NCBI GenBank assembly: GCA_003221035.1
Contig: QHUB01000011.1
Span: forward strand, 1 to 64,000
Length of the DNA stretch: 64,000 bases
Direction of reading: 5' to 3'
DNA from: Gemmatimonadota bacterium
GTDB taxonomy: Bacteria; Gemmatimonadota; Gemmatimonadetes; Gemmatimonadales; GWC2-71-9
Shown here: piece by piece, positions 1-64,000 of the stretch
How the letters are laid out: each line of letters starts with the position of its first letter
Numbering within the stretch: position 1 is the stretch's first letter
Made by a program: the position numbers and the translations under genes
The notes under the pieces: model-generated
Databases searched by the model: none
What the model was told of the DNA's origin: nothing
The model's input: only the letters and a program-made list of their open reading frames with translations

Positions 1-482
1 CCACGGTCACGACCACCGACACGAACGGCGTGACAACCGTCGTCGGCGGCGTGAAGTCCGGCAATCGTCTTCCCAGCGTCCCGCAGGTCCAGGCGAACGG
101 GTCCGTGACGTACTGGATACCGTTGACGAGTTCGCGTGGATTCTTCAGCGGGAGTGTCCAGTACGTGGGTTCGCGCTACACGCAGATCGACGATCTGACC
201 CCCGGCATCGGCACGGTCGACATCGCGACGTACGGCGCCAACATGGGCGGCCCGATGACGCAGAGCACCTTCACGTTCAATCCGCTCCTATCGGCATACA
301 CGCTGGTGGGCTTGCGAGCGGGGGTGTCCAAATCAGCCTGGGAAGCAACGGTATTCGTGACCAACCTGACGAACGAGCGGGCGTTGTTGGCGCTCGACCG
401 CGAGCGCGGGCTTCGCGCGCGCGTGGGGTACCTGACCAACCAGCCGCGGACGGTTGGAGTGTCGCTGCGGTTCAACTACTGA
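1..482 (+). CDS. TonB-dependent receptor, C-terminal fragment (partial, 5' end outside window)
   Basis: The frame is open from the left edge, so this is the last 160 residues of a longer protein. The end has alternating polar and aromatic residues typical of outer-membrane beta-strands (VGSRYTQIDD, WEATVFVTNLTNERALLA, VGVSLRFNY) and finishes on an aromatic residue after the last strand, as TonB receptor barrels do. The phrase VTNLTNERA is typical of the penultimate strand. Such proteins import iron chelates, cobalamin or glycans across the outer membrane; the substrate cannot be told from this part. A strong hairpin terminator follows within 40 bases. Confidence 0.75.
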   Translation, partial: TVTTTDTNGVTTVVGGVKSGNRLPSVPQVQANGSVTYWIPLTSSRGFFSGSVQYVGSRYTQIDDLTPGIGTVDIATYGANMGGPMTQSTFTFNPLLSAYTLVGLRAGVSKSAWEATVFVTNLTNERALLALDRERGLRARVGYLTNQPRTVGVSLRFNY

Positions 483-507
483 CCTCTAACGGCGCGTAAC
501 TGCGCGT

Positions 508-577
508 AACTGCGCAAAAAGGCGCGGCAGGTTGCATTGCACCTGCCGCGCCTTTCGTACGCCGTTATGCGCAGTTC
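508..577. terminator. Bidirectional intrinsic terminator between convergent genes
   Basis: Arms at 518-532 and 541-555 (aaaggcgcggcaggt and its complement) form a perfect 15-bp stem with an 8-nt loop, with A and T runs at its ends. A second nested inverted pair, aactgcgca at 508-516 and tgcgcagtt at 569-577, surrounds it. It lies between the rightward TonB receptor and the leftward membrane gene and can serve both. Confidence 0.85.
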
Positions 578-583
578 CGACTG

Positions 584-1051
584 CTACATCCGCGCTCCCA
601 TTCCTGCACCGGCACCCGCTCCTACACCGGCGCCCTCCGTATAAAACTTCGCGCCCACGACGCCGGCCAGCGGCCACTCGATGAGCCCTACCACCAACGT
701 GGTGATCTGCGTGTTCGCCGGCATGAGATGCATGGGCCACATGAACAGCGTGATGAGGAGGCCTCCCAGGAACCAGGCGGCGGCTCCAGCCCGCGCCGCG
801 GTTGCCGGTCCCGCGCCGAAACGCGGCCGAATCGCCGCATACAGCCACACGAGGTAGATGCCGGCGACGAAGTCGAGGAACACGAACCAGGGCACCTGCG
901 CGTTGGTCATCGGCGGCCGGTTGAGCGCTGCCATGGCCGCCGCCATCTGATCCTTAAGCACGACGCCGAACAGCAACGAGTCGATCACGTTCAGGACGAC
1001 GCCCGCGATCAGGCCGCCGATCAGCACCTTCTGCAGGTTGATCTTTCCCAT
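584..1051 (-). CDS. Small hydrophobic membrane protein of unknown function
   Basis: About 155 residues from an ATG at 1051, chosen because it starts MGKINLQKVL and is preceded by a GAGGGG ribosome site; the frame is open further upstream but that part has no membrane character. Four hydrophobic stretches are visible (around residues 8-27, 55-75, 85-110 and 115-135), then a short Gly/Ala tail with a GAGAGAG-like repeat. No catalytic motif is recognised. It resembles small integral proteins of unknown function found next to outer-membrane genes. Function not assigned. Confidence 0.6.
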   Translation of the reverse strand: MGKINLQKVLIGGLIAGVVLNVIDSLLFGVVLKDQMAAAMAALNRPPMTNAQVPWFVFLDFVAGIYLVWLYAAIRPRFGAGPATAARAGAAAWFLGGLLITLFMWPMHLMPANTQITTLVVGLIEWPLAGVVGAKFYTEGAGVGAGAGAGMGARM

Positions 1052-1133
1052 CGTGGCACCCCTCGGAGAGAGGACGATGAACCGGAGCTGCACTGCCGCC
1101 GCCACGCTAGGGAATGGGGCCGCGCTCGTCAAG

Positions 1134-2198
1134 TCACAACACGTTCAGCACCGCAATCCGGCCGCCCATGCCGTCTGAAATCGTCGCGATGCCGGCGGGC
1201 ACAACCCATTCATTCCCGTCGACCACCAGATTGAAGTAGTAGGTGCCGGGCGCGAGGCGCAGTGCTCCCTCCCAGAGGTCTTCGCCCAGTCCTTTCAGCG
1301 TGTCCGGCTTCCATTCATTCCAGCTCCCCGCGATCGCCACCGAATGCGCGCCCGGCATCCGGAAGCGCACGACCGCCGTGTCACCGCCCCGCTTGATGGC
1401 GACGAGCGGCCGCAAAACCGGTTTGTCGTTCGTCGCAGCGGCGACCGTCGGGCGCCGTCCCGCGAACCAGCGGACGCCACCGGACACGAAACCCGCGCGA
1501 GGCAATCCTTGAAACGGGTCGCGCAGATAGTTGCCGGCCGATGCTTCGATAGCGATGGATGGCGATACGAAGTACTGCACGGCGGCGCTGGCCGCGCCGG
1601 TTGGCCGGTACGCCTCATTGAAACGAGCGGTGAGCCAGACGGACCCCACCGCGCGCGCGCCGTCGAACGAGAGCCCGCCGATGACATCGGCGTACCAGAT
1701 ACCGAGGAGATGTGTGGCTTCGGTGGTGAACGAAAGTTGAGTCGGTGAAGTCGGGAGCTGCCACCAGGCGCGCCCGCGGATGCGCAACGAGCCCACGCCG
1801 GGCTCGTGCCGGATCACGCCGGTGATGAAGCCCGCGCCGAGCGCGAAGTGGTTGGTCACTGCTTCAGGCACCAGTGACGCCGACGCGGATGCGATGCCGT
1901 CAGTGCGGTCGCTTGCCGCGAGCGTGCTGCTGAGAGCGAATCGGGTGTGTCCCGCGCGCCATGGCAGCGCGGCCCAGAAATCGCCACGACCTTGACTCGC
2001 CCACACGCCGCCCTCGAGCAACGACACCGCGCCGCTCGCCCCCACGAAGGTCGAAACCGTGGAGAACTGCACCGCGGGCGACAGGCTCAGCGTACTGAAG
2101 CTCGAGCCTCCGGCATACCTCACGACTCCGGCGCCGAGTCCCACCGAAGCCTGTTGTTGTGCCAGCAGCGTCAGAAAAAAAACCGGTCCCATGGGCAT
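1134..2198 (-). CDS. Outer-membrane-like protein with C-terminal CBM48/AMPK-type glycogen-binding domain
   Basis: 354 residues. A short hydrophobic N-terminus suggests export. Residues about 20-255 are rich in alternating Ser/Thr/Gly/aromatic strands, as in a beta-barrel or beta-sandwich. The last 90 residues match the AMPK-beta/CBM48 fold: VAIAGSWNEWKPDTLKG, then LAPGTYYFNLVVDGNEW, then a short DGMGG turn and a final strand. That domain binds alpha-glucans in known families; binding here is inferred. A similar domain ends the protein at 3612-4154, so the two may act on the same ligand. The annotated start codon lies inside a perfect hairpin with a U8 tract (2175-2207), so the true start or expression mode is uncertain. 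Confidence 0.6.
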   Translation of the reverse strand: MPMGPVFFLTLLAQQQASVGLGAGVVRYAGGSSFSTLSLSPAVQFSTVSTFVGASGAVSLLEGGVWASQGRGDFWAALPWRAGHTRFALSSTLAASDRTDGIASASASLVPEAVTNHFALGAGFITGVIRHEPGVGSLRIRGRAWWQLPTSPTQLSFTTEATHLLGIWYADVIGGLSFDGARAVGSVWLTARFNEAYRPTGAASAAVQYFVSPSIAIEASAGNYLRDPFQGLPRAGFVSGGVRWFAGRRPTVAAATNDKPVLRPLVAIKRGGDTAVVRFRMPGAHSVAIAGSWNEWKPDTLKGLGEDLWEGALRLAPGTYYFNLVVDGNEWVVPAGIATISDGMGGRIAVLNVL

Positions 2199-2207
2199 GG
2201 GACCGGT
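2175..2207 (-). terminator. Perfect hairpin plus U8 covering the start codon of the downstream gene
   Basis: On the minus strand, arms at 2196-2207 and 2182-2193 give a 12-bp perfect stem with a 2-nt loop, immediately followed by eight U (2182-2175). This is a textbook intrinsic terminator for the gene at 2233-2610, yet both candidate ATG codons of the 1134-2198 gene sit in its stem and loop. Confidence 0.8.
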
Positions 2208-2232
2208 AAGATACAGCGCGAGTCAGAAGTGC

Positions 2233-2610
2233 CTACGGACGCCGTGGATTATTGGCTCGGCCCTGCCCGCCTTGGCCGGCGTGATCAGGCCGGTGCGATG
2301 GCGATGCCGGAACGGCGGGTGTCGCAGGAGTCGCGGGCGTCGCGGGGCCTTCGCCCGTATGAGTCGCGGGCGTCGCGCGGGTCGCGCGGGTGGCGGGCGT
2401 CACCGGCGTGACCGGCTGGTTGTCCAGGCCGACCGCGTCACCACGAACATGCGTCGCGCGGCGCGCCATCGCGGCGGCCACTTTCGCCTTCGCGATATCG
2501 GATGCATGGGAGTTCGGAATCGTACCCGAGTTCCCCGGTCCCTCCGCTTGCGCAATTGCCAGCGCCGGGACCAGCAGTAACGCCGGTATGAGCAGCAGCG
2601 TGCGTCTCAT
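2233..2610 (-). CDS. Secreted low-complexity Thr/Pro/Ala-repeat protein
   Basis: 125 residues. A clear signal peptide (MRRTLLLIPALLLVPALAIAQA) is followed by a short polar stretch and then a low-complexity tail built on TPAT and TRAT tetrapeptides, encoded by imperfect 12-base tandem repeats (about 2330-2420). The start is set by AGAGGAG a few bases upstream. No domain is recognised; the tail could be a disordered linker or surface peptide. It overlaps the end of the sigma-like frame at 2438-2959, which argues that one of the two frames is not functional over the overlap. Confidence 0.5.
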   Translation of the reverse strand: MRRTLLLIPALLLVPALAIAQAEGPGNSGTIPNSHASDIAKAKVAAAMARRATHVRGDAVGLDNQPVTPVTPATRATRATPATHTGEGPATPATPATPAVPASPSHRPDHAGQGGQGRANNPRRP

Positions 2611-2959
2611 TCATTCTCCTCTGAGCGGCTGAGTATTGTGAGAATCTCGGTTCCTGCGACATGAGCTCGGCGCGCGCGAGGTCTTTCGCCATCTCGCGGA
2701 GCCAGTTCCACAGCGTGCGCCGCATCACGAACCGCCCGGCGGCATACCACAGCTGGGCGAACACCTCCCGCACCACGCGCTCGGCCAGATTCGACTCCAT
2801 CAGGATGCCGAAGGCCTGGGCGTACAGCGAGGCGTGATGGCGGCGCTCCAGCTCGATCAGGGCTGTCGAGTCCCGGCGGACGATCCGCCGTAACAGGTCG
2901 GCATCCGCTACTGGAGGCTGAGGCGAGCGTGCCGGTTGGGGGTCTAGCTTCATGCTCAT
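2438..2959 (-). pseudogene. Sigma-70 region 2-only protein, possibly truncated ECF sigma factor
   Basis: From ATG 2959 (or 2953) the first 90 residues look like sigma-70 region 2: DADLLRRIVRRDSTALIELE, YAQAFGILMESNLAERVVREVFAQLWY, then LWNWLREMAKDLARAEL. Region 4, needed for -35 binding, is absent. After about residue 100 the frame runs for 173 bases through the start of the downstream signal-peptide gene, and its residues there are the out-of-frame reading of that gene. Either it is a decayed sigma factor that lost its 3' end, or a region 2-only regulator with a non-functional tail. It is divergent from the intact ECF factor at 3007. Confidence 0.45.
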
Positions 2960-2992
2960 GACTTCGTAAAGATTCGCCCGGGGACGGCGAGG

Positions 2993-3009
2993 TAACACAG
3001 GTCACAATG
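2993..3009 (+). promoter_or_regulatory. Candidate leaderless -10 for the ECF sigma gene
   Basis: TAACAC at 2993-2998 lies 8 nt before the ATG at 3007. No Shine-Dalgarno sequence is seen and no good -35 is evident, which fits the leaderless pattern of other genes here but is weak on its own. Confidence 0.3.
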
Positions 3010-3615
3010 CAACGGCAGCCCATTCGTTACCAATCTCTTGCGCCTGCACTCTTTAGCGGAGGAAAAGGGTTGCGCCCGGAATCCCAGGCAACCGATGGCG
3101 ATATCGTTCGGTCCGTCCTCGCGGGCGACCGGGAGCGCTACGCGCAGTTAGTCGAACGGTATCGCGATCGGTACGCGCGCTATGCGGCGCGCATGCTGGG
3201 ATCCGTGGACGCGGCCGAGGATGCAGTGCAGGACGCGTTCGTGCGCGCGTTCGATCAGTTGTCCCAGTGCAAGGACCCCGACAAGTTCGTCGGCTGGTTT
3301 TTCCTGATCCTGCGCAACCGGTGCTTCGCCGAGCGGCGCCGGAGCCGATCAGAGGCATCGCTCGACGCCGCCGACAGCGTCGCGGCGGCGGATCGCACCG
3401 ATGGCGGAGCGGAAACAGCGGAGCGGCGCCGCGCGCTGCAGCATGCGCTGCTCGCGCTGACGGCGGATCAACGCGAAGTGTTTGTGCTGAAGCACGTCGA
3501 AGGGTTGTCGTACGGCGAGATCGCGGAGCGGCTGAGCGCGTCGATCCCGTCACTGAAGATGCGGATGCACCGCGCCTATGATCGATTACGCGAAGAGCTG
3601 AGGGACCACGCATGA
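3007..3615 (+). CDS. ECF-family RNA polymerase sigma factor
   Basis: 202 residues. Region 2 spans about residues 30-100 (DGDIVRSVLAGDRERYAQLVERYRD, then AEDAVQDAFVRAF and GWFFLILRNRC), and region 4 spans about 140-200 (LTADQREVFVLKHVEGLSYGEIAERL, a helix-turn-helix). This two-domain layout and length are typical of extracytoplasmic-function sigma factors, which redirect RNA polymerase in response to envelope signals. The next gene overlaps by 4 bases (ATGA) and encodes the likely membrane anti-sigma partner. Start chosen at the first ATG; a TTG at 3070 is an alternative. Confidence 0.9.
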   Translation: MQRQPIRYQSLAPALFSGGKGLRPESQATDGDIVRSVLAGDRERYAQLVERYRDRYARYAARMLGSVDAAEDAVQDAFVRAFDQLSQCKDPDKFVGWFFLILRNRCFAERRRSRSEASLDAADSVAAADRTDGGAETAERRRALQHALLALTADQREVFVLKHVEGLSYGEIAERLSASIPSLKMRMHRAYDRLREELRDHA

Positions 3616-4154
3616 GCGAGCACGAATATCATCCCCTGGTGAAGCAGCTGCTCGACGGCGAAATCACGCTCGCCGAGCTGCCCGCCGAGCTGCGCGCGGA
3701 AGGGGAAGCAGCGCTCCAGTTGCTCGGGATGGTGGACCGCTCGACCGTCTCGGTGCCGGCCGTGACCTGGCGCGTGATGGCGCGTCTCGAGAACCGCCGC
3801 CGTCGCGCGCTCCCATGGTTGCTCGCTCCCGCGCTCGCGCTGGCTGCCGCGCTCGCCGTGTGGCTCCTGACCGCCAAACCCGTCGCACCCGCATCCATGG
3901 TCACAGTGCGCTTCGTGCTGGTCGCGCCCGAAGCGCACAACGTGAGCCTGGCCGGCACCTTCAATCAGTGGGACGCGCGGGCCACACCGCTCGTCCGCTC
4001 GGGTGCCAGCGGTGTCTGGACGGCCACCCTCCAGCTGCCCGCCGGGCAGCACCAGTATGCATTCGTCGTCGATGGGCAACGGTGGGTCCCGGATCCGGGC
4101 GCTCCCGCGGTGGACGACGGTTTTGGTCGTCGCAATAGCGTGCTGACCCTGTGA
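3612..4154 (+). CDS. Predicted transmembrane anti-sigma factor with periplasmic CBM48-type domain
   Basis: 180 residues. The cytoplasmic N-terminus (about 1-65) is helical and acidic (HPLVKQLLDGEITLAELPAE), the right size for a sigma-binding region but without a visible HxxxCxxC zinc motif. One membrane segment follows (about 68-86, LPWLLAPALALAAALAVWLL). The outer part (about 97-180) is an AMPK-beta/CBM48-like domain with VSLAGTFNQWD, LPAGQHQYAFVVDGQRW and a VDDGFG turn. Its position, overlapping the sigma gene by 4 bases, and its topology support the anti-sigma role; a glucan or other sugar as signal is inference. Confidence 0.65.
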   Translation: MSEHEYHPLVKQLLDGEITLAELPAELRAEGEAALQLLGMVDRSTVSVPAVTWRVMARLENRRRRALPWLLAPALALAAALAVWLLTAKPVAPASMVTVRFVLVAPEAHNVSLAGTFNQWDARATPLVRSGASGVWTATLQLPAGQHQYAFVVDGQRWVPDPGAPAVDDGFGRRNSVLTL

Positions 4155-4831
4155 TCATCACCCTGCTCGCTCTTCCCCTCTCGCTCCTCGGCGCGCAGCA
4201 GCCGATCGGTAAGCGGCTCGACGGTCGCGTGACGCCCGACGTGGCCGCCGTTGTCGAGGAGCTCGGAAGCGCGGCGTCAGCCCGCGGTCTTCCGGTGGAT
4301 CCGCTGATTCAAAAAGCGATCGAGGGTAGCGCGAAGGGTGTTCCCGCCGAGCGAGTAGTCGCCGCAGTTCGTGTGGTTGCGATGCAGTTGGATACCGCGG
4401 CTCTGGCGCTGCACGAAGGCGGCGTCGATGGCGACACGCTCGCCATCGCAGCGGGTGCGTTCGCCATCAACGCCGGGCTCAGCGGCAACGACATCACGGC
4501 ATTGGCGCGAATCGGCGCGAGCGCGCAGGCGTTGACGGAGGGTCTGCGCGTGGCGGCCACTCTTGCCGCCATCGGCGTGCCTCCGGCGCACAACATCGAC
4601 TTGATCGGCATCAGGCTGCGGTCCGCAAAATCCCCGGCGGATCTGCCGCGACTTGTCATGGATGAAATGGCTCATGGCAGCACACCGGCGCAGGCTGCAG
4701 CGGGGCTCGAACACGCAGCCGGTGGAGGAGCGGGGGCACGCGGGGGACAGCATGGCCCGCCCCCGGGGCGCGGGACTCCGCCGCCACACCCGCCGGCGCC
4801 GCCACACCCGCCGGCGCCGCCGCACCCCTAG
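4151..4831 (+). CDS. Exported helical protein with His/Pro-rich tail
   Basis: 226 residues from GTG 4151, overlapping the previous stop by 4 bases, so it is in the sigma/anti-sigma operon. The first 17 residues (MIITLLALPLSLLGAQQ) form a signal peptide. The middle is Ala-rich and helical without a known motif. The C-terminus ends in PPHPPAPPHPPAPPHP, encoded by an 18-bp tandem repeat (from 4780, about 2.6 copies), which might bind metal. Function not assigned; possibly a target or modulator of the sigma pathway. Confidence 0.55.
   Translation: MIITLLALPLSLLGAQQPIGKRLDGRVTPDVAAVVEELGSAASARGLPVDPLIQKAIEGSAKGVPAERVVAAVRVVAMQLDTAALALHEGGVDGDTLAIAAGAFAINAGLSGNDITALARIGASAQALTEGLRVAATLAAIGVPPAHNIDLIGIRLRSAKSPADLPRLVMDEMAHGSTPAQAAAGLEHAAGGGAGARGGQHGPPPGRGTPPPHPPAPPHPPAPPHP
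4780..4828 (+). repeat. 18-bp tandem repeat coding for a PPHPPA motif
   Basis: Two full copies of an 18-base unit (starting gccgccacacccgcc) at 4780-4797 and 4798-4815, followed by a partial diverged copy. It keeps the reading frame of the host gene. Confidence 0.8.
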
Positions 4832-4837
4832 CCCAGA

Positions 4838-5485
4838 CTACTGCGGTAATCCGTAGATCAGCGAAAGCGTCAACGACTCGACGGTCTCGCGCAGACCGGT
4901 CGCGTGCGTGGACTCCATCTTGTAACTCAGCCGGCTCCACAACGGCGTGGACTGTGCGAGCCGAACCTCGAGTCCTCCATTGAAACCCCGGCCGCCAGCC
5001 TGTAACGCCGGATCGCCCACACTGCCGGTGAACGCGCCCCACAATTCAACGAACGACTGCATCCGGCCCGGCACGAGCGTGCCGCGGCCGGTCGCGCGCG
5101 CGGTCCAGATGAGCCAGCGCTGATTGTTGTCGCCTATGGTGTAGGCACGGGCGCTCGGCCCACCCCACAGCGTGAGCCAGGGAAGTGCGCGGTATCCGAC
5201 GAGCGCCTCACCCTCGACCACATCGCGCGCGACGTTATCCGGTCCCTCCCGCGGCTGCACATGGCCCTCGCCATACCGCACGCGCACGGTTAGCCGGTCG
5301 CTGATCAGGGCGCCTTCGACGCCGAGCACGGGACCGCTCAACCGATTGCTCGTCGGTTCGACCCGGCTCTGCACGATCTGCTGCGACGCCATCAGTCCGA
5401 CCGTGTACTGCAGTCGATCCTGCGCTCGCGCCGCCGCCGGCAGCACGGACAGCCCCACGGCCAACACGCCGAGCAGCCGGTTCAT
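4838..5485 (-). CDS. Exported beta-strand-rich protein, probable small outer-membrane barrel
   Basis: 215 residues from ATG 5485. The signal peptide is MNRLLGVLAVGLSVLPAAARAQ. The mature part alternates polar and aromatic residues (LQYTVGLMASQ, LTVRVRYGEGHV, ESLTLSLIYGLPQ), ending near an aromatic/hydrophobic strand, as in small outer-membrane barrels. It is the last gene of a leftward operon starting at 9384 and overlaps the preceding stop by 4 bases. No specific family is recognised. Confidence 0.55.
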   Translation of the reverse strand: MNRLLGVLAVGLSVLPAAARAQDRLQYTVGLMASQQIVQSRVEPTSNRLSGPVLGVEGALISDRLTVRVRYGEGHVQPREGPDNVARDVVEGEALVGYRALPWLTLWGGPSARAYTIGDNNQRWLIWTARATGRGTLVPGRMQSFVELWGAFTGSVGDPALQAGGRGFNGGLEVRLAQSTPLWSRLSYKMESTHATGLRETVESLTLSLIYGLPQ

Positions 5486-6555
5486 GGCGTGTCTCCGGTC
5501 ATGAGCGCCGGAGCACCCGGCCGGATAATCAACTTCGTGCCGCGCACGCGATCGGCATTGCGGCGCGAGATCTCCGCGACGTTGCGCCGCCAATTCTCCT
5601 TCAGATTGCGGTTGTATTCGGTGTTTCCCGGGATCCGCTGGCCGGGATGGTGCGACAGGAATGCCGCCACGCCGGCGACGGCGACCGTACCGCCGACGAT
5701 CCAGCGGGCGTTGCTGGCATGGTCGGCGCTCGAGACGGCCTCGGGTAGCAGCATGATTGCCGCGCCGGCCACGACACCAGGAATCAACGCATGCATGGCG
5801 CCGGACATGTCGCCGCGCTCGGGCCGGAGCAGGGAATCGGGCGGCGCGGGAGGCAGCGGCATGGTATCCACGGCCGGCCGTGCCACCTCGAGCGGCAGCC
5901 GCAACGACCAGGCCTCGGCACCGGTACGGCGTTCACGCGCACTCGGCGCGACGATGATCGCGTAGCGGCCATCCGGAGGTGCGTTCCCTGAGCCGTCGAG
6001 TCCGTTCCAGCGCACATCGATGCTGTCGCGGAACGAGCCCTGGTACAGCGTGCGCAGCACCCGGCCGTCAGCCGTCGTGACGTTGGCCACCACCTCGGGC
6101 GACGCCGTCGCGCCGAGCCGGACGATAAAGGATTCGGTCCCCGGCTTGATGGCGGTGTCGCCCAGCGCCCGAATCGAGACCGTCGGGGCGGCGCGACGCG
6201 CTTCCTGGTAGATCGCCAGGACATCAGGCGGGAAGAGGCGCGGGTCCGGGCGGTAGCGCGCATCGAGCACGACGAGGCGGCGCGCGGCCGCCAGGGCGGA
6301 GTCGCGCTGATTGCGCGCGACCTCGGTCGCCGTGAGATACATGAGCGCGCGGGCGGCATCGGTTGCACCGAGCGCGTTTGCTCCCTCGGTGGCGAGTGCG
6401 CGGCGAAGCAGCCAGACGCCGCCGTCATATTCCCGGACGGTGTAGGCTCGCACGCCCTGATCGAGCAATGCGGTCGCAGTCTGGGCCCGGGCAATGGCGG
6501 GGGCCAGCGCGAGCAACGCGCAAATGGTGAGTGCAGCGGCGAGCAGTCGATTCAC
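5482..6555 (-). CDS. Exported TPR-like protein with FlgD-type Ig domain and C-terminal membrane segment
   Basis: 357 residues from GTG 6555, chosen because AGGAGG lies just upstream and a signal peptide (MNRLLAAALTICALLALAPA) starts there. Residues about 25-120 look like tetratricopeptide helices. Around 150-230 is a beta domain with TLYQGSFRDSIDVRWNGLDGSGNAPPDGRY, the signature of FlgD-type Ig-like modules. A hydrophobic segment near residues 255-300 suggests membrane anchoring before a basic tail. This architecture occurs in envelope proteins of unknown role. It is translationally coupled to its neighbours. Confidence 0.55.
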   Translation of the reverse strand: MNRLLAAALTICALLALAPAIARAQTATALLDQGVRAYTVREYDGGVWLLRRALATEGANALGATDAARALMYLTATEVARNQRDSALAAARRLVVLDARYRPDPRLFPPDVLAIYQEARRAAPTVSIRALGDTAIKPGTESFIVRLGATASPEVVANVTTADGRVLRTLYQGSFRDSIDVRWNGLDGSGNAPPDGRYAIIVAPSARERRTGAEAWSLRLPLEVARPAVDTMPLPPAPPDSLLRPERGDMSGAMHALIPGVVAGAAIMLLPEAVSSADHASNARWIVGGTVAVAGVAAFLSHHPGQRIPGNTEYNRNLKENWRRNVAEISRRNADRVRGTKLIIRPGAPALMTGDTP

Positions 6556-6569
6556 GTGGCCTCTCCCTC

Positions 6570-8633
6570 CTACGGCTGGATCACGACTTTGAAGTCCATG
6601 GCGCTGTCCGCGTTGTCGCCGAACTCGAGCCACGCGCTGCACCGGCCCGTGTTGTCGCACGTACGCGCCCGCCAGCGGTATCCTGTGTTGTTGGTCAGTC
6701 CGGTGACTTGCACGGACGTTTGCGAGCCTCCACCACCCGCCGAGACGAAGTCACCTACATGGGTGGCTACACCGGTGAACGGACTCCCCATCGGCTCGAG
6801 CTCGATCTCGAGTCGGACCTGCTGGATGTCGTTGGGATCGTCCACTTTTCCTTTGATCACGACCTGGTTTTCCGGCGTCGCGTCCCCGACGGCGATCGCC
6901 GTATTGCCGTTACCGCGGAACTGCCCGAGGCCCTGCGGCGCCGTCGGAGCCCGCTCGCGGACCACCGTGATGGTGAGCTGGCCCGAGGCGCCGGGCGACG
7001 TGCTCGTTGCCTCGATCAGGTAATGACCGCCGGTCGCAATCGGGAAGTTCATGATGCAGGCGGTGCCGCTCTCTCCGGGACACTCGTCATTCTGCGCGAG
7101 CACATTGCCGGCACCATCGGTGAAGATCAGGTACGCATCGAACTGCGCCGCCAGGCGGATCGAGAGCGTGTCGCCGGCGTTCAGCGTCAGACCGTAGAGA
7201 TTCGCGTGGCTGCCGGGGCGGTGCGGCGCATCGCAATCGTTGGCGTCGAGCGTCCCGTTCCGGACGACGTCCGGGGTGATCGCGGTCTCGTTGCAACTCT
7301 TCTTGGTGATCGTGAACTGCACCGGAACGGCGAAGGGACTGCCCGCCGCGCCGGGTGACGCCACCGTGACGGTGCCCGTCTGCGTTCCGGCGGGGAGGCC
7401 CCGCGGATCGAGCGTCACGGTGAGCGTCGATGGGGCGAGACCGCCCAGCGCGCTCAGGGAGATCCACGGCTGGTCGGAGCTTGCGAGCCAGCCGAGTGTG
7501 CCCCCAGCCGAATTCGTGATGGACAGATCGAACTGTTTCCTGCCGTCGTTCTGGTCGGCGGTCGCCGTAATCGACGGCGGCGCGACGCTGAGCCCGGGCT
7601 GGGCGATTTCGAACTCGACCGGCACGAGCACCGGGCCGTTCGTCGCCTCCGGCGCGGAGAACACGACCGTATCGCGGTAGATGCCGGGGGGCAGACCGTT
7701 GGGGTCGAGCGTGACGGTCACATCGGCGGCGGGCGGGGCCGTGCCAGTCGCGGGCGCCAGGGACAGCCAGAGTTGGGTCTTCGCCGCCGTCCACGTGACC
7801 GTGCCGTTTCCTGAATTCGTCACGTGCAGCGTCGTGGTCTTCGGTATGGTCGAGCCCACCGGCGAAGTTTCATGGATCTGGCCCGGGCTGACCGCCAGTC
7901 CGGGCGCGAGCACGTTCAGCGTGACCGATACGCGCGCCGGGCTGCCCGTCGCCCCCGGCGCGGTGACGGTGATCGTGCCATGGTAGGTGCCGCCGCCGAG
8001 CCCGGTGCTGTTGATCGTCACCGGAATCGCGCCGTTGCCCGTACCGGACGACGTGCCGAGGCTCAGCCAAGACTTGTCTTCGTCCGCACTCCACGTCAGC
8101 TGGCCCGTTCCGTTGTTCGTGACCTGGATGGTCTCGGTGAACGACTCGTTGCTGCCCACCTTGGTGGAGCGCTCGATCGTCATCGGCGAAACGTTGAGTC
8201 CCGGGCGCGTCACGAGGAACGTCACCGGGATTGTCGTGAGCTGCGTATCCGCGACGCCGGCGGCCGTGGCCATCACCGTGACATCGCCCTCATAGACGCC
8301 GGGGTCGAGATTCTCCGGGTCGAGCCGGATCGTCAGCGTGCCGGGGACATCGCCCTCAGTCGGATCGAGATGGATCCAGGAGGAGTGGTCGCTCGCCGTC
8401 CACTGCAGCGATCCCTCGCCGTCGTTCGTGATTTCGACGTCGGCCTCGCGCACGTCCCTCGAGCCGGCACGCGCGGAGTCGCGCACCTCCGCCGGCGAGA
8501 TGGAGAGCGCCGGTCGTGGCGGGTTCTTGGTCTTGAGCAGCATGTCGAGATGACACGCTACGGAGACCGACGCCAATGCGACGGCGCCCAGCATACAGAG
8601 GCGGCGAACGCTACGGGGTCGGGACGTCGTCAT
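6570..8633 (-). CDS. Large lipoprotein with BACON-type repeats and PPC-like C-terminal domain
   Basis: 687 residues. The signal sequence ends in a lipobox (SVSVAC, Cys about residue 27). Four to five repeats of about 95 residues follow, each with a pattern like TNxGxGxLxWxAxxDxSWLSL and a later LDPxGLxxGxYxGTVTV segment, as in BACON/immunoglobulin-like modules. Around residues 460-560 is a PPC-like domain (GDTLSIRLAAQFDAYLIF, YLIEATS), and the end resembles a fibronectin-type segment (YRWRARTCDNTGRCSAWLEF). BACON modules are usually found in surface carbohydrate or mucin-interacting proteins; the ligand here is unknown. It overlaps the upstream gene by 23 bases. Confidence 0.75.
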   Translation of the reverse strand: MTTSRPRSVRRLCMLGAVALASVSVACHLDMLLKTKNPPRPALSISPAEVRDSARAGSRDVREADVEITNDGEGSLQWTASDHSSWIHLDPTEGDVPGTLTIRLDPENLDPGVYEGDVTVMATAAGVADTQLTTIPVTFLVTRPGLNVSPMTIERSTKVGSNESFTETIQVTNNGTGQLTWSADEDKSWLSLGTSSGTGNGAIPVTINSTGLGGGTYHGTITVTAPGATGSPARVSVTLNVLAPGLAVSPGQIHETSPVGSTIPKTTTLHVTNSGNGTVTWTAAKTQLWLSLAPATGTAPPAADVTVTLDPNGLPPGIYRDTVVFSAPEATNGPVLVPVEFEIAQPGLSVAPPSITATADQNDGRKQFDLSITNSAGGTLGWLASSDQPWISLSALGGLAPSTLTVTLDPRGLPAGTQTGTVTVASPGAAGSPFAVPVQFTITKKSCNETAITPDVVRNGTLDANDCDAPHRPGSHANLYGLTLNAGDTLSIRLAAQFDAYLIFTDGAGNVLAQNDECPGESGTACIMNFPIATGGHYLIEATSTSPGASGQLTITVVRERAPTAPQGLGQFRGNGNTAIAVGDATPENQVVIKGKVDDPNDIQQVRLEIELEPMGSPFTGVATHVGDFVSAGGGGSQTSVQVTGLTNNTGYRWRARTCDNTGRCSAWLEFGDNADSAMDFKVVIQP

Positions 8634-9384
8634 GTCCGTGCTTCCGCCGCTCCATCGTCACGTTGATCCGCTTCGGACTGTCCTTCGCGCCCGGGGCGGT
8701 GACGATGATGGTTTCTTTGTACGTGCCGAAGTAGGCCAGTCCCGCGTTCGTCGAGCGCACGGCGATTTTGCCATCACCGTTCCCGCTGGCGTTGGTGAGC
8801 GTCAACCAACGGGCCTGATGCTCGGTGGTGGCACTCCAGACCAGCGGCCCATCCCCGGTGTTTTGGATCTCGAGCGTGTCCAGGAAGACGTCGCTGCTGC
8901 TGTGAGGCGTGTGAGTGATACTGGCCGGTTTGACCGAGAGAATCGGCTGCTGGATGCGGAAGTTCACGGTCACGCTGGCGGTGGGCCCCGCGCTATCGTG
9001 CTCCTGCAGCGTGACCACGCCGACATGCATCCCCGGCGTGAGCTGCGACGGATCGAGCGAAAGGCGCAGCGTGGCGCGCGCGCCCCCGCGCGTGGGACTC
9101 ACGTGGATCCACGAGCTGCCGGTGGTGGCGAACCACGTCCCACTGTTCGTCACCGCGAGATTCGCCACGCGGGGCTCCGCCGTGCCGGCGAGCGCCGAAT
9201 CGACGACCTCTGGCGGCACGACGATGATGGCGCCACGGCTCTCACCCGCGCTGGGACGCCCGAGTAACTTGCTGAGCTGACAAGCATTTACGAGCAGGCC
9301 GCTGAGCAGCGCAGCAACCCCCGCCGCCAGGGAAATGACGACGGGACCCCAGGTAGGGCCGAGTTTGCGTCGCAGAGGTGTCAC
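8611..9384 (-). CDS. BACON-type lipoprotein, shorter paralogue
   Basis: 257 residues from GTG 9384. A hydrophobic segment ends in a lipobox (LLVNAC). Two BACON-type repeats follow, with SGTWFATTGSSWIHVSP and GDGPLVWSATTEHQARWLTL as the conserved Trp-containing cores. It is the first gene of the leftward operon 9384-4838 and overlaps its larger paralogue, so the pair is probably co-expressed on the cell surface. Divergent from metH. Confidence 0.7.
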   Translation of the reverse strand: MTPLRRKLGPTWGPVVISLAAGVAALLSGLLVNACQLSKLLGRPSAGESRGAIIVVPPEVVDSALAGTAEPRVANLAVTNSGTWFATTGSSWIHVSPTRGGARATLRLSLDPSQLTPGMHVGVVTLQEHDSAGPTASVTVNFRIQQPILSVKPASITHTPHSSSDVFLDTLEIQNTGDGPLVWSATTEHQARWLTLTNASGNGDGKIAVRSTNAGLAYFGTYKETIIVTAPGAKDSPKRINVTMERRKHGHDDVPTP

Positions 9385-9617
9385 ACAGGGCTCGGGTTCG
9401 CAATAAGCGGGCCAGCCATTGCCGGCGGAGGAGACTCCCAGCCACTATGACGATCGCCTCGAATTTGGGCTTCCCACCCCTCGGCGCTGCGCCCGAATTG
9501 AAGCGCGCGACCGAAGGCTAACTCCCCGCGGCGCTCGCCACGTGCGCGCTGGTGGGCACGGTGTCTGCTGGTTAAGTTCCCCCAACAACCGTTGCGTCCG
9601 TGGTGAGTTACGGCCTA

Positions 9618-9647
9618 TTGCAGCCACGTTAAACAAGTCGCTAAAAA
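9618..9647 (+). promoter_or_regulatory. Candidate metH promoter
   Basis: TTGCAG (9618-9623), 18-nt spacer, TAAAAA (9642-9647). A start about 7 nt downstream would place the hairpin at the very 5' end of the mRNA. Confidence 0.45.
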
Positions 9648-9657
9648 GCCGGGGCCT

Positions 9658-9691
9658 CCCCCGTCCGCATTGGCGACGGGGGCTTTTTTTT
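9658..9691 (+). terminator. Hairpin plus U8 immediately before the metH start codon
   Basis: cccccgtc (9658-9665) pairs with gacggggg (9675-9682) and is followed by eight T (9684-9691), only 3 nt before ATG 9695. An outer pair aaaaagcc (9643-9650) / ggcttttt (9681-9688) could extend it. It has the form of an intrinsic terminator and also holds the only Shine-Dalgarno-like G-run. Confidence 0.65.
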
Positions 9692-9694
9692 AGA

Positions 9695-13390
<3,696 letters not shown>

Positions 13391-13407
13391 GGGCTTAGGT
13401 TGGGCAC

Positions 13408-14028
13408 ATGAGTCAGGTTGAGACACGCATCACCGCGGAGCCGATCGACAACCAGCGCTGCAAGTTCGTCGTGAGCGTGCCGGTGTTCGCGGGCGGCGTG
13501 CGCCGGTTCTCGGGAGCCGCAGACGCGAAGGGTTCGCCGCTGGCCGAGGCCATTTTCGCAACGCCGGGCCTCGGCGCAACCGAGCTGATCGTGTCGGGCA
13601 ATATCGTCACGGTCGTCAAGCAGAACGCGACGCCCTGGCAAGCACTCGGGAAGGCGGTCGGCTCCGCAATCCGAACCGCCCTGGCGGCGGACGTGCCGGC
13701 CGTCACTCCTGCCACAAGGCCGGCCACGGTTGACTCGCCGGCGGTCAACGACGACGCACTCTACGAGCAGGTCGCCAAGGTGTTCGACGAGCAAGTGAAT
13801 CCGATGGTCGCGCGGCACGGCGGTAAAGTCGAGCTGATCGACGTGCAGGACGCCGTCGTGATGCTGCGCATGGGCGGCGGCTGCCAGGGCTGCGGGATGG
13901 CGGACGTCACGCTGCGCCAGGGCATCGAGGGGATGCTCGCACAGTTCGTCCCGGCGGTGCGCGGGATCGTCGACATCACCGATCACACCTCGGGATCCAA
14001 TCCGTATTTTCAGGCGTCCAAAAAATGA
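13408..14028 (+). CDS. Nfu/NifU-type iron-sulfur cluster carrier
   Basis: 206 residues. The N-terminal half fits the Nfu N-terminal scaffold domain (KGSPLAEAIFATPGLGATELIVSG-type pattern, then NIVTVVKQNATPW). A Pro/Ala/Thr linker (about 95-115) joins it to a NifU-like C-terminal domain (about 118-200) with the cluster-binding CxxC in GGGCQGCGMADVTL. Such proteins receive [4Fe-4S] clusters from the Isc/Suf scaffold and deliver them to targets; the many Fe-S proteins nearby (ferredoxin, radical SAM, Rieske) are plausible clients by inference. Confidence 0.88.
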   Translation: MSQVETRITAEPIDNQRCKFVVSVPVFAGGVRRFSGAADAKGSPLAEAIFATPGLGATELIVSGNIVTVVKQNATPWQALGKAVGSAIRTALAADVPAVTPATRPATVDSPAVNDDALYEQVAKVFDEQVNPMVARHGGKVELIDVQDAVVMLRMGGGCQGCGMADVTLRQGIEGMLAQFVPAVRGIVDITDHTSGSNPYFQASKK

Positions 14029-14035
14029 TCGGGGT

Positions 14036-14104
14036 GGGGCGTCGTCCGTCGTGTGTCATAGGTCCCCACGCACGACGCACGACGCACGACGCACGACGAA
14101 CGGC
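14036..14104. repeat. Heptamer tandem repeat (acgcacg)n within an imperfect inverted repeat
   Basis: acgcacg is repeated about four times from 14068 to 14098, just before the ATP-grasp gene. The preceding cgtcgtccgtcgtgtgtc is nearly its reverse complement, so the RNA could fold into a long hairpin. The same heptamer array recurs inside and at the end of the Mrp-like gene (about 18968-18990 and 19482-19513). Confidence 0.75.
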
Positions 14105-14107
14105 ATC

Positions 14108-15325
14108 GTGACCCCCCGATTGTTGTTGCTGTTGCCCACCACGACCTATCGTGCGACGGCGTTCGTGGAGGCTGCGCGGCAGCTCGGCGTGGAGTTGACG
14201 GTGGCGTCGGAGCGGCCGAGCACGATGCAGGCGACCAATCCCGCGGGACTGGTCACGCTGGACTTCCGGGAGCCGAGCCGCGCCGCAGAAACTGTCCGCG
14301 AATTCGCGAAGCAGAATCCGATTACGGGTGTCGTCGGTGTGGACGACGATACGGCGATCGTTGCGGCGGCCATTGCTGAGCGCCTGCACCTGAAGGGCAA
14401 TCCCATCCACGCCGCGGATGCCGCGCGAGACAAGCACCGCCAGCGCGAGCTGCTCGCGGGGTCCGGTGTTCCGGTCCCGCACTTCGAGCTTCACATGGTG
14501 GCGGAGGATCCCGAGCGGGTCGCGCGAGCGGTTCGCTATCCCTGCGTGTTGAAGCCGCTGCGGTTGTCGGCGTCGCGCGGGGTGATTCGTGCCGACAACG
14601 CGAAGGGGTTCGTCGCCGCCCATGCTCGCCTGAAGGCGATCGTGGGTGAGCCTGACGCGGGATATCTGGTCGAGGAATTCATCCCCGGCTACGAAGTCGC
14701 GCTCGAAGGGCTCGTGGTGAATCGTCGGCTGCACGTGCTCGCGATCTTCGACAAGCCCGACCCGCTGGATGGTCCCTTCTTCGAAGAAACGATCTACGTG
14801 ACGCCGTCGATGGTGCCGGCCGCGCTGCAGAAGTCCATTGTCGAGTGCACGGAGCGCGCCGTGCGCGCGCTGGGCATCACCGAAGGCCCGATCCACGCCG
14901 AGCTGCGCTACAACGAGCGCGGTCCGTGGCTGATCGAGCTCGCGGCTCGACCGATCGGCGGCCGCTGTTCTGCGGTCTTGAGGTTCGGGGACACAGGGAT
15001 CTCGCTCGAGGAAATCATTCTGCGCAACGCGCTCGGGATGCCGATCCCCTCCCTCGAACGCGAGCCCGGGGCGGCCGGTGTGATGATGATTCCCATTCCC
15101 GGCGCCGGACGGTTGCGCGAAGTGCGCGGCGTGGCCGAAGCTAAAGCGATGCCGCTCGTGGAGGACGTCCAGATCACGGCACACCCGGGCGAACAGCTCG
15201 TGCCGTTTCCCGAAGGGTCGCGCTATCCGGGGTTCATCTTCGCGCGCGGCGCCCAGCCGGGAGTCGTCGAGGCGGCGCTGCGGCAGGCCCACGCGCGGCT
15301 CCAATTCGTTCTCGACCCCGTGTGA
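14108..15325 (+). CDS. ATP-grasp family carboxylate-amine ligase
   Basis: 405 residues from GTG 14108, chosen because the earlier reading is only the heptamer repeat. A Rossmann-like N-terminal lobe (TPRLLLLLPTTTYRATAF, VDDDTAIVAAAIAERL) is followed by the ATP-grasp fold: PCVLKPLRLSASRGVIR (nucleotide lysine), YLVEEFIPGYEVALEGLV, and IHAELRYNERGPWLIELAAR with the metal-binding Glu/Asn. A C-terminal domain follows. These enzymes join a carboxylate to an amine through an acyl phosphate (dipeptide ligases, PurK/PurT relatives). The substrate is not evident. The next gene overlaps its stop. Confidence 0.85.
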   Translation: MTPRLLLLLPTTTYRATAFVEAARQLGVELTVASERPSTMQATNPAGLVTLDFREPSRAAETVREFAKQNPITGVVGVDDDTAIVAAAIAERLHLKGNPIHAADAARDKHRQRELLAGSGVPVPHFELHMVAEDPERVARAVRYPCVLKPLRLSASRGVIRADNAKGFVAAHARLKAIVGEPDAGYLVEEFIPGYEVALEGLVVNRRLHVLAIFDKPDPLDGPFFEETIYVTPSMVPAALQKSIVECTERAVRALGITEGPIHAELRYNERGPWLIELAARPIGGRCSAVLRFGDTGISLEEIILRNALGMPIPSLEREPGAAGVMMIPIPGAGRLREVRGVAEAKAMPLVEDVQITAHPGEQLVPFPEGSRYPGFIFARGAQPGVVEAALRQAHARLQFVLDPV

Positions 15326-16611
15326 ATGCCACGCGTCGCAGAGTTGCCATCGCCGCATTTCTCGCACTGTGCGCCGTGCTCGCGGTCATCGATGCACAGG
15401 CGCAACGCGAGGGAACGGATTTTCAGGCACGCTGGATCTTCGGCCGGTGGTTCTGGGCCGGCGCGCCGCTCTACGAGCCGGTCGCGGGGGTGCGGGGACC
15501 GAATCTGTATCCCCCGATCGCGATCATGTTGTTTCAGCTTCATGCGCTGCTGCCGCTCAAGCCGGCGGCCGCGATTTTTCAGTTCTTCAACCTCGCGCTC
15601 ATTCCGGTCGCGATCTGGCTGACACGGGAGATCCTGCTCGTGTTGTCTCCCAATTTGAGCCGGAGACACGCCCGCTGGGCCCTGATTCTCGGTGTCGTAC
15701 TGTCGGCGCAATTCATTCTCAACAATGTGAACCTCACCCAGATCAACCTGGTGGTGTTCGTGCTGGGCCTGGTGGGGATTCGCGCGTATTTGAAAGGCAG
15801 CGCCTGGGGCGCGGCGGCCGGATTCGTGGGAGCCACCGCAATCAAGCTGGTCCCGGTGTTTCTCGTGCTGTGGCTCATCATCCGGGGCCGCCGGCGCGCG
15901 GCGCTCGCGGTTATCCCGCTCGCACTCGCCTGCTTCGTTTTGCCGATTCTGCAACGTGGTCCGGCGCGCGGCTGGCAGGATGTTCGCGACTACGTGCGGC
16001 AGATCCAGACCTACGGCCCGATGCGGGGGCGGGTGCTGCAGATCTACACGAATCAGAATCTCGCGGCGGCGATTTTTCGCCTCTCACGTCCCCCGGCTGC
16101 TGACACGCCCGGCGCGCCCGGCGAGCGCGACTATCGCGTCACCACACTATCGGAGGAAACGGCCCGAACGATCTCCCGGATCAGCGCGCTGCTCGTCGTC
16201 CTCGCTTTTCTGGGCGTGCTCGCGCGCCTGCGTTTGACGGAAGCGCCCATCACGGCGTTCGAGCTCAGCGCGGCTTTTCTCGTGGGGCATCTCGTCTCCT
16301 CCGTCACGGAGAAGGCGCACCTGGTCACACTGCTGTTCGTGTTCGCGACGTGGCTGTCGCTCGAGCGAGGGGTTTTGCGCAATGGAGAGCGCGCGCTCGA
16401 CGTCGTGGCGCTCGCGCTCATGGCCGCAACTGGATTGATCGGCCGGGATGTCTTCGGCGATCAGATCCATCATCTGGTAGGGGGTTACAGCGTGATCGTG
16501 TGGACGATGCTGCTGCTGTTTGGCGGGTGCCTGTGGCTCTCTCTTAGACCGCCTCGGCAACGACTTCGAGCCAATAGCGCGGGACCCGATCGATCTTCAA
16601 CTCCTCCATAG
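15322..16611 (+). CDS. Polytopic membrane glycosyltransferase, GT87/DUF2029-like
   Basis: 429 residues from GTG 15322, overlapping the previous stop by 4 bases. About ten hydrophobic segments. After the first comes FQARWIFGRWFWAGAPLYEP and LYPPIAIMLFQLHALLPL, typical of the polyprenyl-phosphate-mannose dependent mannosyltransferase family where an acidic residue after the first helix is catalytic (here D in GTDFQA). Members add sugars to lipid carriers on the outer face of the inner membrane. The last 68 bases are antisense to the end of the methyltransferase gene, and its basic Pro-rich tail there looks unstructured. Confidence 0.75.
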   Translation: MNATRRRVAIAAFLALCAVLAVIDAQAQREGTDFQARWIFGRWFWAGAPLYEPVAGVRGPNLYPPIAIMLFQLHALLPLKPAAAIFQFFNLALIPVAIWLTREILLVLSPNLSRRHARWALILGVVLSAQFILNNVNLTQINLVVFVLGLVGIRAYLKGSAWGAAAGFVGATAIKLVPVFLVLWLIIRGRRRAALAVIPLALACFVLPILQRGPARGWQDVRDYVRQIQTYGPMRGRVLQIYTNQNLAAAIFRLSRPPAADTPGAPGERDYRVTTLSEETARTISRISALLVVLAFLGVLARLRLTEAPITAFELSAAFLVGHLVSSVTEKAHLVTLLFVFATWLSLERGVLRNGERALDVVALALMAATGLIGRDVFGDQIHHLVGGYSVIVWTMLLLFGGCLWLSLRPPRQRLRANSAGPDRSSTPP

Positions 16612-17371
16612 TCCGCGCCAAGCCTATCTGCAGCGCTTCCGATCCTTCCTTGAGCGGCACGCCCGGCAACGCCCCTTCGATGAACAGCGAGAACCGGCCG
16701 ATATCGGCGAGACTCTCGGCCGTCATCTCGATGCGCAGGAGCTCCACGGTGACGGGCCGCAAACCGGCGGCGGTGCAGGCGGCGCTGTATTGATCGGCGG
16801 AAAACCACTGCATCGCGGCCGCGTGACCGTCGTGCTTGACGTCCATCCCCTTCTCGCGCAGCGCTTGCACCGAGCGCACGATCCAGCGGCGCCAGAAGCC
16901 GCTCGTGCCCTCGACATACGCGCCGTTGAAGAAGGTGCTGTTGAACGCGAGCGCGCCGCCCGGGTTCAGGACGCGGCGAATCTCCTTCAGGACCTGCAGC
17001 TTGTCCGGCATGAGATGAATCGCGTTGAGAAAGACGACCGCGTCGGCGGATTTGACGAGCTTGGACAGCCACTCGGCGCTGCCCTGCTTGAACTCCGCCC
17101 ATTTGGACGAGATCGCGGCTCGAGCCTTGGCGAGCGCGGACGGCGACGGATCGACGCCGATGACGCGGGGAGGCGGCTGCTGGCCGCTCGTGCGCTCGAG
17201 GATCAGCTGCGTGACGGCGCCCGGCCCACAGCCGAGGTCCACGATCACCTGCCGTCCGGGGCAGATGACCCGCTCGAGCACCCAGCGGTTGACATGCGTG
17301 AAGAACGGATGCCGCGTGAACGGCGTGAACGAAAACGGATCGTCGTCTGCTGAGGGGTCGATCGCGGTCAC
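16544..17371 (-). CDS. Class I SAM-dependent methyltransferase
   Basis: 275 residues from GTG 17371. The SAM-binding fold is clear: VIVDLGCGPGAVTQLIL (motif I), VIGVDPSPSALAKAR (acidic motif II), ADAVVFLNAIHLMPDK and LKEIRRVLNPGGALAFNSTFF (motifs IV-VI). The target cannot be read from the sequence. It follows the secreted protein gene at 17368 with a 4-base overlap, so the two are co-expressed. Its 3' end overlaps the convergent GT87 gene. Confidence 0.88.
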   Translation of the reverse strand: MTAIDPSADDDPFSFTPFTRHPFFTHVNRWVLERVICPGRQVIVDLGCGPGAVTQLILERTSGQQPPPRVIGVDPSPSALAKARAAISSKWAEFKQGSAEWLSKLVKSADAVVFLNAIHLMPDKLQVLKEIRRVLNPGGALAFNSTFFNGAYVEGTSGFWRRWIVRSVQALREKGMDVKHDGHAAAMQWFSADQYSAACTAAGLRPVTVELLRIEMTAESLADIGRFSLFIEGALPGVPLKEGSEALQIGLARTMEELKIDRVPRYWLEVVAEAV

Positions 17372-18039
17372 AGCTTGTGAATTCCGAGCGCGCCCAAATG
17401 GACGTCAAGATTGTGATTGACGCGGTATCCAACGACACCGTTCACATCGAGGTTCGCGGCGTCGCCGGTGTAGACCTCTTTGCCGTTTACCATGAACTTT
17501 GCCTTGCCGCCCTGCACCTGAATGCTGAGCTCGTTGGTCGCCTGGCCGGCCGAATCGGACTTGGTGACGGCATCGCTCGGGGTCCACTCGACGATCGCGG
17601 TCGGCCGTGTCGCGTAGCTGGTGCGGCGGCGAATCGAGTACATCCCGTCAGTGGGCCGGACCAGGAAGTACGTGTAGGTCTGACTTGAATCGGCGAGGTT
17701 CTTGCCGCCGATGAAGATGCCGAATGCTTCGTGGCCCGAGTTTTTCACGTTCTTCAGCTTCGCAACGACGTGATAATTCCCCGAGATCGTATCGCGGTCG
17801 CGCCAGTAGATCGCCGCCGGCCCGACCGTGGTGTGCAGGCCGTCACCCATGCTCGTGAACTTTACGTTGTCGAGCGATGCCGGCTGCCCGGTCTGGCGGT
17901 TGGGCTCGGTACGCACGTGCCACCCGGCCGGAATGCTGCCACCCCCGGCCACCGGATGGTCCGGATCGGCCTGGGCAGCGAGGCCCGGAGGGACGAAAAG
18001 CAAGAAGACCGCCGCAGCGGTCCAGAAACGCATCTTCAT
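17368..18039 (-). CDS. Secreted concanavalin-like (DUF1080-type) protein
   Basis: 223 residues. Signal peptide MKMRFWTAAAVFLLFVPPGLAAQA. The mature part has the jelly-roll pattern of laminin-G/DUF1080 domains: GNYHVVAKLKNVKNSGHEAFGIFIGG, YTYFLVRPTDGMYSIRRR, then NELSIQVQGGKAKFMVNGKEVYTG and VGYRVNHNLDVHLGALGIHKL. Relatives bind or hydrolyse sugars, but no catalytic residues can be assigned. Start set by the signal peptide and a GAGG site upstream. Confidence 0.7.
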   Translation of the reverse strand: MKMRFWTAAAVFLLFVPPGLAAQADPDHPVAGGGSIPAGWHVRTEPNRQTGQPASLDNVKFTSMGDGLHTTVGPAAIYWRDRDTISGNYHVVAKLKNVKNSGHEAFGIFIGGKNLADSSQTYTYFLVRPTDGMYSIRRRTSYATRPTAIVEWTPSDAVTKSDSAGQATNELSIQVQGGKAKFMVNGKEVYTGDAANLDVNGVVGYRVNHNLDVHLGALGIHKL

Positions 18040-18119
18040 CGTGCCTCGCTCAAGAGTTGGTCGTTCGTCCCGGTTCTAAGTGACATCGCGGAAACGTTTT
18101 AGTCAAGGGTACGTCTGGG

Positions 18120-18614
18120 TCACGATTGCCGTTCCGCAAGATCGTGGACCGTATCCAAGCTCACGATCTTGAGTTTGCGCTTGCCCATCGGAAGGGTGAT
18201 GTCGACTTTCTGACCGACTTTTCCGCCGAGCAGCGCCTTCCCGAGGGGCGATGCCATGGAGACCGGCATCTCTGCATTCCCGTCTTCACCCTCGATGAAT
18301 TCTCCGAGCGTCAACGCGTAGACTTCCTTTTTCTTCGTATCGAGATCCTCGACGGTCACGCGCGACCCGAACCCGACGCGATCGCGCGGGATGTCCTGCT
18401 CGCGAACATCGGAGAGCTTCGACAACCGCAGCCGCAAGTGATGCACGCGCGCCTGCGCGAACTGCTGACGCTCGAGCGCCGCCTTGTATTCTGAGTTCTC
18501 GCGCAGGTCGCCGTGCGCGCGCGCCTTCTCGATCTCCTTCGGCAGCACGAATGAAATCTCGTGATTCAGGCGCTCGACCTCGTCCTGAAGCTTTTGTTTC
18601 AGTCCCTCGATCAT
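18120..18614 (-). CDS. greA: Transcription elongation factor GreA
   Basis: 164 residues. The N-terminal coiled coil holds the family signature ARAHGDLRENSEYKAALERQ with the acidic tip that enters the polymerase secondary channel and stimulates cleavage of backtracked RNA. The C-terminal FKBP-like half has VGFGSRVTVEDLDTKKKEVYALTLG and SPLGKALLGGKVGQKVDITLP. It is complete. A TAATTT hexamer 6 nt before the ATG and no Shine-Dalgarno site suggest a leaderless mRNA. Confidence 0.95.
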   Translation of the reverse strand: MIEGLKQKLQDEVERLNHEISFVLPKEIEKARAHGDLRENSEYKAALERQQFAQARVHHLRLRLSKLSDVREQDIPRDRVGFGSRVTVEDLDTKKKEVYALTLGEFIEGEDGNAEMPVSMASPLGKALLGGKVGQKVDITLPMGKRKLKIVSLDTVHDLAERQS

Positions 18615-18626
18615 GGATGGAAATTA
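18615..18626 (-). promoter_or_regulatory. Leaderless -10 of greA
   Basis: On the minus strand TAATTT (18626-18621) is followed by CCATCC and then the greA ATG at 18614. No ribosome site intervenes. Confidence 0.5.
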
Positions 18627-18637
18627 GCGATGAACGA

Positions 18638-18681
18638 CGCTACGACGCTACGCTGCACGCGTATGCCGTAGCGACGTAGCG
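18638..18681. repeat. 15-bp inverted repeat between greA and the Mrp-like gene
   Basis: cgctacgacgctacg (18638-18652) and cgtagcgacgtagcg (18667-18681) are complementary except at the centre, with a 14-nt loop. The divergent genes start on either side, so it may be a protein-binding site or a mobile palindromic repeat. Confidence 0.8.
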
Positions 18682-19515
18682 ATGGCCCGCCCAGCAAGCC
18701 ATCTTTCGCTCCCCATGCGCACCTACCACCAGCTCACCGACCCCGACCGGTCCGGCCTCGCGGCCCAGATTGGCGCCCAGCGCCAGCGGGTGGCGGAGCG
18801 CCTGGCTGGAGTCCGGCGGATTGTGGTTGTGATGAGCGGCAAGGGAGGGGTGGGTAAGAGCTATGTGACCGCGAACTTGGGGCGCGCGGCGGCCAGGTCC
18901 GGCCGAGCGGTCGGTGTGGTGGATGCCGACTTGAACGGTCCCACGATTCCAAGCCTACTCCAGGACGGCGACGCACCACGCACGACGCAGGACCGTCCCG
19001 AGCCAACCAGGGGCCTGGATGAGGTTAGATACGTCTCCATGGGTCAATTCCTGGAAGCGGGGGCGCCGCTCGCCTTCAAGGGCCCGAGCGCCGAGAGCTT
19101 CGTCTGGCGCGGCGCCATGGAAGCGTCGGCGTTACGGGAGTTTCTGGCCGACGTCGAATGGGGTGCGCTCGATCTCTTGCTGCTCGATCTTCCCCCCGGC
19201 ATGCAGCGCTATCTCGAGCTGTGTGACATTCTCGGGAATCCGCCGGCCGTGCTGACCGTCACGATTCCGACCCCGGAATCTCGCGACGCAGTTCGGCGCG
19301 CGATGCGCGCGGCAGTGGACCACGGGTCGGAGCTCCTCGGCATTGTCGAGAACATGGTCGGAGGGGAGCTCAAGGGCACCGCCGCCGACGACCTCGCACG
19401 AGAGTTCGCGATTCCGGTGATCGCCCGGATTCCATGGCACCCCACACCCGACGCCTGGAACCAGCTGGTTACCCGGATTCCCGACGCACGACGCACGACG
19501 GACGACGGACGATGA
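18682..19515 (+). CDS. Mrp/NBP35-type P-loop ATPase, Fe-S carrier family, lacking the CxxC
   Basis: 277 residues (ATG 18715 is an equally good start). The deviant Walker A is VVVMSGKGGVGKSYVTANLG, Walker A' VDADLNGPTIPSLL, and LLLDLPPGM is Walker B. Mrp/ApbC proteins bind and pass on [4Fe-4S] clusters using a C-terminal CxxC, but the matching stretch here (GIVENMVGGELKGTAADDLA) has no cysteines. It may therefore act as a regulatory or partner ATPase. Two heptamer-repeat insertions encode APRTTQDRPE and the last ten residues. It opens the PCP_red gene run and overlaps the next gene by 4 bases. Confidence 0.82.
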   Translation: MARPASHLSLPMRTYHQLTDPDRSGLAAQIGAQRQRVAERLAGVRRIVVVMSGKGGVGKSYVTANLGRAAARSGRAVGVVDADLNGPTIPSLLQDGDAPRTTQDRPEPTRGLDEVRYVSMGQFLEAGAPLAFKGPSAESFVWRGAMEASALREFLADVEWGALDLLLLDLPPGMQRYLELCDILGNPPAVLTVTIPTPESRDAVRRAMRAAVDHGSELLGIVENMVGGELKGTAADDLAREFAIPVIARIPWHPTPDAWNQLVTRIPDARRTTDDGR

Positions 19516-19913
19516 AGTTCTTGTGCGTCGAGTGCGACCAGCAGATGGCGTTTGCAGAGCGCGACCTCCCCGGTGACGGCACGCTGGCGGCGACATTCAA
19601 ATGTCCGAAATGCGGGCGCGTGGTCGCCATGCTGACGAATCCGATGGAGACGCAGCTCGTCTCGTCGCTGGGCGTTGAAATCGGAGGCCGGACCGTGCCG
19701 GCGGAGCCGTTCGAGACCGTGCGGGCGAACGTCGTGACGGGCGGACCATCCTGGTCGGCCGGCGCGCAGGAGCGCCTCGGCCGCGTGCCAAGCTTCGTGC
19801 GTGGAATGGTGAAGAAGATCTATGCTGACTACGCGAAGGAGCGAGGCATCGCCGAAATCACACCATCCATTATGGACACCGCGCGCGCCGAGCTCGGGCT
19901 CGAGGGGATGTGA
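19512..19913 (+). CDS. Zinc-ribbon protein with PCP_red (BchB C-terminal-like) domain
   Basis: 133 residues from ATG 19512, coupled to the Mrp-like gene. The N-terminus is a four-cysteine ribbon (FLCVEC, then FKCPKCGRVV). The C-terminus (about 85-133) matches the small helical domain at the end of light-independent protochlorophyllide reductase subunit B: RLGRVPSFVRGMVKKIYADYA and a following ITPSIMDTARAELG. In BchB that domain contacts the substrate. No chlorophyll genes are seen here, so the domain has another use. The same module recurs in the next two large genes. Confidence 0.78.
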   Translation: MKFLCVECDQQMAFAERDLPGDGTLAATFKCPKCGRVVAMLTNPMETQLVSSLGVEIGGRTVPAEPFETVRANVVTGGPSWSAGAQERLGRVPSFVRGMVKKIYADYAKERGIAEITPSIMDTARAELGLEGM

Positions 19914-20173
19914 GCGACTACGAAGAGCGGGCCATCGGGGATCTCCGAGTCCGCATTGACCGGACACTGTGCGTGGGGTTCGGCGACTGTATCACCGAAG
20001 CTCCGGAAGCCTTCGTGCTCGATGACAGCGGGACCGCGATCTTCGTGAATCCCGACGCCGTGGAGCGCGAGCGGCTGTTGCGCGCCTGCGATAGTTGTCC
20101 CGTCGACGCCATTACCGTTTGGAACGAAACCGGTGCCCAAATTGTCCCCGGTGCTTGTGAACAAGTTCCTTGA
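19910..20173 (+). CDS. Single-cluster ferredoxin
   Basis: 87 residues from GTG 19910 (4-base overlap). Four cysteines are arranged C-x5-C (CVGFGDC) and, after about 35 residues, C-x2-C-P (CDSCPVDAI), as in one-cluster [3Fe-4S]/[4Fe-4S] ferredoxins. The FGDCITEAPEAFVLDD segment is typical of the family that donates electrons to P450s and similar enzymes. Position suggests it serves the PCP_red/radical SAM proteins, which need low-potential electrons; this is inference. Confidence 0.85.
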   Translation: MSDYEERAIGDLRVRIDRTLCVGFGDCITEAPEAFVLDDSGTAIFVNPDAVERERLLRACDSCPVDAITVWNETGAQIVPGACEQVP

Positions 20174-20196
20174 CAGCATCGGGACCGCTGTACATA
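20170..20196 (+). promoter_or_regulatory. Promoter before the universal-stress/PCP_red gene
   Basis: TTGACA (20170-20175) and TACATA (20191-20196) or ACATAT one base on, spacing 15-16. A GGGGAGG ribosome site precedes the GTG at 20271. Confidence 0.55.
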
Positions 20197-20270
20197 TCCC
20201 TTAACTCTGACGGCATCCACACCGACATCTAGAGTCTAGGCCCGCTCGAGCGGAGTCACTCGGGGAGGTA

Positions 20271-22247
20271 GTGGTGTACCGCGAGATTTTCGTTCCCGTC
20301 GACAACTCGCAGCATTCCGATTGGGCCGTCGACCGCGCCATCGAGATGTGTAGGAAAACCGACGGCAGAATCACCGGCAATCATGTCTATGCCGCGCGCC
20401 TTCACGATGTTCGCTTCCGCCAGCTCGAAACCGGCCTCCCCGCGCAGTTCCAGACCCCCGACGAAATCAAGAAACAGCGCAAGATCCACGACAAGCTGAT
20501 CGAAAAAGGTCTGCAGTTGATCGCCGACAGCTTTCTCGATCAGCTGGGGAAGCGTTGCGAATCGGCGGGCGTGCCGCTCACACGCCAGCTGCTCGAAGGC
20601 ATCAACTACGAAGAGATCGTGAACGAGGTGAACCGCGGCGCGGGCCGGCTGCCGGGACTGATCGGGTTCGATCCCAATCGCGCCGCGGGCTACGACGGCG
20701 GCGATAAGGTCCGCAGCGACGTTAAGCTCGGCGAAAACGGAAGACTCGTCGCCGAGGACGAGGATTCGGCCGCGCGCCTGGTGGGCTCGTCGGGACGACA
20801 GTACGACCTCATGGCTATCGGCGCCCACGGACTCGGTCGCCAGACATACTCGCAGCTCGGCGGGGTCGTCGCGCGGGTGCTGCGCGACATCGAAAAAGAC
20901 GTGCTCGTCGTGCGGGACCAGCAAGCGTTCCAGGGCGGGCGCTTCATGGTCTGCGTCGATGGATCGTCGTACAGCTACAAGGCGATGAAATCGGCGCTCG
21001 AGCTGGCGCAGGAGTTCGGCGGCTCGTTGTTTGTCTGCAGTGCGTTCGACGTCGAGTACCACCACGTCGTCTTCCATAATATCAAGGACGTGCTGTCGTA
21101 TCAGGCGTCCAAAGTCTTCAAGTTCGAGGAGCAGGAAGAGCTTCACAACAACATCATCGACAAGGGACTGCTCAAGCTCTGCCAGGCGAACCTGAAGCGC
21201 GCCGAGGTGATGGCGCAGCAATTCCCTGACGTGCCGCTCAAGACGCAGATCCTCATCGGCAAGCCGTTCCAGGTGATCATGCAGTGGGTGGAGGAGATCA
21301 AACCTTCGCTGCTCGTGATCGGCCGTCACGGCGCGCACCGCGTCGAGAACACGGAGCTGGGATCCCAGGCGGAGAATCTGCTGCGGCTGGCGCCGTGCTC
21401 CGTGCTGCTGACGGGTGTGGTAGGCGTGCGGCCCGAGGACATCCCGTGGATCGAAGAAGACGGACAGGCGGGCCTGCCATGGGCGCCCGAAGCCGAAGTC
21501 CGGATTCTGCGCGTGCCGCCGTTCGCGCAGGGGATCGCGCGCCGCGCCGTCGAAGAGTACGTGCTCGAGAAAGTGAGCAACGCCGGACCGCCGCCGACGG
21601 TCACGAACAAATGGCTCGACGAAGCGATCCAGAAACTGCTGCCGACGCACATGCAGCTGATCATGGGCATCGGCAACGCCGAAGAGATCGCGCTGGCGGA
21701 GGTCAAAGCCACCGAGCAGATGAAGGCGACAAAAGTGCAGGGCCACGATACCGATCCGGAGCCGGCGGTGGCGGAAGTCGAGACCAAATGCCCGGTTACG
21801 GGTGCGGTCTCGAAGCGGCCGCGGGTCGCGACCGACCCGATCGTGTGGACGGAAGAGAGCTGGCAACGGCTCCAACTCGTGCCGCTCATCGCGCGCCCGC
21901 TGGCCCGCAACACGGTCGAGCGGTTCGCCCGCAATCATGAGATCTGGCGCGTCACCACGGCGGTGATGGACAACAACAAACAGGCGATGATCGAAGCCGA
22001 CGAATTCGACATCGACACGATGATGGTGATGTTCACCGAGCTGCGTGCCAAGCAGATCCGGGCCGAGGCCGAGGGTAAAGACGCGCTCTCTCCCGAGATG
22101 CGGGCCTTTATAGAGGAAGCGAAGGCGCAGGGGATCACGCGCTGCCCCATCCGGGACATCGAAGACAAGATGCAGAAGTGCCCTGTGGACATGAAAACGG
22201 CGACTCCCGAAGAAGCCAAACGCGCGGTCGAGAAACTGCTGCAGTGA
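20271..22247 (+). CDS. Tandem universal stress protein with two PCP_red domains
   Basis: 658 residues. Two UspA folds: about 1-220 (YREIFVPVDNSQHSDWAVDRA, DLMAIGAHGLGR) and 225-385 (RFMVCVDGSSYSYKAMKSA, LLVIGRHGAHRVENTELGS). The G-2x-G-9x-G(S/T) ATP motif is recognisable in part of each. Then come two copies of the BchB C-terminal-like helical domain, ending VPPFAQGIARRAVEEYVLEK (about 420-470) and LVPLIARPLARNTVERFARN (about 545-600). Cysteines near the end (TRCPIRDIEDKMQKCP) may bind a metal or cluster. The radical SAM gene overlaps it by 4 bases. A scaffold or sensor role is inference; I know no described protein with this architecture. Confidence 0.75.
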   Translation: MVYREIFVPVDNSQHSDWAVDRAIEMCRKTDGRITGNHVYAARLHDVRFRQLETGLPAQFQTPDEIKKQRKIHDKLIEKGLQLIADSFLDQLGKRCESAGVPLTRQLLEGINYEEIVNEVNRGAGRLPGLIGFDPNRAAGYDGGDKVRSDVKLGENGRLVAEDEDSAARLVGSSGRQYDLMAIGAHGLGRQTYSQLGGVVARVLRDIEKDVLVVRDQQAFQGGRFMVCVDGSSYSYKAMKSALELAQEFGGSLFVCSAFDVEYHHVVFHNIKDVLSYQASKVFKFEEQEELHNNIIDKGLLKLCQANLKRAEVMAQQFPDVPLKTQILIGKPFQVIMQWVEEIKPSLLVIGRHGAHRVENTELGSQAENLLRLAPCSVLLTGVVGVRPEDIPWIEEDGQAGLPWAPEAEVRILRVPPFAQGIARRAVEEYVLEKVSNAGPPPTVTNKWLDEAIQKLLPTHMQLIMGIGNAEEIALAEVKATEQMKATKVQGHDTDPEPAVAEVETKCPVTGAVSKRPRVATDPIVWTEESWQRLQLVPLIARPLARNTVERFARNHEIWRVTTAVMDNNKQAMIEADEFDIDTMMVMFTELRAKQIRAEAEGKDALSPEMRAFIEEAKAQGITRCPIRDIEDKMQKCPVDMKTATPEEAKRAVEKLLQ

Positions 22248-23506
22248 GCTACGTCCCACACGTCGTCGCCTGGAACCTGACGCGGCGCTGCAACCTGGAG
22301 TGCGCCCACTGCTACATCGCCGCCGGACCGCACGAGAGCGCCGCGTCGGAGCTCGAGACGAGCGATTGCTTGCGGATCGTGGATGAGCTGCTGGCGTTGA
22401 ACCCCGCGCCCATGATCATTCTGTCCGGCGGCGAACCGCTGCTGCGCCATGACCTGACTGAGATCGCCGCGTACGCATCGCAGCGTGGCGCCACCGTCGT
22501 CGTAGGGACCAACGGCACCCTGCTGACCGATGAGCGAATCATCGGACTCAAGGCGGCCGGGGTCCGCGGCGTCGCGGTCTCGATCGATTCGCTGCGTCCC
22601 ACCTACCACGACAACTTCCGCCACGGCAAAGGCTCGCTCGACGATACGATCGCGGCGTTGGGCCGGCTCCGCGCGCACCAGATCGATTTCATCATCCAGA
22701 CCACGGCGACCAAGGGCAATCGCGCCGAGCTGGAGCGGGTGGCGCAGTGGTCGGCGGAGCAGGGCGCGGTCGCGTTCAACTGCTATTTCCTGGTTGCGAC
22801 GGGCCGTGGTGCGGGCTTGTCCGATCTGGCGCCCGTGGAGTACGAGGCTGTTCTCGCGGATCTCGCGCGCTGGCAGCGGCAGTATCGCGGCCAGATGATG
22901 ATTCGCGCGAAGTGCGCACCGCACTTCATGCGGCACGTGCACGGGACGGACAAGACGTCACCAATCCTGAATTACGAGACGCGCTGCCCGTGCGGCACGC
23001 AGTACTGCCGCATCACTCCCGATGGAAAACTCACGCCGTGCCCGTATCTCCCCGAAGTCGCGGGTGACCTGCGGATGCAGAGTTTCGGCGAGATCTGGCG
23101 GAACTCTGCCCTGTTCCGTCAGCTGCGGGAAGGGGAGCTCGGCGGCAAGTGCGGCCGCTGCGAGTATCAGAAGCTCTGCGGCGGATGCCGCGCGCGCGCG
23201 TTCGCGCTGGAGGGCGATGTGATGGCCGCCGATCCGTCGTGCGTGTACGAACCCACGGGCGCCGAGATCCTCGAGCCGGCGACCGTCAGCTACGGCAGCG
23301 ATTTCGCTCCGGCACTCACGTGGTCGGCGGAAGCGCGGTCGCGGCTCGATCGCATCCCGTCGTTCGTGCGCGGCGTGGTGACCAAGCGCGTCGAGGATTG
23401 GGCGCGCGAGCGCGGCTTGCACGAAGTGACGCCGGAGCTGTTGAGCGAGATCCGTAGCGCGATGCCGGTCGACTTCTCGAAACGGAAGCCGTTCTTCGCG
23501 CAATGA
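22244..23506 (+). CDS. Radical SAM/SPASM enzyme with C-terminal PCP_red domain
   Basis: 420 residues from GTG 22244. The [4Fe-4S]-SAM motif is CNLECAHCY, and SGGEPLL is the SAM-binding GGE region. The SPASM-type C-terminal cysteines occur as CPCGTQYC, CPYLPE, CGRCEYQKLCGGC, as in the NirJ/AhbD haem-modifying and PqqE/peptide-modifying groups. The last 60 residues (RLDRIPSFVRGVVTKRVEDWA, EVTPELLSEIR) repeat the BchB C-terminal module. NirJ-like enzymes alter haem side chains, and the setting among cytochromes and haem genes makes a tetrapyrrole substrate plausible, not proven. Confidence 0.85.
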   Translation: MSYVPHVVAWNLTRRCNLECAHCYIAAGPHESAASELETSDCLRIVDELLALNPAPMIILSGGEPLLRHDLTEIAAYASQRGATVVVGTNGTLLTDERIIGLKAAGVRGVAVSIDSLRPTYHDNFRHGKGSLDDTIAALGRLRAHQIDFIIQTTATKGNRAELERVAQWSAEQGAVAFNCYFLVATGRGAGLSDLAPVEYEAVLADLARWQRQYRGQMMIRAKCAPHFMRHVHGTDKTSPILNYETRCPCGTQYCRITPDGKLTPCPYLPEVAGDLRMQSFGEIWRNSALFRQLREGELGGKCGRCEYQKLCGGCRARAFALEGDVMAADPSCVYEPTGAEILEPATVSYGSDFAPALTWSAEARSRLDRIPSFVRGVVTKRVEDWARERGLHEVTPELLSEIRSAMPVDFSKRKPFFAQ

Positions 23507-25197
23507 TGATTCTTCAGGCGGTCGCCGATACGGCGAGGACGTACCGCGACTTCCCGGTGATCGGAAGCCGCGCGGCCGTGTGGATCACGGCCGAGATCCA
23601 CCTGATGTTCGCGGCGTTCGTGCTCGGCGTGCCGATCTTCGCCGTCGTGGCCGAGGGCATCGGCATCTTCGGCAAGGACCAGCGCTACGACCGGCTCTCG
23701 AAAGAGTTCACGCGCCTGCTGCTGATCGCCTACAGCGCGACGGCCATCTGGGGCGCGTTGCTGGTATTCATGCTGTCGACCTTGTACCAGCCCCTCTGGG
23801 CGTACCTCACGCGGATCTTTGGCCCATCGATGTGGCTGTACGCGGCGCTGTTCTTATTCGAGTCGTTCACGCTCTACCTCTACTATTACGGCTGGGACCG
23901 CTGGAAGTACGGCCGGTCGAAGATCGTGCACTGGTGCCTGGGCATCCTGCTGAACATCTGGGGCACGATCGTCATGTTCATCGCCGACTCATGGTTGACG
24001 TACATGATGACGCCGCCGCGCGACATCACGCCCGAAACGTCGCCGGCGACGATCAAGATCTGGCACGCGATCATGAACCACACGTGGATGCCGATCAACA
24101 TTCACCGCCTGATCGGCAACGTCGTGTTCGGCGGCGCGATCGTGGGCGCGTACGCGAGCTATCGCTTCCTCGCGGCCCGCACCGAAGAAGAGCGCGCGCA
24201 CTACGACTGGATGGGCTACGTCGGCAACTTCATCGCCATGTCCGCACTGATCGTGCTGCCCTTCGCAGGCTATTGGCTGGGCCGCGAGATCTATCAGTAC
24301 GATCAGTCCATGGGCATCACGATGATGGGCGGCTTCATGAGCTGGCTGTGGGTGATCCAGGCGTTCCTCATCGCGGTGCTGTTCCTCACGGGCAACTACT
24401 ATCTGTGGGTCGGGATGGGCCGGATTCCCGGCTCCGAGCGTTACCGGCCGTACACCAAGTGGCTGCTGGTCGTCCTCGTCATTGGCGCGCTGGTCTGGGG
24501 GACGCCGCACACGATGATCGCAGATTCCCGCGAGCTCGCCGCGATGGGGGGCTCGCACCATCCGCTGCTCGGCGCCCTCGGCGTCATGAGCGCGAAGAAT
24601 ACCGCCGTCAACCTGATGATCCTCGCGACGTTCCTGTCGTTCCTGCTGTACCGCCGCGCGAATATCCGGCAGGTCGTCCCCTGGGCGCAGACGGGCACGC
24701 GCATCCAGGGCGCGATGTTCGTGATCGCCGCCGCGATCGTCCTGTTCTTCGGGATCCGCGGCTATTTCGTCGAGGCGATCGTCCGCATCGGCTATTCCGT
24801 GTACCAGGTCGGCGCCGTGCTCGCCTGCATCATCTTTGTGACGATCCTCGACGTGCTCATGGCCCGCGGCGCGCAGTCACTCGGCGCGATCCAATGGGGC
24901 AAGATGCCGCCGCGCTCGCAGTACGCCCTGTTCATCCTCGCCGTCACGTTCACCTGGCTCATGGGCCTGATGGGATTTGCGCGCAGCGGCATTCGCCAGC
25001 ATTGGCACATCTGGCAGGTCATGCAGGACACGACGCCGTACGCCGCGACGCCGGCACTCGGGTACGCCGCGATCATGATCAGCACCTGCGTCCTGATCTT
25101 CCTCTCGCTCGTCGGTTTCATCTTCTGGCTCGGTGGGTTGGCCGAGAAATCGACGTTCGTGCCTTCGACCGTGGAGGCGCCGCATGTGGGCCATTAA
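23503..25197 (+). CDS. CydA-like cytochrome bd-type quinol oxidase subunit I, without CydB
   Basis: 564 residues, at least twelve hydrophobic segments. The N-terminus (VWITAEIHLMFAAFVLG) has a His placed like the haem b595/d ligand. WMPINIHRLIGNVVFGGAI matches the second CydA haem-ligand helix. The quinol loop is short, with GYWLGREIYQYDQSM in place of the usual GRQPW. The C-terminal third adds membrane helices beyond CydA. No CydB follows; instead three c-type cytochrome genes overlap it. It may pass electrons between quinol and cytochrome c rather than reduce oxygen. Chosen start overlaps the radical SAM stop. Confidence 0.72.
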   Translation: MMILQAVADTARTYRDFPVIGSRAAVWITAEIHLMFAAFVLGVPIFAVVAEGIGIFGKDQRYDRLSKEFTRLLLIAYSATAIWGALLVFMLSTLYQPLWAYLTRIFGPSMWLYAALFLFESFTLYLYYYGWDRWKYGRSKIVHWCLGILLNIWGTIVMFIADSWLTYMMTPPRDITPETSPATIKIWHAIMNHTWMPINIHRLIGNVVFGGAIVGAYASYRFLAARTEEERAHYDWMGYVGNFIAMSALIVLPFAGYWLGREIYQYDQSMGITMMGGFMSWLWVIQAFLIAVLFLTGNYYLWVGMGRIPGSERYRPYTKWLLVVLVIGALVWGTPHTMIADSRELAAMGGSHHPLLGALGVMSAKNTAVNLMILATFLSFLLYRRANIRQVVPWAQTGTRIQGAMFVIAAAIVLFFGIRGYFVEAIVRIGYSVYQVGAVLACIIFVTILDVLMARGAQSLGAIQWGKMPPRSQYALFILAVTFTWLMGLMGFARSGIRQHWHIWQVMQDTTPYAATPALGYAAIMISTCVLIFLSLVGFIFWLGGLAEKSTFVPSTVEAPHVGH

Positions 25198-25984
25198 CCT
25201 CCGCATCCTCGGCGTCGTGCTCGGCACGCTGGCGCTCTACACACTGATCGCCAACAAGATTCCGCAGGTACAGTCCGAGGTGCCACACGCGCTCTCGCTC
25301 GGCGCCAACGTCACACCCGAGCAGCTCGCGACCGCCGGCGACCAGCTCTATCACGGCGCCGGCGGCTGCACCGCATGTCACGGTCTCGGCACCCGCGCTC
25401 CAAATCTGCTTACCGATGAAAAGGGCCAGGGTCCCATCGGCTCGCGTTGCGGCAAGCGCGAAGCCGGCAAGGACTGCAAGGCTTACATCTATGAGTCGCT
25501 CACGAGCCCCAAGGCATACGTGGTCCAGGGGTACGAGCCGATCATGCCCGAGATGGGGAGGATCTTGTCGCCGCAGCAGATCTGGGCGCTCGTGGCGTTT
25601 CTCGAGTCCAATGGCGGAACGGTTGACGTCTCGGCGACGGACATCCCTGCCGCCCCCGCCGCCTCTGCCGCCGGTTCTCCCGCCGCGGCGAGCGCGTCTG
25701 CCGGCATCGCGGGCGGATCCGCCGATCCCATGACGATCATCCGCGGCGCGGGTTGCACGGGTTGCCATACGGTCAACGGGGAAGGCGGCAAGATCGGACC
25801 CGACCTGACGCATGTCGGCGCGCGGCTGTCGGCCAACTTGATCCGCGAATCGATTCTGTTGCCGGACGCGAAGACCGCGAAAGGATACGAGAAGTTCAAA
25901 GGCGTGATGCCGAAAACGTTCGGCCATCAGCTCACCGGTGAGCAGCTCGAAGCGCTGGTGCAGTTCCTGGCGAGCCACAAATGA
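25184..25984 (+). CDS. Membrane-anchored dihaem cytochrome c
   Basis: 266 residues from ATG 25184, within the end of the CydA-like gene. One N-terminal membrane segment (LRILGVVLGTLALYTLIA) anchors it with the rest outside. Two haem sites, CTACH (about residue 62) and CTGCH (about 195), sit in two cytochrome c domains joined by an Ala/Ser/Pro linker. Methionines in YEPIMPEMGRIL and FKGVMPKTFG are probable sixth ligands. It likely receives or gives electrons to the CydA-like subunit and the downstream oxidase. Confidence 0.9.
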   Translation: MWAINLRILGVVLGTLALYTLIANKIPQVQSEVPHALSLGANVTPEQLATAGDQLYHGAGGCTACHGLGTRAPNLLTDEKGQGPIGSRCGKREAGKDCKAYIYESLTSPKAYVVQGYEPIMPEMGRILSPQQIWALVAFLESNGGTVDVSATDIPAAPAASAAGSPAAASASAGIAGGSADPMTIIRGAGCTGCHTVNGEGGKIGPDLTHVGARLSANLIRESILLPDAKTAKGYEKFKGVMPKTFGHQLTGEQLEALVQFLASHK

Positions 25985-26760
25985 GAGCCTACCTCAAGCA
26001 TCCTTTCTGGCAGGCCGTCGGCCTGTTCGTCGCCGCATTTCTCGTCGTCGAGTTCGTGATCCCGGCTCTGCCCGGCAGCGCCGTCGTGCCGAAGAGCGTC
26101 GTGTTGCAGTACATGGCGACCGTGCTCGTCGGCATCCTGATCTGGGTCAGCGACGACGAAGCGCGTTGGACCACGTTCAAGGAGCCGCTGCACGACGTGC
26201 TGATCCAGCCGCGGCTCAAGGTCGTCCGGACCGTGCTGCTGGCCGTCGTCACGCTGATGGTGGGCTGCCTCACCTACAGCCAGGTGAAGGCGAGTGTCGC
26301 GGCCCCACCGAACCTGCGCTCGATTCACCCCGCGCCGCCATCGCAGATCACCTTCCGGGGCAAGACGATCACGCTGGTCGGCCTCGAGAATCCACTGCGC
26401 AAGCAGGGCGACATAGCCGCGCACATCGCGGAAGGCCATCGCATCTACTATCAGAATTGCGTGCCCTGTCACGGGGACCATCTCGACGGCCAGGGCCACT
26501 TCGCGTCCGGCTTCAATCCGCTGCCCGCGAACTTCCAGGACAACGGCACCATCGCACAGTTGACCGAGAGCTTTGTCTTCTGGCGGATCGCCAAGGGCGG
26601 GCCGGGCCTGCCGCGCGAAGGGACGCCGTGGAATTCGGCGATGCCGGCGTGGGAAGAATTCCTGACCGAAGATGAGATCTGGTCGGTGGTGCTCTTCCTC
26701 TATGACCAGACCGGATGGAAGCCGCGGACCTGGGAAGTGAGCGCGGAGGGCAGCAAGTGA
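25981..26760 (+). CDS. Membrane cytochrome c, monohaem
   Basis: 259 residues. Two membrane segments (about 8-30 and 78-95) precede a periplasmic cytochrome c domain. The haem site is CVPCH in YYQNCVPCHGDHLDGQGHF, with a Met in NSAMPAWEEF as likely sixth ligand. It starts within the previous stop and overlaps the next gene, so all are translated from one mRNA. Two-helix cytochrome c proteins of this type occur in alternative respiratory complexes. Confidence 0.85.
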   Translation: MRAYLKHPFWQAVGLFVAAFLVVEFVIPALPGSAVVPKSVVLQYMATVLVGILIWVSDDEARWTTFKEPLHDVLIQPRLKVVRTVLLAVVTLMVGCLTYSQVKASVAAPPNLRSIHPAPPSQITFRGKTITLVGLENPLRKQGDIAAHIAEGHRIYYQNCVPCHGDHLDGQGHFASGFNPLPANFQDNGTIAQLTESFVFWRIAKGGPGLPREGTPWNSAMPAWEEFLTEDEIWSVVLFLYDQTGWKPRTWEVSAEGSK

Positions 26761-28292
26761 TTCACACTCTACTGCTGCTCACGCTCGTTGCCGTCCAAGA
26801 CACGGCAGCCGGCAAGATGGTCTATACGAAATGGTGCGCCGGATGCCATGGCGACAACGGCGCCGGCGACGGCCAGGGGGCGCGCCACATGGTCCCCCCG
26901 CCGCGCGATTTCACGGGCGCGATCTATCAGATCCGCTCGACGCCGAGTGGCCAGCTCCCCACCGATGCCGACCTGCTGCGCTCTATAGATGAAGGGCTCG
27001 GAGGCACGGCCATGCCGGGGTGGAAGAGTCGGCTGTCCGAGCGGCAGCGCCGCGACGTGCTCGCCTATATCAAGACGTTCTCGACATTCTTCGCCGACAC
27101 CACGCAGCGGCCACAGCCAATCGCGTTCAGCAAGGAGCCGGGCGGAGACGGAGGCGCCGACGCGCTGAAGGTCGGGCGCCAGTTTTACGATTCGATCGGA
27201 TGCCGCAAGTGCCATGGCGATCAGGGCCGCGGCGACGGGCCGTCGGCGCCGACGCTGAAAGACGACGCCGGCCACCCCATGTTCGCGGCGAACCTGCACG
27301 AGAACTGGCGCTTCAACGGCGGTGGCACGGTCGAGGACATTTACCGCCGCCTGCGCACCGGTCTGGACGGCACGCCGATGCCGTCGTTCAGCGACCTACT
27401 GGAGCAGAAGTTCCTCACCGACGAGCAGCTGTGGCGCGTCGCCGAGTACGTGCGGAGCCTGTCGCCCAAAGAGCCACCGGTCGTGCGCGACGTGATTCAT
27501 GCACCGCTGACGAAACGGGTGCCGCACGCGCCGGACGACTCCGCCTGGACTGCCGTGGATACCTACTGGTTCCCGCTCGTCGGCCAGATCATCCGCAAAG
27601 AGCGCTGGTTTGCGCCGGCAGTCAGCGGCGTCTGGGTCAAGGCGGTTCACACCGCCGACTCCATCGCGATTCGGGTGGCCTGGGACGACCGGTCGCAGAG
27701 TCCCGATACGGCCTGGCTCGCCCACCTCGGCCGCGTGTTCAGCACGCTGTCGGACGACTCGACGCGCGAGCAGCCGGTCCCGTGGCCCGATCAGCTCGCC
27801 GTACAGTTCCCGGTGTCGAGTCCGACCGGCATGGAGCGCCCCTATTTCCTCATGGGGAGTCCCAGCGCCCCCGTCTATCAGTGGCGCTGGTCCAGTACGG
27901 CACGGGCGACCGCGATCGCCGGACTGGCGCGGGGAGTCGATCGTTTCGATCCGATCCAGGGCGCTGGTGGAGGGATCGCTACCCAGTCTGTCTACGACCA
28001 CGGCGAGTGGCGAGTCGTCTTCACGCGTGCACTTGCTTCGCCCGACACAGCCAATCAGCTTCCGTTGCGCACGGGCCGTGCCATCCCGGTGGCGTTTTTT
28101 GCCTGGGATGGGTCGAACGGAGAGCACGGCACGCGCATGGCCGTCAGTACCTGGTATTTCCTCGCCCTCGACGAACCGGTGCCGGCCCGGGTGTTCATCT
28201 CGCCGGTGCTCGCCATGGTGCTCACTTTGGGGTTGGGCATGCTCGTGATATGGCGCGCGCAGCAGAAGACTTCATACCGGAGGCAGCAATGA
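26757..28292 (+). CDS. Dihaem cytochrome c fused to ethylbenzene-dehydrogenase-type haem b domain
   Basis: 511 residues from GTG 26757. A signal peptide (MIHTLLLLTLVAVQDTAA) leads to two cytochrome c domains with CAGCH and CRKCH. Residues about 250-470 (ETIDTYWFPL-like start, GVWVKAVHTADSIAIRVAWDD, YFLMGS) match the beta-sandwich haem-binding subunit of DMSO-reductase family complexes such as ethylbenzene dehydrogenase and nitrite oxidoreductase. A C-terminal helix (VLAMVLTLGLGMLVIW) anchors it. No molybdopterin catalytic subunit is nearby, so it probably works as an electron relay with the CydA-like complex. Confidence 0.82.
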   Translation: MIHTLLLLTLVAVQDTAAGKMVYTKWCAGCHGDNGAGDGQGARHMVPPPRDFTGAIYQIRSTPSGQLPTDADLLRSIDEGLGGTAMPGWKSRLSERQRRDVLAYIKTFSTFFADTTQRPQPIAFSKEPGGDGGADALKVGRQFYDSIGCRKCHGDQGRGDGPSAPTLKDDAGHPMFAANLHENWRFNGGGTVEDIYRRLRTGLDGTPMPSFSDLLEQKFLTDEQLWRVAEYVRSLSPKEPPVVRDVIHAPLTKRVPHAPDDSAWTAVDTYWFPLVGQIIRKERWFAPAVSGVWVKAVHTADSIAIRVAWDDRSQSPDTAWLAHLGRVFSTLSDDSTREQPVPWPDQLAVQFPVSSPTGMERPYFLMGSPSAPVYQWRWSSTARATAIAGLARGVDRFDPIQGAGGGIATQSVYDHGEWRVVFTRALASPDTANQLPLRTGRAIPVAFFAWDGSNGEHGTRMAVSTWYFLALDEPVPARVFISPVLAMVLTLGLGMLVIWRAQQKTSYRRQQ

Positions 28293-29080
28293 AAGGCAGA
28301 ATCTTCAGCGTGGTGGGCAGCATGCTGTTGCTCACCGTGTGCAGCAAGGGTAATCAGAGCTCGGCCGCGCCCGCGGCCTCACCGACGGCCGCTCCGACGA
28401 CTGCGCCGGCGGCTCCCGCCGCGAGCTCGGCGGCCGGCGGTACGATCACCGGGAAAGTGAAATTCACGGGCACGGCGCCCCGCAATCCCACGATCGACAT
28501 GAGTGAAGAGGCGGCGTGCAAGTCGAAATACAAGACGACGCCGACCGAAGAGAACGTGGTGGCCGGTGCGGCCAATTCGCTCGCCAACGTGTTCGTGTAC
28601 GTAAAGTCGGGCGTACCGGCGGGCCAGAAGTTCACCCCGCCGACGACGCCGGTCGTCATCAATCAAGATGGCTGCCGCTATCATCCGCATGTCTTCGGGA
28701 TCATGGTAGGCCAGCCGTTCGAGATCGACAATTCCGATCCGGTGCTGCACAACATCAAAGCCATCGCGAAAGCGAATCGCCCGTTCAACGTGAGCCAGCC
28801 GAGCGCCGGCATGAAGACGACGCGGCCGCCGTTCACCGCGCCGGAAGTGATGGTCAATCTCGAATGCAACGTGCATGGCTGGATGAAGGCGTTCCTCGGC
28901 GTGCGGCCCGATCCGTTCTACGCCGTGTCCAAGGACGACGGCAGCTTTACGATCAGCGGCCTGCCGCCCGGCACGTACACGATCGAGGCGTGGCATGAGA
29001 AGTTCGGTACGCAAACCGCGACGGTGACGATCGCCGGCACCGAGAGCAAGACGGCCAACTTTACCTTCGCCGCGCACTAG
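28289..29080 (+). CDS. Cupredoxin-like lipoprotein
   Basis: 263 residues. Lipobox LLTVC at about residue 18, then an Ala/Pro/Thr spacer. The mature domain (about 50-200) has a copper-site pattern: His in DNSDPVLHNIKA, and Cys, His and Met in LECNVHGWMKAF, as in plastocyanins and methylamine-utilisation-like proteins. A carboxypeptidase-regulatory-type beta domain ends it (DDGSFTISGLPPGTYTIEAWHEKFG). It probably shuttles electrons to the oxidase encoded next. Confidence 0.82.
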   Translation: MKGRIFSVVGSMLLLTVCSKGNQSSAAPAASPTAAPTTAPAAPAASSAAGGTITGKVKFTGTAPRNPTIDMSEEAACKSKYKTTPTEENVVAGAANSLANVFVYVKSGVPAGQKFTPPTTPVVINQDGCRYHPHVFGIMVGQPFEIDNSDPVLHNIKAIAKANRPFNVSQPSAGMKTTRPPFTAPEVMVNLECNVHGWMKAFLGVRPDPFYAVSKDDGSFTISGLPPGTYTIEAWHEKFGTQTATVTIAGTESKTANFTFAAH

Positions 29081-29097
29081 GCGCGAGGAGACATCGC

Positions 29098-29769
29098 ATG
29101 CGTTGGTGGCTTCCCGACGCAGGCTCGACGTTCGCCGGTCCCATCGACGGGCTGTTCACGGCGATTCTCATCATCACGGGAATCGCCCTGGTGCTCGTGG
29201 AGGTGGGATTGGTGACGTTCGCGATCCGCTACCGCGGGCGTCCGGGCCGGAAGGCGTTCTACACGCACGGCTCGACGCGCGCGGAAGTGATCTGGACGGC
29301 GATCCCCGCCGTGACCATGGTGGCGCTCGGCCTGATCAGCAATCACTACTGGGTGCTGATCAAGGATAAGAAGAGCGTGCCGCCGAACGCCTACCGGCTC
29401 GGCGTCCATGCCAAGCAGTTCGAATGGCAGGTCACCTATCCGGGTGCGGACGGAAAGCTCGGGACGAGCGACGACTTCACCGTCCGCAACCAGCTGCACG
29501 TGATCGTCAACCAGCCGACCGCCGTGGAGCTTACGTCGGAGGACGCCATCCATTCCTTCTTCGTGCCGGAGTGGCGGCTCAAGCAGGACGCGGTGCCGGG
29601 CATGCACATCACCGCCTGGTTCCAGGCGACCAAGACCGGCGAGTTCGAGCTTGGCTGCGCCGAGCTGTGCGGGATGGGGCACTACCGGATGCGGGCTCGC
29701 GTCTTCGTGCAGACGCCCGATGAATACAAGGCCTGGGTCGCCCAGCAGGCGGCGGGAGGCACGGAATGA
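29098..29769 (+). CDS. ctaC: Cytochrome c oxidase subunit II
   Basis: 223 residues. Two N-terminal membrane helices (about 17-40 and 65-85; the second with EVIWTAIPAVTMVAL) are followed by the CuA domain. The binuclear copper ligands are in GCAELCGMGHYRM (Cys, Cys, His, Met) plus an earlier His in DAIHSFFVPEWRLKQD. It lacks a fused cytochrome c, so electrons must come from a separate carrier, perhaps those just upstream. It overlaps subunit I by 4 bases. Confidence 0.95.
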   Translation: MRWWLPDAGSTFAGPIDGLFTAILIITGIALVLVEVGLVTFAIRYRGRPGRKAFYTHGSTRAEVIWTAIPAVTMVALGLISNHYWVLIKDKKSVPPNAYRLGVHAKQFEWQVTYPGADGKLGTSDDFTVRNQLHVIVNQPTAVELTSEDAIHSFFVPEWRLKQDAVPGMHITAWFQATKTGEFELGCAELCGMGHYRMRARVFVQTPDEYKAWVAQQAAGGTE

Positions 29770-31547
29770 CGACCGTCGCGCACGCGCAGCCGCACGCGCA
29801 TGGAGATGCCCAGCATGCGCCGATGAGCTTCTGGCGCAAGTACATCTTCTCGACCGATCACAAGATCATCGGCATCCAGTTCCTGTTCGTCAGTCTGTTC
29901 TTCCTGTTGATCGGAGGACTGCTGGCGATGCAGATCCGCTGGCAGCTCGGGTTCCCCGGCAAGCCGTTGCCGGGCGGCGGGATCCTGCCGGAGAGCATGG
30001 TCCAGAATGGCGTGATACTCCCCGAGTACTACATCCAGCTCGTGACGATGCACGGCACGTTCATGGTGTTCTTCGCCATCATGCCGCTGCTCGTGGGCGT
30101 GTATGCCAACTTCCTTATTCCGCTGAAGATCGGAACGCACGACATGGCGTTCCCCCGCATCAACATGTGGTCGTTCTGGCTCGCGCTGCTCGCCGGCATG
30201 ATCATGCTGTCGGGGTTCTTCGTGCCCGATGGCGCGCCGCGCGCCGGATGGACGATGTATGCGCCGCTCTCGGCGCGACCCGACCTGTCCGGCGCCACCA
30301 TCAGCCAGAAACTGTGGAGCATCTCGATCGTGGTCCTCGGGCTGTCGTCGGTGATGGGCTCCGTGAATTACATCACAACGATCATCAACCATCGCGCGCC
30401 GGGAATGACCTGGTTCCGCATGCCGCTTTCGGTATGGTCGCTGTTCATCACGGCGATCCTCGCGGTGCTGGCGCTGCCCGTCCTCCAGGGCGCCGCGATC
30501 CTGCTGCTGTTCGACCAGACGCTCGGCACACATTTCTTCGATCCCGGGGCGGGCGGCCAGGCGCTGCTGTGGCAGCATCTGTTCTGGTTCTTCGGACATC
30601 CCGAGGTCTACATCCTGATCCTGCCGGCGATGGGCATGGCGTCCGATATCATCGCCAACGGCAGCCGCAAGCCGATTTTCGGCTATCACTCGATGGTGTT
30701 CGCCATCATCGGCATCGCGTTCCTGGGCTGGATCGTGTGGGGCCACCACATGTTCATGAGCGGCATGAACCCGACCCTCGGGTCGACGTTCATGGTCTCG
30801 ACGCTGCTCATCGCGGTGCCCTCCGCGGTCAAGGTGTTCAACTGGATGGGCACGATGTGGCGCGGCAACCTGCGCTTCCATGTGCCGATGCTCAATGCTA
30901 TTGGGTTCGTTTCTATGTTCACTATCGGAGGCCTGTCAGGAATCTTCATGGCCGCGACGCCCGTGGACATTCCCCTGCACGACACGCAGTTCATCGTCGC
31001 CCACCTCCATTACGTGCTGTTCGGCGGCTCGCTGTTCGCGCTGTTCGCCGCAATCCCGTACTGGTATCCAAAAATGTTCGGCCGGATGATGAGCGAGCGG
31101 ATCGGCAAGCTGCATTTCTTTTTGACGTTCATTTTCTACAACATGACGTTCTTCCCGATGCACATCATCGGGATGGGCGGTCAGATGCGGCGCATCTACG
31201 ATCCGACGATTTACGATTTCCTGAAGCCGCAGCAGCCCCTCAACGTCTTCATTTCCTATAGTGCGTTCGCGCTGTTCGCCGTGCAGTTCCTGTTCGCATT
31301 CAACTTCTTGTGGAGTTTGAAGTTCGGCAAAAAGGCGCCGATGAATCCATGGGAGGACAACGGGCTCGAGTGGTCGCTGCCGAATCCCGCGCCGCACGGG
31401 AACTGGGCGCCAAACACGCCCAACGTATACCGCGGACCATACGAATTCAGCGCGCCCGAGGCCGGCGACAAGGACTATCTGCCGCAGTATGTGAAGCTGC
31501 CCACCGATCGCGACCCCGTGCCGGCGCCGCTGCCGGCCACGCACTGA
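29766..31547 (+). CDS. ctaD: Cytochrome c oxidase subunit I (haem-copper oxidase, A family)
   Basis: 593 residues, about twelve helices plus a C-terminal extension. Low-spin haem His is in MHGTFMVFF; CuB and Tyr ligands in FFGHPEVYILILP; further CuB histidines in WGHHMF; high-spin and low-spin haem histidines in FIVAHLHYVLFGG. The HPEVY glutamate and HDMAFPRINMW D-channel region place it in the A family. It reduces O2 to water while pumping protons. Operon order II-I-III-IV is the usual one. Confidence 0.97.
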   Translation: MTTVAHAQPHAHGDAQHAPMSFWRKYIFSTDHKIIGIQFLFVSLFFLLIGGLLAMQIRWQLGFPGKPLPGGGILPESMVQNGVILPEYYIQLVTMHGTFMVFFAIMPLLVGVYANFLIPLKIGTHDMAFPRINMWSFWLALLAGMIMLSGFFVPDGAPRAGWTMYAPLSARPDLSGATISQKLWSISIVVLGLSSVMGSVNYITTIINHRAPGMTWFRMPLSVWSLFITAILAVLALPVLQGAAILLLFDQTLGTHFFDPGAGGQALLWQHLFWFFGHPEVYILILPAMGMASDIIANGSRKPIFGYHSMVFAIIGIAFLGWIVWGHHMFMSGMNPTLGSTFMVSTLLIAVPSAVKVFNWMGTMWRGNLRFHVPMLNAIGFVSMFTIGGLSGIFMAATPVDIPLHDTQFIVAHLHYVLFGGSLFALFAAIPYWYPKMFGRMMSERIGKLHFFLTFIFYNMTFFPMHIIGMGGQMRRIYDPTIYDFLKPQQPLNVFISYSAFALFAVQFLFAFNFLWSLKFGKKAPMNPWEDNGLEWSLPNPAPHGNWAPNTPNVYRGPYEFSAPEAGDKDYLPQYVKLPTDRDPVPAPLPATH

Positions 31548-31559
31548 CCGGAGAGGACG

Positions 31560-32282
<723 letters not shown>

Positions 32283-32296
32283 GGACGAACGACTCC

Positions 32297-32593
32297 ATGA
32301 CGACTCCGAGCACCCCCGCCCAGACGACGCACGTTCGGCCGAATTACATGCTGATCTGGCTGTACCTGTTCGTCATGACGATCGCCGAAGTGTTGCTCGC
32401 GTTCGAGCTGCCGGTCTCCCGCAATCTCAAGCTGATCCTGCTGCTGATTCTGGCGATCTGGAAGGCGATGCTCGTGGCGCTGTTCTTCATGCACCTGAAG
32501 TTCGAGCGCTGGCGGCTGCGGCTGATCTTCATCGTGCCGCTGCCGCTCGCGGTGATTCTCGTGACAGCCGTTATCATGGAGAAAGTCTTTTAG
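32297..32593 (+). CDS. ctaF: Cytochrome c oxidase subunit IV
   Basis: 98 residues from ATG 32297. Three hydrophobic helices with the hallmark LAIWKAMLVALFFMHLKFE, found in bacterial caa3-type subunit IV proteins and related prokaryotic oxidase subunits. Its place after subunit III and before the haem O synthase gene supports the call. Confidence 0.9.
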   Translation: MTTPSTPAQTTHVRPNYMLIWLYLFVMTIAEVLLAFELPVSRNLKLILLLILAIWKAMLVALFFMHLKFERWRLRLIFIVPLPLAVILVTAVIMEKVF

Positions 32594-33441
32594 TGCAGGC
32601 GTTGCTCGAGCTGACCAAACCGCGGATCACGCAGCTGGTGCTCCTCACCGCCGCCGCGGGATTCTACCTTGGCGCCAAGGACCGCGTGGACCTGCTGCTG
32701 CTCGCCAATACGCTGATTGGGACAGCACTGGTCGCCGGCGGGACCAACGCCTGGAATCAGATCCGTGAGCGCGACGTGGACGCGCGCATGGCTCGTACCC
32801 GACGGAGGCCGCTGCCCTCGGGCCGCCTGAGCCCGTCGGCGGCGATGTGGTTTGCGACGGCGATCACCGTTGGCGGCGTAGGCTACCTGGCGCTCACCGT
32901 CAATCTGCTCACCGCCGTCTTGGCGGCGTTGACGTTCGCGAGCTACGTGCTGCTCTACACGCCCCTCAAGCGCACGACCTCGCTCAATACGCTCGTGGGC
33001 GCCGTGCCGGGCGCCCTCCCGATCGTCGGTGGCTGGACCGCCGCCGGCGGCAGCCTGGGCGCGGCCGTTGCGGCGTTGTTCTGGATCCTGTTTCTCTGGC
33101 AGCTGCCGCATTTCCTGGCGCTGGCCTGGCTGTATCGCGAGGACTACCGCGCGGGTGGCCTGCGGATGCTGAGTGTCACGGACGAAGGCGGCCGCGACAC
33201 CGGCCGCATGGCGTTGTTGTACGCCATGGCGCTCTTGCCCATCAGCCTGTTACCGACGCTGCTCGGAGTCACGGGCGCGTGGTATTTCTTCGGGGCGCTC
33301 GCGCTCGGCGTTGGATACATCCTTGCCGGCACCGGGCTGCTGGTGGCGGCATCTCCCGCGCGCGCGTGGCGGCTGTTTTTCGTCTCAATTCTGTATTTAC
33401 CGGCGTTGTTGACCTTGATGGTGCTGGACAAGGTCGCTTGA
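32593..33441 (+). CDS. ctaB: Haem O synthase (protohaem IX farnesyltransferase)
   Basis: 282 residues from GTG 32593. UbiA-fold prenyltransferase with seven to nine helices. The first Asp-rich site is in NAWNQIRERDVDARMARTRRRPLP, the family signature; the second is in the FLALAWLYREDYRAGGLRML region. It adds farnesyl to haem b to make haem O. No CtaA is present in the window, so whether the oxidase carries haem A or O is open. Confidence 0.95.
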   Translation: MQALLELTKPRITQLVLLTAAAGFYLGAKDRVDLLLLANTLIGTALVAGGTNAWNQIRERDVDARMARTRRRPLPSGRLSPSAAMWFATAITVGGVGYLALTVNLLTAVLAALTFASYVLLYTPLKRTTSLNTLVGAVPGALPIVGGWTAAGGSLGAAVAALFWILFLWQLPHFLALAWLYREDYRAGGLRMLSVTDEGGRDTGRMALLYAMALLPISLLPTLLGVTGAWYFFGALALGVGYILAGTGLLVAASPARAWRLFFVSILYLPALLTLMVLDKVA

Positions 33442-33475
33442 CCCTGAATCCCGGCTCCCGGCTCCTGACTCCACG

Positions 33476-33643
33476 ATGATTCCGTTCCATCGCGTCCTCA
33501 TCATGACGGCCATCTTCTTTTGCGTGGGCTTCGCGCTGTGGTCGCTGTGGCGCGGGCAGATGGCCCTGGGAATTGCCTTCCTCGTGTTGGCCGCGGCGCT
33601 CACGTACTACTTGCGCCATCTCCGGCGCTTTATCGGCCGATGA
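33476..33643 (+). CDS. Small two-helix membrane protein of the oxidase operon
   Basis: 55 residues, starting MIPFHRVLIMTAIFFCVGFA and ending RHLRRFIGR. Two hydrophobic helices (about 8-25 and 30-46) with a short basic C-terminus. The next gene starts inside its stop (ATGA). No similarity is recognised. It stands where cytochrome oxidase accessory or assembly genes are usual. Likely a membrane subunit or assembly helper; inference only. Confidence 0.6.
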   Translation: MIPFHRVLIMTAIFFCVGFALWSLWRGQMALGIAFLVLAAALTYYLRHLRRFIGR

Positions 33644-33813
33644 CTCTTCTGCTCGCGGTTCTCCTGCACGACGACGGGATGGATATCATCTACTTCTGGA
33701 GCTCCATTTTCATGGTGCTCCTGCCCATCGGCGCGTTCTCCTGGCTGACGTGGCTGCTCATCAAGAGATACCGCCAGGAGATGCGGGAGAAGGGAGAAGG
33801 GAGAGGTACGTAA
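33640..33813 (+). CDS. Small single-helix membrane protein of the oxidase operon
   Basis: 57 residues, starting MTLLLAVLLHDDGMDIIYFW, with a hydrophobic segment (about 17-42) and a basic/acidic tail KRYRQEMREKGEGRGT. It shares ATGA with the previous gene. The coding end is also the left arm of the hairpin at 33785-33853. No family recognised. Confidence 0.55.
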   Translation: MTLLLAVLLHDDGMDIIYFWSSIFMVLLPIGAFSWLTWLLIKRYRQEMREKGEGRGT

Positions 33814-33853
33814 CGGTCCACCGGATAGTACATCTCCCTTCTCCCCTCTCCCT
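33785..33853. terminator. 20-bp inverted repeat closing the oxidase operon
   Basis: A purine-rich arm (gggagaagggagaagggaga, 33785-33804) and a pyrimidine arm (33831-33853) pair with one mismatch, loop about 27 nt. The right arm ends next to the TAGATT hexamer of the HemQ gene, so the hairpin may terminate the oxidase operon and shield the following promoter. Confidence 0.6.
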
Positions 33854-33856
33854 TGT

Positions 33857-33868
33857 TAGATTCGCCGT
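33857..33868 (+). promoter_or_regulatory. Leaderless -10 of the HemQ-Rieske gene
   Basis: TAGATT (33857-33862) is followed by 6 nt and ATG 33869, with no Shine-Dalgarno sequence between. No clear -35. Confidence 0.45.
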
Positions 33869-34948
33869 ATGTCTGAGGTGAAATCCGAAAAACGCCAAGT
33901 CGTTCGTTACGCCTTCTACAAGCTGGATCCTGGCTGGCGGCGCCTGACCGCCGAGCGCCAGGCGTCGGCCAAGATCGAGTTCGGCGAGACGCTCGAGCGC
34001 TATCACGGCCGGCTGCTGCTCCGGCCGTACGGGCTGGTGGGCATTCGCGGCGATACCGATTTCCTGCTGTGGCAGGTGGCCGAGGACCTCGACGCGCTGG
34101 TCGAGCTCCAGACCGCGCTGAATCGCACCGACCTCGGCGGATACCTGTCGATTCCCTACAGCTATCTGGCGATGACGCGGCGCTCGATTTACGAGTTTCC
34201 CGCCGACCCCAGTCACACGCAACGCCTCGTCATTCAACCGAGCGCCGCGAAGTATCTGTTCGTCTATCCCTTCGTCAAAACGCGTGCGTGGTACGCGCTG
34301 CCGAAACCGGAGCGCCAGAAAATGATGGACGAGCACGTGCGTATCGGCCGCAAGTATCCCACAATTCGGCTCAACACCACGTACTCGTACGGTCTCGACG
34401 ACCAGGAATTCATCGTCGCCTTTGAGGGCGACCATCCGGGCGAGTTTCTCGACCTGGTGATGGAGCTCCGTGAGAGCGAGGCGTCCTCCTACACGCTGCG
34501 CGACACGCCGACGCTGACGTGCGTGCAGATGTCGCTCTGGGACATGCTCGATACGCTCGGCGGCGCCGGGGCCGCGCAGGCCGTTGCGCGGCGACCCACG
34601 CGCGCGGACGGCTTCACGCCCGTCGCGAATCTGTCGGAGCTGCCGCCCGGCACCGCCAAGCGCGTGTACGCCGCCAACGAAGCCGTCGCGCTGTTCAACG
34701 TCAACGGCACCGTGTACGCGATCGCCAACCGCTGCTCGCACGCGCGGGCCAGCCTGTCCGAAGGGACCGTCGATGCCGCGCGCTGCGCCGTGACGTGCCC
34801 CTGGCACGAAGGCGTCTTCTCGCTCGAGACGGGCCGGGTGCTCGGCGGCCCGCCGGTGCATCCCGTGGTGACCTATCAGGTCAAGCTCGACGGCGACACC
34901 ATCCTCATCGCCCACGAGGGCGGGGCGCGGGAGCCTGCGGTTCCTTAA
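33869..34948 (+). CDS. Coproheme decarboxylase (HemQ/ChdC-like) fused to a Rieske ferredoxin domain
   Basis: 359 residues. About 1-235 is the chlorite-dismutase fold: RQVVRYAFYKLDPGWRRL, YLFVYPFVKTRAWYALP and the family's ERQKMMDEHVRIGRKYP, where the His is the haem iron ligand. Residues 250-350 form a Rieske [2Fe-2S] domain with CSHARASL and CPWHEGVFSLETG. ChdC converts coproheme to haem b with peroxide, the last step of the coproporphyrin pathway. The fused cluster suggests electron or redox control of that step; the function of the fusion is inference. Confidence 0.88.
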   Translation: MSEVKSEKRQVVRYAFYKLDPGWRRLTAERQASAKIEFGETLERYHGRLLLRPYGLVGIRGDTDFLLWQVAEDLDALVELQTALNRTDLGGYLSIPYSYLAMTRRSIYEFPADPSHTQRLVIQPSAAKYLFVYPFVKTRAWYALPKPERQKMMDEHVRIGRKYPTIRLNTTYSYGLDDQEFIVAFEGDHPGEFLDLVMELRESEASSYTLRDTPTLTCVQMSLWDMLDTLGGAGAAQAVARRPTRADGFTPVANLSELPPGTAKRVYAANEAVALFNVNGTVYAIANRCSHARASLSEGTVDAARCAVTCPWHEGVFSLETGRVLGGPPVHPVVTYQVKLDGDTILIAHEGGAREPAVP

Positions 34949-35942
34949 GGCCTGCCGTCGGGAACGGACCGACGTCACCCCAGTCTGGTTCATGCGGCAG
35001 GCGGGCCGGTACATGCCGCAGTACCGCAAGCTTCGCCAGAAGTATTCCATCCTCGAGCTGTGTCGCAACCCGGAGCTCGCCGCCAAAGTCACGCTGGAGC
35101 CGGTGCATCGCCTGGGCGTCGACGCCGCGATCGTCTTCGCCGACATTTTGCTGCCGTTCGAGCCGTTGCGATTGGGCCTGACCTTCACACCGGGCGAGGG
35201 ACCGCGCATCGAACGTCCGATTCGCGAAGCCGCGGATGTCGAGCGGCTTCCGACCTTCAACGTGGAAGCCGAGCTGGGGTTCGTGCTCGACACGCTTCGG
35301 CTCGTCCGCCGCGAGCTGGCGGACGACGTCGCACTCATTGGATTCGCAGGTGCTCCATTTACACTCGCGAGCTATGCAATCGAAGGCGGCTCGAGCCGCA
35401 CGTTTACGAAGACGAAGCGTTTCATGTACCAGACACCCGACACCTGGCACCTGTTCTTGAGCAAATTGGCAGACATGGTGGGCAGGTTTTTAGGGGCGCA
35501 GGCGCGTGCCGGCGCCCACGCGTTGCAGCTGTTCGACAGCTGGGTTGGTTGCCTGTCCCCCGATGACTATCGCACCTACGCCGCGCCGTACAGCAGAAAG
35601 GCCTTGGCGATCGCGCGCGAGGCCGGCGCTCCCCTCATTCATTTCGGCACCGGCACGGCGACGTTTCTCGAGGATTTCGCGGCCGCCGGCGGCGACGTGG
35701 TCAGCGTCGACTGGCGCATTCCGCTCGACGCCGCCTGGTCGCGAATCGGCGATCGCGCGATCCAGGGCAACCTCGAGCCCGCCGCGCTGCTGGCGCCTGA
35801 GGGTGAACGCACGCGTCAGGTCCGTGATATCCTGAAGCGCGCCGCGGGACGGCCGGGCCACATCTTCAACCTGGGCCATGGGGTCCTGCCCGAGACCGAT
35901 GTCGCGGCCGTGCGCGCCGTGGTAGACCTCGTGCATGGCTGA
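34935..35942 (+). CDS. hemE: Uroporphyrinogen III decarboxylase, probable CTG start
   Basis: From ATG 34992 the protein is 316 residues, but the conserved N-terminus extends upstream: the in-frame codons before it read LRFLKACRRERTDVTPVWF, continuous with MRQAGRYMPQYR as in all HemE proteins. No ATG, GTG or TTG occurs in that segment (open from 34872), so CTG 34935, 14 bases inside the previous gene, is the best start (335 residues). Other family motifs: FAGAPFTLASYAIEGG, QLFDSWVG and FNLGHGVLPETD. It decarboxylates four acetates of uroporphyrinogen to give coproporphyrinogen III. Confidence 0.93.
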   Translation: MRFLKACRRERTDVTPVWFMRQAGRYMPQYRKLRQKYSILELCRNPELAAKVTLEPVHRLGVDAAIVFADILLPFEPLRLGLTFTPGEGPRIERPIREAADVERLPTFNVEAELGFVLDTLRLVRRELADDVALIGFAGAPFTLASYAIEGGSSRTFTKTKRFMYQTPDTWHLFLSKLADMVGRFLGAQARAGAHALQLFDSWVGCLSPDDYRTYAAPYSRKALAIAREAGAPLIHFGTGTATFLEDFAAAGGDVVSVDWRIPLDAAWSRIGDRAIQGNLEPAALLAPEGERTRQVRDILKRAAGRPGHIFNLGHGVLPETDVAAVRAVVDLVHG

Positions 35943-36855
35943 AGAGGGTGCCCCGCTCGCGGTCCTGGTCATGGCGTACGGCGGGCCGGACACGATCGAT
36001 GACGTAGAACCGTATCTGCAAGACATCCGCGGCGGTCGTCCCACCAAGCCACAGCTCGTCGAGGAAATCCGTGCCCGGTACGCGCGCATCGGCGGAAGGT
36101 CGCCGATCCTCGAGCATACGCGCGCTCAAGCCGCGGCGATCGGCCGCACGCTCGGCTCACGCTACCGCGTGCACGTGGGGATGCGGCATTGGCATCCCTA
36201 TATCCGGGACGGTGTGGCGGATATCAAGCGCGCCGGTCACCGCCGGCTGATCGGTGTGGTGATGGCGCCGCACGATTCGAGCATGTCGATCGGCGCGTAC
36301 GAGAAGAAGCTGCTCGAGGCGGCAGGACCCGACCTCGAGACCACACTGGTCCGAAGCTGGTGGGCGAATCCGCACTTCCTCGGCGCGGTGGCCGCACGCA
36401 TCACGCGAGCGCTTCAGCGCTTTCCGCGGCCTCAGGATGTCCAGGTCGTCTTCACTGCGCACAGCTTGCCGGAGCGCATTCGCGAGAGCGGCGATCCGTA
36501 CCCCGAAGAACTTTCGGCCAGCGCCACCGCCGTCGCACAGCGACTCGGTCTCGATGGTTGGCGCTTTGCCTACCAAAGCGCGGGCGCGACGCCCGAGCCC
36601 TGGCTCGGCCCCGATGTGCGCGACCTCATGCGAGACGTCGCGACGCACGGAAAGAACGCCCTGCTCGTCGTCCCGATCGGCTTCGTCTGCGATCACGTCG
36701 AGATCCTCTACGACATCGACGTCGAGTGTCAGGCGTTGGCGCAGCGACTCGGCATGCGGCTCGAGCGCACCGACTCGCTGAACGATGATCCCGGCTTGGT
36801 GACCGCCGTCGCCGAGGTCATCCGCGAGGCGGCTGCGGCGCGCGGCTGGATATGA
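35935..36855 (+). CDS. hemH: Ferrochelatase (coproporphyrin type by context)
   Basis: 306 residues. VLVMAYGGPDTIDDVEPYL opens the N-terminal half, SPILEHTRAQA and MRHWHPYIRDGV follow, and the C-terminal half has FTAHSLPERI and PIGFVCDHVEILYDIDVE, where the His and Glu are active-site residues. It inserts Fe2+ into the porphyrin. With HemQ and HemY next to it, the substrate is likely coproporphyrin III. It starts within the hemE stop and ends within the next start. Confidence 0.95.
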   Translation: MAEEGAPLAVLVMAYGGPDTIDDVEPYLQDIRGGRPTKPQLVEEIRARYARIGGRSPILEHTRAQAAAIGRTLGSRYRVHVGMRHWHPYIRDGVADIKRAGHRRLIGVVMAPHDSSMSIGAYEKKLLEAAGPDLETTLVRSWWANPHFLGAVAARITRALQRFPRPQDVQVVFTAHSLPERIRESGDPYPEELSASATAVAQRLGLDGWRFAYQSAGATPEPWLGPDVRDLMRDVATHGKNALLVVPIGFVCDHVEILYDIDVECQALAQRLGMRLERTDSLNDDPGLVTAVAEVIREAAAARGWI

Positions 36856-37919
36856 AGGTCATCGTTGTCGGAGCGGGCATTGCGGGTCTGGCTGCGGCCT
36901 GGGAGCTGACGAAGGCCGGCATCGAAGTCATGGTGCTCGAAAGTGAGCGCCGCGCCGGCGGCGTGATCGTCACTGAGCCGGTCGACGGATTTGTCGTGGA
37001 AGGCGGCCCCGACGGGTTTCTCGCGGGCGAGGCGGAGCTTCCCGAGCTCGCCCGCGAGCTGGGGATCGGTGATCGCGTCGTGAGTCAGCGGGCGCGCGGC
37101 ACGTCGATATGGACGGGCAATGACCTCGAGACAATCGACGAGGGGCGAGCCGCCACCTTACTCGGCATCGACGCCAGGCGCGAGGACGTCACCGCCGGTT
37201 TCAAGAGCTTTGCCGCCGGAATGATCGAGCCGGTGACGGTGCTCGCGCGGCAGCTCGGCGGCGCTATCCGCTTCGCGCAGGGCGTGGCGGGGCTCACGCG
37301 CGCCGGCGCCGGCTGGCATCTCGCCATCACCGGCGGCTCGACGCACGACGCCGGCGCGGTGGTGCTGGCGCTGCCCGCCTATCGCGCCGGACGCCTGTTG
37401 GAAGCGGCCGGCGTGACGCACGCGCGCGCGCTCGAAGACGTGCTGTATGCGGCGACCATCACGGTCTCGCTGGCGTACCGAGCCGAGCAGATAACTTCCC
37501 GCTTGGACGGCACCGGCTTTGTCGTCGATCCGGGCGTCGCGGGGGATCATGCCGCGCTCCTGCAGCTGCGCGCGTGCACGTACACATCGCAGAAATTCCC
37601 CGGCCGGGCCCCGGCCGGGCACGTCTTGGTGCGCGCTTTTCTCTCTTTCGGAGACGGCGATCCAGGCGCCGCGGCACATACGCAGCTGGCGGCCATTCTC
37701 GGTATTCGCGGCGAGCCGCTGTGGTCGCGAACCTTCTACTGGTCGCGTGGGCTGCCGCGCTATCGAGCCGCACATCGGCGGCATGTGGATGAGGTGCGGC
37801 ACCGGCTGGAGCGGTTACCGCCGCTCGCGATCGCGGGAGCGGGCTACGATGGGGCCGGCGTATCGGCGTGCGTACGTTCGGGACGAGCCGCGGCAGCAGA
37901 GATTATGAAGCGGCTTTGA
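36852..37919 (+). CDS. hemY: Protoporphyrinogen/coproporphyrinogen oxidase (HemY-type), unusually short
   Basis: 355 residues, whereas HemY proteins are usually 450-480. The FAD site is [23 protein letters not shown] and [15 protein letters not shown]. After [13 protein letters not shown] the sequence passes straight to [21 protein letters not shown] and FAAGMIEPV, omitting about 95-100 residues that in the family form the substrate/membrane domain. The C-terminus ([33 protein letters not shown]) is normal. It oxidises the porphyrinogen in the coproporphyrin route. Whether the deletion leaves it active is unknown. Confidence 0.85.
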
Positions 37920-39903
37920 CGACATCCTCCACGGTCAAGCCGAACTCCTTGTAGATCCTCTGATAGGGCGCCGACTCGCCGAAGCGGTCGATGCCCATGA
38001 TCACGTCTTCGTCATGTAGCCAGCGATACCAGGACTGACTGGCGGCGGCTTCCACCGCCACGCGGCGAACCCCCGGCGGCAGTACCGAGTCCCGGTACTC
38101 GCGAGGCTGTCTCGCGAAGTACTCGAGGCAGGGCATCGAAACCGCGCGGGGCCGTCTGCCCTCAGCCTTCAGCCGCTCGTACGCGCCGAGGATCAGCTCC
38201 ACCTCGGATCCAGTCGCCATGAGAACGATGTCGGGGTTGGGCGAGTCCGCGAGCACGTAACCGCCTTTGTGCAGCCCGGCGGCCGGCGCGTACTTCGAAC
38301 GATCCACGACCGCCACTTTCTGCCGTGTGAGCACGAGCGCGACCGGCCCGTTCTGATGGGTAATCGCTGCGCGCCAGGCTTCGACGACTTCCGTGGGATC
38401 CGCGGGGCGGATGACCGTCATGTTCGGGATCACGCGCAGCGCCGCGAGCTGCTCGATGGGCTGATGCGTGGGACCGTCTTCTCCCAACCCAATCGAATCG
38501 TGGGTGAACACGTAGATCGGCCTGAGCTGCGTCAACGCCGCCAGCCGGATCGCGGGGCGCATGTAGTCGGAGAAAATCAGGAAGGTGCCGCCAAACGGGA
38601 TGAAGCCGCGGTGCAGCGCGATTCCGTTGAGCGCCGCGCCCATCGCGTGCTCGCGGATACCAAAGTGGAAATTACGCCCGGCGCGTGAGGCGGCGGAGAA
38701 CACACCGCCCCCCTTCATTTCCGTGTTGTTCGATCCGGTGAGGTCGGCAGAGCCGCCGATGAGCTCAGGGAGCTTGGCCGCGATCGCGTTCAGCACTTTG
38801 CCGGACGCGGCGCGCGTGGCCTGCGCATCCTTCGGCCCGAACAGGGGCAACGCAGACTCCCAGCCTTCCGGCAGCCGGCCCGCGATCCGCCGCTCCAACT
38901 CCGCCGCCAGATCGGGATGCGCGGCGCGATAGCCGTCCCAACGCTTCTGCCAGTCCGCTTCGAGCTGCGTGCCACGCCCGGTTGCGGTGCGCCATTGCTC
39001 GAGCGCTTCGTCCGGCACGTGGAACGGCTCGAGCGACGGCCAGCCAAGCGCCTGCTTGGTTGTTTTCACTTCCTCCACGCCAAGCGGCGCGCCGTGCGCT
39101 TCCGCGGTGTCCTGCTTGTGTGGACTGCCCCAGCCGATGTGAGTGCGGACAATGATCAGCGACGGCCGCTCGGTGACGCGCTGCGCGTGCGTGATCGCCG
39201 TATCGATCGCGTTGAGATCGTTGCCGTCGGCGACGTGCTGGACATGCCAGCCGTAGGCTTCGAAGCGCTTCGCCGTGTCGTCCGAGAAGGCGAGGTCGGT
39301 GGACCCGTCGATAGTGATGCGATTGTCGTCGTAGAATCCGATCAACTTGCCGAGCTTCAGGTGACCGGCGAGCGAGGCGGCTTCGTGCGAGATGCCCTCC
39401 ATCAGGTCGCCGTCGGACGCCAGAAAGTACGTGTGGTGATCGATGATCGTGTGCCCAGGCCGGTTGAACAGCGCCGCCAGCTGCGCCTCGGCGATCGCCA
39501 TGCCGACGGCGTTGCCCGTGCCCTGCCCGAGCGGTCCTGTCGTTGCTTCGACGCCCGGCGTGACGCCGTGCTCGGCGTGGCCAGGCGTGCGGCTGCCCCA
39601 TTGCCGGAACTGCTTGATGTCCTCGAGCGTGAGGTCGTAGCCGGTCAGATACAGCACGCTGTACAGCAGCATGCACGCGTGACCAGCGGAAAGAATGAAG
39701 CGGTCGCGGTCCAGCCAATCCGGATTCGCCGGGTTGTAACGCAGATGGCGCTGCCACAGGACGTACGCGAGCGGCGCGAGCGCCATGGCGGTGCCGGGGT
39801 GTCCCGAATCGGCCTGCTGCACCGCGTCCATCGCCAGCGTGCGGACGGTGTTGATGCAGAGTTGATCCAGCGCTTTGCCCACACGCGTGACGGTCTCGGT
39901 CAT
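37903..39903 (-). CDS. tkt: Transketolase
   Basis: 666 residues from ATG 39903; a longer upstream frame overlaps the next gene and lacks homology. Thiamine-diphosphate motif [20 protein letters not shown], substrate His in [18 protein letters not shown], and [20 protein letters not shown] and [15 protein letters not shown] are all present. It moves two-carbon units in the pentose phosphate pathway. The small gene upstream overlaps by 4 bases. Confidence 0.97.
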
Positions 39904-40220
39904 AACAGTCCGGATTTGGCGGCTTGCCAGAGTTTCGTGAGACGGTCGAAGCCATCGACCAGCATCTCGACTTGTTGCGGGGACGGCGAGGCCTGCGCCG
40001 CGATCTTGAGCTCCTCGACGAGCTTGGGCATCTCCTTCCGGCCCTGCTTCGCACTCTCCGTTCCGATCTGATTCAACAAGTCGAGAATCTTTTGCCGGGC
40101 CGCCGCGTCCTTCGGCACCTGCCACAGATACTCGGCCGTCTCCTTCCCATCGGCACACATCTGGCCAAGGCGATCCATCAAGGGTTGCCGGGATGGACGG
40201 GGGGCTTTGGGATCTTTCAT
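39900..40220 (-). CDS. Small helical protein upstream of transketolase
   Basis: 106 residues from ATG 40220, sharing ATGA with transketolase. All-helical look ([55 protein letters not shown]), Hpt- or four-helix-like, but no phosphoacceptor HxxKG motif is visible. No family recognised. A divergent TAGCTT promoter for the next gene lies upstream. Confidence 0.55.
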
Positions 40221-40238
40221 CGGGTCAGAAATGTAACA

Positions 40239-40267
40239 TTGCATCCCCTTGCCATCACCTCTAGCTT
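40239..40267 (+). promoter_or_regulatory. Promoter giving a near-leaderless TolB-like transcript
   Basis: TTGCAT (40239-40244), 17-nt spacer, TAGCTT (40262-40267), 8 nt to GTG 40276. The same TAGCTT hexamer recurs before 42984 and before glnA. Confidence 0.55.
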
Positions 40268-40275
40268 GCCAGTCC

Positions 40276-41286
40276 GTGATCCACATCCTGCTATCCATCG
40301 TCCTGCAGACGGTTGCCCCCGAATCGGGCGAAGTGCATCTCCGCAGTATTCGTCAATTGACCTCCGGTGGCCAAAACGCCGAAGCGTATTTCTCCAGCTC
40401 CGGGCGCCAGCTCATTTTTCAGCGGCAGCCAGGGGACACGGGGTGTGATCAGCAATTCGTGATGAATGTCGACGGATCGAATCTGCACCGCGTGTCCAAC
40501 GGCAGGGGCCGGACGACCTGTGGGTATTTCTTCGATCGCGATACTCGGATCTTTTACGCCTCGACGCAGCATACCGGCGCCGCCTGTCCGCCCCGGCCCG
40601 ATTACTCCAAGGGCTATGTATGGGCGTTGTTCGATTACGACATCTACGTCGCGGATGCCGACGGCAAGGACGCGCACCGGATTACGCGCAATCCGCACTA
40701 CGACGCCGAAGGGACGCTGTCACCCGACGGCAAGACGATTGTCTTCACGTCGTTGCGCAACGGCGATCTCGACATCTATACGATGGACCTGAACGGCGGG
40801 CACCTCAAGCGGCTCACCCACACACTCGGCTACGACGGCGGTCCGTTCTTTTCGCCTGACGGAACGCAGATCGTCTATCGTGCGTGGCATCCGCCCACCG
40901 CCGCCGACTCCGCCGATTACCGCGGCCTGATCGCGCAGAATCAGGTGCGGCCGGTGCGCATGGAGATCTGGGTGATGAACGCGGACGGCTCGAACCAGCG
41001 TCAGATCACGAACCTGGGCGGCGCCAACTTCGCGCCCTATTTCCATCCGGACGGCAAGCGCATCGTCTTTGCGTCGAACTACAAGAGTCCCCGCTCGCGC
41101 AATTTCGACCTCTACCTGATCAACGCCGACGGAACCGGTCTCGAGCAGATTACCACCAGCGCCGAGTTCGACGCGTTCCCGATGTTCTCGCCCGACGGTC
41201 ATCAACTCGTCTGGGCCTCGAACCGCCACGGCAAGGTGCAGGGCGAGACGAACATCTTCATCGCCGACTGGATTGAGAAGCCATGA
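40276..41286 (+). CDS. Exported TolB-like beta-propeller protein
   Basis: 336 residues from GTG 40276, with signal peptide MIHILLSIVLQTVAP. Repeats of DADGKDAHRITRNPHYDAEGTLSPDGKTIVF type (WD40-like PD40 blades) occur at about residues 115-335: DLNGGHLKRLT, FFSPDGTQIVY, NADGSNQRQIT, FHPDGKRIVF, FSPDGHQLVWASNRHG. An earlier, less regular blade carries extra Cys. TolB-like propellers act in envelope stability or bind ligands; this one is not in a tol operon. Its stop overlaps lepB. Confidence 0.85.
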   Translation: MIHILLSIVLQTVAPESGEVHLRSIRQLTSGGQNAEAYFSSSGRQLIFQRQPGDTGCDQQFVMNVDGSNLHRVSNGRGRTTCGYFFDRDTRIFYASTQHTGAACPPRPDYSKGYVWALFDYDIYVADADGKDAHRITRNPHYDAEGTLSPDGKTIVFTSLRNGDLDIYTMDLNGGHLKRLTHTLGYDGGPFFSPDGTQIVYRAWHPPTAADSADYRGLIAQNQVRPVRMEIWVMNADGSNQRQITNLGGANFAPYFHPDGKRIVFASNYKSPRSRNFDLYLINADGTGLEQITTSAEFDAFPMFSPDGHQLVWASNRHGKVQGETNIFIADWIEKP

Positions 41287-42053
41287 CCGTTCCTCGTCCC
41301 GCCAAACCTTCACAACCTCCACCAACCTCCGCCCAACCCGCATCACCTCCGAAGGCCAAGACCGCGAGGGACGAATTCATTGCGTGGGTGAAGGCGATCG
41401 GAGCGGCGCTGCTCATTTGGATCGTGATCCGGTCGTTCCTCGTCGAAGCGTTTCGGATTCCCTCGGCGAGCATGGAGAACACGCTCCTCATCGGCGATTT
41501 TCTGTTCGTCAACAAGGCGGTATTCGGCGGAGAGCTCGAGATCCCGCTCACGGGGTTCCACTGCTGTCGCTTGCCCGCATTCGGGACGCCGCACCGCGAC
41601 GAGATCGTGGTGTTTCGCTCCGTGGAAGACTCGACGCCCGATCTGAACATCGTGAAGCGCGTCATCGGGCAAGCCGGCGACACGCTGCAGATGGTGCACG
41701 ACACGATGATCCGGAATGGCAAGCGGCTCGACGAGCCGTACGCCCTGCATACCGCCCTCAGCCCGGCGCCCGATGACCAGTACCGCGCCCAGATGCGGAC
41801 ACTGCAATTGCCGCAATACGCAGGACGCGATCCCGACCACTATCATCCGACCACGCACGATTGGGGTCCGATCGTCGTGCCGCCGCAGCATTACTGGGTC
41901 ATGGGAGACAATCGAGACGAGTCCTACGACAGCCGGTACTGGGGCTTCCTGCCGCGCGACCATGTACGCGGTCGCCCGCTCTTCATCTACATGAGTGTGG
42001 CGAGCCACCCGTTCCGAATCAGATGGAATCGGTTGCTCCGACATCCCTCCTGA
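41283..42053 (+). CDS. lepB: Signal peptidase I
   Basis: 256 residues. A Pro-rich cytosolic start, one membrane helix (about 38-55), then the catalytic serine in FRIPSASMENTLL, catalytic lysine in NIVKRVIGQAGD, and the C-terminal box GDNRDESYDSRYWGFLP. The central insert (about 130-190) carries many His and Asp. It cleaves signal peptides of exported proteins, many of which are encoded here. Confidence 0.95.
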   Translation: MTVPRPAKPSQPPPTSAQPASPPKAKTARDEFIAWVKAIGAALLIWIVIRSFLVEAFRIPSASMENTLLIGDFLFVNKAVFGGELEIPLTGFHCCRLPAFGTPHRDEIVVFRSVEDSTPDLNIVKRVIGQAGDTLQMVHDTMIRNGKRLDEPYALHTALSPAPDDQYRAQMRTLQLPQYAGRDPDHYHPTTHDWGPIVVPPQHYWVMGDNRDESYDSRYWGFLPRDHVRGRPLFIYMSVASHPFRIRWNRLLRHPS

Positions 42054-42066
42054 AAGAGCCGAAGGG

Positions 42067-42288
42067 CTATTTGTATCGGTAGGTAATCCGGCCCCTGGTG
42101 AGGTCGTAGGGCGACAAATCGACGGCCACACGATCGCCCTGTAAGATGCGGATATAGTTCTTCCGCATCTTGCCGCTCACGTAGGCAAGTACGTCGTGAC
42201 CATTTTCGAGTTTTACGCGGAACGTCGTGTTCGGCAGGACTTCGGTGACGGTCCCCATCATCTGGATGGCGTCACCAGCCACGTGCAC
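42067..42288 (-). CDS. infA: Translation initiation factor IF-1
   Basis: 73 residues from GTG 42288 (GTG 42282 also possible). OB fold with [43 protein letters not shown] and the invariant [11 protein letters not shown] end. Complete. It binds the ribosomal A site during initiation. Follows a zinc-ribbon gene with 6 bases between. Confidence 0.96.
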
Positions 42289-42294
42289 TCTCGC

Positions 42295-42561
42295 TCATAA
42301 ACTCCTTGGATCCATGGTCGTATCGCGCGGCGGCTCCAGGCCCCGCGGGATATAAAATGCATGGCGGCTGCACGCCGCGCACCTCAAACTGATCCGCTCC
42401 GGTGGAAGCAACTCGCTGGGCTGCAAGAAGCGCCGCCGCGGCGCTCGCTGGATCGTACGAGTCCCGCACGAGGGACACACCAGTGGTTGATGCGCCCGAT
42501 CGGCTGAAATCAGCGCCAGTGCCTCCGGCGCACGGTACTCTTTGACGCCCCGTCTGCCCAC
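42295..42561 (-). CDS. Small zinc-ribbon protein
   Basis: 88 residues from GTG 42561 with AAGGGGAG upstream. Two cysteine pairs, LVCPSCGTRTI and LRCAACSRHAFY, can bind one zinc. Basic, so possibly nucleic-acid binding. Immediately upstream of infA, so a translation-related role is conceivable. No family recognised. Confidence 0.5.
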   Translation of the reverse strand: MGRRGVKEYRAPEALALISADRAHQPLVCPSCGTRTIQRAPRRRFLQPSELLPPERISLRCAACSRHAFYIPRGLEPPRDTTMDPRSL

Positions 42562-42650
42562 GGCCGCTCCCCTTGGGGTTGGAAATCTATACTACCCCTG
42601 TCTTGACGCACTTCTCCCAGGAGGTATCTCTCCGGCAACAGGAGTTTGCC

Positions 42651-42929
42651 ATGGACACGCCGCCCACGCGGACCCGTCGCCGCACCCCCGTCGCGAACAT
42701 GACGCGCGCCGCTGTCCAGCCACTGGCGACGATCGAAATCGATTCGGTTACTCCTTCTCCCCGTGGCTTTACGCTCACGGGACAGGGCGCGGATCGGGTG
42801 GGCTACCGTCTGGACATGCACTTCGATCTGCCGCTCGATCCGCGAACCCGGGCCGTCCTGGGTGAGCTGCTGTCGCAGTCCGACATCACCGTGTACCGGA
42901 GCGACACACCCCCGGCAGCCCCCCGGTAA
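42651..42929 (+). CDS. Conserved-looking small protein of unknown function
   Basis: 92 residues from ATG 42651, with AACAGGAG as ribosome site. A basic Arg/Thr-rich N-terminus (MDTPPTRTRRRTPVANMT) leads to an alpha/beta-like part (TIEIDSVTPSPRGFTLTG, GYRLDMHFDLPLDPRTRAVLGELLSQ). No motif recognised. A TTGACG...TATCTC promoter lies at about 42602-42630. Confidence 0.5.
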   Translation: MDTPPTRTRRRTPVANMTRAAVQPLATIEIDSVTPSPRGFTLTGQGADRVGYRLDMHFDLPLDPRTRAVLGELLSQSDITVYRSDTPPAAPR

Positions 42930-42933
42930 TTCC

Positions 42934-42962
42934 TTGACGCCCCCGCGGGGGGTATGTAGCTT
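42934..42962 (+). promoter_or_regulatory. Promoter with TAGCTT -10
   Basis: TTGACG (42934-42939), 17-nt spacer, TAGCTT (42957-42962), then 21 nt to ATG 42984 without a clear ribosome site. Confidence 0.55.
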
Positions 42963-42983
42963 GCCGGACCCTAAAACACCCTT

Positions 42984-43280
42984 ATGCCAGCGGAACTTGG
43001 TGGTTCGCAGATTTCGTCGCTGCTCGAAGCCCTTCCCGGCATCGCCAGCGTGTTGCGCAGTCCCGTGGCGGACGCGCTCATCAAGGCGATGCGCGGCGCC
43101 GCGGGAATTGCCGATTTCACGGCGGAAGACGCCGAGGAGCTCGTACGCTATGCGGTACGGCGCGGCCTGATCGGGCCCGACGAGGGCGACCGCGTGCTTG
43201 CCGAGGTGCAGGAAGGATTGCGGAAGAAGAAGCCGGTCGCCGTGAAGAAACCTCCCGCCAAGAAGCCGAAGAAACGCTAG
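42984..43280 (+). CDS. Small protein with Lys/Pro-rich tail
   Basis: 98 residues. A helical part ([38 protein letters not shown]) ends in a strongly basic [11 protein letters not shown] tail, as in small DNA/RNA-binding or nucleoid proteins. Convergent with the chemoreceptor gene, overlapping it by 4 bases. Function unknown. Confidence 0.5.
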
Positions 43281-44971
43281 ATCCGAAAGCCGCGCACTAC
43301 GCCACGCAGTTTCTCGGCCGCCTGGAGCAGCTCTCCGGCGGCCGCGGCCATTTCCTGGGTGGACGCGCCTTGCTGCTCGGTGGCCGCCGTGACTTGCTCG
43401 GCGCTCGATGCGTGCGACACGGCGCGATTGACGACTTGCTGCGCCTGCGCGCCGAGCTGCTCCGTCACCCCTCTGTTTTCCTGCGCGGCGTGGGTAACGC
43501 GTGCGGCCGCCTGTTCCACCTGCTCCACCGCCGCGACGATCTCGGTGAGCCCGCGCGCCGCGCCTTCGGCCACTGATTCGATGCCGCGGACCTTTGCCTG
43601 GCCGACCGCCATGGTGGCGGTCACTTCTTCGACCTGCTCTCGAATCACGCCCGTGGTGCGCGCGACCTCTTCGGCGGCGCGCGCCGACTCGTCGGCGAGT
43701 TGCCGGACCTCTTCGGCGACCACGGCGAACCCCCGGCCGTGCTCGCCGGCGCGCGCCGCCTCGATCGCCGCGTTCAACGCGAGCAGATTCGTTTGCGATG
43801 AAATCCGCTTGATCAAATCGACGAAGTCGTCGATGGCGGCGCTCTGCTCGGCGAGCTGCGTGACCTCCGTGCCGGTCGTCCGCACGACCTCACGAACGTC
43901 GAGCAGCGTCGTCCCGGCCGCGGCGATGTCGCCGCGGTGACGGTCGGCTACGGACCGGATCTCTTCGCCGAGTCGCGCGACGCGCGCGGCGGCGTCGGCC
44001 ATCTCGGTCGTCGCCTTGCGCTGCAGCTCCAGCGCACCCTGCGTCGCGTTCAGCTCGTTGCGTTGCTGGTCGGCGCCGGTCGAGATCTCTTGCATGGCAC
44101 TCGACACCTGGCTGGATGATGCCGCCAGCTCCTCGCTGACCGCGGAAAGATCGCTCGCCGACGTGGCGATCTTGTCCGCCGAGCCGACCACTTCGGTGAC
44201 GATCCCGCGGAGCCGCTCACCCATTAGCCGCATCGCGTCCGCGAGCACTTGGAATTCACGCGGCATCCGTCCCGTCGTGACCGGTCGCAAATCGCCGCTG
44301 CCAAACCGCTCCGCCGCCGTCACGAGACGCACCAACGGGCCTTCGACTCCGCGCAGCGTGAACACGCCGACGAGTACACCGACCACCACAGTCGCGATGA
44401 GTACCAGCCACAGCACGATCTCGCGCTGCCGCGCCATCGCCGCCAGTCGGTCGCCCACGGCCGCCGCTTTGTCCGACTGGCGCGCGGAGAGATCGCGCAC
44501 CAGTCGCGTGAGCTCGGTGACCTGCGGCCGGACGCCAACCGCCAGCGCCTGCGCTTCGCGGGTCCGGCCGAGATCCAGATTGGCGTGAGCGAACGCGTAG
44601 TCCACATGGATCTCGGCCTCGAGCTGTTTGATCCGGTTGACCGTTATGCGATCCGCTTCCGTCAGGCCGGGCAGGCCCTCGAGGCGCTTCTGATAGCTGA
44701 ACGCTGAATCGACTGCGCCTTGGAAATGATCGCCGACCGAGTCGCCCCGATCGCTCAGGTATCGCTCGGCCGAACGGATCTCGTCGAAAACCGCGGTCAC
44801 GAGACCGTTGCCGACCTCGCTCGACACGCGCAAATGTCCGATCTCGGTCGCCAGCGAGCGCCGCAACGTGCCGAGTGACGTCACGCCCACCAGCGCCGCG
44901 ATAATCAGTCCGGCAAGCAAACCCGACAGGCCAAGGATGATGCGCCAGCGGATCGTGTCCAGCGACCTCAC
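43277..44971 (-). CDS. Methyl-accepting chemotaxis protein
   Basis: 564 residues from GTG 44971. Membrane helices at about 8-30 and 192-213 frame a helical periplasmic sensor of about 160 residues. HAMP follows (about 214-267), then the signalling coiled coil with the hairpin tip [29 protein letters not shown] (split across 20-residue limits: core [10 protein letters not shown]). Basal CheW/CheA contact region is conserved. No che genes are in the window. It is co-encoded (4-base overlap) with a periplasmic binding protein, which may deliver the ligand. Confidence 0.92.
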
Positions 44972-46080
44972 TGGCCGGGCTCCGTGACGATCTGCCCCTC
45001 ACGCACCGTACCGATGACCACCGGTTTGGCCGGCACATCGCCATTGCTGTCGAAAGCGATCTTGCCGGTCACACCATCGTAGGAGCTGCGGCTCAGGCGA
45101 TCGCGGATCTCAGCGCGGTCCGTGGTCGTCATGAGCACGTTCGCCAGCATATAGACGATGTCGTACGCCGCCGCGCCACGATGGTCCGGCCGTTCTCCGG
45201 GATACGCGCGCGCGTACGCGTTCACGAACTGCGCGTTGCGGTCACCCGGCTGATCGACGAGCCAGGCCACGGACATCCGGACGCCTTCTGCCAATGCCCC
45301 CGTGGCCTCAATGCCGCTGAGCGCGTCCCCGCCAAGCGTCGTCCAGTGCACGCCCAGACGCCGCATTTCGCGCAGTGCGAGCTCGGCGCCGGGACGGTCG
45401 GTGGCGAGCATGAGAGCATCCACGCCACCCTTTTGCGCCAGGCGCGCGAGATAGGGCTCGAGACTGGTTGTCGTGGAGAGCATCGGGTCTTCTTCGACGA
45501 CTTGCGCTCCGCCGAGGCGCCTCAATTCGGCCGTGAAGCTGAGACGCAAGCCTCGGCCGTAATCATCGTCCAGGAAGATCACACCGACCCGCTTGGCGGC
45601 GAGCGCCTGCCGCGCATAGCGCGCCAGTCGGGTGCCATGGCTCAAGTCGCTCGGGCAGACGCGGAACATGTAGCGATTGACCCCGGAGAGATCGGGGCTC
45701 GAGGCCGACGGCGAGATCATCACGACCGGGCTCCGAGCCTCGCCGTAAATCCGGCCGGCGGCAAGCGATGCCGTCGAGTTGAGATGGCCGATGATCGCGA
45801 CGACGGCCGGATCGTTGACCAGTTGTTGCGCGAGGCCAATCGCGACGTCGGCGCGGCCCGAGTCATCCATGATTCGCAGGGCGAGCGGCCGGCCCCTGAT
45901 GCCGCCGCGCGCGTTGACCTCTTTCACGGCCAATTCGGCCGCATGACGCATCGAGACGCCGCGGGGCTGCGAAAATGGTCCGGCAATCCCGACGACGATC
46001 GGGCGGTGGGTCGATCCCAAGCCTCCACGGGAGCACGCGGTAAGCGAGAGAAGCGCCGCGAGGACTACAAGCCTGCGCAT
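44968..46080 (-). CDS. Periplasmic amino-acid-type binding lipoprotein (LivJ/ANF family)
   Basis: 370 residues. Lipobox LSLTAC near residue 16. Type I periplasmic binding fold: [87 protein letters not shown]. Such proteins bind branched-chain amino acids, amides or urea. No ABC permease or ATPase follows; the next gene is the chemoreceptor, so it may be a sensor rather than a transporter part. Confidence 0.85.
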
Positions 46081-46145
46081 GAGCGGGCTAGGTTAAGCCT
46101 GCGAATGGGATAGCGCAATATCCACGCGCTTTCCACATTACCGGC

Positions 46146-46988
46146 ATGGAAGCAATTCGGCAGCTGTGTGGATTTGCGGCGGCACTCGAACGTCTGCTCG
46201 TCGCCGAGAACGCCGACAAGCTCGAAGCGATGTGGGACGACTTGGATCTTGGTCAGCTTGGTTGGGAAGCGCTGGCACTCGCCCGCCGCGCGAACACCGA
46301 AGCACTCGAGCCTGCACTCGCCGAAGTCGATCGCCGCTTGCTCGCCGCGCTGGAGCGTTGTCGCGCGTTTCTCGATCCGCACATCGTCACGTTCCGTGTA
46401 CCCGAGCTCGAGCGCTGGCAGCATGCCGCCGCCGCGGCGTTGGTCGGCGCGCGCTGGGGCGTCGCCGGTCTGCGCACCGTCATCGCCGACTCGAGGGCCC
46501 CGCTCGGGCGCCGCTATTTCGCCTTTCTGGCGCTCGCCGAACGCCATCCGAAGGACGCGTGGCCGTTATTCGCGAAGTATCTGTCCACACCCGGCGCACA
46601 TCATGCGTTCGTGGCCGCGGCCGTCGAAGCGGCGCGGTACTATCCGGGCCACGCGCCCGACGTGATCGCGTTGTTTCAGCGGATTCGCGGGGATGAGATG
46701 TTGCGGCGCTTCCTCGCCCCGAAGATCCTCGCGTCGCTCTACGTCCTCGGCGACCCCGCGGCCCTTCCTCTATATGAGGAGCTCCTCGTCGCGGGTCACA
46801 CCAACCGGGACGTGGAACGTTGTGAGGTCACCCGCGCCCTCGTCGGCGTGCGGAAGTTGACGGGACGGCTGGCCGCGAGCAGCAAATATCCCGATCCCGC
46901 GGAACCCGGCGTTATCCGGGCGCTCGATGAGGCACAGCGGATCTTTGAAGAGAAACGGGACCGGCTCGAGCCCGTCGTGGTTATTTGA
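46146..46988 (+). CDS. HEAT-like repeat protein
   Basis: 280 residues, helical and Ala/Leu/Arg-rich, with paired-helix units (about 90-250: WQHAAAAALVGARWG, AWPLFAKYLSTPGAHHAFVAAAVEAARYY, MLRRFLAPKILASLYVLGD). It lacks a signal peptide, so cytoplasmic. HEAT-type folds bind proteins. No specific family recognised. Convergent with the hydrolase gene (8-base overlap). Confidence 0.5.
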   Translation: MEAIRQLCGFAAALERLLVAENADKLEAMWDDLDLGQLGWEALALARRANTEALEPALAEVDRRLLAALERCRAFLDPHIVTFRVPELERWQHAAAAALVGARWGVAGLRTVIADSRAPLGRRYFAFLALAERHPKDAWPLFAKYLSTPGAHHAFVAAAVEAARYYPGHAPDVIALFQRIRGDEMLRRFLAPKILASLYVLGDPAALPLYEELLVAGHTNRDVERCEVTRALVGVRKLTGRLAASSKYPDPAEPGVIRALDEAQRIFEEKRDRLEPVVVI

Positions 46989-47805
46989 CGAAGGCAGCCA
47001 GTTTGTCGCGGTAGACATCCCCGCCCAGGTCGTACGTGTCGTTGTGTCCCGCCCCCTCGATCATCACGAAGTCGACCGGACCGCCGGCCGCGGCCGCGAC
47101 GTCACGGCCCATCTTGATCGGGACGAGCACGTCGGCGGTGCCGTGGAAGACGAGGGTAGGGCAGTGAATGCGGGGCATCCGGCCGATGTTGTCGAGGCCG
47201 ATTCGCACGAGAAACGCGGGGAAGATGCGGTAGTGCCGCGCCGCCATGCCCCGCGCGCTCGTGAATGGGGATTCGAGAATCAGGCCGGCCACTTCGTGGC
47301 TCGCGGCGGTATGGGTCGCGGCCGCGCTGCCGAGGGAGCGCCCGTAGGCGTAGATGCGGCGCGGATCGATGTCGGGCCGGCTGGCCAGCGCGTTGTAGGC
47401 GAGATCGGCCGCCTCATACATTCCCGCCTCGGTCGCCCGGCCCTCGCTGGCGCCGTAGCCGGGGTAGTCGAGAACAAGAAGGCCGGCATTTTGAGGGCGG
47501 AAGTCTCGGATTATCGGCCAAATTGCCCCGATCGTCTCACCATTGCCGTAGAACCAGAGCAGGGCGGGGGTTTTCGCCGCCCCTTCGCCGCCCGCCGCCG
47601 CCGCTGTTTTCGCCGCCCGCAGGTACCAACCGACGAGCCGCGTCCCATCCTGCATCCGCAACTCTATCCGCTCGCCGTATCCTATGGTCTGCGTCGGATT
47701 CGGGAGCGGCGCACGCGGGGCCGGGAACGTGATCCTCTCCTGCAGACCCCATAGCAGGACCGCGACAATCACGTAGATCCCGGCGAGCCCGGCTACGATG
47801 ACCAT
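46981..47805 (-). CDS. Membrane-anchored alpha/beta hydrolase
   Basis: 274 residues from ATG 47805. An N-terminal helix (about 1-22) is followed by the hydrolase fold: LLWFYGNGETI (oxyanion HG-like), LVLDYPGYGASEG, the nucleophile Ser in YAYGRSLGSAAA, DVLVPI near the Asp, and His in GAGHNDTYD. Such BEM46-like enzymes are esterases or peptidases of unclear substrate. It diverges from the ADP-ribosylglycohydrolase across an A/T-rich spot. Confidence 0.85.
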   Translation of the reverse strand: MVIVAGLAGIYVIVAVLLWGLQERITFPAPRAPLPNPTQTIGYGERIELRMQDGTRLVGWYLRAAKTAAAAGGEGAAKTPALLWFYGNGETIGAIWPIIRDFRPQNAGLLVLDYPGYGASEGRATEAGMYEAADLAYNALASRPDIDPRRIYAYGRSLGSAAATHTAASHEVAGLILESPFTSARGMAARHYRIFPAFLVRIGLDNIGRMPRIHCPTLVFHGTADVLVPIKMGRDVAAAAGGPVDFVMIEGAGHNDTYDLGGDVYRDKLAAFVK

Positions 47806-47814
47806 GAGTGGTGT

Positions 47815-47828
47815 TAATTTATGGCGCA
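47815..47828 (+). promoter_or_regulatory. Leaderless -10 of the ADP-ribosylglycohydrolase gene
   Basis: TAATTT (47815-47820), 8 nt to ATG 47829, no ribosome site. The same A/T spot read leftward gives TTAACA 6 nt before the hydrolase ATG at 47805, so two divergent promoters may overlap. Confidence 0.4.
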
Positions 47829-48758
47829 ATGGACCGGGGGGATCCACAGCTCGTCTCGCGCGCCCGCGGCGCAATGCTGGGCCTTGTCGCCGGTAACCAG
47901 CTTGGCGTTCCCACCGAGCACCTCGGCACGCCGGACGCCATTCGGCAGGCATTCCCGAACGGCGTCACCGACCTCGCGCCTCCGCCCAAGAACTCGCCCT
48001 ACGACGACGATGCGGCGATGGCGCTGCTGCTCGGCGAGTCGCTGGTGTCGTCGCAAGGGTTCGATGCGAACGACGTCGCCCGCCGCTGGGTGAAGTGGAT
48101 GAAGGTGGATGGCCGCGGCATCGGCGCGACGACGAGGCGTGCGCTGACGCTCATCGACAGGGGCAAGGAGCCGTTCGAAGCGGGCCGGCTCGCGAACCAG
48201 GAGAACCCCGGCCGTTCGGCCGGCAACGGCAGCGTGATGCGGTGCGCGCCGGTCGCGCTCCTTTACCATAACGATCCCGACCGGCTGATGCGCGTTTCGA
48301 CCCAGCAGGCGGCGATCACGCACTCGGACGAGCGGTGTACATGGGGCGCCGTGGCGGTGAACCTCGCCGCGCGCGAGCTGCTGCACGGGAACATCTATTT
48401 CGTGGACGAAGTCCTGCACCGCATGGGCGATCGCGCGCCACGCGTGCTGCGCGACGCGATCCACCGCGTGCCGCGCGAGTCTGAGTCCGATCTTCCGATC
48501 GCGCGCGCGGGCGAAGCCGGTTATGTGGTGCACTGCGTCGAGATCGCGTTCTGGTTTGCCACGCACGACCGCTCGCTCGAAGAATCGCTCGTCTGTCTCG
48601 CCCAGGCCGGTGGGGACACCGACACCAATGCCGCGGTGGCCGGCGCGCTGCTCGGCGCGCGCTACGGACAAGTGGCACTGCCGCCGCGCTGGATGGATCA
48701 GATCACCGGCGTCGAAGGGATCGCGAAGCTCGCCGAGCGTTTGGTGACGGCGCTCTGA
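47829..48758 (+). CDS. ADP-ribosylglycohydrolase (DraG family)
   Basis: 309 residues from ATG 47829. All-helical fold with RARGAMLGLVAGNQLGVPTE, YDDDAAMALLLGESL (first metal-binding acids), AGNGSVMRCAPVALLY, and the second metal site AGGDTDTNAAVAGALLGARYG. It removes ADP-ribose from proteins or nucleic acids using Mg2+. Complete. No ADP-ribosyltransferase or toxin is next to it. Confidence 0.92.
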   Translation: MDRGDPQLVSRARGAMLGLVAGNQLGVPTEHLGTPDAIRQAFPNGVTDLAPPPKNSPYDDDAAMALLLGESLVSSQGFDANDVARRWVKWMKVDGRGIGATTRRALTLIDRGKEPFEAGRLANQENPGRSAGNGSVMRCAPVALLYHNDPDRLMRVSTQQAAITHSDERCTWGAVAVNLAARELLHGNIYFVDEVLHRMGDRAPRVLRDAIHRVPRESESDLPIARAGEAGYVVHCVEIAFWFATHDRSLEESLVCLAQAGGDTDTNAAVAGALLGARYGQVALPPRWMDQITGVEGIAKLAERLVTAL

Positions 48759-48760
48759 GC

Positions 48761-49300
48761 TTAGGGTTTGGGTTTCGGCTTCGACTGCGTGGCGGCCGGG
48801 CGGTAGTGCGCGATGCGATCCATGACGTCCCGGTCGTTCAGCGTAATCGAGATCACGCGCCAGTCACTCCCGCCGCGCCAGTTGAGCCGGATGAAGCGCC
48901 GCCCCTTGGTCCATTCCCACATGCTGCGCTCTTTGCGCAGGGGCGCGCCGAGGCGCCTGCGCATGTCATCCTGGGTCCGGCGCACGAGTGCGACTGCTCC
49001 CGAGTCGACGAACGAAATGACGGAGGTTCGCCCCTCGATCACGTTGGCGCTCAGGTAGAAGAGGGCGCTGTCCACAGGATCGCGCACCCGGACGCCGCAA
49101 TCCATTACCTGCGCCGTCTGGTGCATGGTCTGGCACGCCAGGATATCGTTGCTGGTCGGCGCCATAGCACGCGCCTGGGTCGCGAAATCGCGATAGATCA
49201 TCCCCGGCGTGAAGCCGCGGTAGGCAAAAGGACGCGAGGCTGCGGGGGGTGCCGCTGGGGCGGCCTGGAGGAGCATGAGCGAGATGAGCAGCGGAGTCAT
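48761..49300 (-). CDS. Exported protein of unknown function
   Basis: 179 residues. N-terminal hydrophobic segment MTPLLISLMLLQAAPAAPPA, then a domain with two cysteines (ILACQTMHQTAQVMDCGVRV) that may form a disulfide, and a Lys/Pro tail. TATATT sits 6 nt before the ATG with no ribosome site (leaderless pattern). No domain recognised. Confidence 0.55.
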   Translation of the reverse strand: MTPLLISLMLLQAAPAAPPAASRPFAYRGFTPGMIYRDFATQARAMAPTSNDILACQTMHQTAQVMDCGVRVRDPVDSALFYLSANVIEGRTSVISFVDSGAVALVRRTQDDMRRRLGAPLRKERSMWEWTKGRRFIRLNWRGGSDWRVISITLNDRDVMDRIAHYRPAATQSKPKPKP

Positions 49301-49312
49301 GGCGCCAATATA
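49301..49312 (-). promoter_or_regulatory. Leaderless -10 before the 49300 gene
   Basis: On the minus strand TATATT (49312-49307), then GGCGCC and ATG 49300. It lies directly downstream of the cold-shock gene terminator. Confidence 0.5.
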
Positions 49313-49347
49313 TGAAAAGCAAACGGACCCGGTGTGACCCGGGCCCG
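49313..49347 (-). terminator. Terminator of the cold-shock gene
   Basis: On the minus strand cgggcccggg (49347-49338) pairs with ccgggtccg (49332-49324), followed by TTTGCTTTT. A second hairpin with 7-bp arms (aggggca / tgcccct) lies at about 49357-49376. Confidence 0.75.
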
Positions 49348-49380
49348 CTTGTCGCAGGGGCAGCGCGGTGCCCCTACAAG

Positions 49381-49581
49381 TCAGGCCTTCCGGACGTTCT
49401 GCGCCTGCAGCCCCTTCGGACCCTGGGCGACGTCAAACTCGACGTTGTCACCCTCGGCGAGGCTGCGGAAGCCCTCGGCCTGGATCGCCGTGAAGTGGAC
49501 GAACACGTCTGGACCAGACTCCTGCGCGATAAAGCCAAAGCCCTTCGCGTCGTTGAACCACTTCACCTTACCCTTAGCCAT
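49381..49581 (-). CDS. csp: Cold-shock protein, CspA family
   Basis: 66 residues. [19 protein letters not shown] with RNP1 and VFVHFTAI with RNP2; ends [17 protein letters not shown] single-strand RNA/DNA chaperone that melts structure. AGAGGT ribosome site before the ATG. The leader of about 150 nt contains an intrinsic-terminator-like hairpin (49661-49690). Confidence 0.96.
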
Positions 49582-49660
49582 ACTGTTCTACCTCTGCACA
49601 ATGGGGCAAACGCCCCGGACTGGAACGACCCACGCCACCGCGGCGGGGGCGGGCTCAAAC

Positions 49661-49690
49661 AAAAACCGCGAGACAGTGTGGTCCTCGCGG
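49661..49690 (-). promoter_or_regulatory. Terminator-like hairpin inside the cold-shock gene leader
   Basis: On the minus strand CCGCGAG (49690-49684) pairs with CTCGCGG (49672-49666), loop 11 nt, followed by TTTTTGTTTG. It lies about 85 nt before the csp start and downstream of its predicted promoter (49768-49740), so it could attenuate transcription. Confidence 0.7.
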
Positions 49691-49739
49691 AAGCGCAGAC
49701 ATCCGGTGACGGTGCCACGTTATGCTTGAACCGGGGGCA

Positions 49740-49768
49740 AAAGTATTAAGCCCCGGCGGCACTGTCAA
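49740..49768 (-). promoter_or_regulatory. Predicted csp promoter
   Basis: On the minus strand TTGACA (49768-49763), 17-nt spacer, TACTTT (49745-49740). It predicts a leader of about 150 nt, similar in length to E. coli cspA. Confidence 0.55.
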
Positions 49769-49856
49769 TCGCGACTGCCTGAAAGTCGCACGAACAGCGT
49801 TGCGACAGCATTATAGCAGCATCACTCTCAGTGCCCTTCTTGTACGAGGAACGCCA

Positions 49857-52277
49857 ATGCGCTTGCCCCTGTCGTTAGTCGTCCTCATGGCCGTGTGCGC
49901 GTCCGGTCCACTCGCCGCCCAGTCGAACGCCGAACGCATGGCGAACGATCGGTACACGCGTTCGCATGACTACGACCTCATCCATCAGCGGATCGAGGTC
50001 TCCAGGTTCAACTGGGATTCCACCTCGTTCGACGGCCGCGTGACGACGACGCTGGTGTCACTTCGGCCGGGGCTCGACTCGGTCATTCTGGACGCCGGCG
50101 CGAAGCTGCAGATCACCAGTGCGCTCCGCACGTCGCGCCACGGCGACACACTGGTGGTCCATCTGGCCAAAGCCATTGCTTATGGTGACACTGCCCGCTT
50201 CACGCTCTCCTATCACGGCGTGGTCACGAACGGGAAGGGTCTGACGTTCATCAATCCCGAGGGGCGCGCTCACCGCCCGCAGCAGATCTGGAGCCAGGGC
50301 GAAGACCACGACAACCACTACTGGTTTCCCACCTACGACTTCCCGAACGACAAGATGACGTGGGATCTGAGCGCGACAGTGCCCAAGGGCATGTTTGCTG
50401 TCTCGAACGGACACCTCGTTTCCGACGTCACGGCGCGCGATGGCTCGCGGACCGTCAGCTGGCGACAGGACAAGCCGTCCGCGACCTATCTCGTGTCGGT
50501 CGTGGTGGGGCCGCTCGCCAAGGTCCACGACACATGGCGGACGATTCCGGTGGACTATTACGTCTACCACGATGACTCGGCGCTGGCGCGTCCGCTGTTC
50601 AAAAGCACGCCCGACATGATCGAGACCTACTCGCGGCTGACGGGCGTCCCCTTTCCGTGGGCGAAATACGCGCAGACGACGGTGGCCGACTTTTTCGGCG
50701 GCATGGAAAACGTCAGCGCCACGACACTCGTCGACTGGCTACCGGGATCGCGCGACTACCAGGACCGGCCGTGGTATCTGTGGATCCTGATTCCTCACGA
50801 GCTGTCGCATCAGTGGTTCGGCGATTACGTCACCACGGAAAACTGGGCCAACATGTGGCTCAACGAAGGGTTCGCGGAGTTCATGCCCGGCCAATACTGG
50901 GCACAGAAGCTCGGCGCCCGCGCCGAAGAGGACTATTACCTGGACGAGTACAACCAGTTCATGCAGATCGATCGCGACCGGCGCATGCCGCTCGCGTCAC
51001 TCGGCTCGAACAACATCTATCCAAAAGGTGCGCTGGTCCTGCAGATGCTCAAACAGTATCTGGGCGACCGGCGATTCTGGACCTCGGTCAATGGCTACCT
51101 GAAGGCCCATGCGTTCGACAACGCGACCACCGACGATTTCCGTCAGGCGGTGCTCGAAGCGACAGGTGAGAACCTCGACTGGTTCTGGGATCAATGGATC
51201 TATCAGGCCGGCTATCCGGAGCTCACCGTTACGACCAGGTACGACTCGAGCACAGCGACACTGAGCGTCGTGGTGCAACAACTACAGCAGGACAGCGCCA
51301 AGGCCGACAGCACCGGCCTGCGCTACACCACACCTACCGCGTTCCGCCTGCCCGTGACGATTCGCGTCGGCACGGCGCGCGGCGATGTGAGCATGCGGGC
51401 CCAGCTCTCGCACCGTCAGGACACCATCCTCGTGCGCGATGTGAGGAGTGCACCGACGATGGTCGTCTTCGACGACGGCAATGCGATTCTGAAGCGGTTG
51501 AGCTTCGATGAGCCGACGGCGTGGCTCGCGACCCAGCTCGAGCGCGATCCCAACCTGTGGAACCGGCACTGGATCATCTCGCAGCTGAGCCAGCGTACGA
51601 AGGAACCAGCGGCCGGTGCGGCACTGGCAAAGGCGGCGACCAGCGCCGACTACTTCCTCGTCCGCGCCGCCGCCGTAGCAGCACTGGGGGACTTTCCGAC
51701 GACGGTCGCGTTGCCGGCGTTGCAGGCGGCGGCGACAGACACATCCGCGCCAGTCCGCGCCGCGGCGATTGAGGCGCTCGGGAGCGTGGGAGGCCCGGAG
51801 GCCGCGGCTCTCGCCAAAACGGCCTGGTCGCGCGATTCGAGTCCTGCGGTGCGCGCGGCCGCGGTGACCGCGATGGCACTCACCGACTCCGCAAACCGTC
51901 ACGCCATCGTGCTGGAGGCATTACGAACGCCATCCTACCGGGACGCGGTTCAGAATGGCGCGTACCGGGTGATCGCGCAGACGGGCGATACCAGCCTGGT
52001 CGATACAGTGGAAGCGCGAGCCGGCCAGGATCATTTTGCCGTCCACGTCCTGGCAGCCCTCGCCGCGCGCGGCAGCTCGCGGGCGTTGGACCTGCTGGTC
52101 CGGCATCTGGACGACGACCGGTCCTACGTGAGGAATTGGACGGTGGAAGCGTTCCGGTACTCGCTACCGCGCCCCATCGCGCAACCCAAGCTCCAGGCTG
52201 TCAGCGCGACCCTCAAGTTTGCCGACACCAAGGAGGCGGTTGCCGACCTGCTCAAGAGCTGGCAGACTGGCAGCTAA
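49857..52277 (+). CDS. M1-family zinc aminopeptidase with C-terminal HEAT repeats
   Basis: 806 residues from ATG 49857 with a signal peptide (MRLPLSLVVLMAVCASGPLAAQ). The exopeptidase signature GGMENVSATT and zinc motif HELSHQWFGDY-x-WLNEGFAEF (HExxH-x18-E) are intact. From about residue 570 to the end are HEAT-type repeats (AAAVAALGDFPTTVALPAL, VRAAAIEALGSVGG, VRAAAVTAMALTD). M1 enzymes remove N-terminal residues from peptides; secretion to the periplasm is inferred from the signal. Confidence 0.92.
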   Translation: MRLPLSLVVLMAVCASGPLAAQSNAERMANDRYTRSHDYDLIHQRIEVSRFNWDSTSFDGRVTTTLVSLRPGLDSVILDAGAKLQITSALRTSRHGDTLVVHLAKAIAYGDTARFTLSYHGVVTNGKGLTFINPEGRAHRPQQIWSQGEDHDNHYWFPTYDFPNDKMTWDLSATVPKGMFAVSNGHLVSDVTARDGSRTVSWRQDKPSATYLVSVVVGPLAKVHDTWRTIPVDYYVYHDDSALARPLFKSTPDMIETYSRLTGVPFPWAKYAQTTVADFFGGMENVSATTLVDWLPGSRDYQDRPWYLWILIPHELSHQWFGDYVTTENWANMWLNEGFAEFMPGQYWAQKLGARAEEDYYLDEYNQFMQIDRDRRMPLASLGSNNIYPKGALVLQMLKQYLGDRRFWTSVNGYLKAHAFDNATTDDFRQAVLEATGENLDWFWDQWIYQAGYPELTVTTRYDSSTATLSVVVQQLQQDSAKADSTGLRYTTPTAFRLPVTIRVGTARGDVSMRAQLSHRQDTILVRDVRSAPTMVVFDDGNAILKRLSFDEPTAWLATQLERDPNLWNRHWIISQLSQRTKEPAAGAALAKAATSADYFLVRAAAVAALGDFPTTVALPALQAAATDTSAPVRAAAIEALGSVGGPEAAALAKTAWSRDSSPAVRAAAVTAMALTDSANRHAIVLEALRTPSYRDAVQNGAYRVIAQTGDTSLVDTVEARAGQDHFAVHVLAALAARGSSRALDLLVRHLDDDRSYVRNWTVEAFRYSLPRPIAQPKLQAVSATLKFADTKEAVADLLKSWQTGS

Positions 52278-52278
52278 G

Positions 52279-52815
52279 TTATTGTGGAGTTGGAGGTTGC
52301 GCTTTAGCACTGTCAGGCCTGTAGAAGGCGGCCTGACTGGTCTTGAAGGCGAGCAGCGCGTCGTCGTAGCTCTTGAGCTTGGTCGTGAGGGCCGTGGCCA
52401 CCGCCGGATCGCGGCCGGCTGTACGCTCGCAAATCGGCAGCGCGTTCGTCAGCGTGTCCAGGCGGAGCGTGAGCTGCTTGGCCAGGATCCGGAGCGAATC
52501 GCTGTACGCACTTGGCTTCATCTTAGGACGGCCGCTGACGATGAAGGAGCGAGCCGTTCCGCATAGCCCGCCGAGGCGCTTGGCGGCGTGATGCCGTGTA
52601 GCGGAATCGGCTTGCTGGGTGCGGGACACACGGCTGAGGCCGTCGTGCAGCTGCGCGACGCCCCGCGTGACGGTCTTCAGGCCATCCATGTACTGGAGCT
52701 GCTCGATGCTGGGCGCGGGCGGCACCGCCGGCACCGTGTCCCTGTGCGCCGTCGTATCCTGCGCTTGCAGCGGCAGGACCACCATCGTGATCGCCGTCAC
52801 TATTGCAGCCAGCAT
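52279..52815 (-). CDS. Exported protein of unknown function
   Basis: 178 residues. Signal peptide MLAAIVTAITMVVLPLQAQ; AGGAG ribosome site upstream. The rest is helical and charged (QLHDGLSRVSRTQQADSATR, LRILAKQLTLRLDTLTNAL), with two Cys. No family recognised. Convergent with the aminopeptidase gene. Confidence 0.55.
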   Translation of the reverse strand: MLAAIVTAITMVVLPLQAQDTTAHRDTVPAVPPAPSIEQLQYMDGLKTVTRGVAQLHDGLSRVSRTQQADSATRHHAAKRLGGLCGTARSFIVSGRPKMKPSAYSDSLRILAKQLTLRLDTLTNALPICERTAGRDPAVATALTTKLKSYDDALLAFKTSQAAFYRPDSAKAQPPTPQ

Positions 52816-52847
52816 CCCACCGCTCCTCTAACTCTTGAATTCGTGGT

Positions 52848-52859
52848 TATTATCCTCAG
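52848..52859 (+). promoter_or_regulatory. Leaderless -10 of the 52860 gene
   Basis: TATTAT (52848-52853), then CCTCAG and ATG 52860; no ribosome site. Confidence 0.5.
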
Positions 52860-53480
52860 ATGGCCGCTCCCGCAACCTCGCGCATTCTCCGGACTTTTGA
52901 AGACCGCGCCGACGCGCTCGCGCACTTCTTCCAGCGTGCGGGGGAAGCACCGCGCCTTATCGCGTATGACGACGCGGTTGGGTTGCCGTTAGACCAGGCG
53001 CTCGCCGCACTCGAATGGACCGCGCAAGTCGGTATACTCGCCGCCGAGGATCTTGTTCATGCGGCGCGGCTCGGTCCGGATTCCGCTGCCATCGTCGTCG
53101 AGCGTCGCGATGGCGACGACCGCGTGTTCGTTTACTTCGGTCCACGCATGGACGCGCCGCCAGCCGACCCTTACGAAGGTACCTTGCTCTATGACGAGCC
53201 GGGAGTGCGTTCTTACATTTTTGCGCAACGCGGCCACGCGATCGCGCATTTCCTGAGAGCTACACATGGTTTGGGTGCGGCGCTCAGTCTGTTGTCACGT
53301 CGCGCGCCCGAGTTGCGTCACATCCGTCGCTGGACGCAGACGCTGTTTGCCGAGCCGGCGGTGGGACGCTCGACACAGCTGCTTGCTGGATGGTTCGCGA
53401 CGAGTGGCGCGGGGTTTCTATTCATTCCTGTCGACTCAAGTGAGCCGTTTGCCTACTGCGAAGTGGCGATCGAGGGCTAA
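52860..53480 (+). CDS. Hypothetical cytoplasmic protein
   Basis: 206 residues, mixed alpha/beta (DDRVFVYFGPRMDAPPADPY, VRSYIFAQRGHAIAHFLRAT). No signal peptide or known motif. It stands alone between an exported-protein gene and the structured RNA region. Function unknown. Confidence 0.5.
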   Translation: MAAPATSRILRTFEDRADALAHFFQRAGEAPRLIAYDDAVGLPLDQALAALEWTAQVGILAAEDLVHAARLGPDSAAIVVERRDGDDRVFVYFGPRMDAPPADPYEGTLLYDEPGVRSYIFAQRGHAIAHFLRATHGLGAALSLLSRRAPELRHIRRWTQTLFAEPAVGRSTQLLAGWFATSGAGFLFIPVDSSEPFAYCEVAIEG

Positions 53481-53622
53481 AAAGCGCAATGTGGGAACGT
53501 GCGCGCTGTGGATTCACAACTCCACATCATGTGGACGAGAGCCGGAACAGATTGTAGAGTCCCAGTTTACTCTCCACATGTCATGCACATCGAAGTAAGC
53601 TAACCCGAAGAAACATCGGCAC

Positions 53623-53650
53623 TTGCGCGGTTTTCACAGCCCCCTATATT
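53623..53650 (+). promoter_or_regulatory. Promoter of the structured RNA
   Basis: TTGCGC (53623-53628), 16-nt spacer, TATATT (53645-53650). Predicted start near 53657. Confidence 0.6.
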
Positions 53651-53656
53651 GATGTC

Positions 53657-54091
53657 ACGCGGCTTGGAGGGAAGGGTTGAGACCTGGCGTCTCAACAACG
53701 CCTTCAAGACGGGTCCGAACGGAAATTCCGGGGAGAGCGCCGATGCAACCAAGGGCTCAGGCGCTCGTTGATCCGGGAGTAAACTCACCGGGTCGGACAG
53801 CTGGGGCCAGTCGCGTTGCCCTAGCCACGTCGAAATGGTGCCTCGACGTGCAGTGCGGAAGGTCGGTCCGCGACCCGATCTGACCCGTAGCACTCACATT
53901 GGTGAACTGGGCGACCCGACGGGGTTGCCTAGGGATGGAAGCCGGAGCCTCTGTTTGCCCTACCGAGGACGAACCAGTCCATAGGTGGCGACGGAGAGAA
54001 GAACGAAGGGCGCAAGCCCTCGACTTCGGGTAGCCAATGTGTCGGAGCCCCCGGGCGAGCCTATCGAGCCGTCCCGGGGGCTTCGTGTTTT
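53657..54091 (+). ncRNA. Unidentified structured non-coding RNA, about 435 nt
   Basis: A gene-free stretch of about 620 bases (53481-54101) contains a promoter, several strong hairpins and an intrinsic terminator, and no credible reading frame. Stems seen: gttgagac 53676-53683 with 53689-53696; gagcgcc 53735-53741 with 53760-53766; ccgg/gagt hairpin about 53773-53792; cacgtcga 53826-53833 with 53843-53850; gcgga/tccgc about 53855-53871; ggcgaccc 53910-53917 with 53921-53929; a GNRA hairpin agggc-GCAA-gccct 54007-54020. I could not find the conserved cores of RNase P RNA, tmRNA (no CCA end), SRP RNA or 6S RNA. The rest of the stretch (53481-53622) shows nothing. Confidence 0.7.
54046..54091 (+). 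terminator. Intrinsic terminator of the structured RNA
   Basis: agcccccggg (54046-54055) pairs with cccgggggct (54073-54082), 17-nt loop, then tcgtgtttt. Confidence 0.85.
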
Positions 54092-54101
54092 CTGAACGCG
54101 C

Positions 54102-55079
54102 CTATATCGGCTGACCCGCCTGCTTCAGCGCCGCGTATCCCATTCCCTTCAAACGCGAGATCCGCATGCTCATCGGCGGGTGAGTGGCGAACCTGTCGGC
54201 GAGCCATCCCTCGCTATTGGTGAATCGGCGCCCGAGCGGATCGGCGATGCAGAGATGGGCAGCCCCGCGCTTGATCGCCGCCGTCGGTGCGTCCGCCGCT
54301 TCGATCTTCGTGAGCGCGGAGGCGAGCGCCAGCGGATTGCGAGTGAACTGCGCGCTCATGGCGTCCGCCAGGTATTCGCGGCCGCGCTGGACGGCGAGCG
54401 CCAGAAGCTGGATGATGAGCGGCGCAAAGATCCAGGACAGCACCCAGAGCGCGACCAGGGCGGCGAGCAGCGGCCCGGCGTTCTTGCTTTTACGGCTCTC
54501 TCCCACGCGCATCGTCCGCCCCATCCCATCGCGCACCAGCAGTACCGCGCCCACGAGCGCGGCGAGCATCGTCATCAATCGAATATCGAGGTTCTTCACA
54601 TGCCCCAGCTCGTGGCCGATCACGCCCTGGAGCTCGTCCCGGTTGCAGATCGCCAATAGCCCGCGCGTCACCGCGATATGGGAGTCGCCCAGGTCGTGGC
54701 CGGTCGCGAATGCGTTGGGATCGTCGTCCGGGATGATCCAAACGCGCGGCCGCGGCACGCCGGCGGCGATCGCCATCTCGTCGACGACATTCGCCAGCTG
54801 TCGCTCGGCGTCGGTCTTCGGATCGGTCAACTCGGTGGCACCGGTCGACCAGAGCACCTTTTCCGGTCCGGTCCTGTACGCGTACCAGACGCCCAGGATC
54901 GCGAGCGTCGCCATCGCAATGCCGAGCCAGGGGAACGGGTGCCGGCCCTCCAGGGCCCAGATGTAGTCGCCGCCGAAGCCGAGCCAGGCGAAGAACAGCA
55001 CGAAGCCAATCACCAGCCAGGTCGTGCGCCGGCGATTGGCTTCCTGTTGCTGAAAGAGGTTAGCGTCCGGAGAGGTCAA
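54102..55079 (-). CDS. htpX: HtpX-type membrane zinc protease (M48)
   Basis: 325 residues from TTG 55079. Two N-terminal helices (about 20-40, 50-67), then VWIIPDDDPNAFATGHDLGDS, the zinc site VIGHELGHVKNLD, a further helix pair, and REYLADAMSAQF with the third ligand Glu. It degrades misfolded membrane proteins in quality control. Overlaps lemA by 20 bases, the common lemA-htpX arrangement. Confidence 0.93.
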   Translation of the reverse strand: MTSPDANLFQQQEANRRRTTWLVIGFVLFFAWLGFGGDYIWALEGRHPFPWLGIAMATLAILGVWYAYRTGPEKVLWSTGATELTDPKTDAERQLANVVDEMAIAAGVPRPRVWIIPDDDPNAFATGHDLGDSHIAVTRGLLAICNRDELQGVIGHELGHVKNLDIRLMTMLAALVGAVLLVRDGMGRTMRVGESRKSKNAGPLLAALVALWVLSWIFAPLIIQLLALAVQRGREYLADAMSAQFTRNPLALASALTKIEAADAPTAAIKRGAAHLCIADPLGRRFTNSEGWLADRFATHPPMSMRISRLKGMGYAALKQAGQPI

Positions 55080-55629
55080 CCTGCGGTACCGCGCGCTCGG
55101 CTTGATCCTCGATTTCCCACAGGTCCGCGCGCTCCACGTGGGCGAGGCCAGCCACGAGCGTCGTGGGGAATTGCTGCTGTTTGGTGTTGTACTGTGTCGC
55201 GGTGTCGTTATAGAGCTGCCGCGCGAACGCGATGCGATTCTCTGTGGAGGTCAGCTCTTCCTGCAGTTGCCCGATGTTGCCGGTCGCCTTGAGCTGTGGA
55301 TAGCGCTCCACCGTAACGAGGAGGCGTGACAACGCGCCGGACAAGGCGTTCTCCGCCTGGCTGATCTGTTTGACGCCTTCCGGTCCCGCCGCGTTCACCT
55401 TCACGGCCTGATTGCGCGCTTGAATCACCGCTTCGAGCGTCGACTTCTCGAAGTCCATCGCGCCCTTCACGGCGTTCACGAGGTTGGGAATCAGGTCATG
55501 GCGGCGTTTCAACTGCACATCGATCTGCTTGAACGCGTTCGCGGTCTGGTTCTTCAGCGAGATGAGCCCGTTGTACGCGCTCACTATCCACAGACCAGCG
55601 AGGACCACGAGTACCAGCAGCACCCACAT
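55060..55629 (-). CDS. lemA: LemA family protein
   Basis: 189 residues from ATG 55629. An N-terminal helix (about 1-20), then the family core GLISLKNQTANAFKQIDVQLKRRHDLIPNLVNAVKGAM and ENRIAFARQLYNDTATQYN. A membrane-anchored helical bundle of unknown exact role, usually paired with htpX. Confidence 0.93.
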   Translation of the reverse strand: MWVLLVLVVLAGLWIVSAYNGLISLKNQTANAFKQIDVQLKRRHDLIPNLVNAVKGAMDFEKSTLEAVIQARNQAVKVNAAGPEGVKQISQAENALSGALSRLLVTVERYPQLKATGNIGQLQEELTSTENRIAFARQLYNDTATQYNTKQQQFPTTLVAGLAHVERADLWEIEDQAERAVPQVDLSGR

Positions 55630-55688
55630 TTCAAATGCCTCCGGTAAGTGATGGAGGGGCGCAGCATGCTGCACCCCTACCCGATGTA

Positions 55689-56324
55689 TTACGAATTCTG
55701 TGGCAGGAGTTTCGCGATCGCCTGGCGCAGCGTCTCGGCCAGACCCTGATCATCCGAGCCAAGGCGGGCGAGCGGATGGTCGGTGTCGACGTGGAGCTCG
55801 ACGCCGCGCGTCACGGGGATGCGTCGCCAGGTTGTCGTGCCCGCGGTGTCTTTGACAGCGTCGCGTGTGAGCCACGCCGTCAGGGCGCGCCCCGAGCGGC
55901 CGCGTGGCATGCTCTCCGCGCCTTTGAGCGGCAGATGGTCGGGCGTCGGCAACGAGGCGCCGAGGGTCTGGGCGCAGCGCCGTTCGAGCACGTCGCCGGT
56001 CTGGTCGTGCATGTCCTTGGTGATCGCGGCGAGCGTGGCGCCCTCCATCTGGCGGAGCTTGATGGCGAGCAGCTGCAGGAAGTGCCTGTAGGAGTAGGTG
56101 GCCGCCGTCCCGCGACCTTCGGGCGGGCTGACCAGACCGCGCGTCACGTAGAAGCGAATCGTCCGCTCACTCGGTGCGGCTCGCGCGGCGGCGTTGATCG
56201 GGGTGACCGCCGACGCGTCGAGCACGGCGCCCACCACCACGGAAAGGTCCCGCAGGTTCCAGGGCGCGAGATTCCGATATTCTCGTAAGACGTGCAGTGG
56301 GTCGGCGTGCACGACCGTCGTCAT
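55689..56324 (-). CDS. MerR-family transcriptional regulator
   Basis: 211 residues. MerR-type HTH with SERTIRFYVTRGLVSPPEGRGTAATYSYRHFLQLLAIKLRQ at about 50-100; the effector part has no Cys/His metal pattern. N-terminal 50 residues are unlike standard MerR, so the HTH is internal. Binds promoters between -35 and -10 in family members. It sits after the response-regulator genes and overlaps the 56321 gene by 4 bases. Confidence 0.78.
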   Translation of the reverse strand: MTTVVHADPLHVLREYRNLAPWNLRDLSVVVGAVLDASAVTPINAAARAAPSERTIRFYVTRGLVSPPEGRGTAATYSYRHFLQLLAIKLRQMEGATLAAITKDMHDQTGDVLERRCAQTLGASLPTPDHLPLKGAESMPRGRSGRALTAWLTRDAVKDTAGTTTWRRIPVTRGVELHVDTDHPLARLGSDDQGLAETLRQAIAKLLPQNS

Positions 56325-56737
56325 GCGTCCATTGCCCCCGATTGGCGATCCTGCTGCAGCACCAACGCGATCCAGTCCATAACCTGCGTGAGGTTAAACG
56401 GTTTCCGAAGCACGGCGCAGCGGTGGTGTTCGAGCCAGCTGCGCACCTCCTGAGCTTCCGAGTCGCCTGTCATGATGGCGATATGGCCCTCCAGCGCCGG
56501 CCAGCGATGGATGATCGCAAGGTACAGCGCGAGGCCGGACATCGTCGGCAGATGGATGTCGAGCAGGAGGGCGTCGGCTTGTTCCGTGGCCAGCAGCTCG
56601 TAGGCGGCTTCGGCTGTCCCGGCGCTGAGCACGCGATACCCGTGTCGCTCGAGATACCGCTCGAGCACCCGTCTGAGGGCCGCCTCATCGTCGACAATGA
56701 GGACGGTGGCGGGCTTGGGTGGGGGCGCGGTCATCAT
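56321..56737 (-). CDS. Single-domain response regulator
   Basis: 138 residues from ATG 56737 (the longer frame is the shadow of the neighbour). Receiver fold: TVLIVDDEAALRRVLERYL with acidic pocket, phospho-Asp in LLLDIHLPTMSG, IAIMTGDSEAQE (Thr) and LRKPFNLTQVM (Lys). No output domain; likely a phospho-relay or protein partner. Coupled to the AraC-like gene. Confidence 0.88.
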   Translation of the reverse strand: MMTAPPPKPATVLIVDDEAALRRVLERYLERHGYRVLSAGTAEAAYELLATEQADALLLDIHLPTMSGLALYLAIIHRWPALEGHIAIMTGDSEAQEVRSWLEHHRCAVLRKPFNLTQVMDWIALVLQQDRQSGAMDA

Positions 56738-57534
56738 GAGGCGGCGGCCGTGAGCGCCAGGGCGGGAGTCAAGAACCGCGCGATGATGCGCGCCGTAGCC
56801 TGTTCGGTGCTGAGCGACAAGCGCATCTCCCCGGCGGTGAGGCCGAGGTAGGTGCGGGCGTGCTGCTGCAGCGTCTTGACCTGGGCATAGCCGAGCCGTT
56901 TCGCGACGTCCTCGATGGTGAAGCCCGGATCCTTGAGCAGGCGATGCGCGTACAGCACGCGCGCCGCAGCGAGGATGTGGCGCGGGCTCGGCAGGCCCGC
57001 CCGCGCGAACCAGCGCGCGCACGTGCCGCGGTCGACCCGCGCGCGAGCCGCGATCTGCTGGATGGTCTGGACGCCGCCAGCGCTGCGGATCGCGTCTTCC
57101 AGCACCCAGCGCAGCTCTCTCGGCAGCGCTGCGAGTGCGGGAGCCAGTTGTTCGACAAGGCGGTAAGACGCGGCGTGCATTGCCTCTTCTTCTATCAGGG
57201 TGCGCAGCCGGTCGGGGTGATCGTCCACGCCACGGAGCACGACCTGCCGGATGCCGCAGGGGCCGAGGGACAGCAGCACCGGCGCCAGTTGAGGCGTCAT
57301 GAGGGTGTAGAGGATCAGCCGCAGAGACGGGAAGAGGACATGCAGGCGCTCGATTTCCTCTCGGCTCGCAAGGCCACTCAAGGTAGGATCGACGACCGCA
57401 ATCTCCACCGGCCTTCCGCGAATCGTCTCGAGCGCGTCATCCCAAGTTGCTGCGTATGCGACGGCGAAGCGTGGCGCCACCGCGCCGCGCAGCCGCCGGA
57501 ACTGCAGGTCTGGGACTGCCGCCAGTACCAGCAT
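56734..57534 (-). CDS. AraC-type regulator with a receiver-like N-terminus
   Basis: 266 residues from ATG 57534 (an alternative start 20 codons upstream exists). The first 120 residues resemble a degenerate receiver (VEIAVVDPTLSG, LRLILYTLMTP). The C-terminal 100 are AraC-like HTH: RVDRGTCARWFARAGLPSPRH and AKRLGYAQVKTLQQHARTYLGLT. It may read signals via the neighbouring stand-alone receiver at 56321. Divergent from the small lipoprotein gene. Confidence 0.75.
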   Translation of the reverse strand: MLVLAAVPDLQFRRLRGAVAPRFAVAYAATWDDALETIRGRPVEIAVVDPTLSGLASREEIERLHVLFPSLRLILYTLMTPQLAPVLLSLGPCGIRQVVLRGVDDHPDRLRTLIEEEAMHAASYRLVEQLAPALAALPRELRWVLEDAIRSAGGVQTIQQIAARARVDRGTCARWFARAGLPSPRHILAAARVLYAHRLLKDPGFTIEDVAKRLGYAQVKTLQQHARTYLGLTAGEMRLSLSTEQATARIIARFLTPALALTAAAS

Positions 57535-57672
57535 ACCTCTACCGAACCTCCGCAAGAATCCCAAATGCCGCAAAAACGCCCTACGATGCCGCAAAAATGC
57601 CCTAAACGAAACGCACGGTCACGCGCAAGTTGGCTTGGAGCTTGAAAGCCACCATCAACTCGTGGAGGTCAT

Positions 57673-57804
57673 ATGTCCCGCCGCATCCGCACTCTCGTTG
57701 CGCTGTTCCTCGTTTCGTTTGCTTTGACCGCTGGGGCGTGTGCCGACGCGTCCGGCCCAACCAACAACGTGTGCGACCAGAGCAATCCCAACACCTGCCA
57801 CTGA
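57673..57804 (+). CDS. Tiny cysteine-containing lipoprotein
   Basis: 43 residues, below normal length cut-offs. ATG 57673 with GTGGAGG upstream. A basic-hydrophobic signal (SRRIRTLVALFLVSFALTA) ends in a lipobox GAC, leaving about 21 residues with two further Cys (CADASGPTN..VCDQSNPNTCH). Complete with stop. It might be a secreted or anchored signalling peptide. It faces the TPR gene tail to tail, 4 bases apart. Confidence 0.55.
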   Translation: MSRRIRTLVALFLVSFALTAGACADASGPTNNVCDQSNPNTCH

Positions 57805-57808
57805 ACGG

Positions 57809-59074
57809 TTAGGGATTCAGGGCTGCCAGGGAGGCTGATACCTCCCTGATGGCCTCAGTTGTCAGCGACCCGGGCTCCGATTCGCCGCGCTCGACTTCAT
57901 CCGGGGCGTGGCAGTCCCGGAGCCCGGCTTGTACCCGCTCAATCTTGAAAACCAATTCGTGTAAGTCATGCGCCGCGGCGATTTCCAAGGCGCGGCGCAA
58001 CTCTTCCTCGCCTCGATTGAAATTCCCGAATCGAGCAAATCCAATCGCCAACTTGTAGTGGTAGTCGGTCCGGATGTTTGGCAGCTCGTTTGGAACGTGC
58101 TCGAGGGCACGCTCGCGCCAACGCTCGAAGCCAACCCGGTCTCGCCTGAACGACGCACAGTTCATCAATTCGATTTTTGCGTTCGCCAGGTTATCGCTCA
58201 TGTGGTCGCGCCGCACGACCTCCATGAGCGCCCGCTCGGCACCAACAACGTCTCCGATGGCGAGTAACATCAGCCCCAGGTCGTTGAGGGTACGTAATTG
58301 CTGAGACTCGTCTTCGTACAATTCGTATGCTCGCCAGAGGTGTGGTACACCCTCGTGTGCGTTGCCGCGACGAGCGAGAATATTTCCCAACCCGTGCTGC
58401 GCCTGCGCCCGAACATCTCGGAAGGTTGTCGAGTCGACGTCCTGGAGGAGCGCCCGCCATTCGCGTTCAGCTTCGGGGAGGTTTCCGCAATAGTGAACAA
58501 CGTTGCAATGCCCGACCCGACTGAGGAGCACGGCATGCCGATCGCTGGCTAAGGTAGCGAGCCGGCCGGCCTCTGCATACGCTGCGTCGGCCCCTTCGAA
58601 ATCGGTCTGCTTCCTGCGCACTCGACCAAGTCGCATCCACGCAGAGATTGCGTCAGATGGTTGCAGGCGTCCGACGCTGACGCCGACCATGGTTTGGAGT
58701 ACGTCTTCGGCTTCCTCGAAATGGCCCTCTTGTTCCAGATACATCGCGAAGGCGAACAACGCGGGTGCCAACAGCTGGAACTCTCCAGTCCGATGTGCTT
58801 CGCCCGCCGCGCGCACTATGCAGCTGAGGTGCGAGGCTTCCGTGCCCTCGCCCGCGAGCTCGGTGCAGTAGCGCTCGGTCGCGGCCCACTGGTAGCGGAA
58901 TACGTCCGGCGCTGGAGCTTCACGATCCGGGGCGAGCAAGTCGACAAAGCGGAGCGCGAGAAACGCACCCTGCCCCAAACGAACCTCTGGGGAAGTGGCC
59001 GGTTCATCGGCCACACGTTGGAGGAAAACGGCGTGCGGTAATCCGGCGCCGCGAGACCGAAGCTCAGTGCTCAC
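57809..59074 (-). CDS. TPR-repeat protein
   Basis: 421 residues from GTG 59074. Tandem tetratricopeptide helices from about residue 65 to 400 (FAMYLEQEGHFEEAEDVLQTM, SAWMRLGRVRRKQTDFEGAD, GLGNILARRGNAHEGVPHL, LMLLAIGDVVGAERALMEVV). No HTH, kinase or enzyme domain seen. TPR superhelices bind peptides or proteins. The neighbouring tiny lipoprotein is a conceivable ligand; no direct evidence. Confidence 0.8.
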   Translation of the reverse strand: MSTELRSRGAGLPHAVFLQRVADEPATSPEVRLGQGAFLALRFVDLLAPDREAPAPDVFRYQWAATERYCTELAGEGTEASHLSCIVRAAGEAHRTGEFQLLAPALFAFAMYLEQEGHFEEAEDVLQTMVGVSVGRLQPSDAISAWMRLGRVRRKQTDFEGADAAYAEAGRLATLASDRHAVLLSRVGHCNVVHYCGNLPEAEREWRALLQDVDSTTFRDVRAQAQHGLGNILARRGNAHEGVPHLWRAYELYEDESQQLRTLNDLGLMLLAIGDVVGAERALMEVVRRDHMSDNLANAKIELMNCASFRRDRVGFERWRERALEHVPNELPNIRTDYHYKLAIGFARFGNFNRGEEELRRALEIAAAHDLHELVFKIERVQAGLRDCHAPDEVERGESEPGSLTTEAIREVSASLAALNP

Positions 59075-59201
59075 GGGCGATGCTCATGGCAGCAGCCGTG
59101 CCGAACGGCAAGACCATCACGGACACCAACATAGCGTCCGCCGTCCCGGTGCGTTAGACCGCAAATGGCGCGTTTTATGGCTTTTCGCCGAGTTTTTATG
59201 A

Positions 59202-59238
59202 TTGCAGGAAGGGATTCGCTGACACGTATAAATCATGA
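59202..59238 (+). promoter_or_regulatory. Promoter and leaderless start of the pseudopilin gene
   Basis: TTGCAG (59202-59207), 19-nt spacer, TATAAA (59227-59232), then 6 nt to ATG 59239. Confidence 0.5.
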
Positions 59239-59667
59239 ATGTCCAAAGGGTTCACACTCCTGGAAATGATGGTGGTCTTGGGGATCGCGGGCGTGCTGTT
59301 CGGGATATGGTTGCCGCGGGCCGCACGACTTCAGGACTGGCTCGAGACCGAGCGCGCCGCCGGCGACGTCACCACCGCGCTGGCCGTCGGCAGAAATGGC
59401 GCCGTCATGCAGTCGACTCGGGCTCGAGTCGAAATCGCGGCGGATACGTTGCGGATCGATCGGCTCTGGCCGAGCGGCTGGAAACCCTGGTGGCGGCTGG
59501 CGGGACCCGCGAGCCACGGCGTAACGCTGGAAGTTTCGAACCCAATTGTGACATTCGGGCCGACAGGGATGGGATGGGGCGTTTCGAACACGCGAATCGT
59601 GCTGCGGCGGGGGTCTCAAGCCGAAACAATCACGACATCCCGCGTCGGGAGAGTCAAGCGATGGTAG
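59239..59667 (+). CDS. Type II/IV pseudopilin, GspH/FimT-like
   Basis: 142 residues. The prepilin signal KGFTLLEMMVVLGIAGVLFG, with Glu at position +5 after Gly, is the peptidase cleavage site and membrane helix. The rest is beta-rich (ARVEIAADTLRIDRLW, TRIVLRRGSQAET). Such minor pilins cap secretion or pilus fibres. No other pilus genes in the window. Confidence 0.88.
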   Translation: MSKGFTLLEMMVVLGIAGVLFGIWLPRAARLQDWLETERAAGDVTTALAVGRNGAVMQSTRARVEIAADTLRIDRLWPSGWKPWWRLAGPASHGVTLEVSNPIVTFGPTGMGWGVSNTRIVLRRGSQAETITTSRVGRVKRW

Positions 59668-59818
59668 GATGCAACCGTTCAGCGGCTCGCTGCATCTAAT
59701 CGTATGAAACCAGGACGCACCACAGCACGTTAGAGCAGAGGGTCGCGGCTGAAGTGTGACGGCCACTTCACCCGACCCGCCAACCCCGGGGAGCTTCTCG
59801 CCCCGGGGTTTGGTCTTT
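59668..59818 (+). terminator. Structured 3' region and terminator after the pseudopilin gene
   Basis: 150 bases without a gene. An inner hairpin (gaagtg...cacttc, about 59749-59769) lies inside a gggtc...gaccc pair. The terminator proper is aaccccgggg (59782-59791) with ccccggggtt (59801-59810), then tggtctttt. Confidence 0.75.
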
Positions 59819-60912
59819 TAGAGCGCTGGACCGACGTCCTCGTCCAGAAAGACCAGCGTCCCGCGCCGTGCCACGATTCTCACCAGCGCATCATAGACAG
59901 TGGAATCGAGCACCGTTCCCGAGAGATCGCCCATCCGCTCGACTGCCTCCTCCGGCGTCATCTTGTCTTGATAGGGTCGTGCGGTCGTAAGCGCGTCGTA
60001 GATTTCCGCCGAACCGATGATGCGGCCGCCTAGGGGGATCTCATCGCCGCGCAAACCGTCGGGGTACCCGGTGCCGTCGACGCGCTCGTGATGACTCTTT
60101 ACCATTTGCACGATGTCGCCGAGATGCACGAGCGGCGAGAGGATCTGCGCGCCGATGATGACATGCTGCTTCACGTGCTCGAATTCTTCAGCGGTAAGCG
60201 GCCCTTCCTTATTAACAACGGCGTCTCGCGTCCCGATCTTACCGAGATCATGGAGCCGGCCGGCCATGCGGACGCGCTCGACGTCTTCCTCGGCCAACCC
60301 GAGCTCCGTGGCGATGTTCGCCGAGAGGTCGGCCACCCGGGCGGAGTGACCGCGCAGATATGGGTCTTTGGCCTCGAGTGCGTTGACGAGCGCTTCGAGA
60401 GTGGCCGTTGAAATGCGCTCCATGCGGTGTTGCTGACGGTGAAGCTCCGCCGTGCGAGTCGTCACCTCTTCTTTGAGCCACTCGTTGAGATGGCGATTCT
60501 CGAGCAGCATCTCGCGTCGCTTGAGCGCCCGCTGCACCGCGCGTCCCAAATCCGCAAGCTCGATCGGTTTCGTGAGATAATCCATCGCGCCACGTTGCAT
60601 GCACAGCGCCGCGCTCGTTGCGTCGTTGACGGCGGTTAGCATGAGAATCGCGAGCTCCGGTTCGATTTCCAGAGCGTGCGGCACGAGGTCCACGCCGCTC
60701 GTGCCGGGCATGCGAATATCGGACAGCATGAGTGCGATCTTGTGGAGGCGCAGTTGCTGGAGCGCCTCGTCGGCGGAGCTGGCCGCGTACACCTCGAATT
60801 GTTGGTGCTTCAGGAACTTCCGCAGCGCGTTGCGGATCGGCTCTTCGTCGTCGACCACCAGCACCGTGACCAGGCCTGCGGGAGCGGTCAACCGATCTCC
60901 TTGAGATGGCAC
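59818..60912 (-). CDS. Response regulator with HD-GYP domain (cyclic-di-GMP phosphodiesterase)
   Basis: 364 residues. Receiver at about 15-130: TVLVVDDEEPIRNALRKFL, LMLSDIRMPGTSG (phospho-Asp), DYLTKPIELADL. A coiled-coil linker leads to HD-GYP at about 165-355: LRGHSARVADLS, GRLHDLGKIGTRD (HD), VKSHHERVDGTGYPDGLRGDEIPL (HE and GYP). It hydrolyses cyclic-di-GMP in response to phosphorylation. No kinase is next to it. Confidence 0.93.
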   Translation of the reverse strand: MPSQGDRLTAPAGLVTVLVVDDEEPIRNALRKFLKHQQFEVYAASSADEALQQLRLHKIALMLSDIRMPGTSGVDLVPHALEIEPELAILMLTAVNDATSAALCMQRGAMDYLTKPIELADLGRAVQRALKRREMLLENRHLNEWLKEEVTTRTAELHRQQHRMERISTATLEALVNALEAKDPYLRGHSARVADLSANIATELGLAEEDVERVRMAGRLHDLGKIGTRDAVVNKEGPLTAEEFEHVKQHVIIGAQILSPLVHLGDIVQMVKSHHERVDGTGYPDGLRGDEIPLGGRIIGSAEIYDALTTARPYQDKMTPEEAVERMGDLSGTVLDSTVYDALVRIVARRGTLVFLDEDVGPAL

Positions 60913-60918
60913 CGCAAA

Positions 60919-61785
60919 CTAGGAATCGGCTGTGATGAACGCCAGAGCGACGGGGTTGGGGATGATGCCGGCCGCGTGCGCGCGCGCCAGCAATTCTGCG
61001 ACGGCGCGCCTGCCCGTCGCGCCGTAATCCACCGTGTAGGCGTTCACGTACATGCCGACGAAGCGGTCGGTGCGGTCTGCATCGAGGCCGCGGCTGAACG
61101 CTTGAGCGTGGTGCAACGCTTCCGCCCGATGGGCCAAGCCATACTCGATGCTTGCCTTCAAGTCGCGGGCGATCGCGTGCATGAGCTCATCCCCGAGATC
61201 ACGACGCACCACGTTGCCGCCGAGCGGAAGCGGCAAACGGGTCTCCTGGTGCCACCATTCACCCATGTCGGCCCACAAATGCAGGCCGCGATCGGCGAAG
61301 GTGAGCTGACCCTCGTGAATCAGGAGTCCGGCGTCGGCGTTGCCGGCGGCAACATAGTCCTCGATCTGATCGAACGGTACGACCACGTGTCGAGCGGCGG
61401 GCTGATAGAGGCGCAGCGCGAGAAACGCGGTCGTCAGCTCTCCGGGGACGGCCACAAGACGACCTGCCAGCTGCTGCCGTGGGTCATGCGGCGCAGGTTC
61501 GCGGGCGACGATCCGCGGGCCATAGCGATCGCCAATGCTCGCGCCGTGTGCGAGCAGCGCGTAGCGGTCGGCGAGATAGGCAAAGGCGTGCAGCGAAACG
61601 GCGGTGACTTCGAGCTCGCCGGCAAGCGCGCGCCGATTGAGGCTCTCGATGTCGGCCAGCTCGTGCGTGTAGCGGCGGCCACCCGTGTCGATCTTGCCGG
61701 AGGCCATTGCCCAGAACATGAACGCATCGTCCGCATCCGGGCTGTGCGCGACGCGGATGATGCGCGACAATGTCGCGCCGGTCAT
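60919..61785 (-). CDS. mqnD: 1,4-dihydroxy-6-naphthoate synthase, futalosine pathway
   Basis: 288 residues. Starts with RVAHSPDADDAFMFWAM, the family signature, and continues VTAVSLHAFAYLADRYALL, IEDYVAAGNADAGLLIHEGQ and LPLPLGGNVVRRDL. It makes the naphthoate precursor of menaquinone from cyclic dehypoxanthinylfutalosine. It implies menaquinone as the respiratory quinone here, relevant to the CydA-like gene. Starts inside the stop of the 62477 gene. Confidence 0.92.
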   Translation of the reverse strand: MTGATLSRIIRVAHSPDADDAFMFWAMASGKIDTGGRRYTHELADIESLNRRALAGELEVTAVSLHAFAYLADRYALLAHGASIGDRYGPRIVAREPAPHDPRQQLAGRLVAVPGELTTAFLALRLYQPAARHVVVPFDQIEDYVAAGNADAGLLIHEGQLTFADRGLHLWADMGEWWHQETRLPLPLGGNVVRRDLGDELMHAIARDLKASIEYGLAHRAEALHHAQAFSRGLDADRTDRFVGMYVNAYTVDYGATGRRAVAELLARAHAAGIIPNPVALAFITADS

Positions 61786-62477
61786 GACGGAGGCCGCCGC
61801 GGATTCTGCGCCTGGCGCTCGGCTTCGTTATGGAAGCTCGTCAGCGGATTCTTGTGCTCGTCGTACTCGGGGCGCTTCCGCGCCAGCTCGGCCGACTCGT
61901 GGCTCAAGAAGTCGGCATACGCCTTTTGCTCCTGGCCTTTGTTTCCGAGCTCCTGGTAGGCGTGCGCGCGGAGGATATAGATGAAGAGGTGCGTGGGTAT
62001 TGATTGGCGGATGGTGTCGGCCTCGGCGAGCGCGCCGTTGGGGTCTCCGCCCGCGAGTTCCAGCATCCCGACGTGATAGCGCGAATCGGCATCGAGACTC
62101 GGGAGCTGTGCGTAGGCGCCGAGCGCCATCGGAACGAAAAACTGCGCGCTGTCCATCTTGCCGGCCTCGACCAGCATCATGACGCGATTGAACAGACGAG
62201 TGGCGCGTTCTTCGGGGGACATCTGGCTGATGTCAGGAGGCTGGAGTTGGGAGGCAGGGGAGGCCGATGCAAATGGTGCGGGCTCGGTTCCTGACTTCCG
62301 GCCTCCGGCTCCTCGCATGGCGACCACGGTGGCGAGTGCACCGAGCGCCGCGCCGGCGAGTGCCCAGGGGATGCCGGCTCGCCAGCCGGACGGGACTGCT
62401 GTGGCGACGGCCGCGCCACATTTGTGGCAGAACCGCGCGGTCGAGGAGAGTTGGGCACCGCAGGCATGACAAGTCAT
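61782..62477 (-). CDS. Zinc-ribbon membrane protein with TPR-like C-terminus
   Basis: 231 residues from ATG 62477. N-terminal zinc ribbon CHACGAQLSSTARFCHKCG, one membrane helix (about 35-55), then TPR-like helices (about 115-205, YHVGMLELAGGDPNGALAEA, AHAYQELGNKGQEQKAYADFL). Proteins of this layout are often envelope sensors or scaffolds. It precedes mqnD with a 4-base overlap, but a functional link is unproven. Confidence 0.65.
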   Translation of the reverse strand: MTCHACGAQLSSTARFCHKCGAAVATAVPSGWRAGIPWALAGAALGALATVVAMRGAGGRKSGTEPAPFASASPASQLQPPDISQMSPEERATRLFNRVMMLVEAGKMDSAQFFVPMALGAYAQLPSLDADSRYHVGMLELAGGDPNGALAEADTIRQSIPTHLFIYILRAHAYQELGNKGQEQKAYADFLSHESAELARKRPEYDEHKNPLTSFHNEAERQAQNPRRPPS

Positions 62478-62535
62478 TAGGGGGAGAATGTAACCCGGCC
62501 TAGCGGCTCTCCGGAAAGCCGGTAGTGTAGGTCCC

Positions 62536-62781
62536 ATGGCCGCTACCGAATACGGCAAGCACATGGGAGAGCTCAAGCGTGGGGAGCAGCGCTGGGACGT
62601 CTTTCTCGAGGGTCAGCCCGACAGTTCCATGGGTGCGGTGCGGGGCCGTATTCACTTTGTGAGTGGTCAGCAGCACAAGGTTACAGGTTGGATCTTCCTG
62701 GAATGGAAGGAAAAAGATATTCACGAGCGGTTTGGTGAGTTTTCGGCGGTCGAGCTGTTGCACTTTGTGGAGTCGCTGTAA
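62536..62781 (+). CDS. Small protein of unknown function
   Basis: 81 residues (MAATEYGKHMGELKRGEQRW..., VTGWIFLEWKEKDIHERFGEF). Mixed and charged, no motif. TAGTGT lies 7 nt before the ATG without a ribosome site. Confidence 0.5.
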   Translation: MAATEYGKHMGELKRGEQRWDVFLEGQPDSSMGAVRGRIHFVSGQQHKVTGWIFLEWKEKDIHERFGEFSAVELLHFVESL

Positions 62782-62875
62782 CGCAACTGTAGCACAAATG
62801 GGCGTACAGTTTGCACATTTCCACATCACAAATCGTACGTCAGCCTCCATTTCGTGCAATTCGTGCACGGATTTC

Positions 62876-62904
62876 TTGACACCAGATAGCAGGCACTCTA
62901 GCTT
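62876..62904 (+). promoter_or_regulatory. glnA promoter
   Basis: TTGACA (62876-62881), 17-nt spacer, TAGCTT (62899-62904), 58 nt before the glnA start. The region 62782-62962 otherwise holds A/T-rich sequence and no gene. A ribosome site GGAAGGAG is at about 62945. Confidence 0.65.
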
Positions 62905-62962
62905 CCCGTATGGCCCGCCGCTTGCAAAGCGCGTCACCGACTCGGGAAGGAGACCCCTCGCA

Positions 62963-64000
62963 ATGACAGCAACCTTGGAACCCACCGCCACCACGGCCGG
63001 GAAAGCGTCCACTGGCCCATCGCCGGCAGATGTGATCCGCCGTGCCAAGGAGGCGGGCGTGCAGGTCGTGGACGTACGATTCACGGACCTGCCGGGCACC
63101 TGGCAGCATTTCTCGATTCCGCTCAAGGAGCTCGAGGAAGAGACGTTTACCGAGGGCCTGGGATTCGACGGCTCGTCGATCCGCGGCTTTCAGGCGATCA
63201 ACGAAAGCGACATGCTGCTGCTCCCCGATCCCGGGAGCGCCTTCGTCGATCCGTGTCTCGAGGTGCCGACGCTCTCGCTCACCTGTGATATCGTCGATCC
63301 GATCACGCGCGAGCCGTACTCGCGCGACCCTCGCTACGTGGCGCGTAAGGCCGAAGCGTTCTTGAAGAAGAGCGGCGTAGCCACGACTGCGTACTTCGGG
63401 CCCGAGGCGGAGTTCTACATCTTCAACTCCGTGCGCTTCGACCAGAACGCGCACGAGGGCTACTATCACATCGATTCCGAAGAAGGCATCTGGAACAGCG
63501 GCACCAACGGCACGCCCAACCTGGGCCACCGTCCGCGGCACAAGGAAGGGTACTTCCCGTGCCCGCCGACCGACCGGCTGCAGGATCTTCGCTCCAAGAT
63601 CATGCTCGCGATGATCGCCGCCGGCATCGAGGTCGAAGTCCACCATCACGAAGTCGGAACGGCGGGCCAGACCGAAATCGACATGCGCTATAACACACTG
63701 ACGCGCATGGCCGATCAGGTCATGATGTACAAGTACATCGTCAAGAATGTCTGCTGCAAGAACGGCTACACGGCGACGTTCATGCCCAAGCCGATGTTCG
63801 GCGACAACGGCTCTGGCATGCACGTGCACATGAGCCTGTGGAACGGGTCGAGCAACCTGTTCTTCGACAAGAACGGGTATGCGCTGATTTCCGATTCGGC
63901 GCGCTGGTATATCGGTGGGTTGATCAAGCACGCGGCCGCACTGCTCGCATTCGCGGCGCCGACGACGAACAGTTATCGCCGCCTGGTCCCGGGCTATGAA
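62963..64000 (+). CDS. glnA: Glutamine synthetase, type I (partial, runs off the window)
   Basis: First 346 residues seen. N-terminal PLKELEEETFTEGLGFDGSSIRGF, then ATP/Mg site YFGPEAEFYIF, EVEVHHHEVGTAGQTEIDMRY, KYIVKNVCCKNGYTATFMPKP and FGDNGSGMHVHMSLW. It joins ammonia to glutamate with ATP. Its adenylylation loop near the C-terminus lies outside the window. Confidence 0.96.
   Translation, partial: MTATLEPTATTAGKASTGPSPADVIRRAKEAGVQVVDVRFTDLPGTWQHFSIPLKELEEETFTEGLGFDGSSIRGFQAINESDMLLLPDPGSAFVDPCLEVPTLSLTCDIVDPITREPYSRDPRYVARKAEAFLKKSGVATTAYFGPEAEFYIFNSVRFDQNAHEGYYHIDSEEGIWNSGTNGTPNLGHRPRHKEGYFPCPPTDRLQDLRSKIMLAMIAAGIEVEVHHHEVGTAGQTEIDMRYNTLTRMADQVMMYKYIVKNVCCKNGYTATFMPKPMFGDNGSGMHVHMSLWNGSSNLFFDKNGYALISDSARWYIGGLIKHAAALLAFAAPTTNSYRRLVPGYE

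Follow-up and report, generated by a model that had tools for sequence, protein, structure and literature searches.

A PCP_red-containing gene set that accompanies a CydB-less cytochrome bd-family protein outside photosynthesis

PCP_red domains (PF08369) are otherwise known from a chlorophyll-synthesis enzyme, the dark-operative protochlorophyllide reductase (DPOR), and an excerpt of PMC12815261 uses the profile as a marker of phototrophy. Among radical SAM enzymes, NirJ and AhbC carry an auxiliary-cluster motif given as CX2CX5CX20-21C in an excerpt of PMC12505453. The cytochrome bd superfamily, for its part, includes the OR-N and OR-C members of Murali et al., which use cytochrome c according to a section of PMC10839748; sections of that paper and of PMC12342949 treat the CydB-less bd-type reductases of nitrite oxidizers as presumed terminal oxidases, with no proof so far of their function, oxygen affinity or subunit make-up. 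Here we analyse a 64,000-nucleotide stretch (the window) of a Gemmatimonadota contig (QHUB01000011.1), in which PCP_red modules, a radical SAM protein and a CydB-less bd-family protein lie in one run of genes. A search of open-access literature brought up no paper that deals with this set of genes.

All the genes concerned lie on the forward strand. An Mrp/ApbC-type P-loop NTPase of 277 residues (18682-19515; PF10609, 147.9 bits) is followed by a zinc-ribbon protein with a C-terminal PCP_red (19512-19913; CxxC...CPKC ribbon by sequence reading) and a single-cluster ferredoxin (19910-20173; PF13370, PF13459); ATPase and ferredoxin do adjoin the PCP_red genes, as the initial annotation had noted. 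Next come a tandem universal stress protein (USP) that carries PCP_red twice and has three invariant Cys-Pro motifs (20271-22247; PF00582, 115 bits) and a radical SAM/SPASM protein with a C-terminal PCP_red (22244-23506; PF04055, PF13186, PF08369), placed in the AhbD/NirJ neighbourhood by TIGR04545 and a tree; its start is most likely the GTG at 22244 that overlaps the USP stop. The cluster had been closed at 23506, a limit that has to be moved: stop and start codons overlap along the whole series from USP through radical SAM and CydA-like to cytochrome c, with 4 bases shared between the radical SAM gene and that of a CydA-like membrane protein of the cytochrome bd superfamily (23503-25197), and the unit then runs on into c-type cytochromes. 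These have, by CxxCH count, two motifs (25133-25984; PF00034) and one motif (25981-26760; PF13442), and a third gene encodes a dihaem cytochrome c fused to an ethylbenzene-dehydrogenase-type haem b domain (26715-28292; PF00034, PF09459). Beyond them lie a CarboxypepD_reg protein (28316-29080; PF13620), cupredoxin-like to the eye, the haem-copper oxidase genes Cox2, Cox1, Cox3 and Cox4 with a CtaB-type UbiA protein (29098-33438; PF00115 at 29868-31268), and haem synthesis genes for a HemQ-Rieske fusion, HemE, HemH and a HemY-like protein (33869-37919; PF06778, PF00355, PF01208, PF00762, PF01593), so that the haem and cytochrome genes first reported nearby are indeed present downstream. The CydA-like gene, the key partner in what follows, had fallen outside the region first delimited.

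Four copies of the PCP_red module had been proposed in three proteins, with a PF08369 search as the check. All three proteins exceed the Pfam cut-off of 32.5 bits when scored whole: the zinc-ribbon protein at 50.9 bits, the USP protein at 55.3 bits over two stretches and the radical SAM protein at 51.6 bits. Scored singly in a search of the genome, the copies in the zinc-ribbon protein (19752-19886, 52.8 bits), in the second USP stretch (21846-21974, 40.0 bits) and in the radical SAM protein (23321-23452, 56.2 bits) pass the cut-off; the first USP copy (21480-21572) is partial, covers profile positions 1-31 only and by itself is sub-threshold (28.5 bits, E 6.8e-6). The same search found no fifth scoring copy in the assembly, which is 98.67% complete, the two next-best places being noise (E of about 0.6), and the genome therefore has no BchB; the reported lack of chlorophyll genes holds as judged solely by this measure. 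Four copies in a genome without BchB, together with its presence in 64 of 95 genomes of another phylum (see below), caution against reading PF08369 as a sign of phototrophy. The C-terminus of the zinc-ribbon protein has BchB chains as its best PDB sequence matches (2kru, E 4.5e-6), and NCBIfam BchB models align with the window's proteins by their last 50-85 positions only. A literature search found no text stating that PCP_red touches the substrate in BchB. Per-gene domain counts in other genomes come from a home-made profile seeded by a loosened regular expression, with Pfam counts as an outside check.

The set is conserved together with the CydA-like gene. The USP-PCP protein is present in 79 of 297 Gemmatimonadota genomes and the CydA-like protein in 78; 76 genomes have both, out of 81 with either. 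Two of the five mismatches (G062, G276) are contig-edge artefacts and actually hold both, two (G239, G252) are cut by contig ends, and one (G029) is real, with the PCP_red set present and the CydA-like gene absent. In the Rokuibacteriota phylum, PF08369 occurs in 64 of 95 genomes (ORF lengths mostly match the accessory proteins, not individually confirmed), CydA-like in 59 and both in 57 (57/66 with either); seven PCP-positive genomes there lack a CydA-like match, their contig ends being unexamined. Fisher tests of co-occurrence in both phyla ignore shared ancestry. Gene order tells the same story at 80 USP loci: radical SAM directly follows USP at 65 of the 67 with room, and in the two misses (L118, L122) it lies about 160-190 bases beyond the USP match; CydA-like is directly next in 58/60, the exceptions being L094 and L119; and Mrp, zinc-ribbon and ferredoxin genes lie within 5 kb upstream of USP in 54/56. 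These figures replace an earlier count by a home-made gene caller, which missed genes visible to BLAST and gave 55/68 for radical SAM after USP, 47/50 for CydA-like after radical SAM and 29/57 for Mrp and zinc-ribbon within 4.5 kb upstream. L119 belongs to a 'Chromatiales' bin, yet groups with Gemmatimonadota rows and is possibly mis-binned. A search of a viral collection found no relative of the USP protein.

Conservation inside one genus could be pure descent, and unrelated genes might simply have been kept together; we regard such a chance neighbourhood as hardly credible, given that the same partners recur in three phyla in different gene orders and that the set appears to have been transferred. 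The third phylum is represented by one 4.5-kb contig (L193) with a partial CydA-like gene, Mrp, zinc-ribbon and radical SAM. In the Rokuibacteriota phylum the set often adjoins Cox genes instead of the CydA-like gene, which lies about 12-13 kb away in the three contigs inspected. The apparent transfer concerns a Rokuibacteriota locus (L063) whose USP and radical SAM proteins are 81% and 75% identical to those of the window; its radical SAM protein is nested inside the Gemmatimonadota clade and its CydA-like gene groups with its own phylum (99/97), suggesting that a Gemmatimonadota-type accessory set came to stand beside a resident-type CydA-like gene. The initial annotation's idea of one conserved PCP_red system outside photosynthesis, for which it had suggested comparing neighbourhoods, is upheld by co-occurrence in Gemmatimonadota and the Rokuibacteriota phylum and by the neighbourhood shared across phyla. 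It had named two outcomes as refuting, the lack of a significant PF08369 score and the lack of conserved co-occurrence in relatives, and neither was observed. A general link to haem-copper oxidases was considered and dropped, COX1 being near-universal (98/101 genomes).

On the CydA-like protein, PF01654 scores 64 bits (cut-off 26.2). Residues H33, E120 and H201 align with H19, E107 and H186 of E. coli and do not vary across the CydA-like rows of the alignment, which include near copies; the region of M393 and E445 cannot be aligned, and the alignment holds no equivalent of E99. No CydB lies beside the gene. Among 101 genomes 27 have the CydA-like protein, and just 3 of these have CydB; the genome of the window is one of the three, with its CydB on another contig. 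On this basis we dropped a link to the canonical CydAB quinol oxidase. CydA-like paralogues of about 50% identity occur without a PCP set of their own at L115 and L257.

In the radical SAM protein, cysteines C16, C20 and C23 (CX3CX2C) and C303, C306, C312 and C333 (CX2CX5CX20C) are invariant in the 37 rows of the alignment, fitting both the radical SAM motif and the auxiliary motif of NirJ/AhbC type as excerpted above. The best of its 80 NCBIfam matches are TIGR04545 (AhbD heme b synthase, 309 bits) and NirJ2 (TIGR04055, 303.9 bits), both below the curated cut-off of 500. The auxiliary motif differs little from that of SPASM proteins at large. In the tree the protein forms its own clade (98/93), apart from the AhbD rows. 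Tetrapyrrole modification, as first proposed, fits the best scores, which are against tetrapyrrole enzymes; any change made to a haem here would be putative. One could take the protein for a low-oxygen coprohaem decarboxylase doing the work of AhbD as a backup to HemQ, the other proteins giving electrons and the oxidase link reflecting shared haem demand, and its best family match and the HemQ and other haem genes in the same run agree with this; the shortfall in score, the separate clade and the fact that the set follows the CydA-like gene, not aerobic respiration generally (COX1, as above), make it improbable. HemQ is present in 74 of the 79 USP-positive genomes (67 of 218 others), so it is not replaced, and replacement of HemQ as the main role was dropped.

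In the VIA-align and Foldseek lists for the radical SAM model, PqqE and RiPP maturases come first. This would suit a set that serves the maturation or assembly of the CydA-like complex with no tetrapyrrole involved, the radical SAM enzyme modifying a protein or peptide, PCP_red docking and the USP protein sensing ATP or redox state; the tandem USP fold and an invariant GX9GS in the second USP domain fit as well. AhbD, AhbC, NirJ and BchB structures are absent from the VIA-align and Foldseek lists, which says nothing against kinship, so the structural ranking cannot choose, and by sequence AhbD and NirJ2 are the best families; we consider this alternative rather unlikely.

Foldseek matches the N-terminal half of the predicted USP model to tandem USP folds, and the GX9GS comprises G354, G364 and S365. 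The model is moderate (pLDDT 69, weak in the C-terminal half), so we build no claim on its arrangement of PCP_red. C507, C625 and C637 are invariant and all Cys-Pro (128/129 cells), a pattern known from haem regulatory motifs. Together with the fold and a rubredoxin-like CxxCGY...CPVC ribbon between the PCP_red copies of Rokuibacteriota-phylum USP proteins, these motifs would also befit a regulatory set in which the PCP_red proteins respond to oxygen, haem or redox state and adjust the respiratory super-operon; Pfam shows no domain for DNA binding or signalling output, a radical SAM enzyme plus a ferredoxin would make an expensive sensor, and we think this quite improbable. The Mrp protein has a Walker A of GKGGVGK type and lacks the C-terminal CxxC that 32 of the 80 examined Mrp rows possess (many rows being near copies); BchL-like electron delivery by Mrp, a form of the electron delivery initially envisaged, is weakened because this motif is missing.

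Our preferred reading is that the set matures a CydB-less bd-family protein working with c-type cytochromes, probably by modifying or delivering haem (probability about 0.5). That the PCP_red genes, Mrp and ferredoxin form an accessory set dedicated to the CydA-like complex is well supported by their domains, gene order and overlap, the neighbourhood counts, coupling to the CydA-like gene, co-occurrence in the phyla and L063, and we hold it with high confidence. G029, the seven Rokuibacteriota-phylum genomes, the Cox-adjacent sets and the paralogues without a set are counted against the reading. Substrate, PCP_red role, order of steps and tetrapyrrole chemistry we infer as follows: the radical SAM protein, with electrons from the adjacent ferredoxin, would modify or finish a haem or other tetrapyrrole for the CydA-like protein; the PCP_red modules, on the radical SAM protein as on its USP and zinc-ribbon neighbours, would retain the tetrapyrrole or serve to dock one protein to the next (PCP_red may be a mere protein-docking module); the USP protein would be carrier or scaffold; and the P-loop ATPase would drive a loading or transfer step. 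We lean to a tetrapyrrole on account of the AhbD and NirJ2 matches, the cysteine spacing of the type excerpted for NirJ and AhbC and the invariant Cys-Pro, and place haem modification just short of even odds. A tentative extension, possible and short of likely, is an undescribed pathway in which the radical SAM protein would start from haem or coprohaem and make a special haem, of chlorin type for instance, to serve the CydB-less bd-type oxygen reductases, the tetrapyrrole passing between PCP_red proteins. Across phyla the gene set and one CydB-less bd-type protein go together almost one to one, which gives named targets for tests of how the cofactor of that protein is made.

The locus shares parts with several known systems and differs from each: (i), like BchB/ChlB of DPOR (2kru and other BchB chains), its proteins have a C-terminal PCP_red, but by Pfam none of the three has the nitrogenase-like catalytic domain; (ii), asr4154 (2l09) is likewise a solved PCP_red without the BchB body and matches the USP copy, yet stands alone in 62 residues without a USP or radical SAM part; (iii), AhbD, NirJ2 and NirJ share the SPASM radical SAM architecture, best NCBIfam matches and auxiliary cysteine spacing, whereas the window's protein scores below the curated cut-offs, forms its own clade and has an extra PCP_red domain; (iv), the CydA-like protein resembles OR-N and OR-C, as the excerpted text describes them, in the conserved H19/E107/H186 equivalents, the lack of an adjoining CydB and the neighbouring c-type cytochromes, and differs in lacking both an E99 equivalent and an alignable E445 region.

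The PCP_red-bearing accessory set very probably serves the CydA-like complex specifically. In the window, genes follow the order Mrp, zinc-ribbon-PCP, ferredoxin, USP-PCP-PCP, radical SAM-PCP, CydA-like (cytochrome bd superfamily, PF01654), two c-type cytochromes, a dihaem cytochrome with a haem-b domain and a CarboxypepD_reg protein, then Cox2-Cox1-Cox3-Cox4-CtaB, HemQ-Rieske, HemE, HemH and HemY-like. Four-base overlaps link Mrp through to ferredoxin and USP through to CydA-like, the 97 bases upstream of USP being the sole gap in this run. Because these overlaps extend through the CydA-like gene, it belongs to the unit; the PCP_red cluster of the initial annotation (19512-23506) holds as a cluster, but its interval stops short of a gene to which it is joined. 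Further along (33869-34948), HemQ (chlorite-dismutase family) and a Rieske [2Fe-2S] domain are fused in one protein.

This arrangement is conserved. Among the best 80 of 458 USP relatives found across 84,980 species genomes, these 80 being nearly all from Gemmatimonadota, and counting loci with enough contig left, radical SAM immediately follows USP in 65/67, CydA-like immediately follows radical SAM in 58/60, and 54/56 have Mrp, zinc-ribbon and ferredoxin no more than 5 kb upstream. One locus (L119), from a 'Chromatiales' MAG, has the set but no CydA-like; it groups with Gemmatimonadota rows, possibly reflecting a binning error.

The conserved co-occurrence expected in relatives was also found: counted by genome, ignoring phylogeny, USP-PCP occurs in 79 and CydA-like in 78 of 297 Gemmatimonadota genomes, 76 having both (39/119 genera each). 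Five genomes mismatch: in G062 radical SAM-PCP and CydA-like are present and USP is truncated at a contig end, in G276 the beginning of CydA-like is visible at a contig end, and G239 and G252 are truncated at contig ends. Only G029 genuinely departs from the pattern: its USP is a variant and CydA-like gives no match. Its divergent locus (L037, 1-9644) groups Mrp, zinc-ribbon-PCP and radical SAM, its USP combines PCP_red-like stretches with an internal Cys4 ribbon, and the genome has CydB. COX1 is present in 98/101 Gemmatimonadota genomes, so the pattern is not accounted for by aerobic respiration in general. CydB occurs in 30/101 genomes and in just 3 of the 27 CydA-like-positive ones, and the partner is therefore a CydB-less member. 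HemQ is found in 141/297 genomes and 74 of the 79 USP-positive ones. A CydA-like paralogue (~50% identical; L115:4344-8100, L257:3705-12915) lacks its own PCP_red set and is flanked by cytochromes of the same kinds.

In 95 genomes of the phylum titled Candidatus Rokuibacteriota (Methylomirabilota in GTDB), 64 have PCP_red, 59 CydA-like and 57 both (7 having PCP_red alone and 2 CydA-like alone), the set lying beside CydA-like or at the Cox operon end. In a third phylum, PCP_red occurs in 2/43 genomes, one contig (L193) reading partial CydA-like, Mrp, zinc-ribbon, radical SAM. One Rokuibacteriota locus, L063, encodes USP and radical SAM of Gemmatimonadota type (81% and 75% identical to the window's, versus 31-36% and mostly 41-45% for other loci of its phylum); its radical SAM nests in the Gemmatimonadota clade (100/100) and its CydA-like clusters with its own phylum (99/97). 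From these sequences, the accessory set looks to have been horizontally replaced beside a resident oxidase operon; the combination, on a 149,655-base contig, may alternatively be an assembly chimera.

The four PCP_red copies claimed initially are real: the zinc-ribbon, USP and radical SAM proteins score 50.9, 55.3 and 51.6 bits as whole proteins (Pfam cut-off 32.5). Taken singly in the genome search, 3/4 exceed the cut-off and the copy at 21480-21572 falls below (28.5 bits). Elsewhere in the genome (98.67% complete) nothing rises above noise, so BchB is absent; PDB sequence matches to the zinc-ribbon C-terminus are BchB chains. PF08369 is here common in non-BchB proteins, whereas PMC12815261 uses it to indicate phototrophy.

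Foldseek identifies a tandem USP fold in the USP protein, whose only invariant cysteines, C507, C625 and C637 (43 rows), are each Cys-Pro (128/129 cells). USPs of the Rokuibacteriota phylum (L177-L216) instead carry a CxxCGY...CPVC ribbon, which we take to be rubredoxin-like, between PCP_red copies. CxxC is absent from the window's Mrp and present in 32/80 Mrp rows. CydA-like keeps equivalents of E. coli H19, E107 and H186 and lacks that of E99; its C-terminal part does not align. OR-N type CydAA' reductases are described in PMC10839748 and PMC12342949 as unproven in composition and function.

How the set acts is more tentative. We favor haem modification or loading for the CydA-like complex, at slightly under even odds (roughly 0.45), because the set's enzyme falls among radical SAM enzymes that act on tetrapyrroles, PCP_red has elsewhere been described in a tetrapyrrole reductase, and the protein served binds haem. 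We infer that PCP_red binds tetrapyrrole; the accessible portions of DPOR papers PMC7948495, PMC5443842 and PMC12518044 make no statement on the domain. The open-access literature searched yielded no paper describing this gene set. The radical SAM protein scores best with AhbD (309 bits) and NirJ2 (304 bits), under their cut-offs of 500 bits each. In a 57-row tree it belongs to a single clade of 30 rows (98/93; window sequence counted twice), separate from AhbD, TIGR04053 and NirJ rows, long branches leaving its exact neighbor unsure. Genes of TIGR04053 radical SAM proteins (L249:280-1353, L250:274-1401) adjoin a halocyanin gene, and multicopper oxidase and cytochrome c genes, a hint that this family, too, may function in respiration. 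The predicted model of the set's own radical SAM protein is confident (pLDDT 87.5; ~90 in the PCP_red region). The chemistry of AhbD and NirJ is covered in a review (PMC7242693), the available text of which contains neither 'cytochrome bd' nor 'bd oxidase'. In the set's radical SAM protein, C303, C306, C312 and C333 do not vary across 37 rows, and their spacing matches that given for the auxiliary cluster of NirJ and AhbC in PMC12505453.

Follow-up and report, generated by a model that had tools for sequence, protein, structure and literature searches.

What is encoded in the gene-free, strongly folded stretch at 53657–54091 of a contig from a soil Gemmatimonadota genome? New classes of large structured bacterial RNA are rare and have often proved to be ribozymes, RNA–protein machines or polymerase regulators, and Gemmatimonadota are a phylum common in soil. 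The window, that is, the whole 64,000-nt stretch of DNA analyzed here, lies on contig C73 of a 3.36-Mb Gemmatimonadota-type genome in 113 contigs. A first-pass annotation, made from the sequence alone, had read 53657–54091 as a structured non-coding RNA with its own promoter and terminator, belonging to a new RNA class or to a much-diverged known one. The features that delimit it are as follows.

53623–53650, + strand: promoter, TTGCGC (53623–53628), 16-nt spacer, TATATT (53645–53650), read from the sequence and conserved among homologues
53657–54091, + strand: the whole non-coding RNA, about 430 nt from promoter start to terminator tail, from a 59-sequence alignment
54043–54091, + strand: intrinsic terminator, a GC-rich stem (54043–54084) followed by a T-rich tail, from the sequence and the 59-sequence alignment

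The promoter claimed by the first-pass annotation (TTGCGC-N16-TATATT) has the correct coordinates and lies within the most conserved stretch of the locus in homologue comparisons; a generic sigma-70 scan gave it no score. RNA synthesis is predicted to start at about 53656–53658. The annotation's U-tailed terminator corresponds to the stem and tail listed above, and its GNRA tetraloop to a GCAA loop at 54012–54015. No plausible gene was found between promoter and terminator, and a protein-coding reading of 53657–54091 was rejected: length differences between homologues take any value in bases, and none of the reading frames is prominent, so the region, already described as gene-free, is non-coding. 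The strong folding that had been noted is also borne out, the forward strand reaching −219.5 kcal/mol against −184.2 ± 6.1 in shuffles (z = −5.8), with z = −3.5 for the reverse strand.

None of the known RNA classes accounts for this locus. Rfam 15 (4227 families) produced no match there at the gathering level and only a chance match at a relaxed level (E = 1.4; 17.3 bits, where the cut-off is 42), and a full Rfam 15 scan of 20 divergent homologous loci matched no family. RNase P RNA, tmRNA, SRP RNA and 6S RNA, whose cores the annotation had reported missing, all failed to match at the locus. RNase P RNA and small SRP RNA were rejected for want of a covariance-model match at the locus, and tmRNA since neither a covariance-model match nor tRNA-like ends were found in the window; the genome's own copies of these three lie on contigs C20 (RNase P RNA, 295 bits), C81 (small SRP RNA, 43.8 bits) and C46 (tmRNA, 141 bits), all above cut-off. 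The 6S RNA model (RF00013) matched neither the locus, at a relaxed threshold, nor anything in the whole genome, and membership of OLE, ROOL or GOLLD was rejected on the Rfam 15 scan of the locus and its 20 homologues. The covariance-model check that the annotation had proposed thus returned no hit to a known class and, with the covariation described below, supports its placement of the RNA in a new or much-diverged class. This is almost certainly a genuine new non-coding RNA family. No established family matches it, nor can a known mechanism be assigned; OLE, ROOL and GOLLD, however, already go under the broad label "large ornate RNA of unknown function". In open-access main texts, no description of a comparable Gemmatimonadota structured RNA was found, and Gemmatimonas goes unmentioned in the main texts of the 26-genome and 50-genome discovery surveys.

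Two families of a single order carry the RNA as a conserved, family-wide trait. A DNA search found it in 10/10 genomes of the genus and 84/102 of the family, and iterated profile searches recovered nearly full-length copies together with shorter forms. A covariance model of the core was positive in 81 of 395 phylum genomes, comprising almost all genomes of the window's own family (f1) together with six genomes from another family in the same order (f3). The same model found no match in the sister family (f2), single-contig high-quality genomes included, or in any other family of the 395-genome sample. With a refined core model and relaxed filters, 40 further or unmatched genomes, drawn from f2 and from other families in the class, yielded only noise (E of at least 0.18, at most about 23 bits), a small sample that distant versions could escape. 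The RNA is mostly single-copy per genome; a mobile element was rejected on that ground and because no match occurred in phages or plasmids, nor, for the exact core pattern, in viral contigs.

Alignment of these homologues resolves the RNA into three structured parts ahead of the terminator.

53660–53798, + strand: 5' domain, a hairpin (53660–53711) and a branched domain (53713–53798), from the 59-sequence alignment
53799–53907, + strand: core of about 108 nt with hairpins H1 (53800–53825), H2 (53826–53850) and H3 (53854–53889), from a 46-sequence alignment
53810–53815 with 53869–53874, + strand: pseudoknot 1, H1 loop with H3 loop, from covariation
53837–53841 with 53890–53894, + strand: pseudoknot 2, H2 loop with the strand just 3' of H3, from covariation
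53895–54041, + strand: 3' domain, closing helix 53895–53903/54033–54041 and inner helix 53940–53947/54024–54031, with conserved strands GAUGGAAGCCGGAG and GAGAAGAACGA and a GCAA-capped hairpin (54004–54022), from the 59-sequence alignment

Covariation is strong enough to fix this secondary structure, the two pseudoknots included. Over the whole RNA (59 sequences, 143 consensus pairs), 92.4% of cells are paired, against 36–45% when the partners are slid, and 112 of the 143 pairs carry double changes; the count was scripted on an RNAalifold structure taken from the same alignment and therefore leans towards that structure. The comparison of homologous regions for covarying pairs, which the annotation had put forward as a further check, is accordingly strongly positive, with compensatory changes present rather than absent. 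The core structure was named by hand, since its two pseudoknots are beyond the reach of nested folding. Among 46 core sequences, 96.4% of cells are paired, 28/38 pairs show double changes and 0/500 shuffles did as well; with the second family and the paralogues added, the values are 94.7% and 30/39. Within pseudoknot 1, the end pair (positions 13/79) is G-C in 34 sequences, A-U in 4, U-G in 4, C-G in 2 and U-A in 1, whereas the remaining five pairs are nearly invariant and so provide little evidence by themselves. Pseudoknot 2 shows paired swaps, including U-A in place of C-G: GGUGC/GCACU replaces GGCGC/GCGCC, and one paralogue has GGCAU/GUGCC. The core loops UCGCG, UCCGCGA and GGYGC are near-invariant across the 46 divergent sequences. 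One of the most divergent sequences, locus L081 of genome G031, has UUUUCGC/GCGAAAA as its loop–loop helix. We know of no described architecture that resembles this double-pseudoknot core.

The RNA is modular, running from the 5' domain through the core and the 3' domain to the terminator. Eight paralogues that lack the upstream site array described below (L091, L097, L098, L099, L100, L272, L274, L275) consist of core and 3' domain without the 5' domain, whereas five short promoter-linked forms (L093, L094, L101, L276, L277) are essentially promoter, core and terminator, again without the 5' domain. All of them keep the core, which is thus the common denominator. The paralogues are second copies of the RNA at unrelated sites, and genome G079 has one of each kind of locus (L273 and L091).

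The annotation's statement that the RNA is flanked by unrelated genes needs correction, since the gene immediately upstream is a near-constant partner.

52860–53480, + strand: up206, encoding a protein of 206 aa, candidate protein partner on the basis of adjacency and co-occurrence

At loci with the array, up206 adjoins the RNA in 92 of 96 cases, some of them from the same or close genomes, as against one of the eight array-less paralogues. The gene occurs in 82 of the 395 phylum genomes and the RNA in 81, with 79 genomes having both. Several of the exceptions fall at the ends of contigs, and in genome G031 (locus L081) the RNA is present and up206 was not detected. Within the phylum sample, the up206 family is limited to the two RNA-carrying families. 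Other neighboring genes (htpX, lemA) are not constant from genome to genome, whereas the RNA is, and in f3 the RNA and its array are inverted relative to up206 and still adjacent to it. Single-clade ancestry explains part of this co-occurrence, and a link is better argued from the survival of the adjacency after rearrangement; the RNA and up206 could nonetheless share a clade and a neighborhood without working together, as genome G031 and the array-less paralogues with no up206 beside them would allow. The protein matched no Pfam or NCBIfam family, and its sequence profile found nothing meaningful in the PDB. A confident AlphaFold model (pLDDT 88.4) predicts an alpha/beta protein. Compared with the PDB, this model gave no chain with E under 0.03, the top VIA-align score (Z 5.8 over 70 residues) being too weak to use, and it matched no known fold pointing to RNA binding.

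Similar adjacency and co-occurrence are found in the OLE ribonucleoprotein of Bacillota, where OLE RNA is likewise large, ornate, stand-alone and conserved, with the OapA gene adjacent and almost completely co-occurring (PMC11332333); adjacency to the ole gene is what led to the discovery of OapA (PMC11332333). The two systems differ in phylum and in RNA length (about 600 nt for OLE and about 430 nt here), and the RNAs show no Rfam similarity. Furthermore, OapA is a membrane protein, whereas up206 is a predicted alpha/beta protein without a matching family, and no Pfam family is common to both. The RNA also resembles ROOL and GOLLD, large ornate RNAs of unknown function (PMC12286853), but it has no Rfam match to them and is chromosomal and vertically inherited.

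Between up206 and the promoter lies a second conserved feature, an array of short sites followed by an element that overlaps the −35 box.

53507–53589, no strand assigned: TCCACA/TGTGGA array of about 100 bp, resembling DnaA-box cores, at fixed spacing, with sites at 53507–53512, 53521–53526, 53530–53535 and 53573–53578 and TGCACA at 53584–53589, from homologue upstream regions
53601–53627, + strand: conserved 27-bp element TAACCCGAAGAAACATCGGCACTTGCG, overlapping the −35 box, found by the pattern TAANCCGAAKAAANNNNGGCRCTTGCG

Among 65 non-redundant upstream regions of homologues, the five sites occur at these offsets with frequencies of 51, 95, 62, 88 and 57%, respectively, compared with 0.5% per slot in neighboring DNA, and they precede the element TAANCCGAAKAAANNNNGGCRCTTGCG at constant distances. 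In a scan of 11.3 million contigs, this pattern turned up in 66 from Gemmatimonadota, with exactly one copy in each record, and gave a single further hit that is unrelated. The named records with the promoter element are Gemmatimonadota or Gemmatimonadales metagenome-assembled genomes, Bacterium HR33 among them. Some regulator may read the array. DnaA is the first candidate, and a candidate only, since the sites carry the DnaA-box core: the 6-bp core is common to both, whereas the flanks differ and the full box, TTWTNCACA, fits one of 224 sites.

Retention by two whole families, with the same upstream region and nearly always beside up206, suggests that the RNA probably has an important job. 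It likely acts in trans as a ribonucleoprotein with up206, under dedicated control by the array. The RNA would be expressed from the promoter at 53623–53650 under an array-reading regulator, with DnaA as the first candidate, and would fold into a compact body held by the H1–H3 loop–loop helix and the H2 pseudoknot. The core would then serve as the functional center of the particle and the 5' and 3' domains as accessory platforms, with up206 most likely a dedicated partner or a protein of a shared pathway, as OapA is with OLE RNA. We give roughly an even chance to this reading as a whole, in which a structured RNA of a new class stands alone and acts in trans, has up206 for its candidate partner and is under dedicated control by the TCCACA array. 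A more specific form, in which the output of an RNA–up206 particle is tied to DnaA through the hard-wired array, seems quite unlikely; if true, DnaA would for the first time be seen to control a large ornate bacterial RNA directly. Since the RNA comes with a protein as candidate partner and with an unusual array at its promoter, its function can be tested directly.

Alternatively, the locus may be a replication or cell-cycle element, in which DnaA on the array either switches the RNA or is titrated on the DNA, coupling the locus to initiation, with the RNA acting on cell-cycle genes. For titration on DNA, the datA and DARS loci offer a comparison. DnaA-box cores at fixed spacing across the 65 regions are consistent with this idea, as are one perfect TTATCCACA site in the AT-richer locus L095 and a distance of 61–70 kb between RNA and dnaA in two genomes where a single contig holds both, although dnaA is about 256 and 269 kb away in two others. 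There is also a precedent in Caulobacter, where CcnA, an RNA whose gene is likewise associated with sequences of the replication-control type, acts on cell-cycle genes (PMC8959179). CcnA is 182 nt long, however, and lies within the origin itself, whereas the RNA described here lies away from the GC-skew switch in the single genome where this was assessed. In that genome, Bacterium HR33, sampled stretches place the sign change near 1.0 Mb, at dnaA (1.016 Mb), with the RNA about 70 kb away at 0.947 Mb (G100 and G051, joined scaffolds with runs of N, gave no usable skew), and a replication origin at the locus, an idea prompted by the TCCACA array, was rejected. Given also that the full DnaA box is so rare in the array, which any other DNA-binding protein could read, we regard a replication element as unlikely. 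Beside dnaA in Bacterium HR33 (L213, about 1795–1823), three TGTGGA sites fall within about 30 bp at the GC-skew switch, and these sites are likely the replication origin of that genome.

Another explanation takes the RNA as a functional replacement for 6S RNA, binding RNA polymerase under stress or in stationary phase. Ms1 sets a precedent, binding RNA polymerase in Actinobacteria that lack 6S RNA (PMC9130861, PMC4191392), and the RNA resembles 6S and Ms1 in being a mostly single-copy, conserved trans RNA whose distribution within the order looks complementary to 6S-like matches. Sub-threshold yet convincing 6S matches (best E 1.9e-6, 40.5 bits), with typical 6S motifs in their alignments, occur in 14 genomes of f2, the family without the RNA; f1, the window's own genome included, and f3 have none. 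The absence from f1 and f3 is nevertheless weak evidence, since the Rfam 6S model is insensitive in this phylum and no match reaches its cut-off. Furthermore, the RNA is multi-domain and pseudoknotted instead of forming a long rod opened by a central bubble, it shows no evident promoter mimic, and the Rfam scan was negative. Although we consider a polymerase-binding replacement improbable, the complementary pattern is reason enough to test for one, and the RNA may answer what, if anything, replaces the job of 6S RNA in these families. The core could instead be the active site of a ribozyme or ligand-binding catalytic RNA, given its compact double pseudoknot, its near-invariant loops and its status as the sole part kept by all forms. 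The pseudoknot helices already explain the invariant loops, however, the locus suggests no self-cleavage site or substrate, and no Rfam ribozyme matches, which leaves catalysis a doubtful prospect. A riboswitch-like leader of the downstream gene would fit a structured RNA that ends in a terminator, but that gene, htpX-like, lies on the opposite strand beyond the terminator, which argues that the RNA is not a leader, and downstream neighbors differ between genomes while the RNA is constant; the chance of a leader is slight in the extreme.

Two smaller observations concern other RNAs. In the sister family, 6S RNA-like sequences below the Rfam cut-off (L292–L295, matches near 1501–1684) are probably true Gemmatimonadota 6S RNAs that the Rfam model scores too low. 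Elsewhere in the window, a SAM-alpha (SAM-II) riboswitch at 9590–9664 on the + strand (Rfam RF00521, 49.2 bits against a cut-off of 36), a family described from Alphaproteobacteria, directly precedes a reading frame for a cobalamin-dependent, metH-like methionine synthase.
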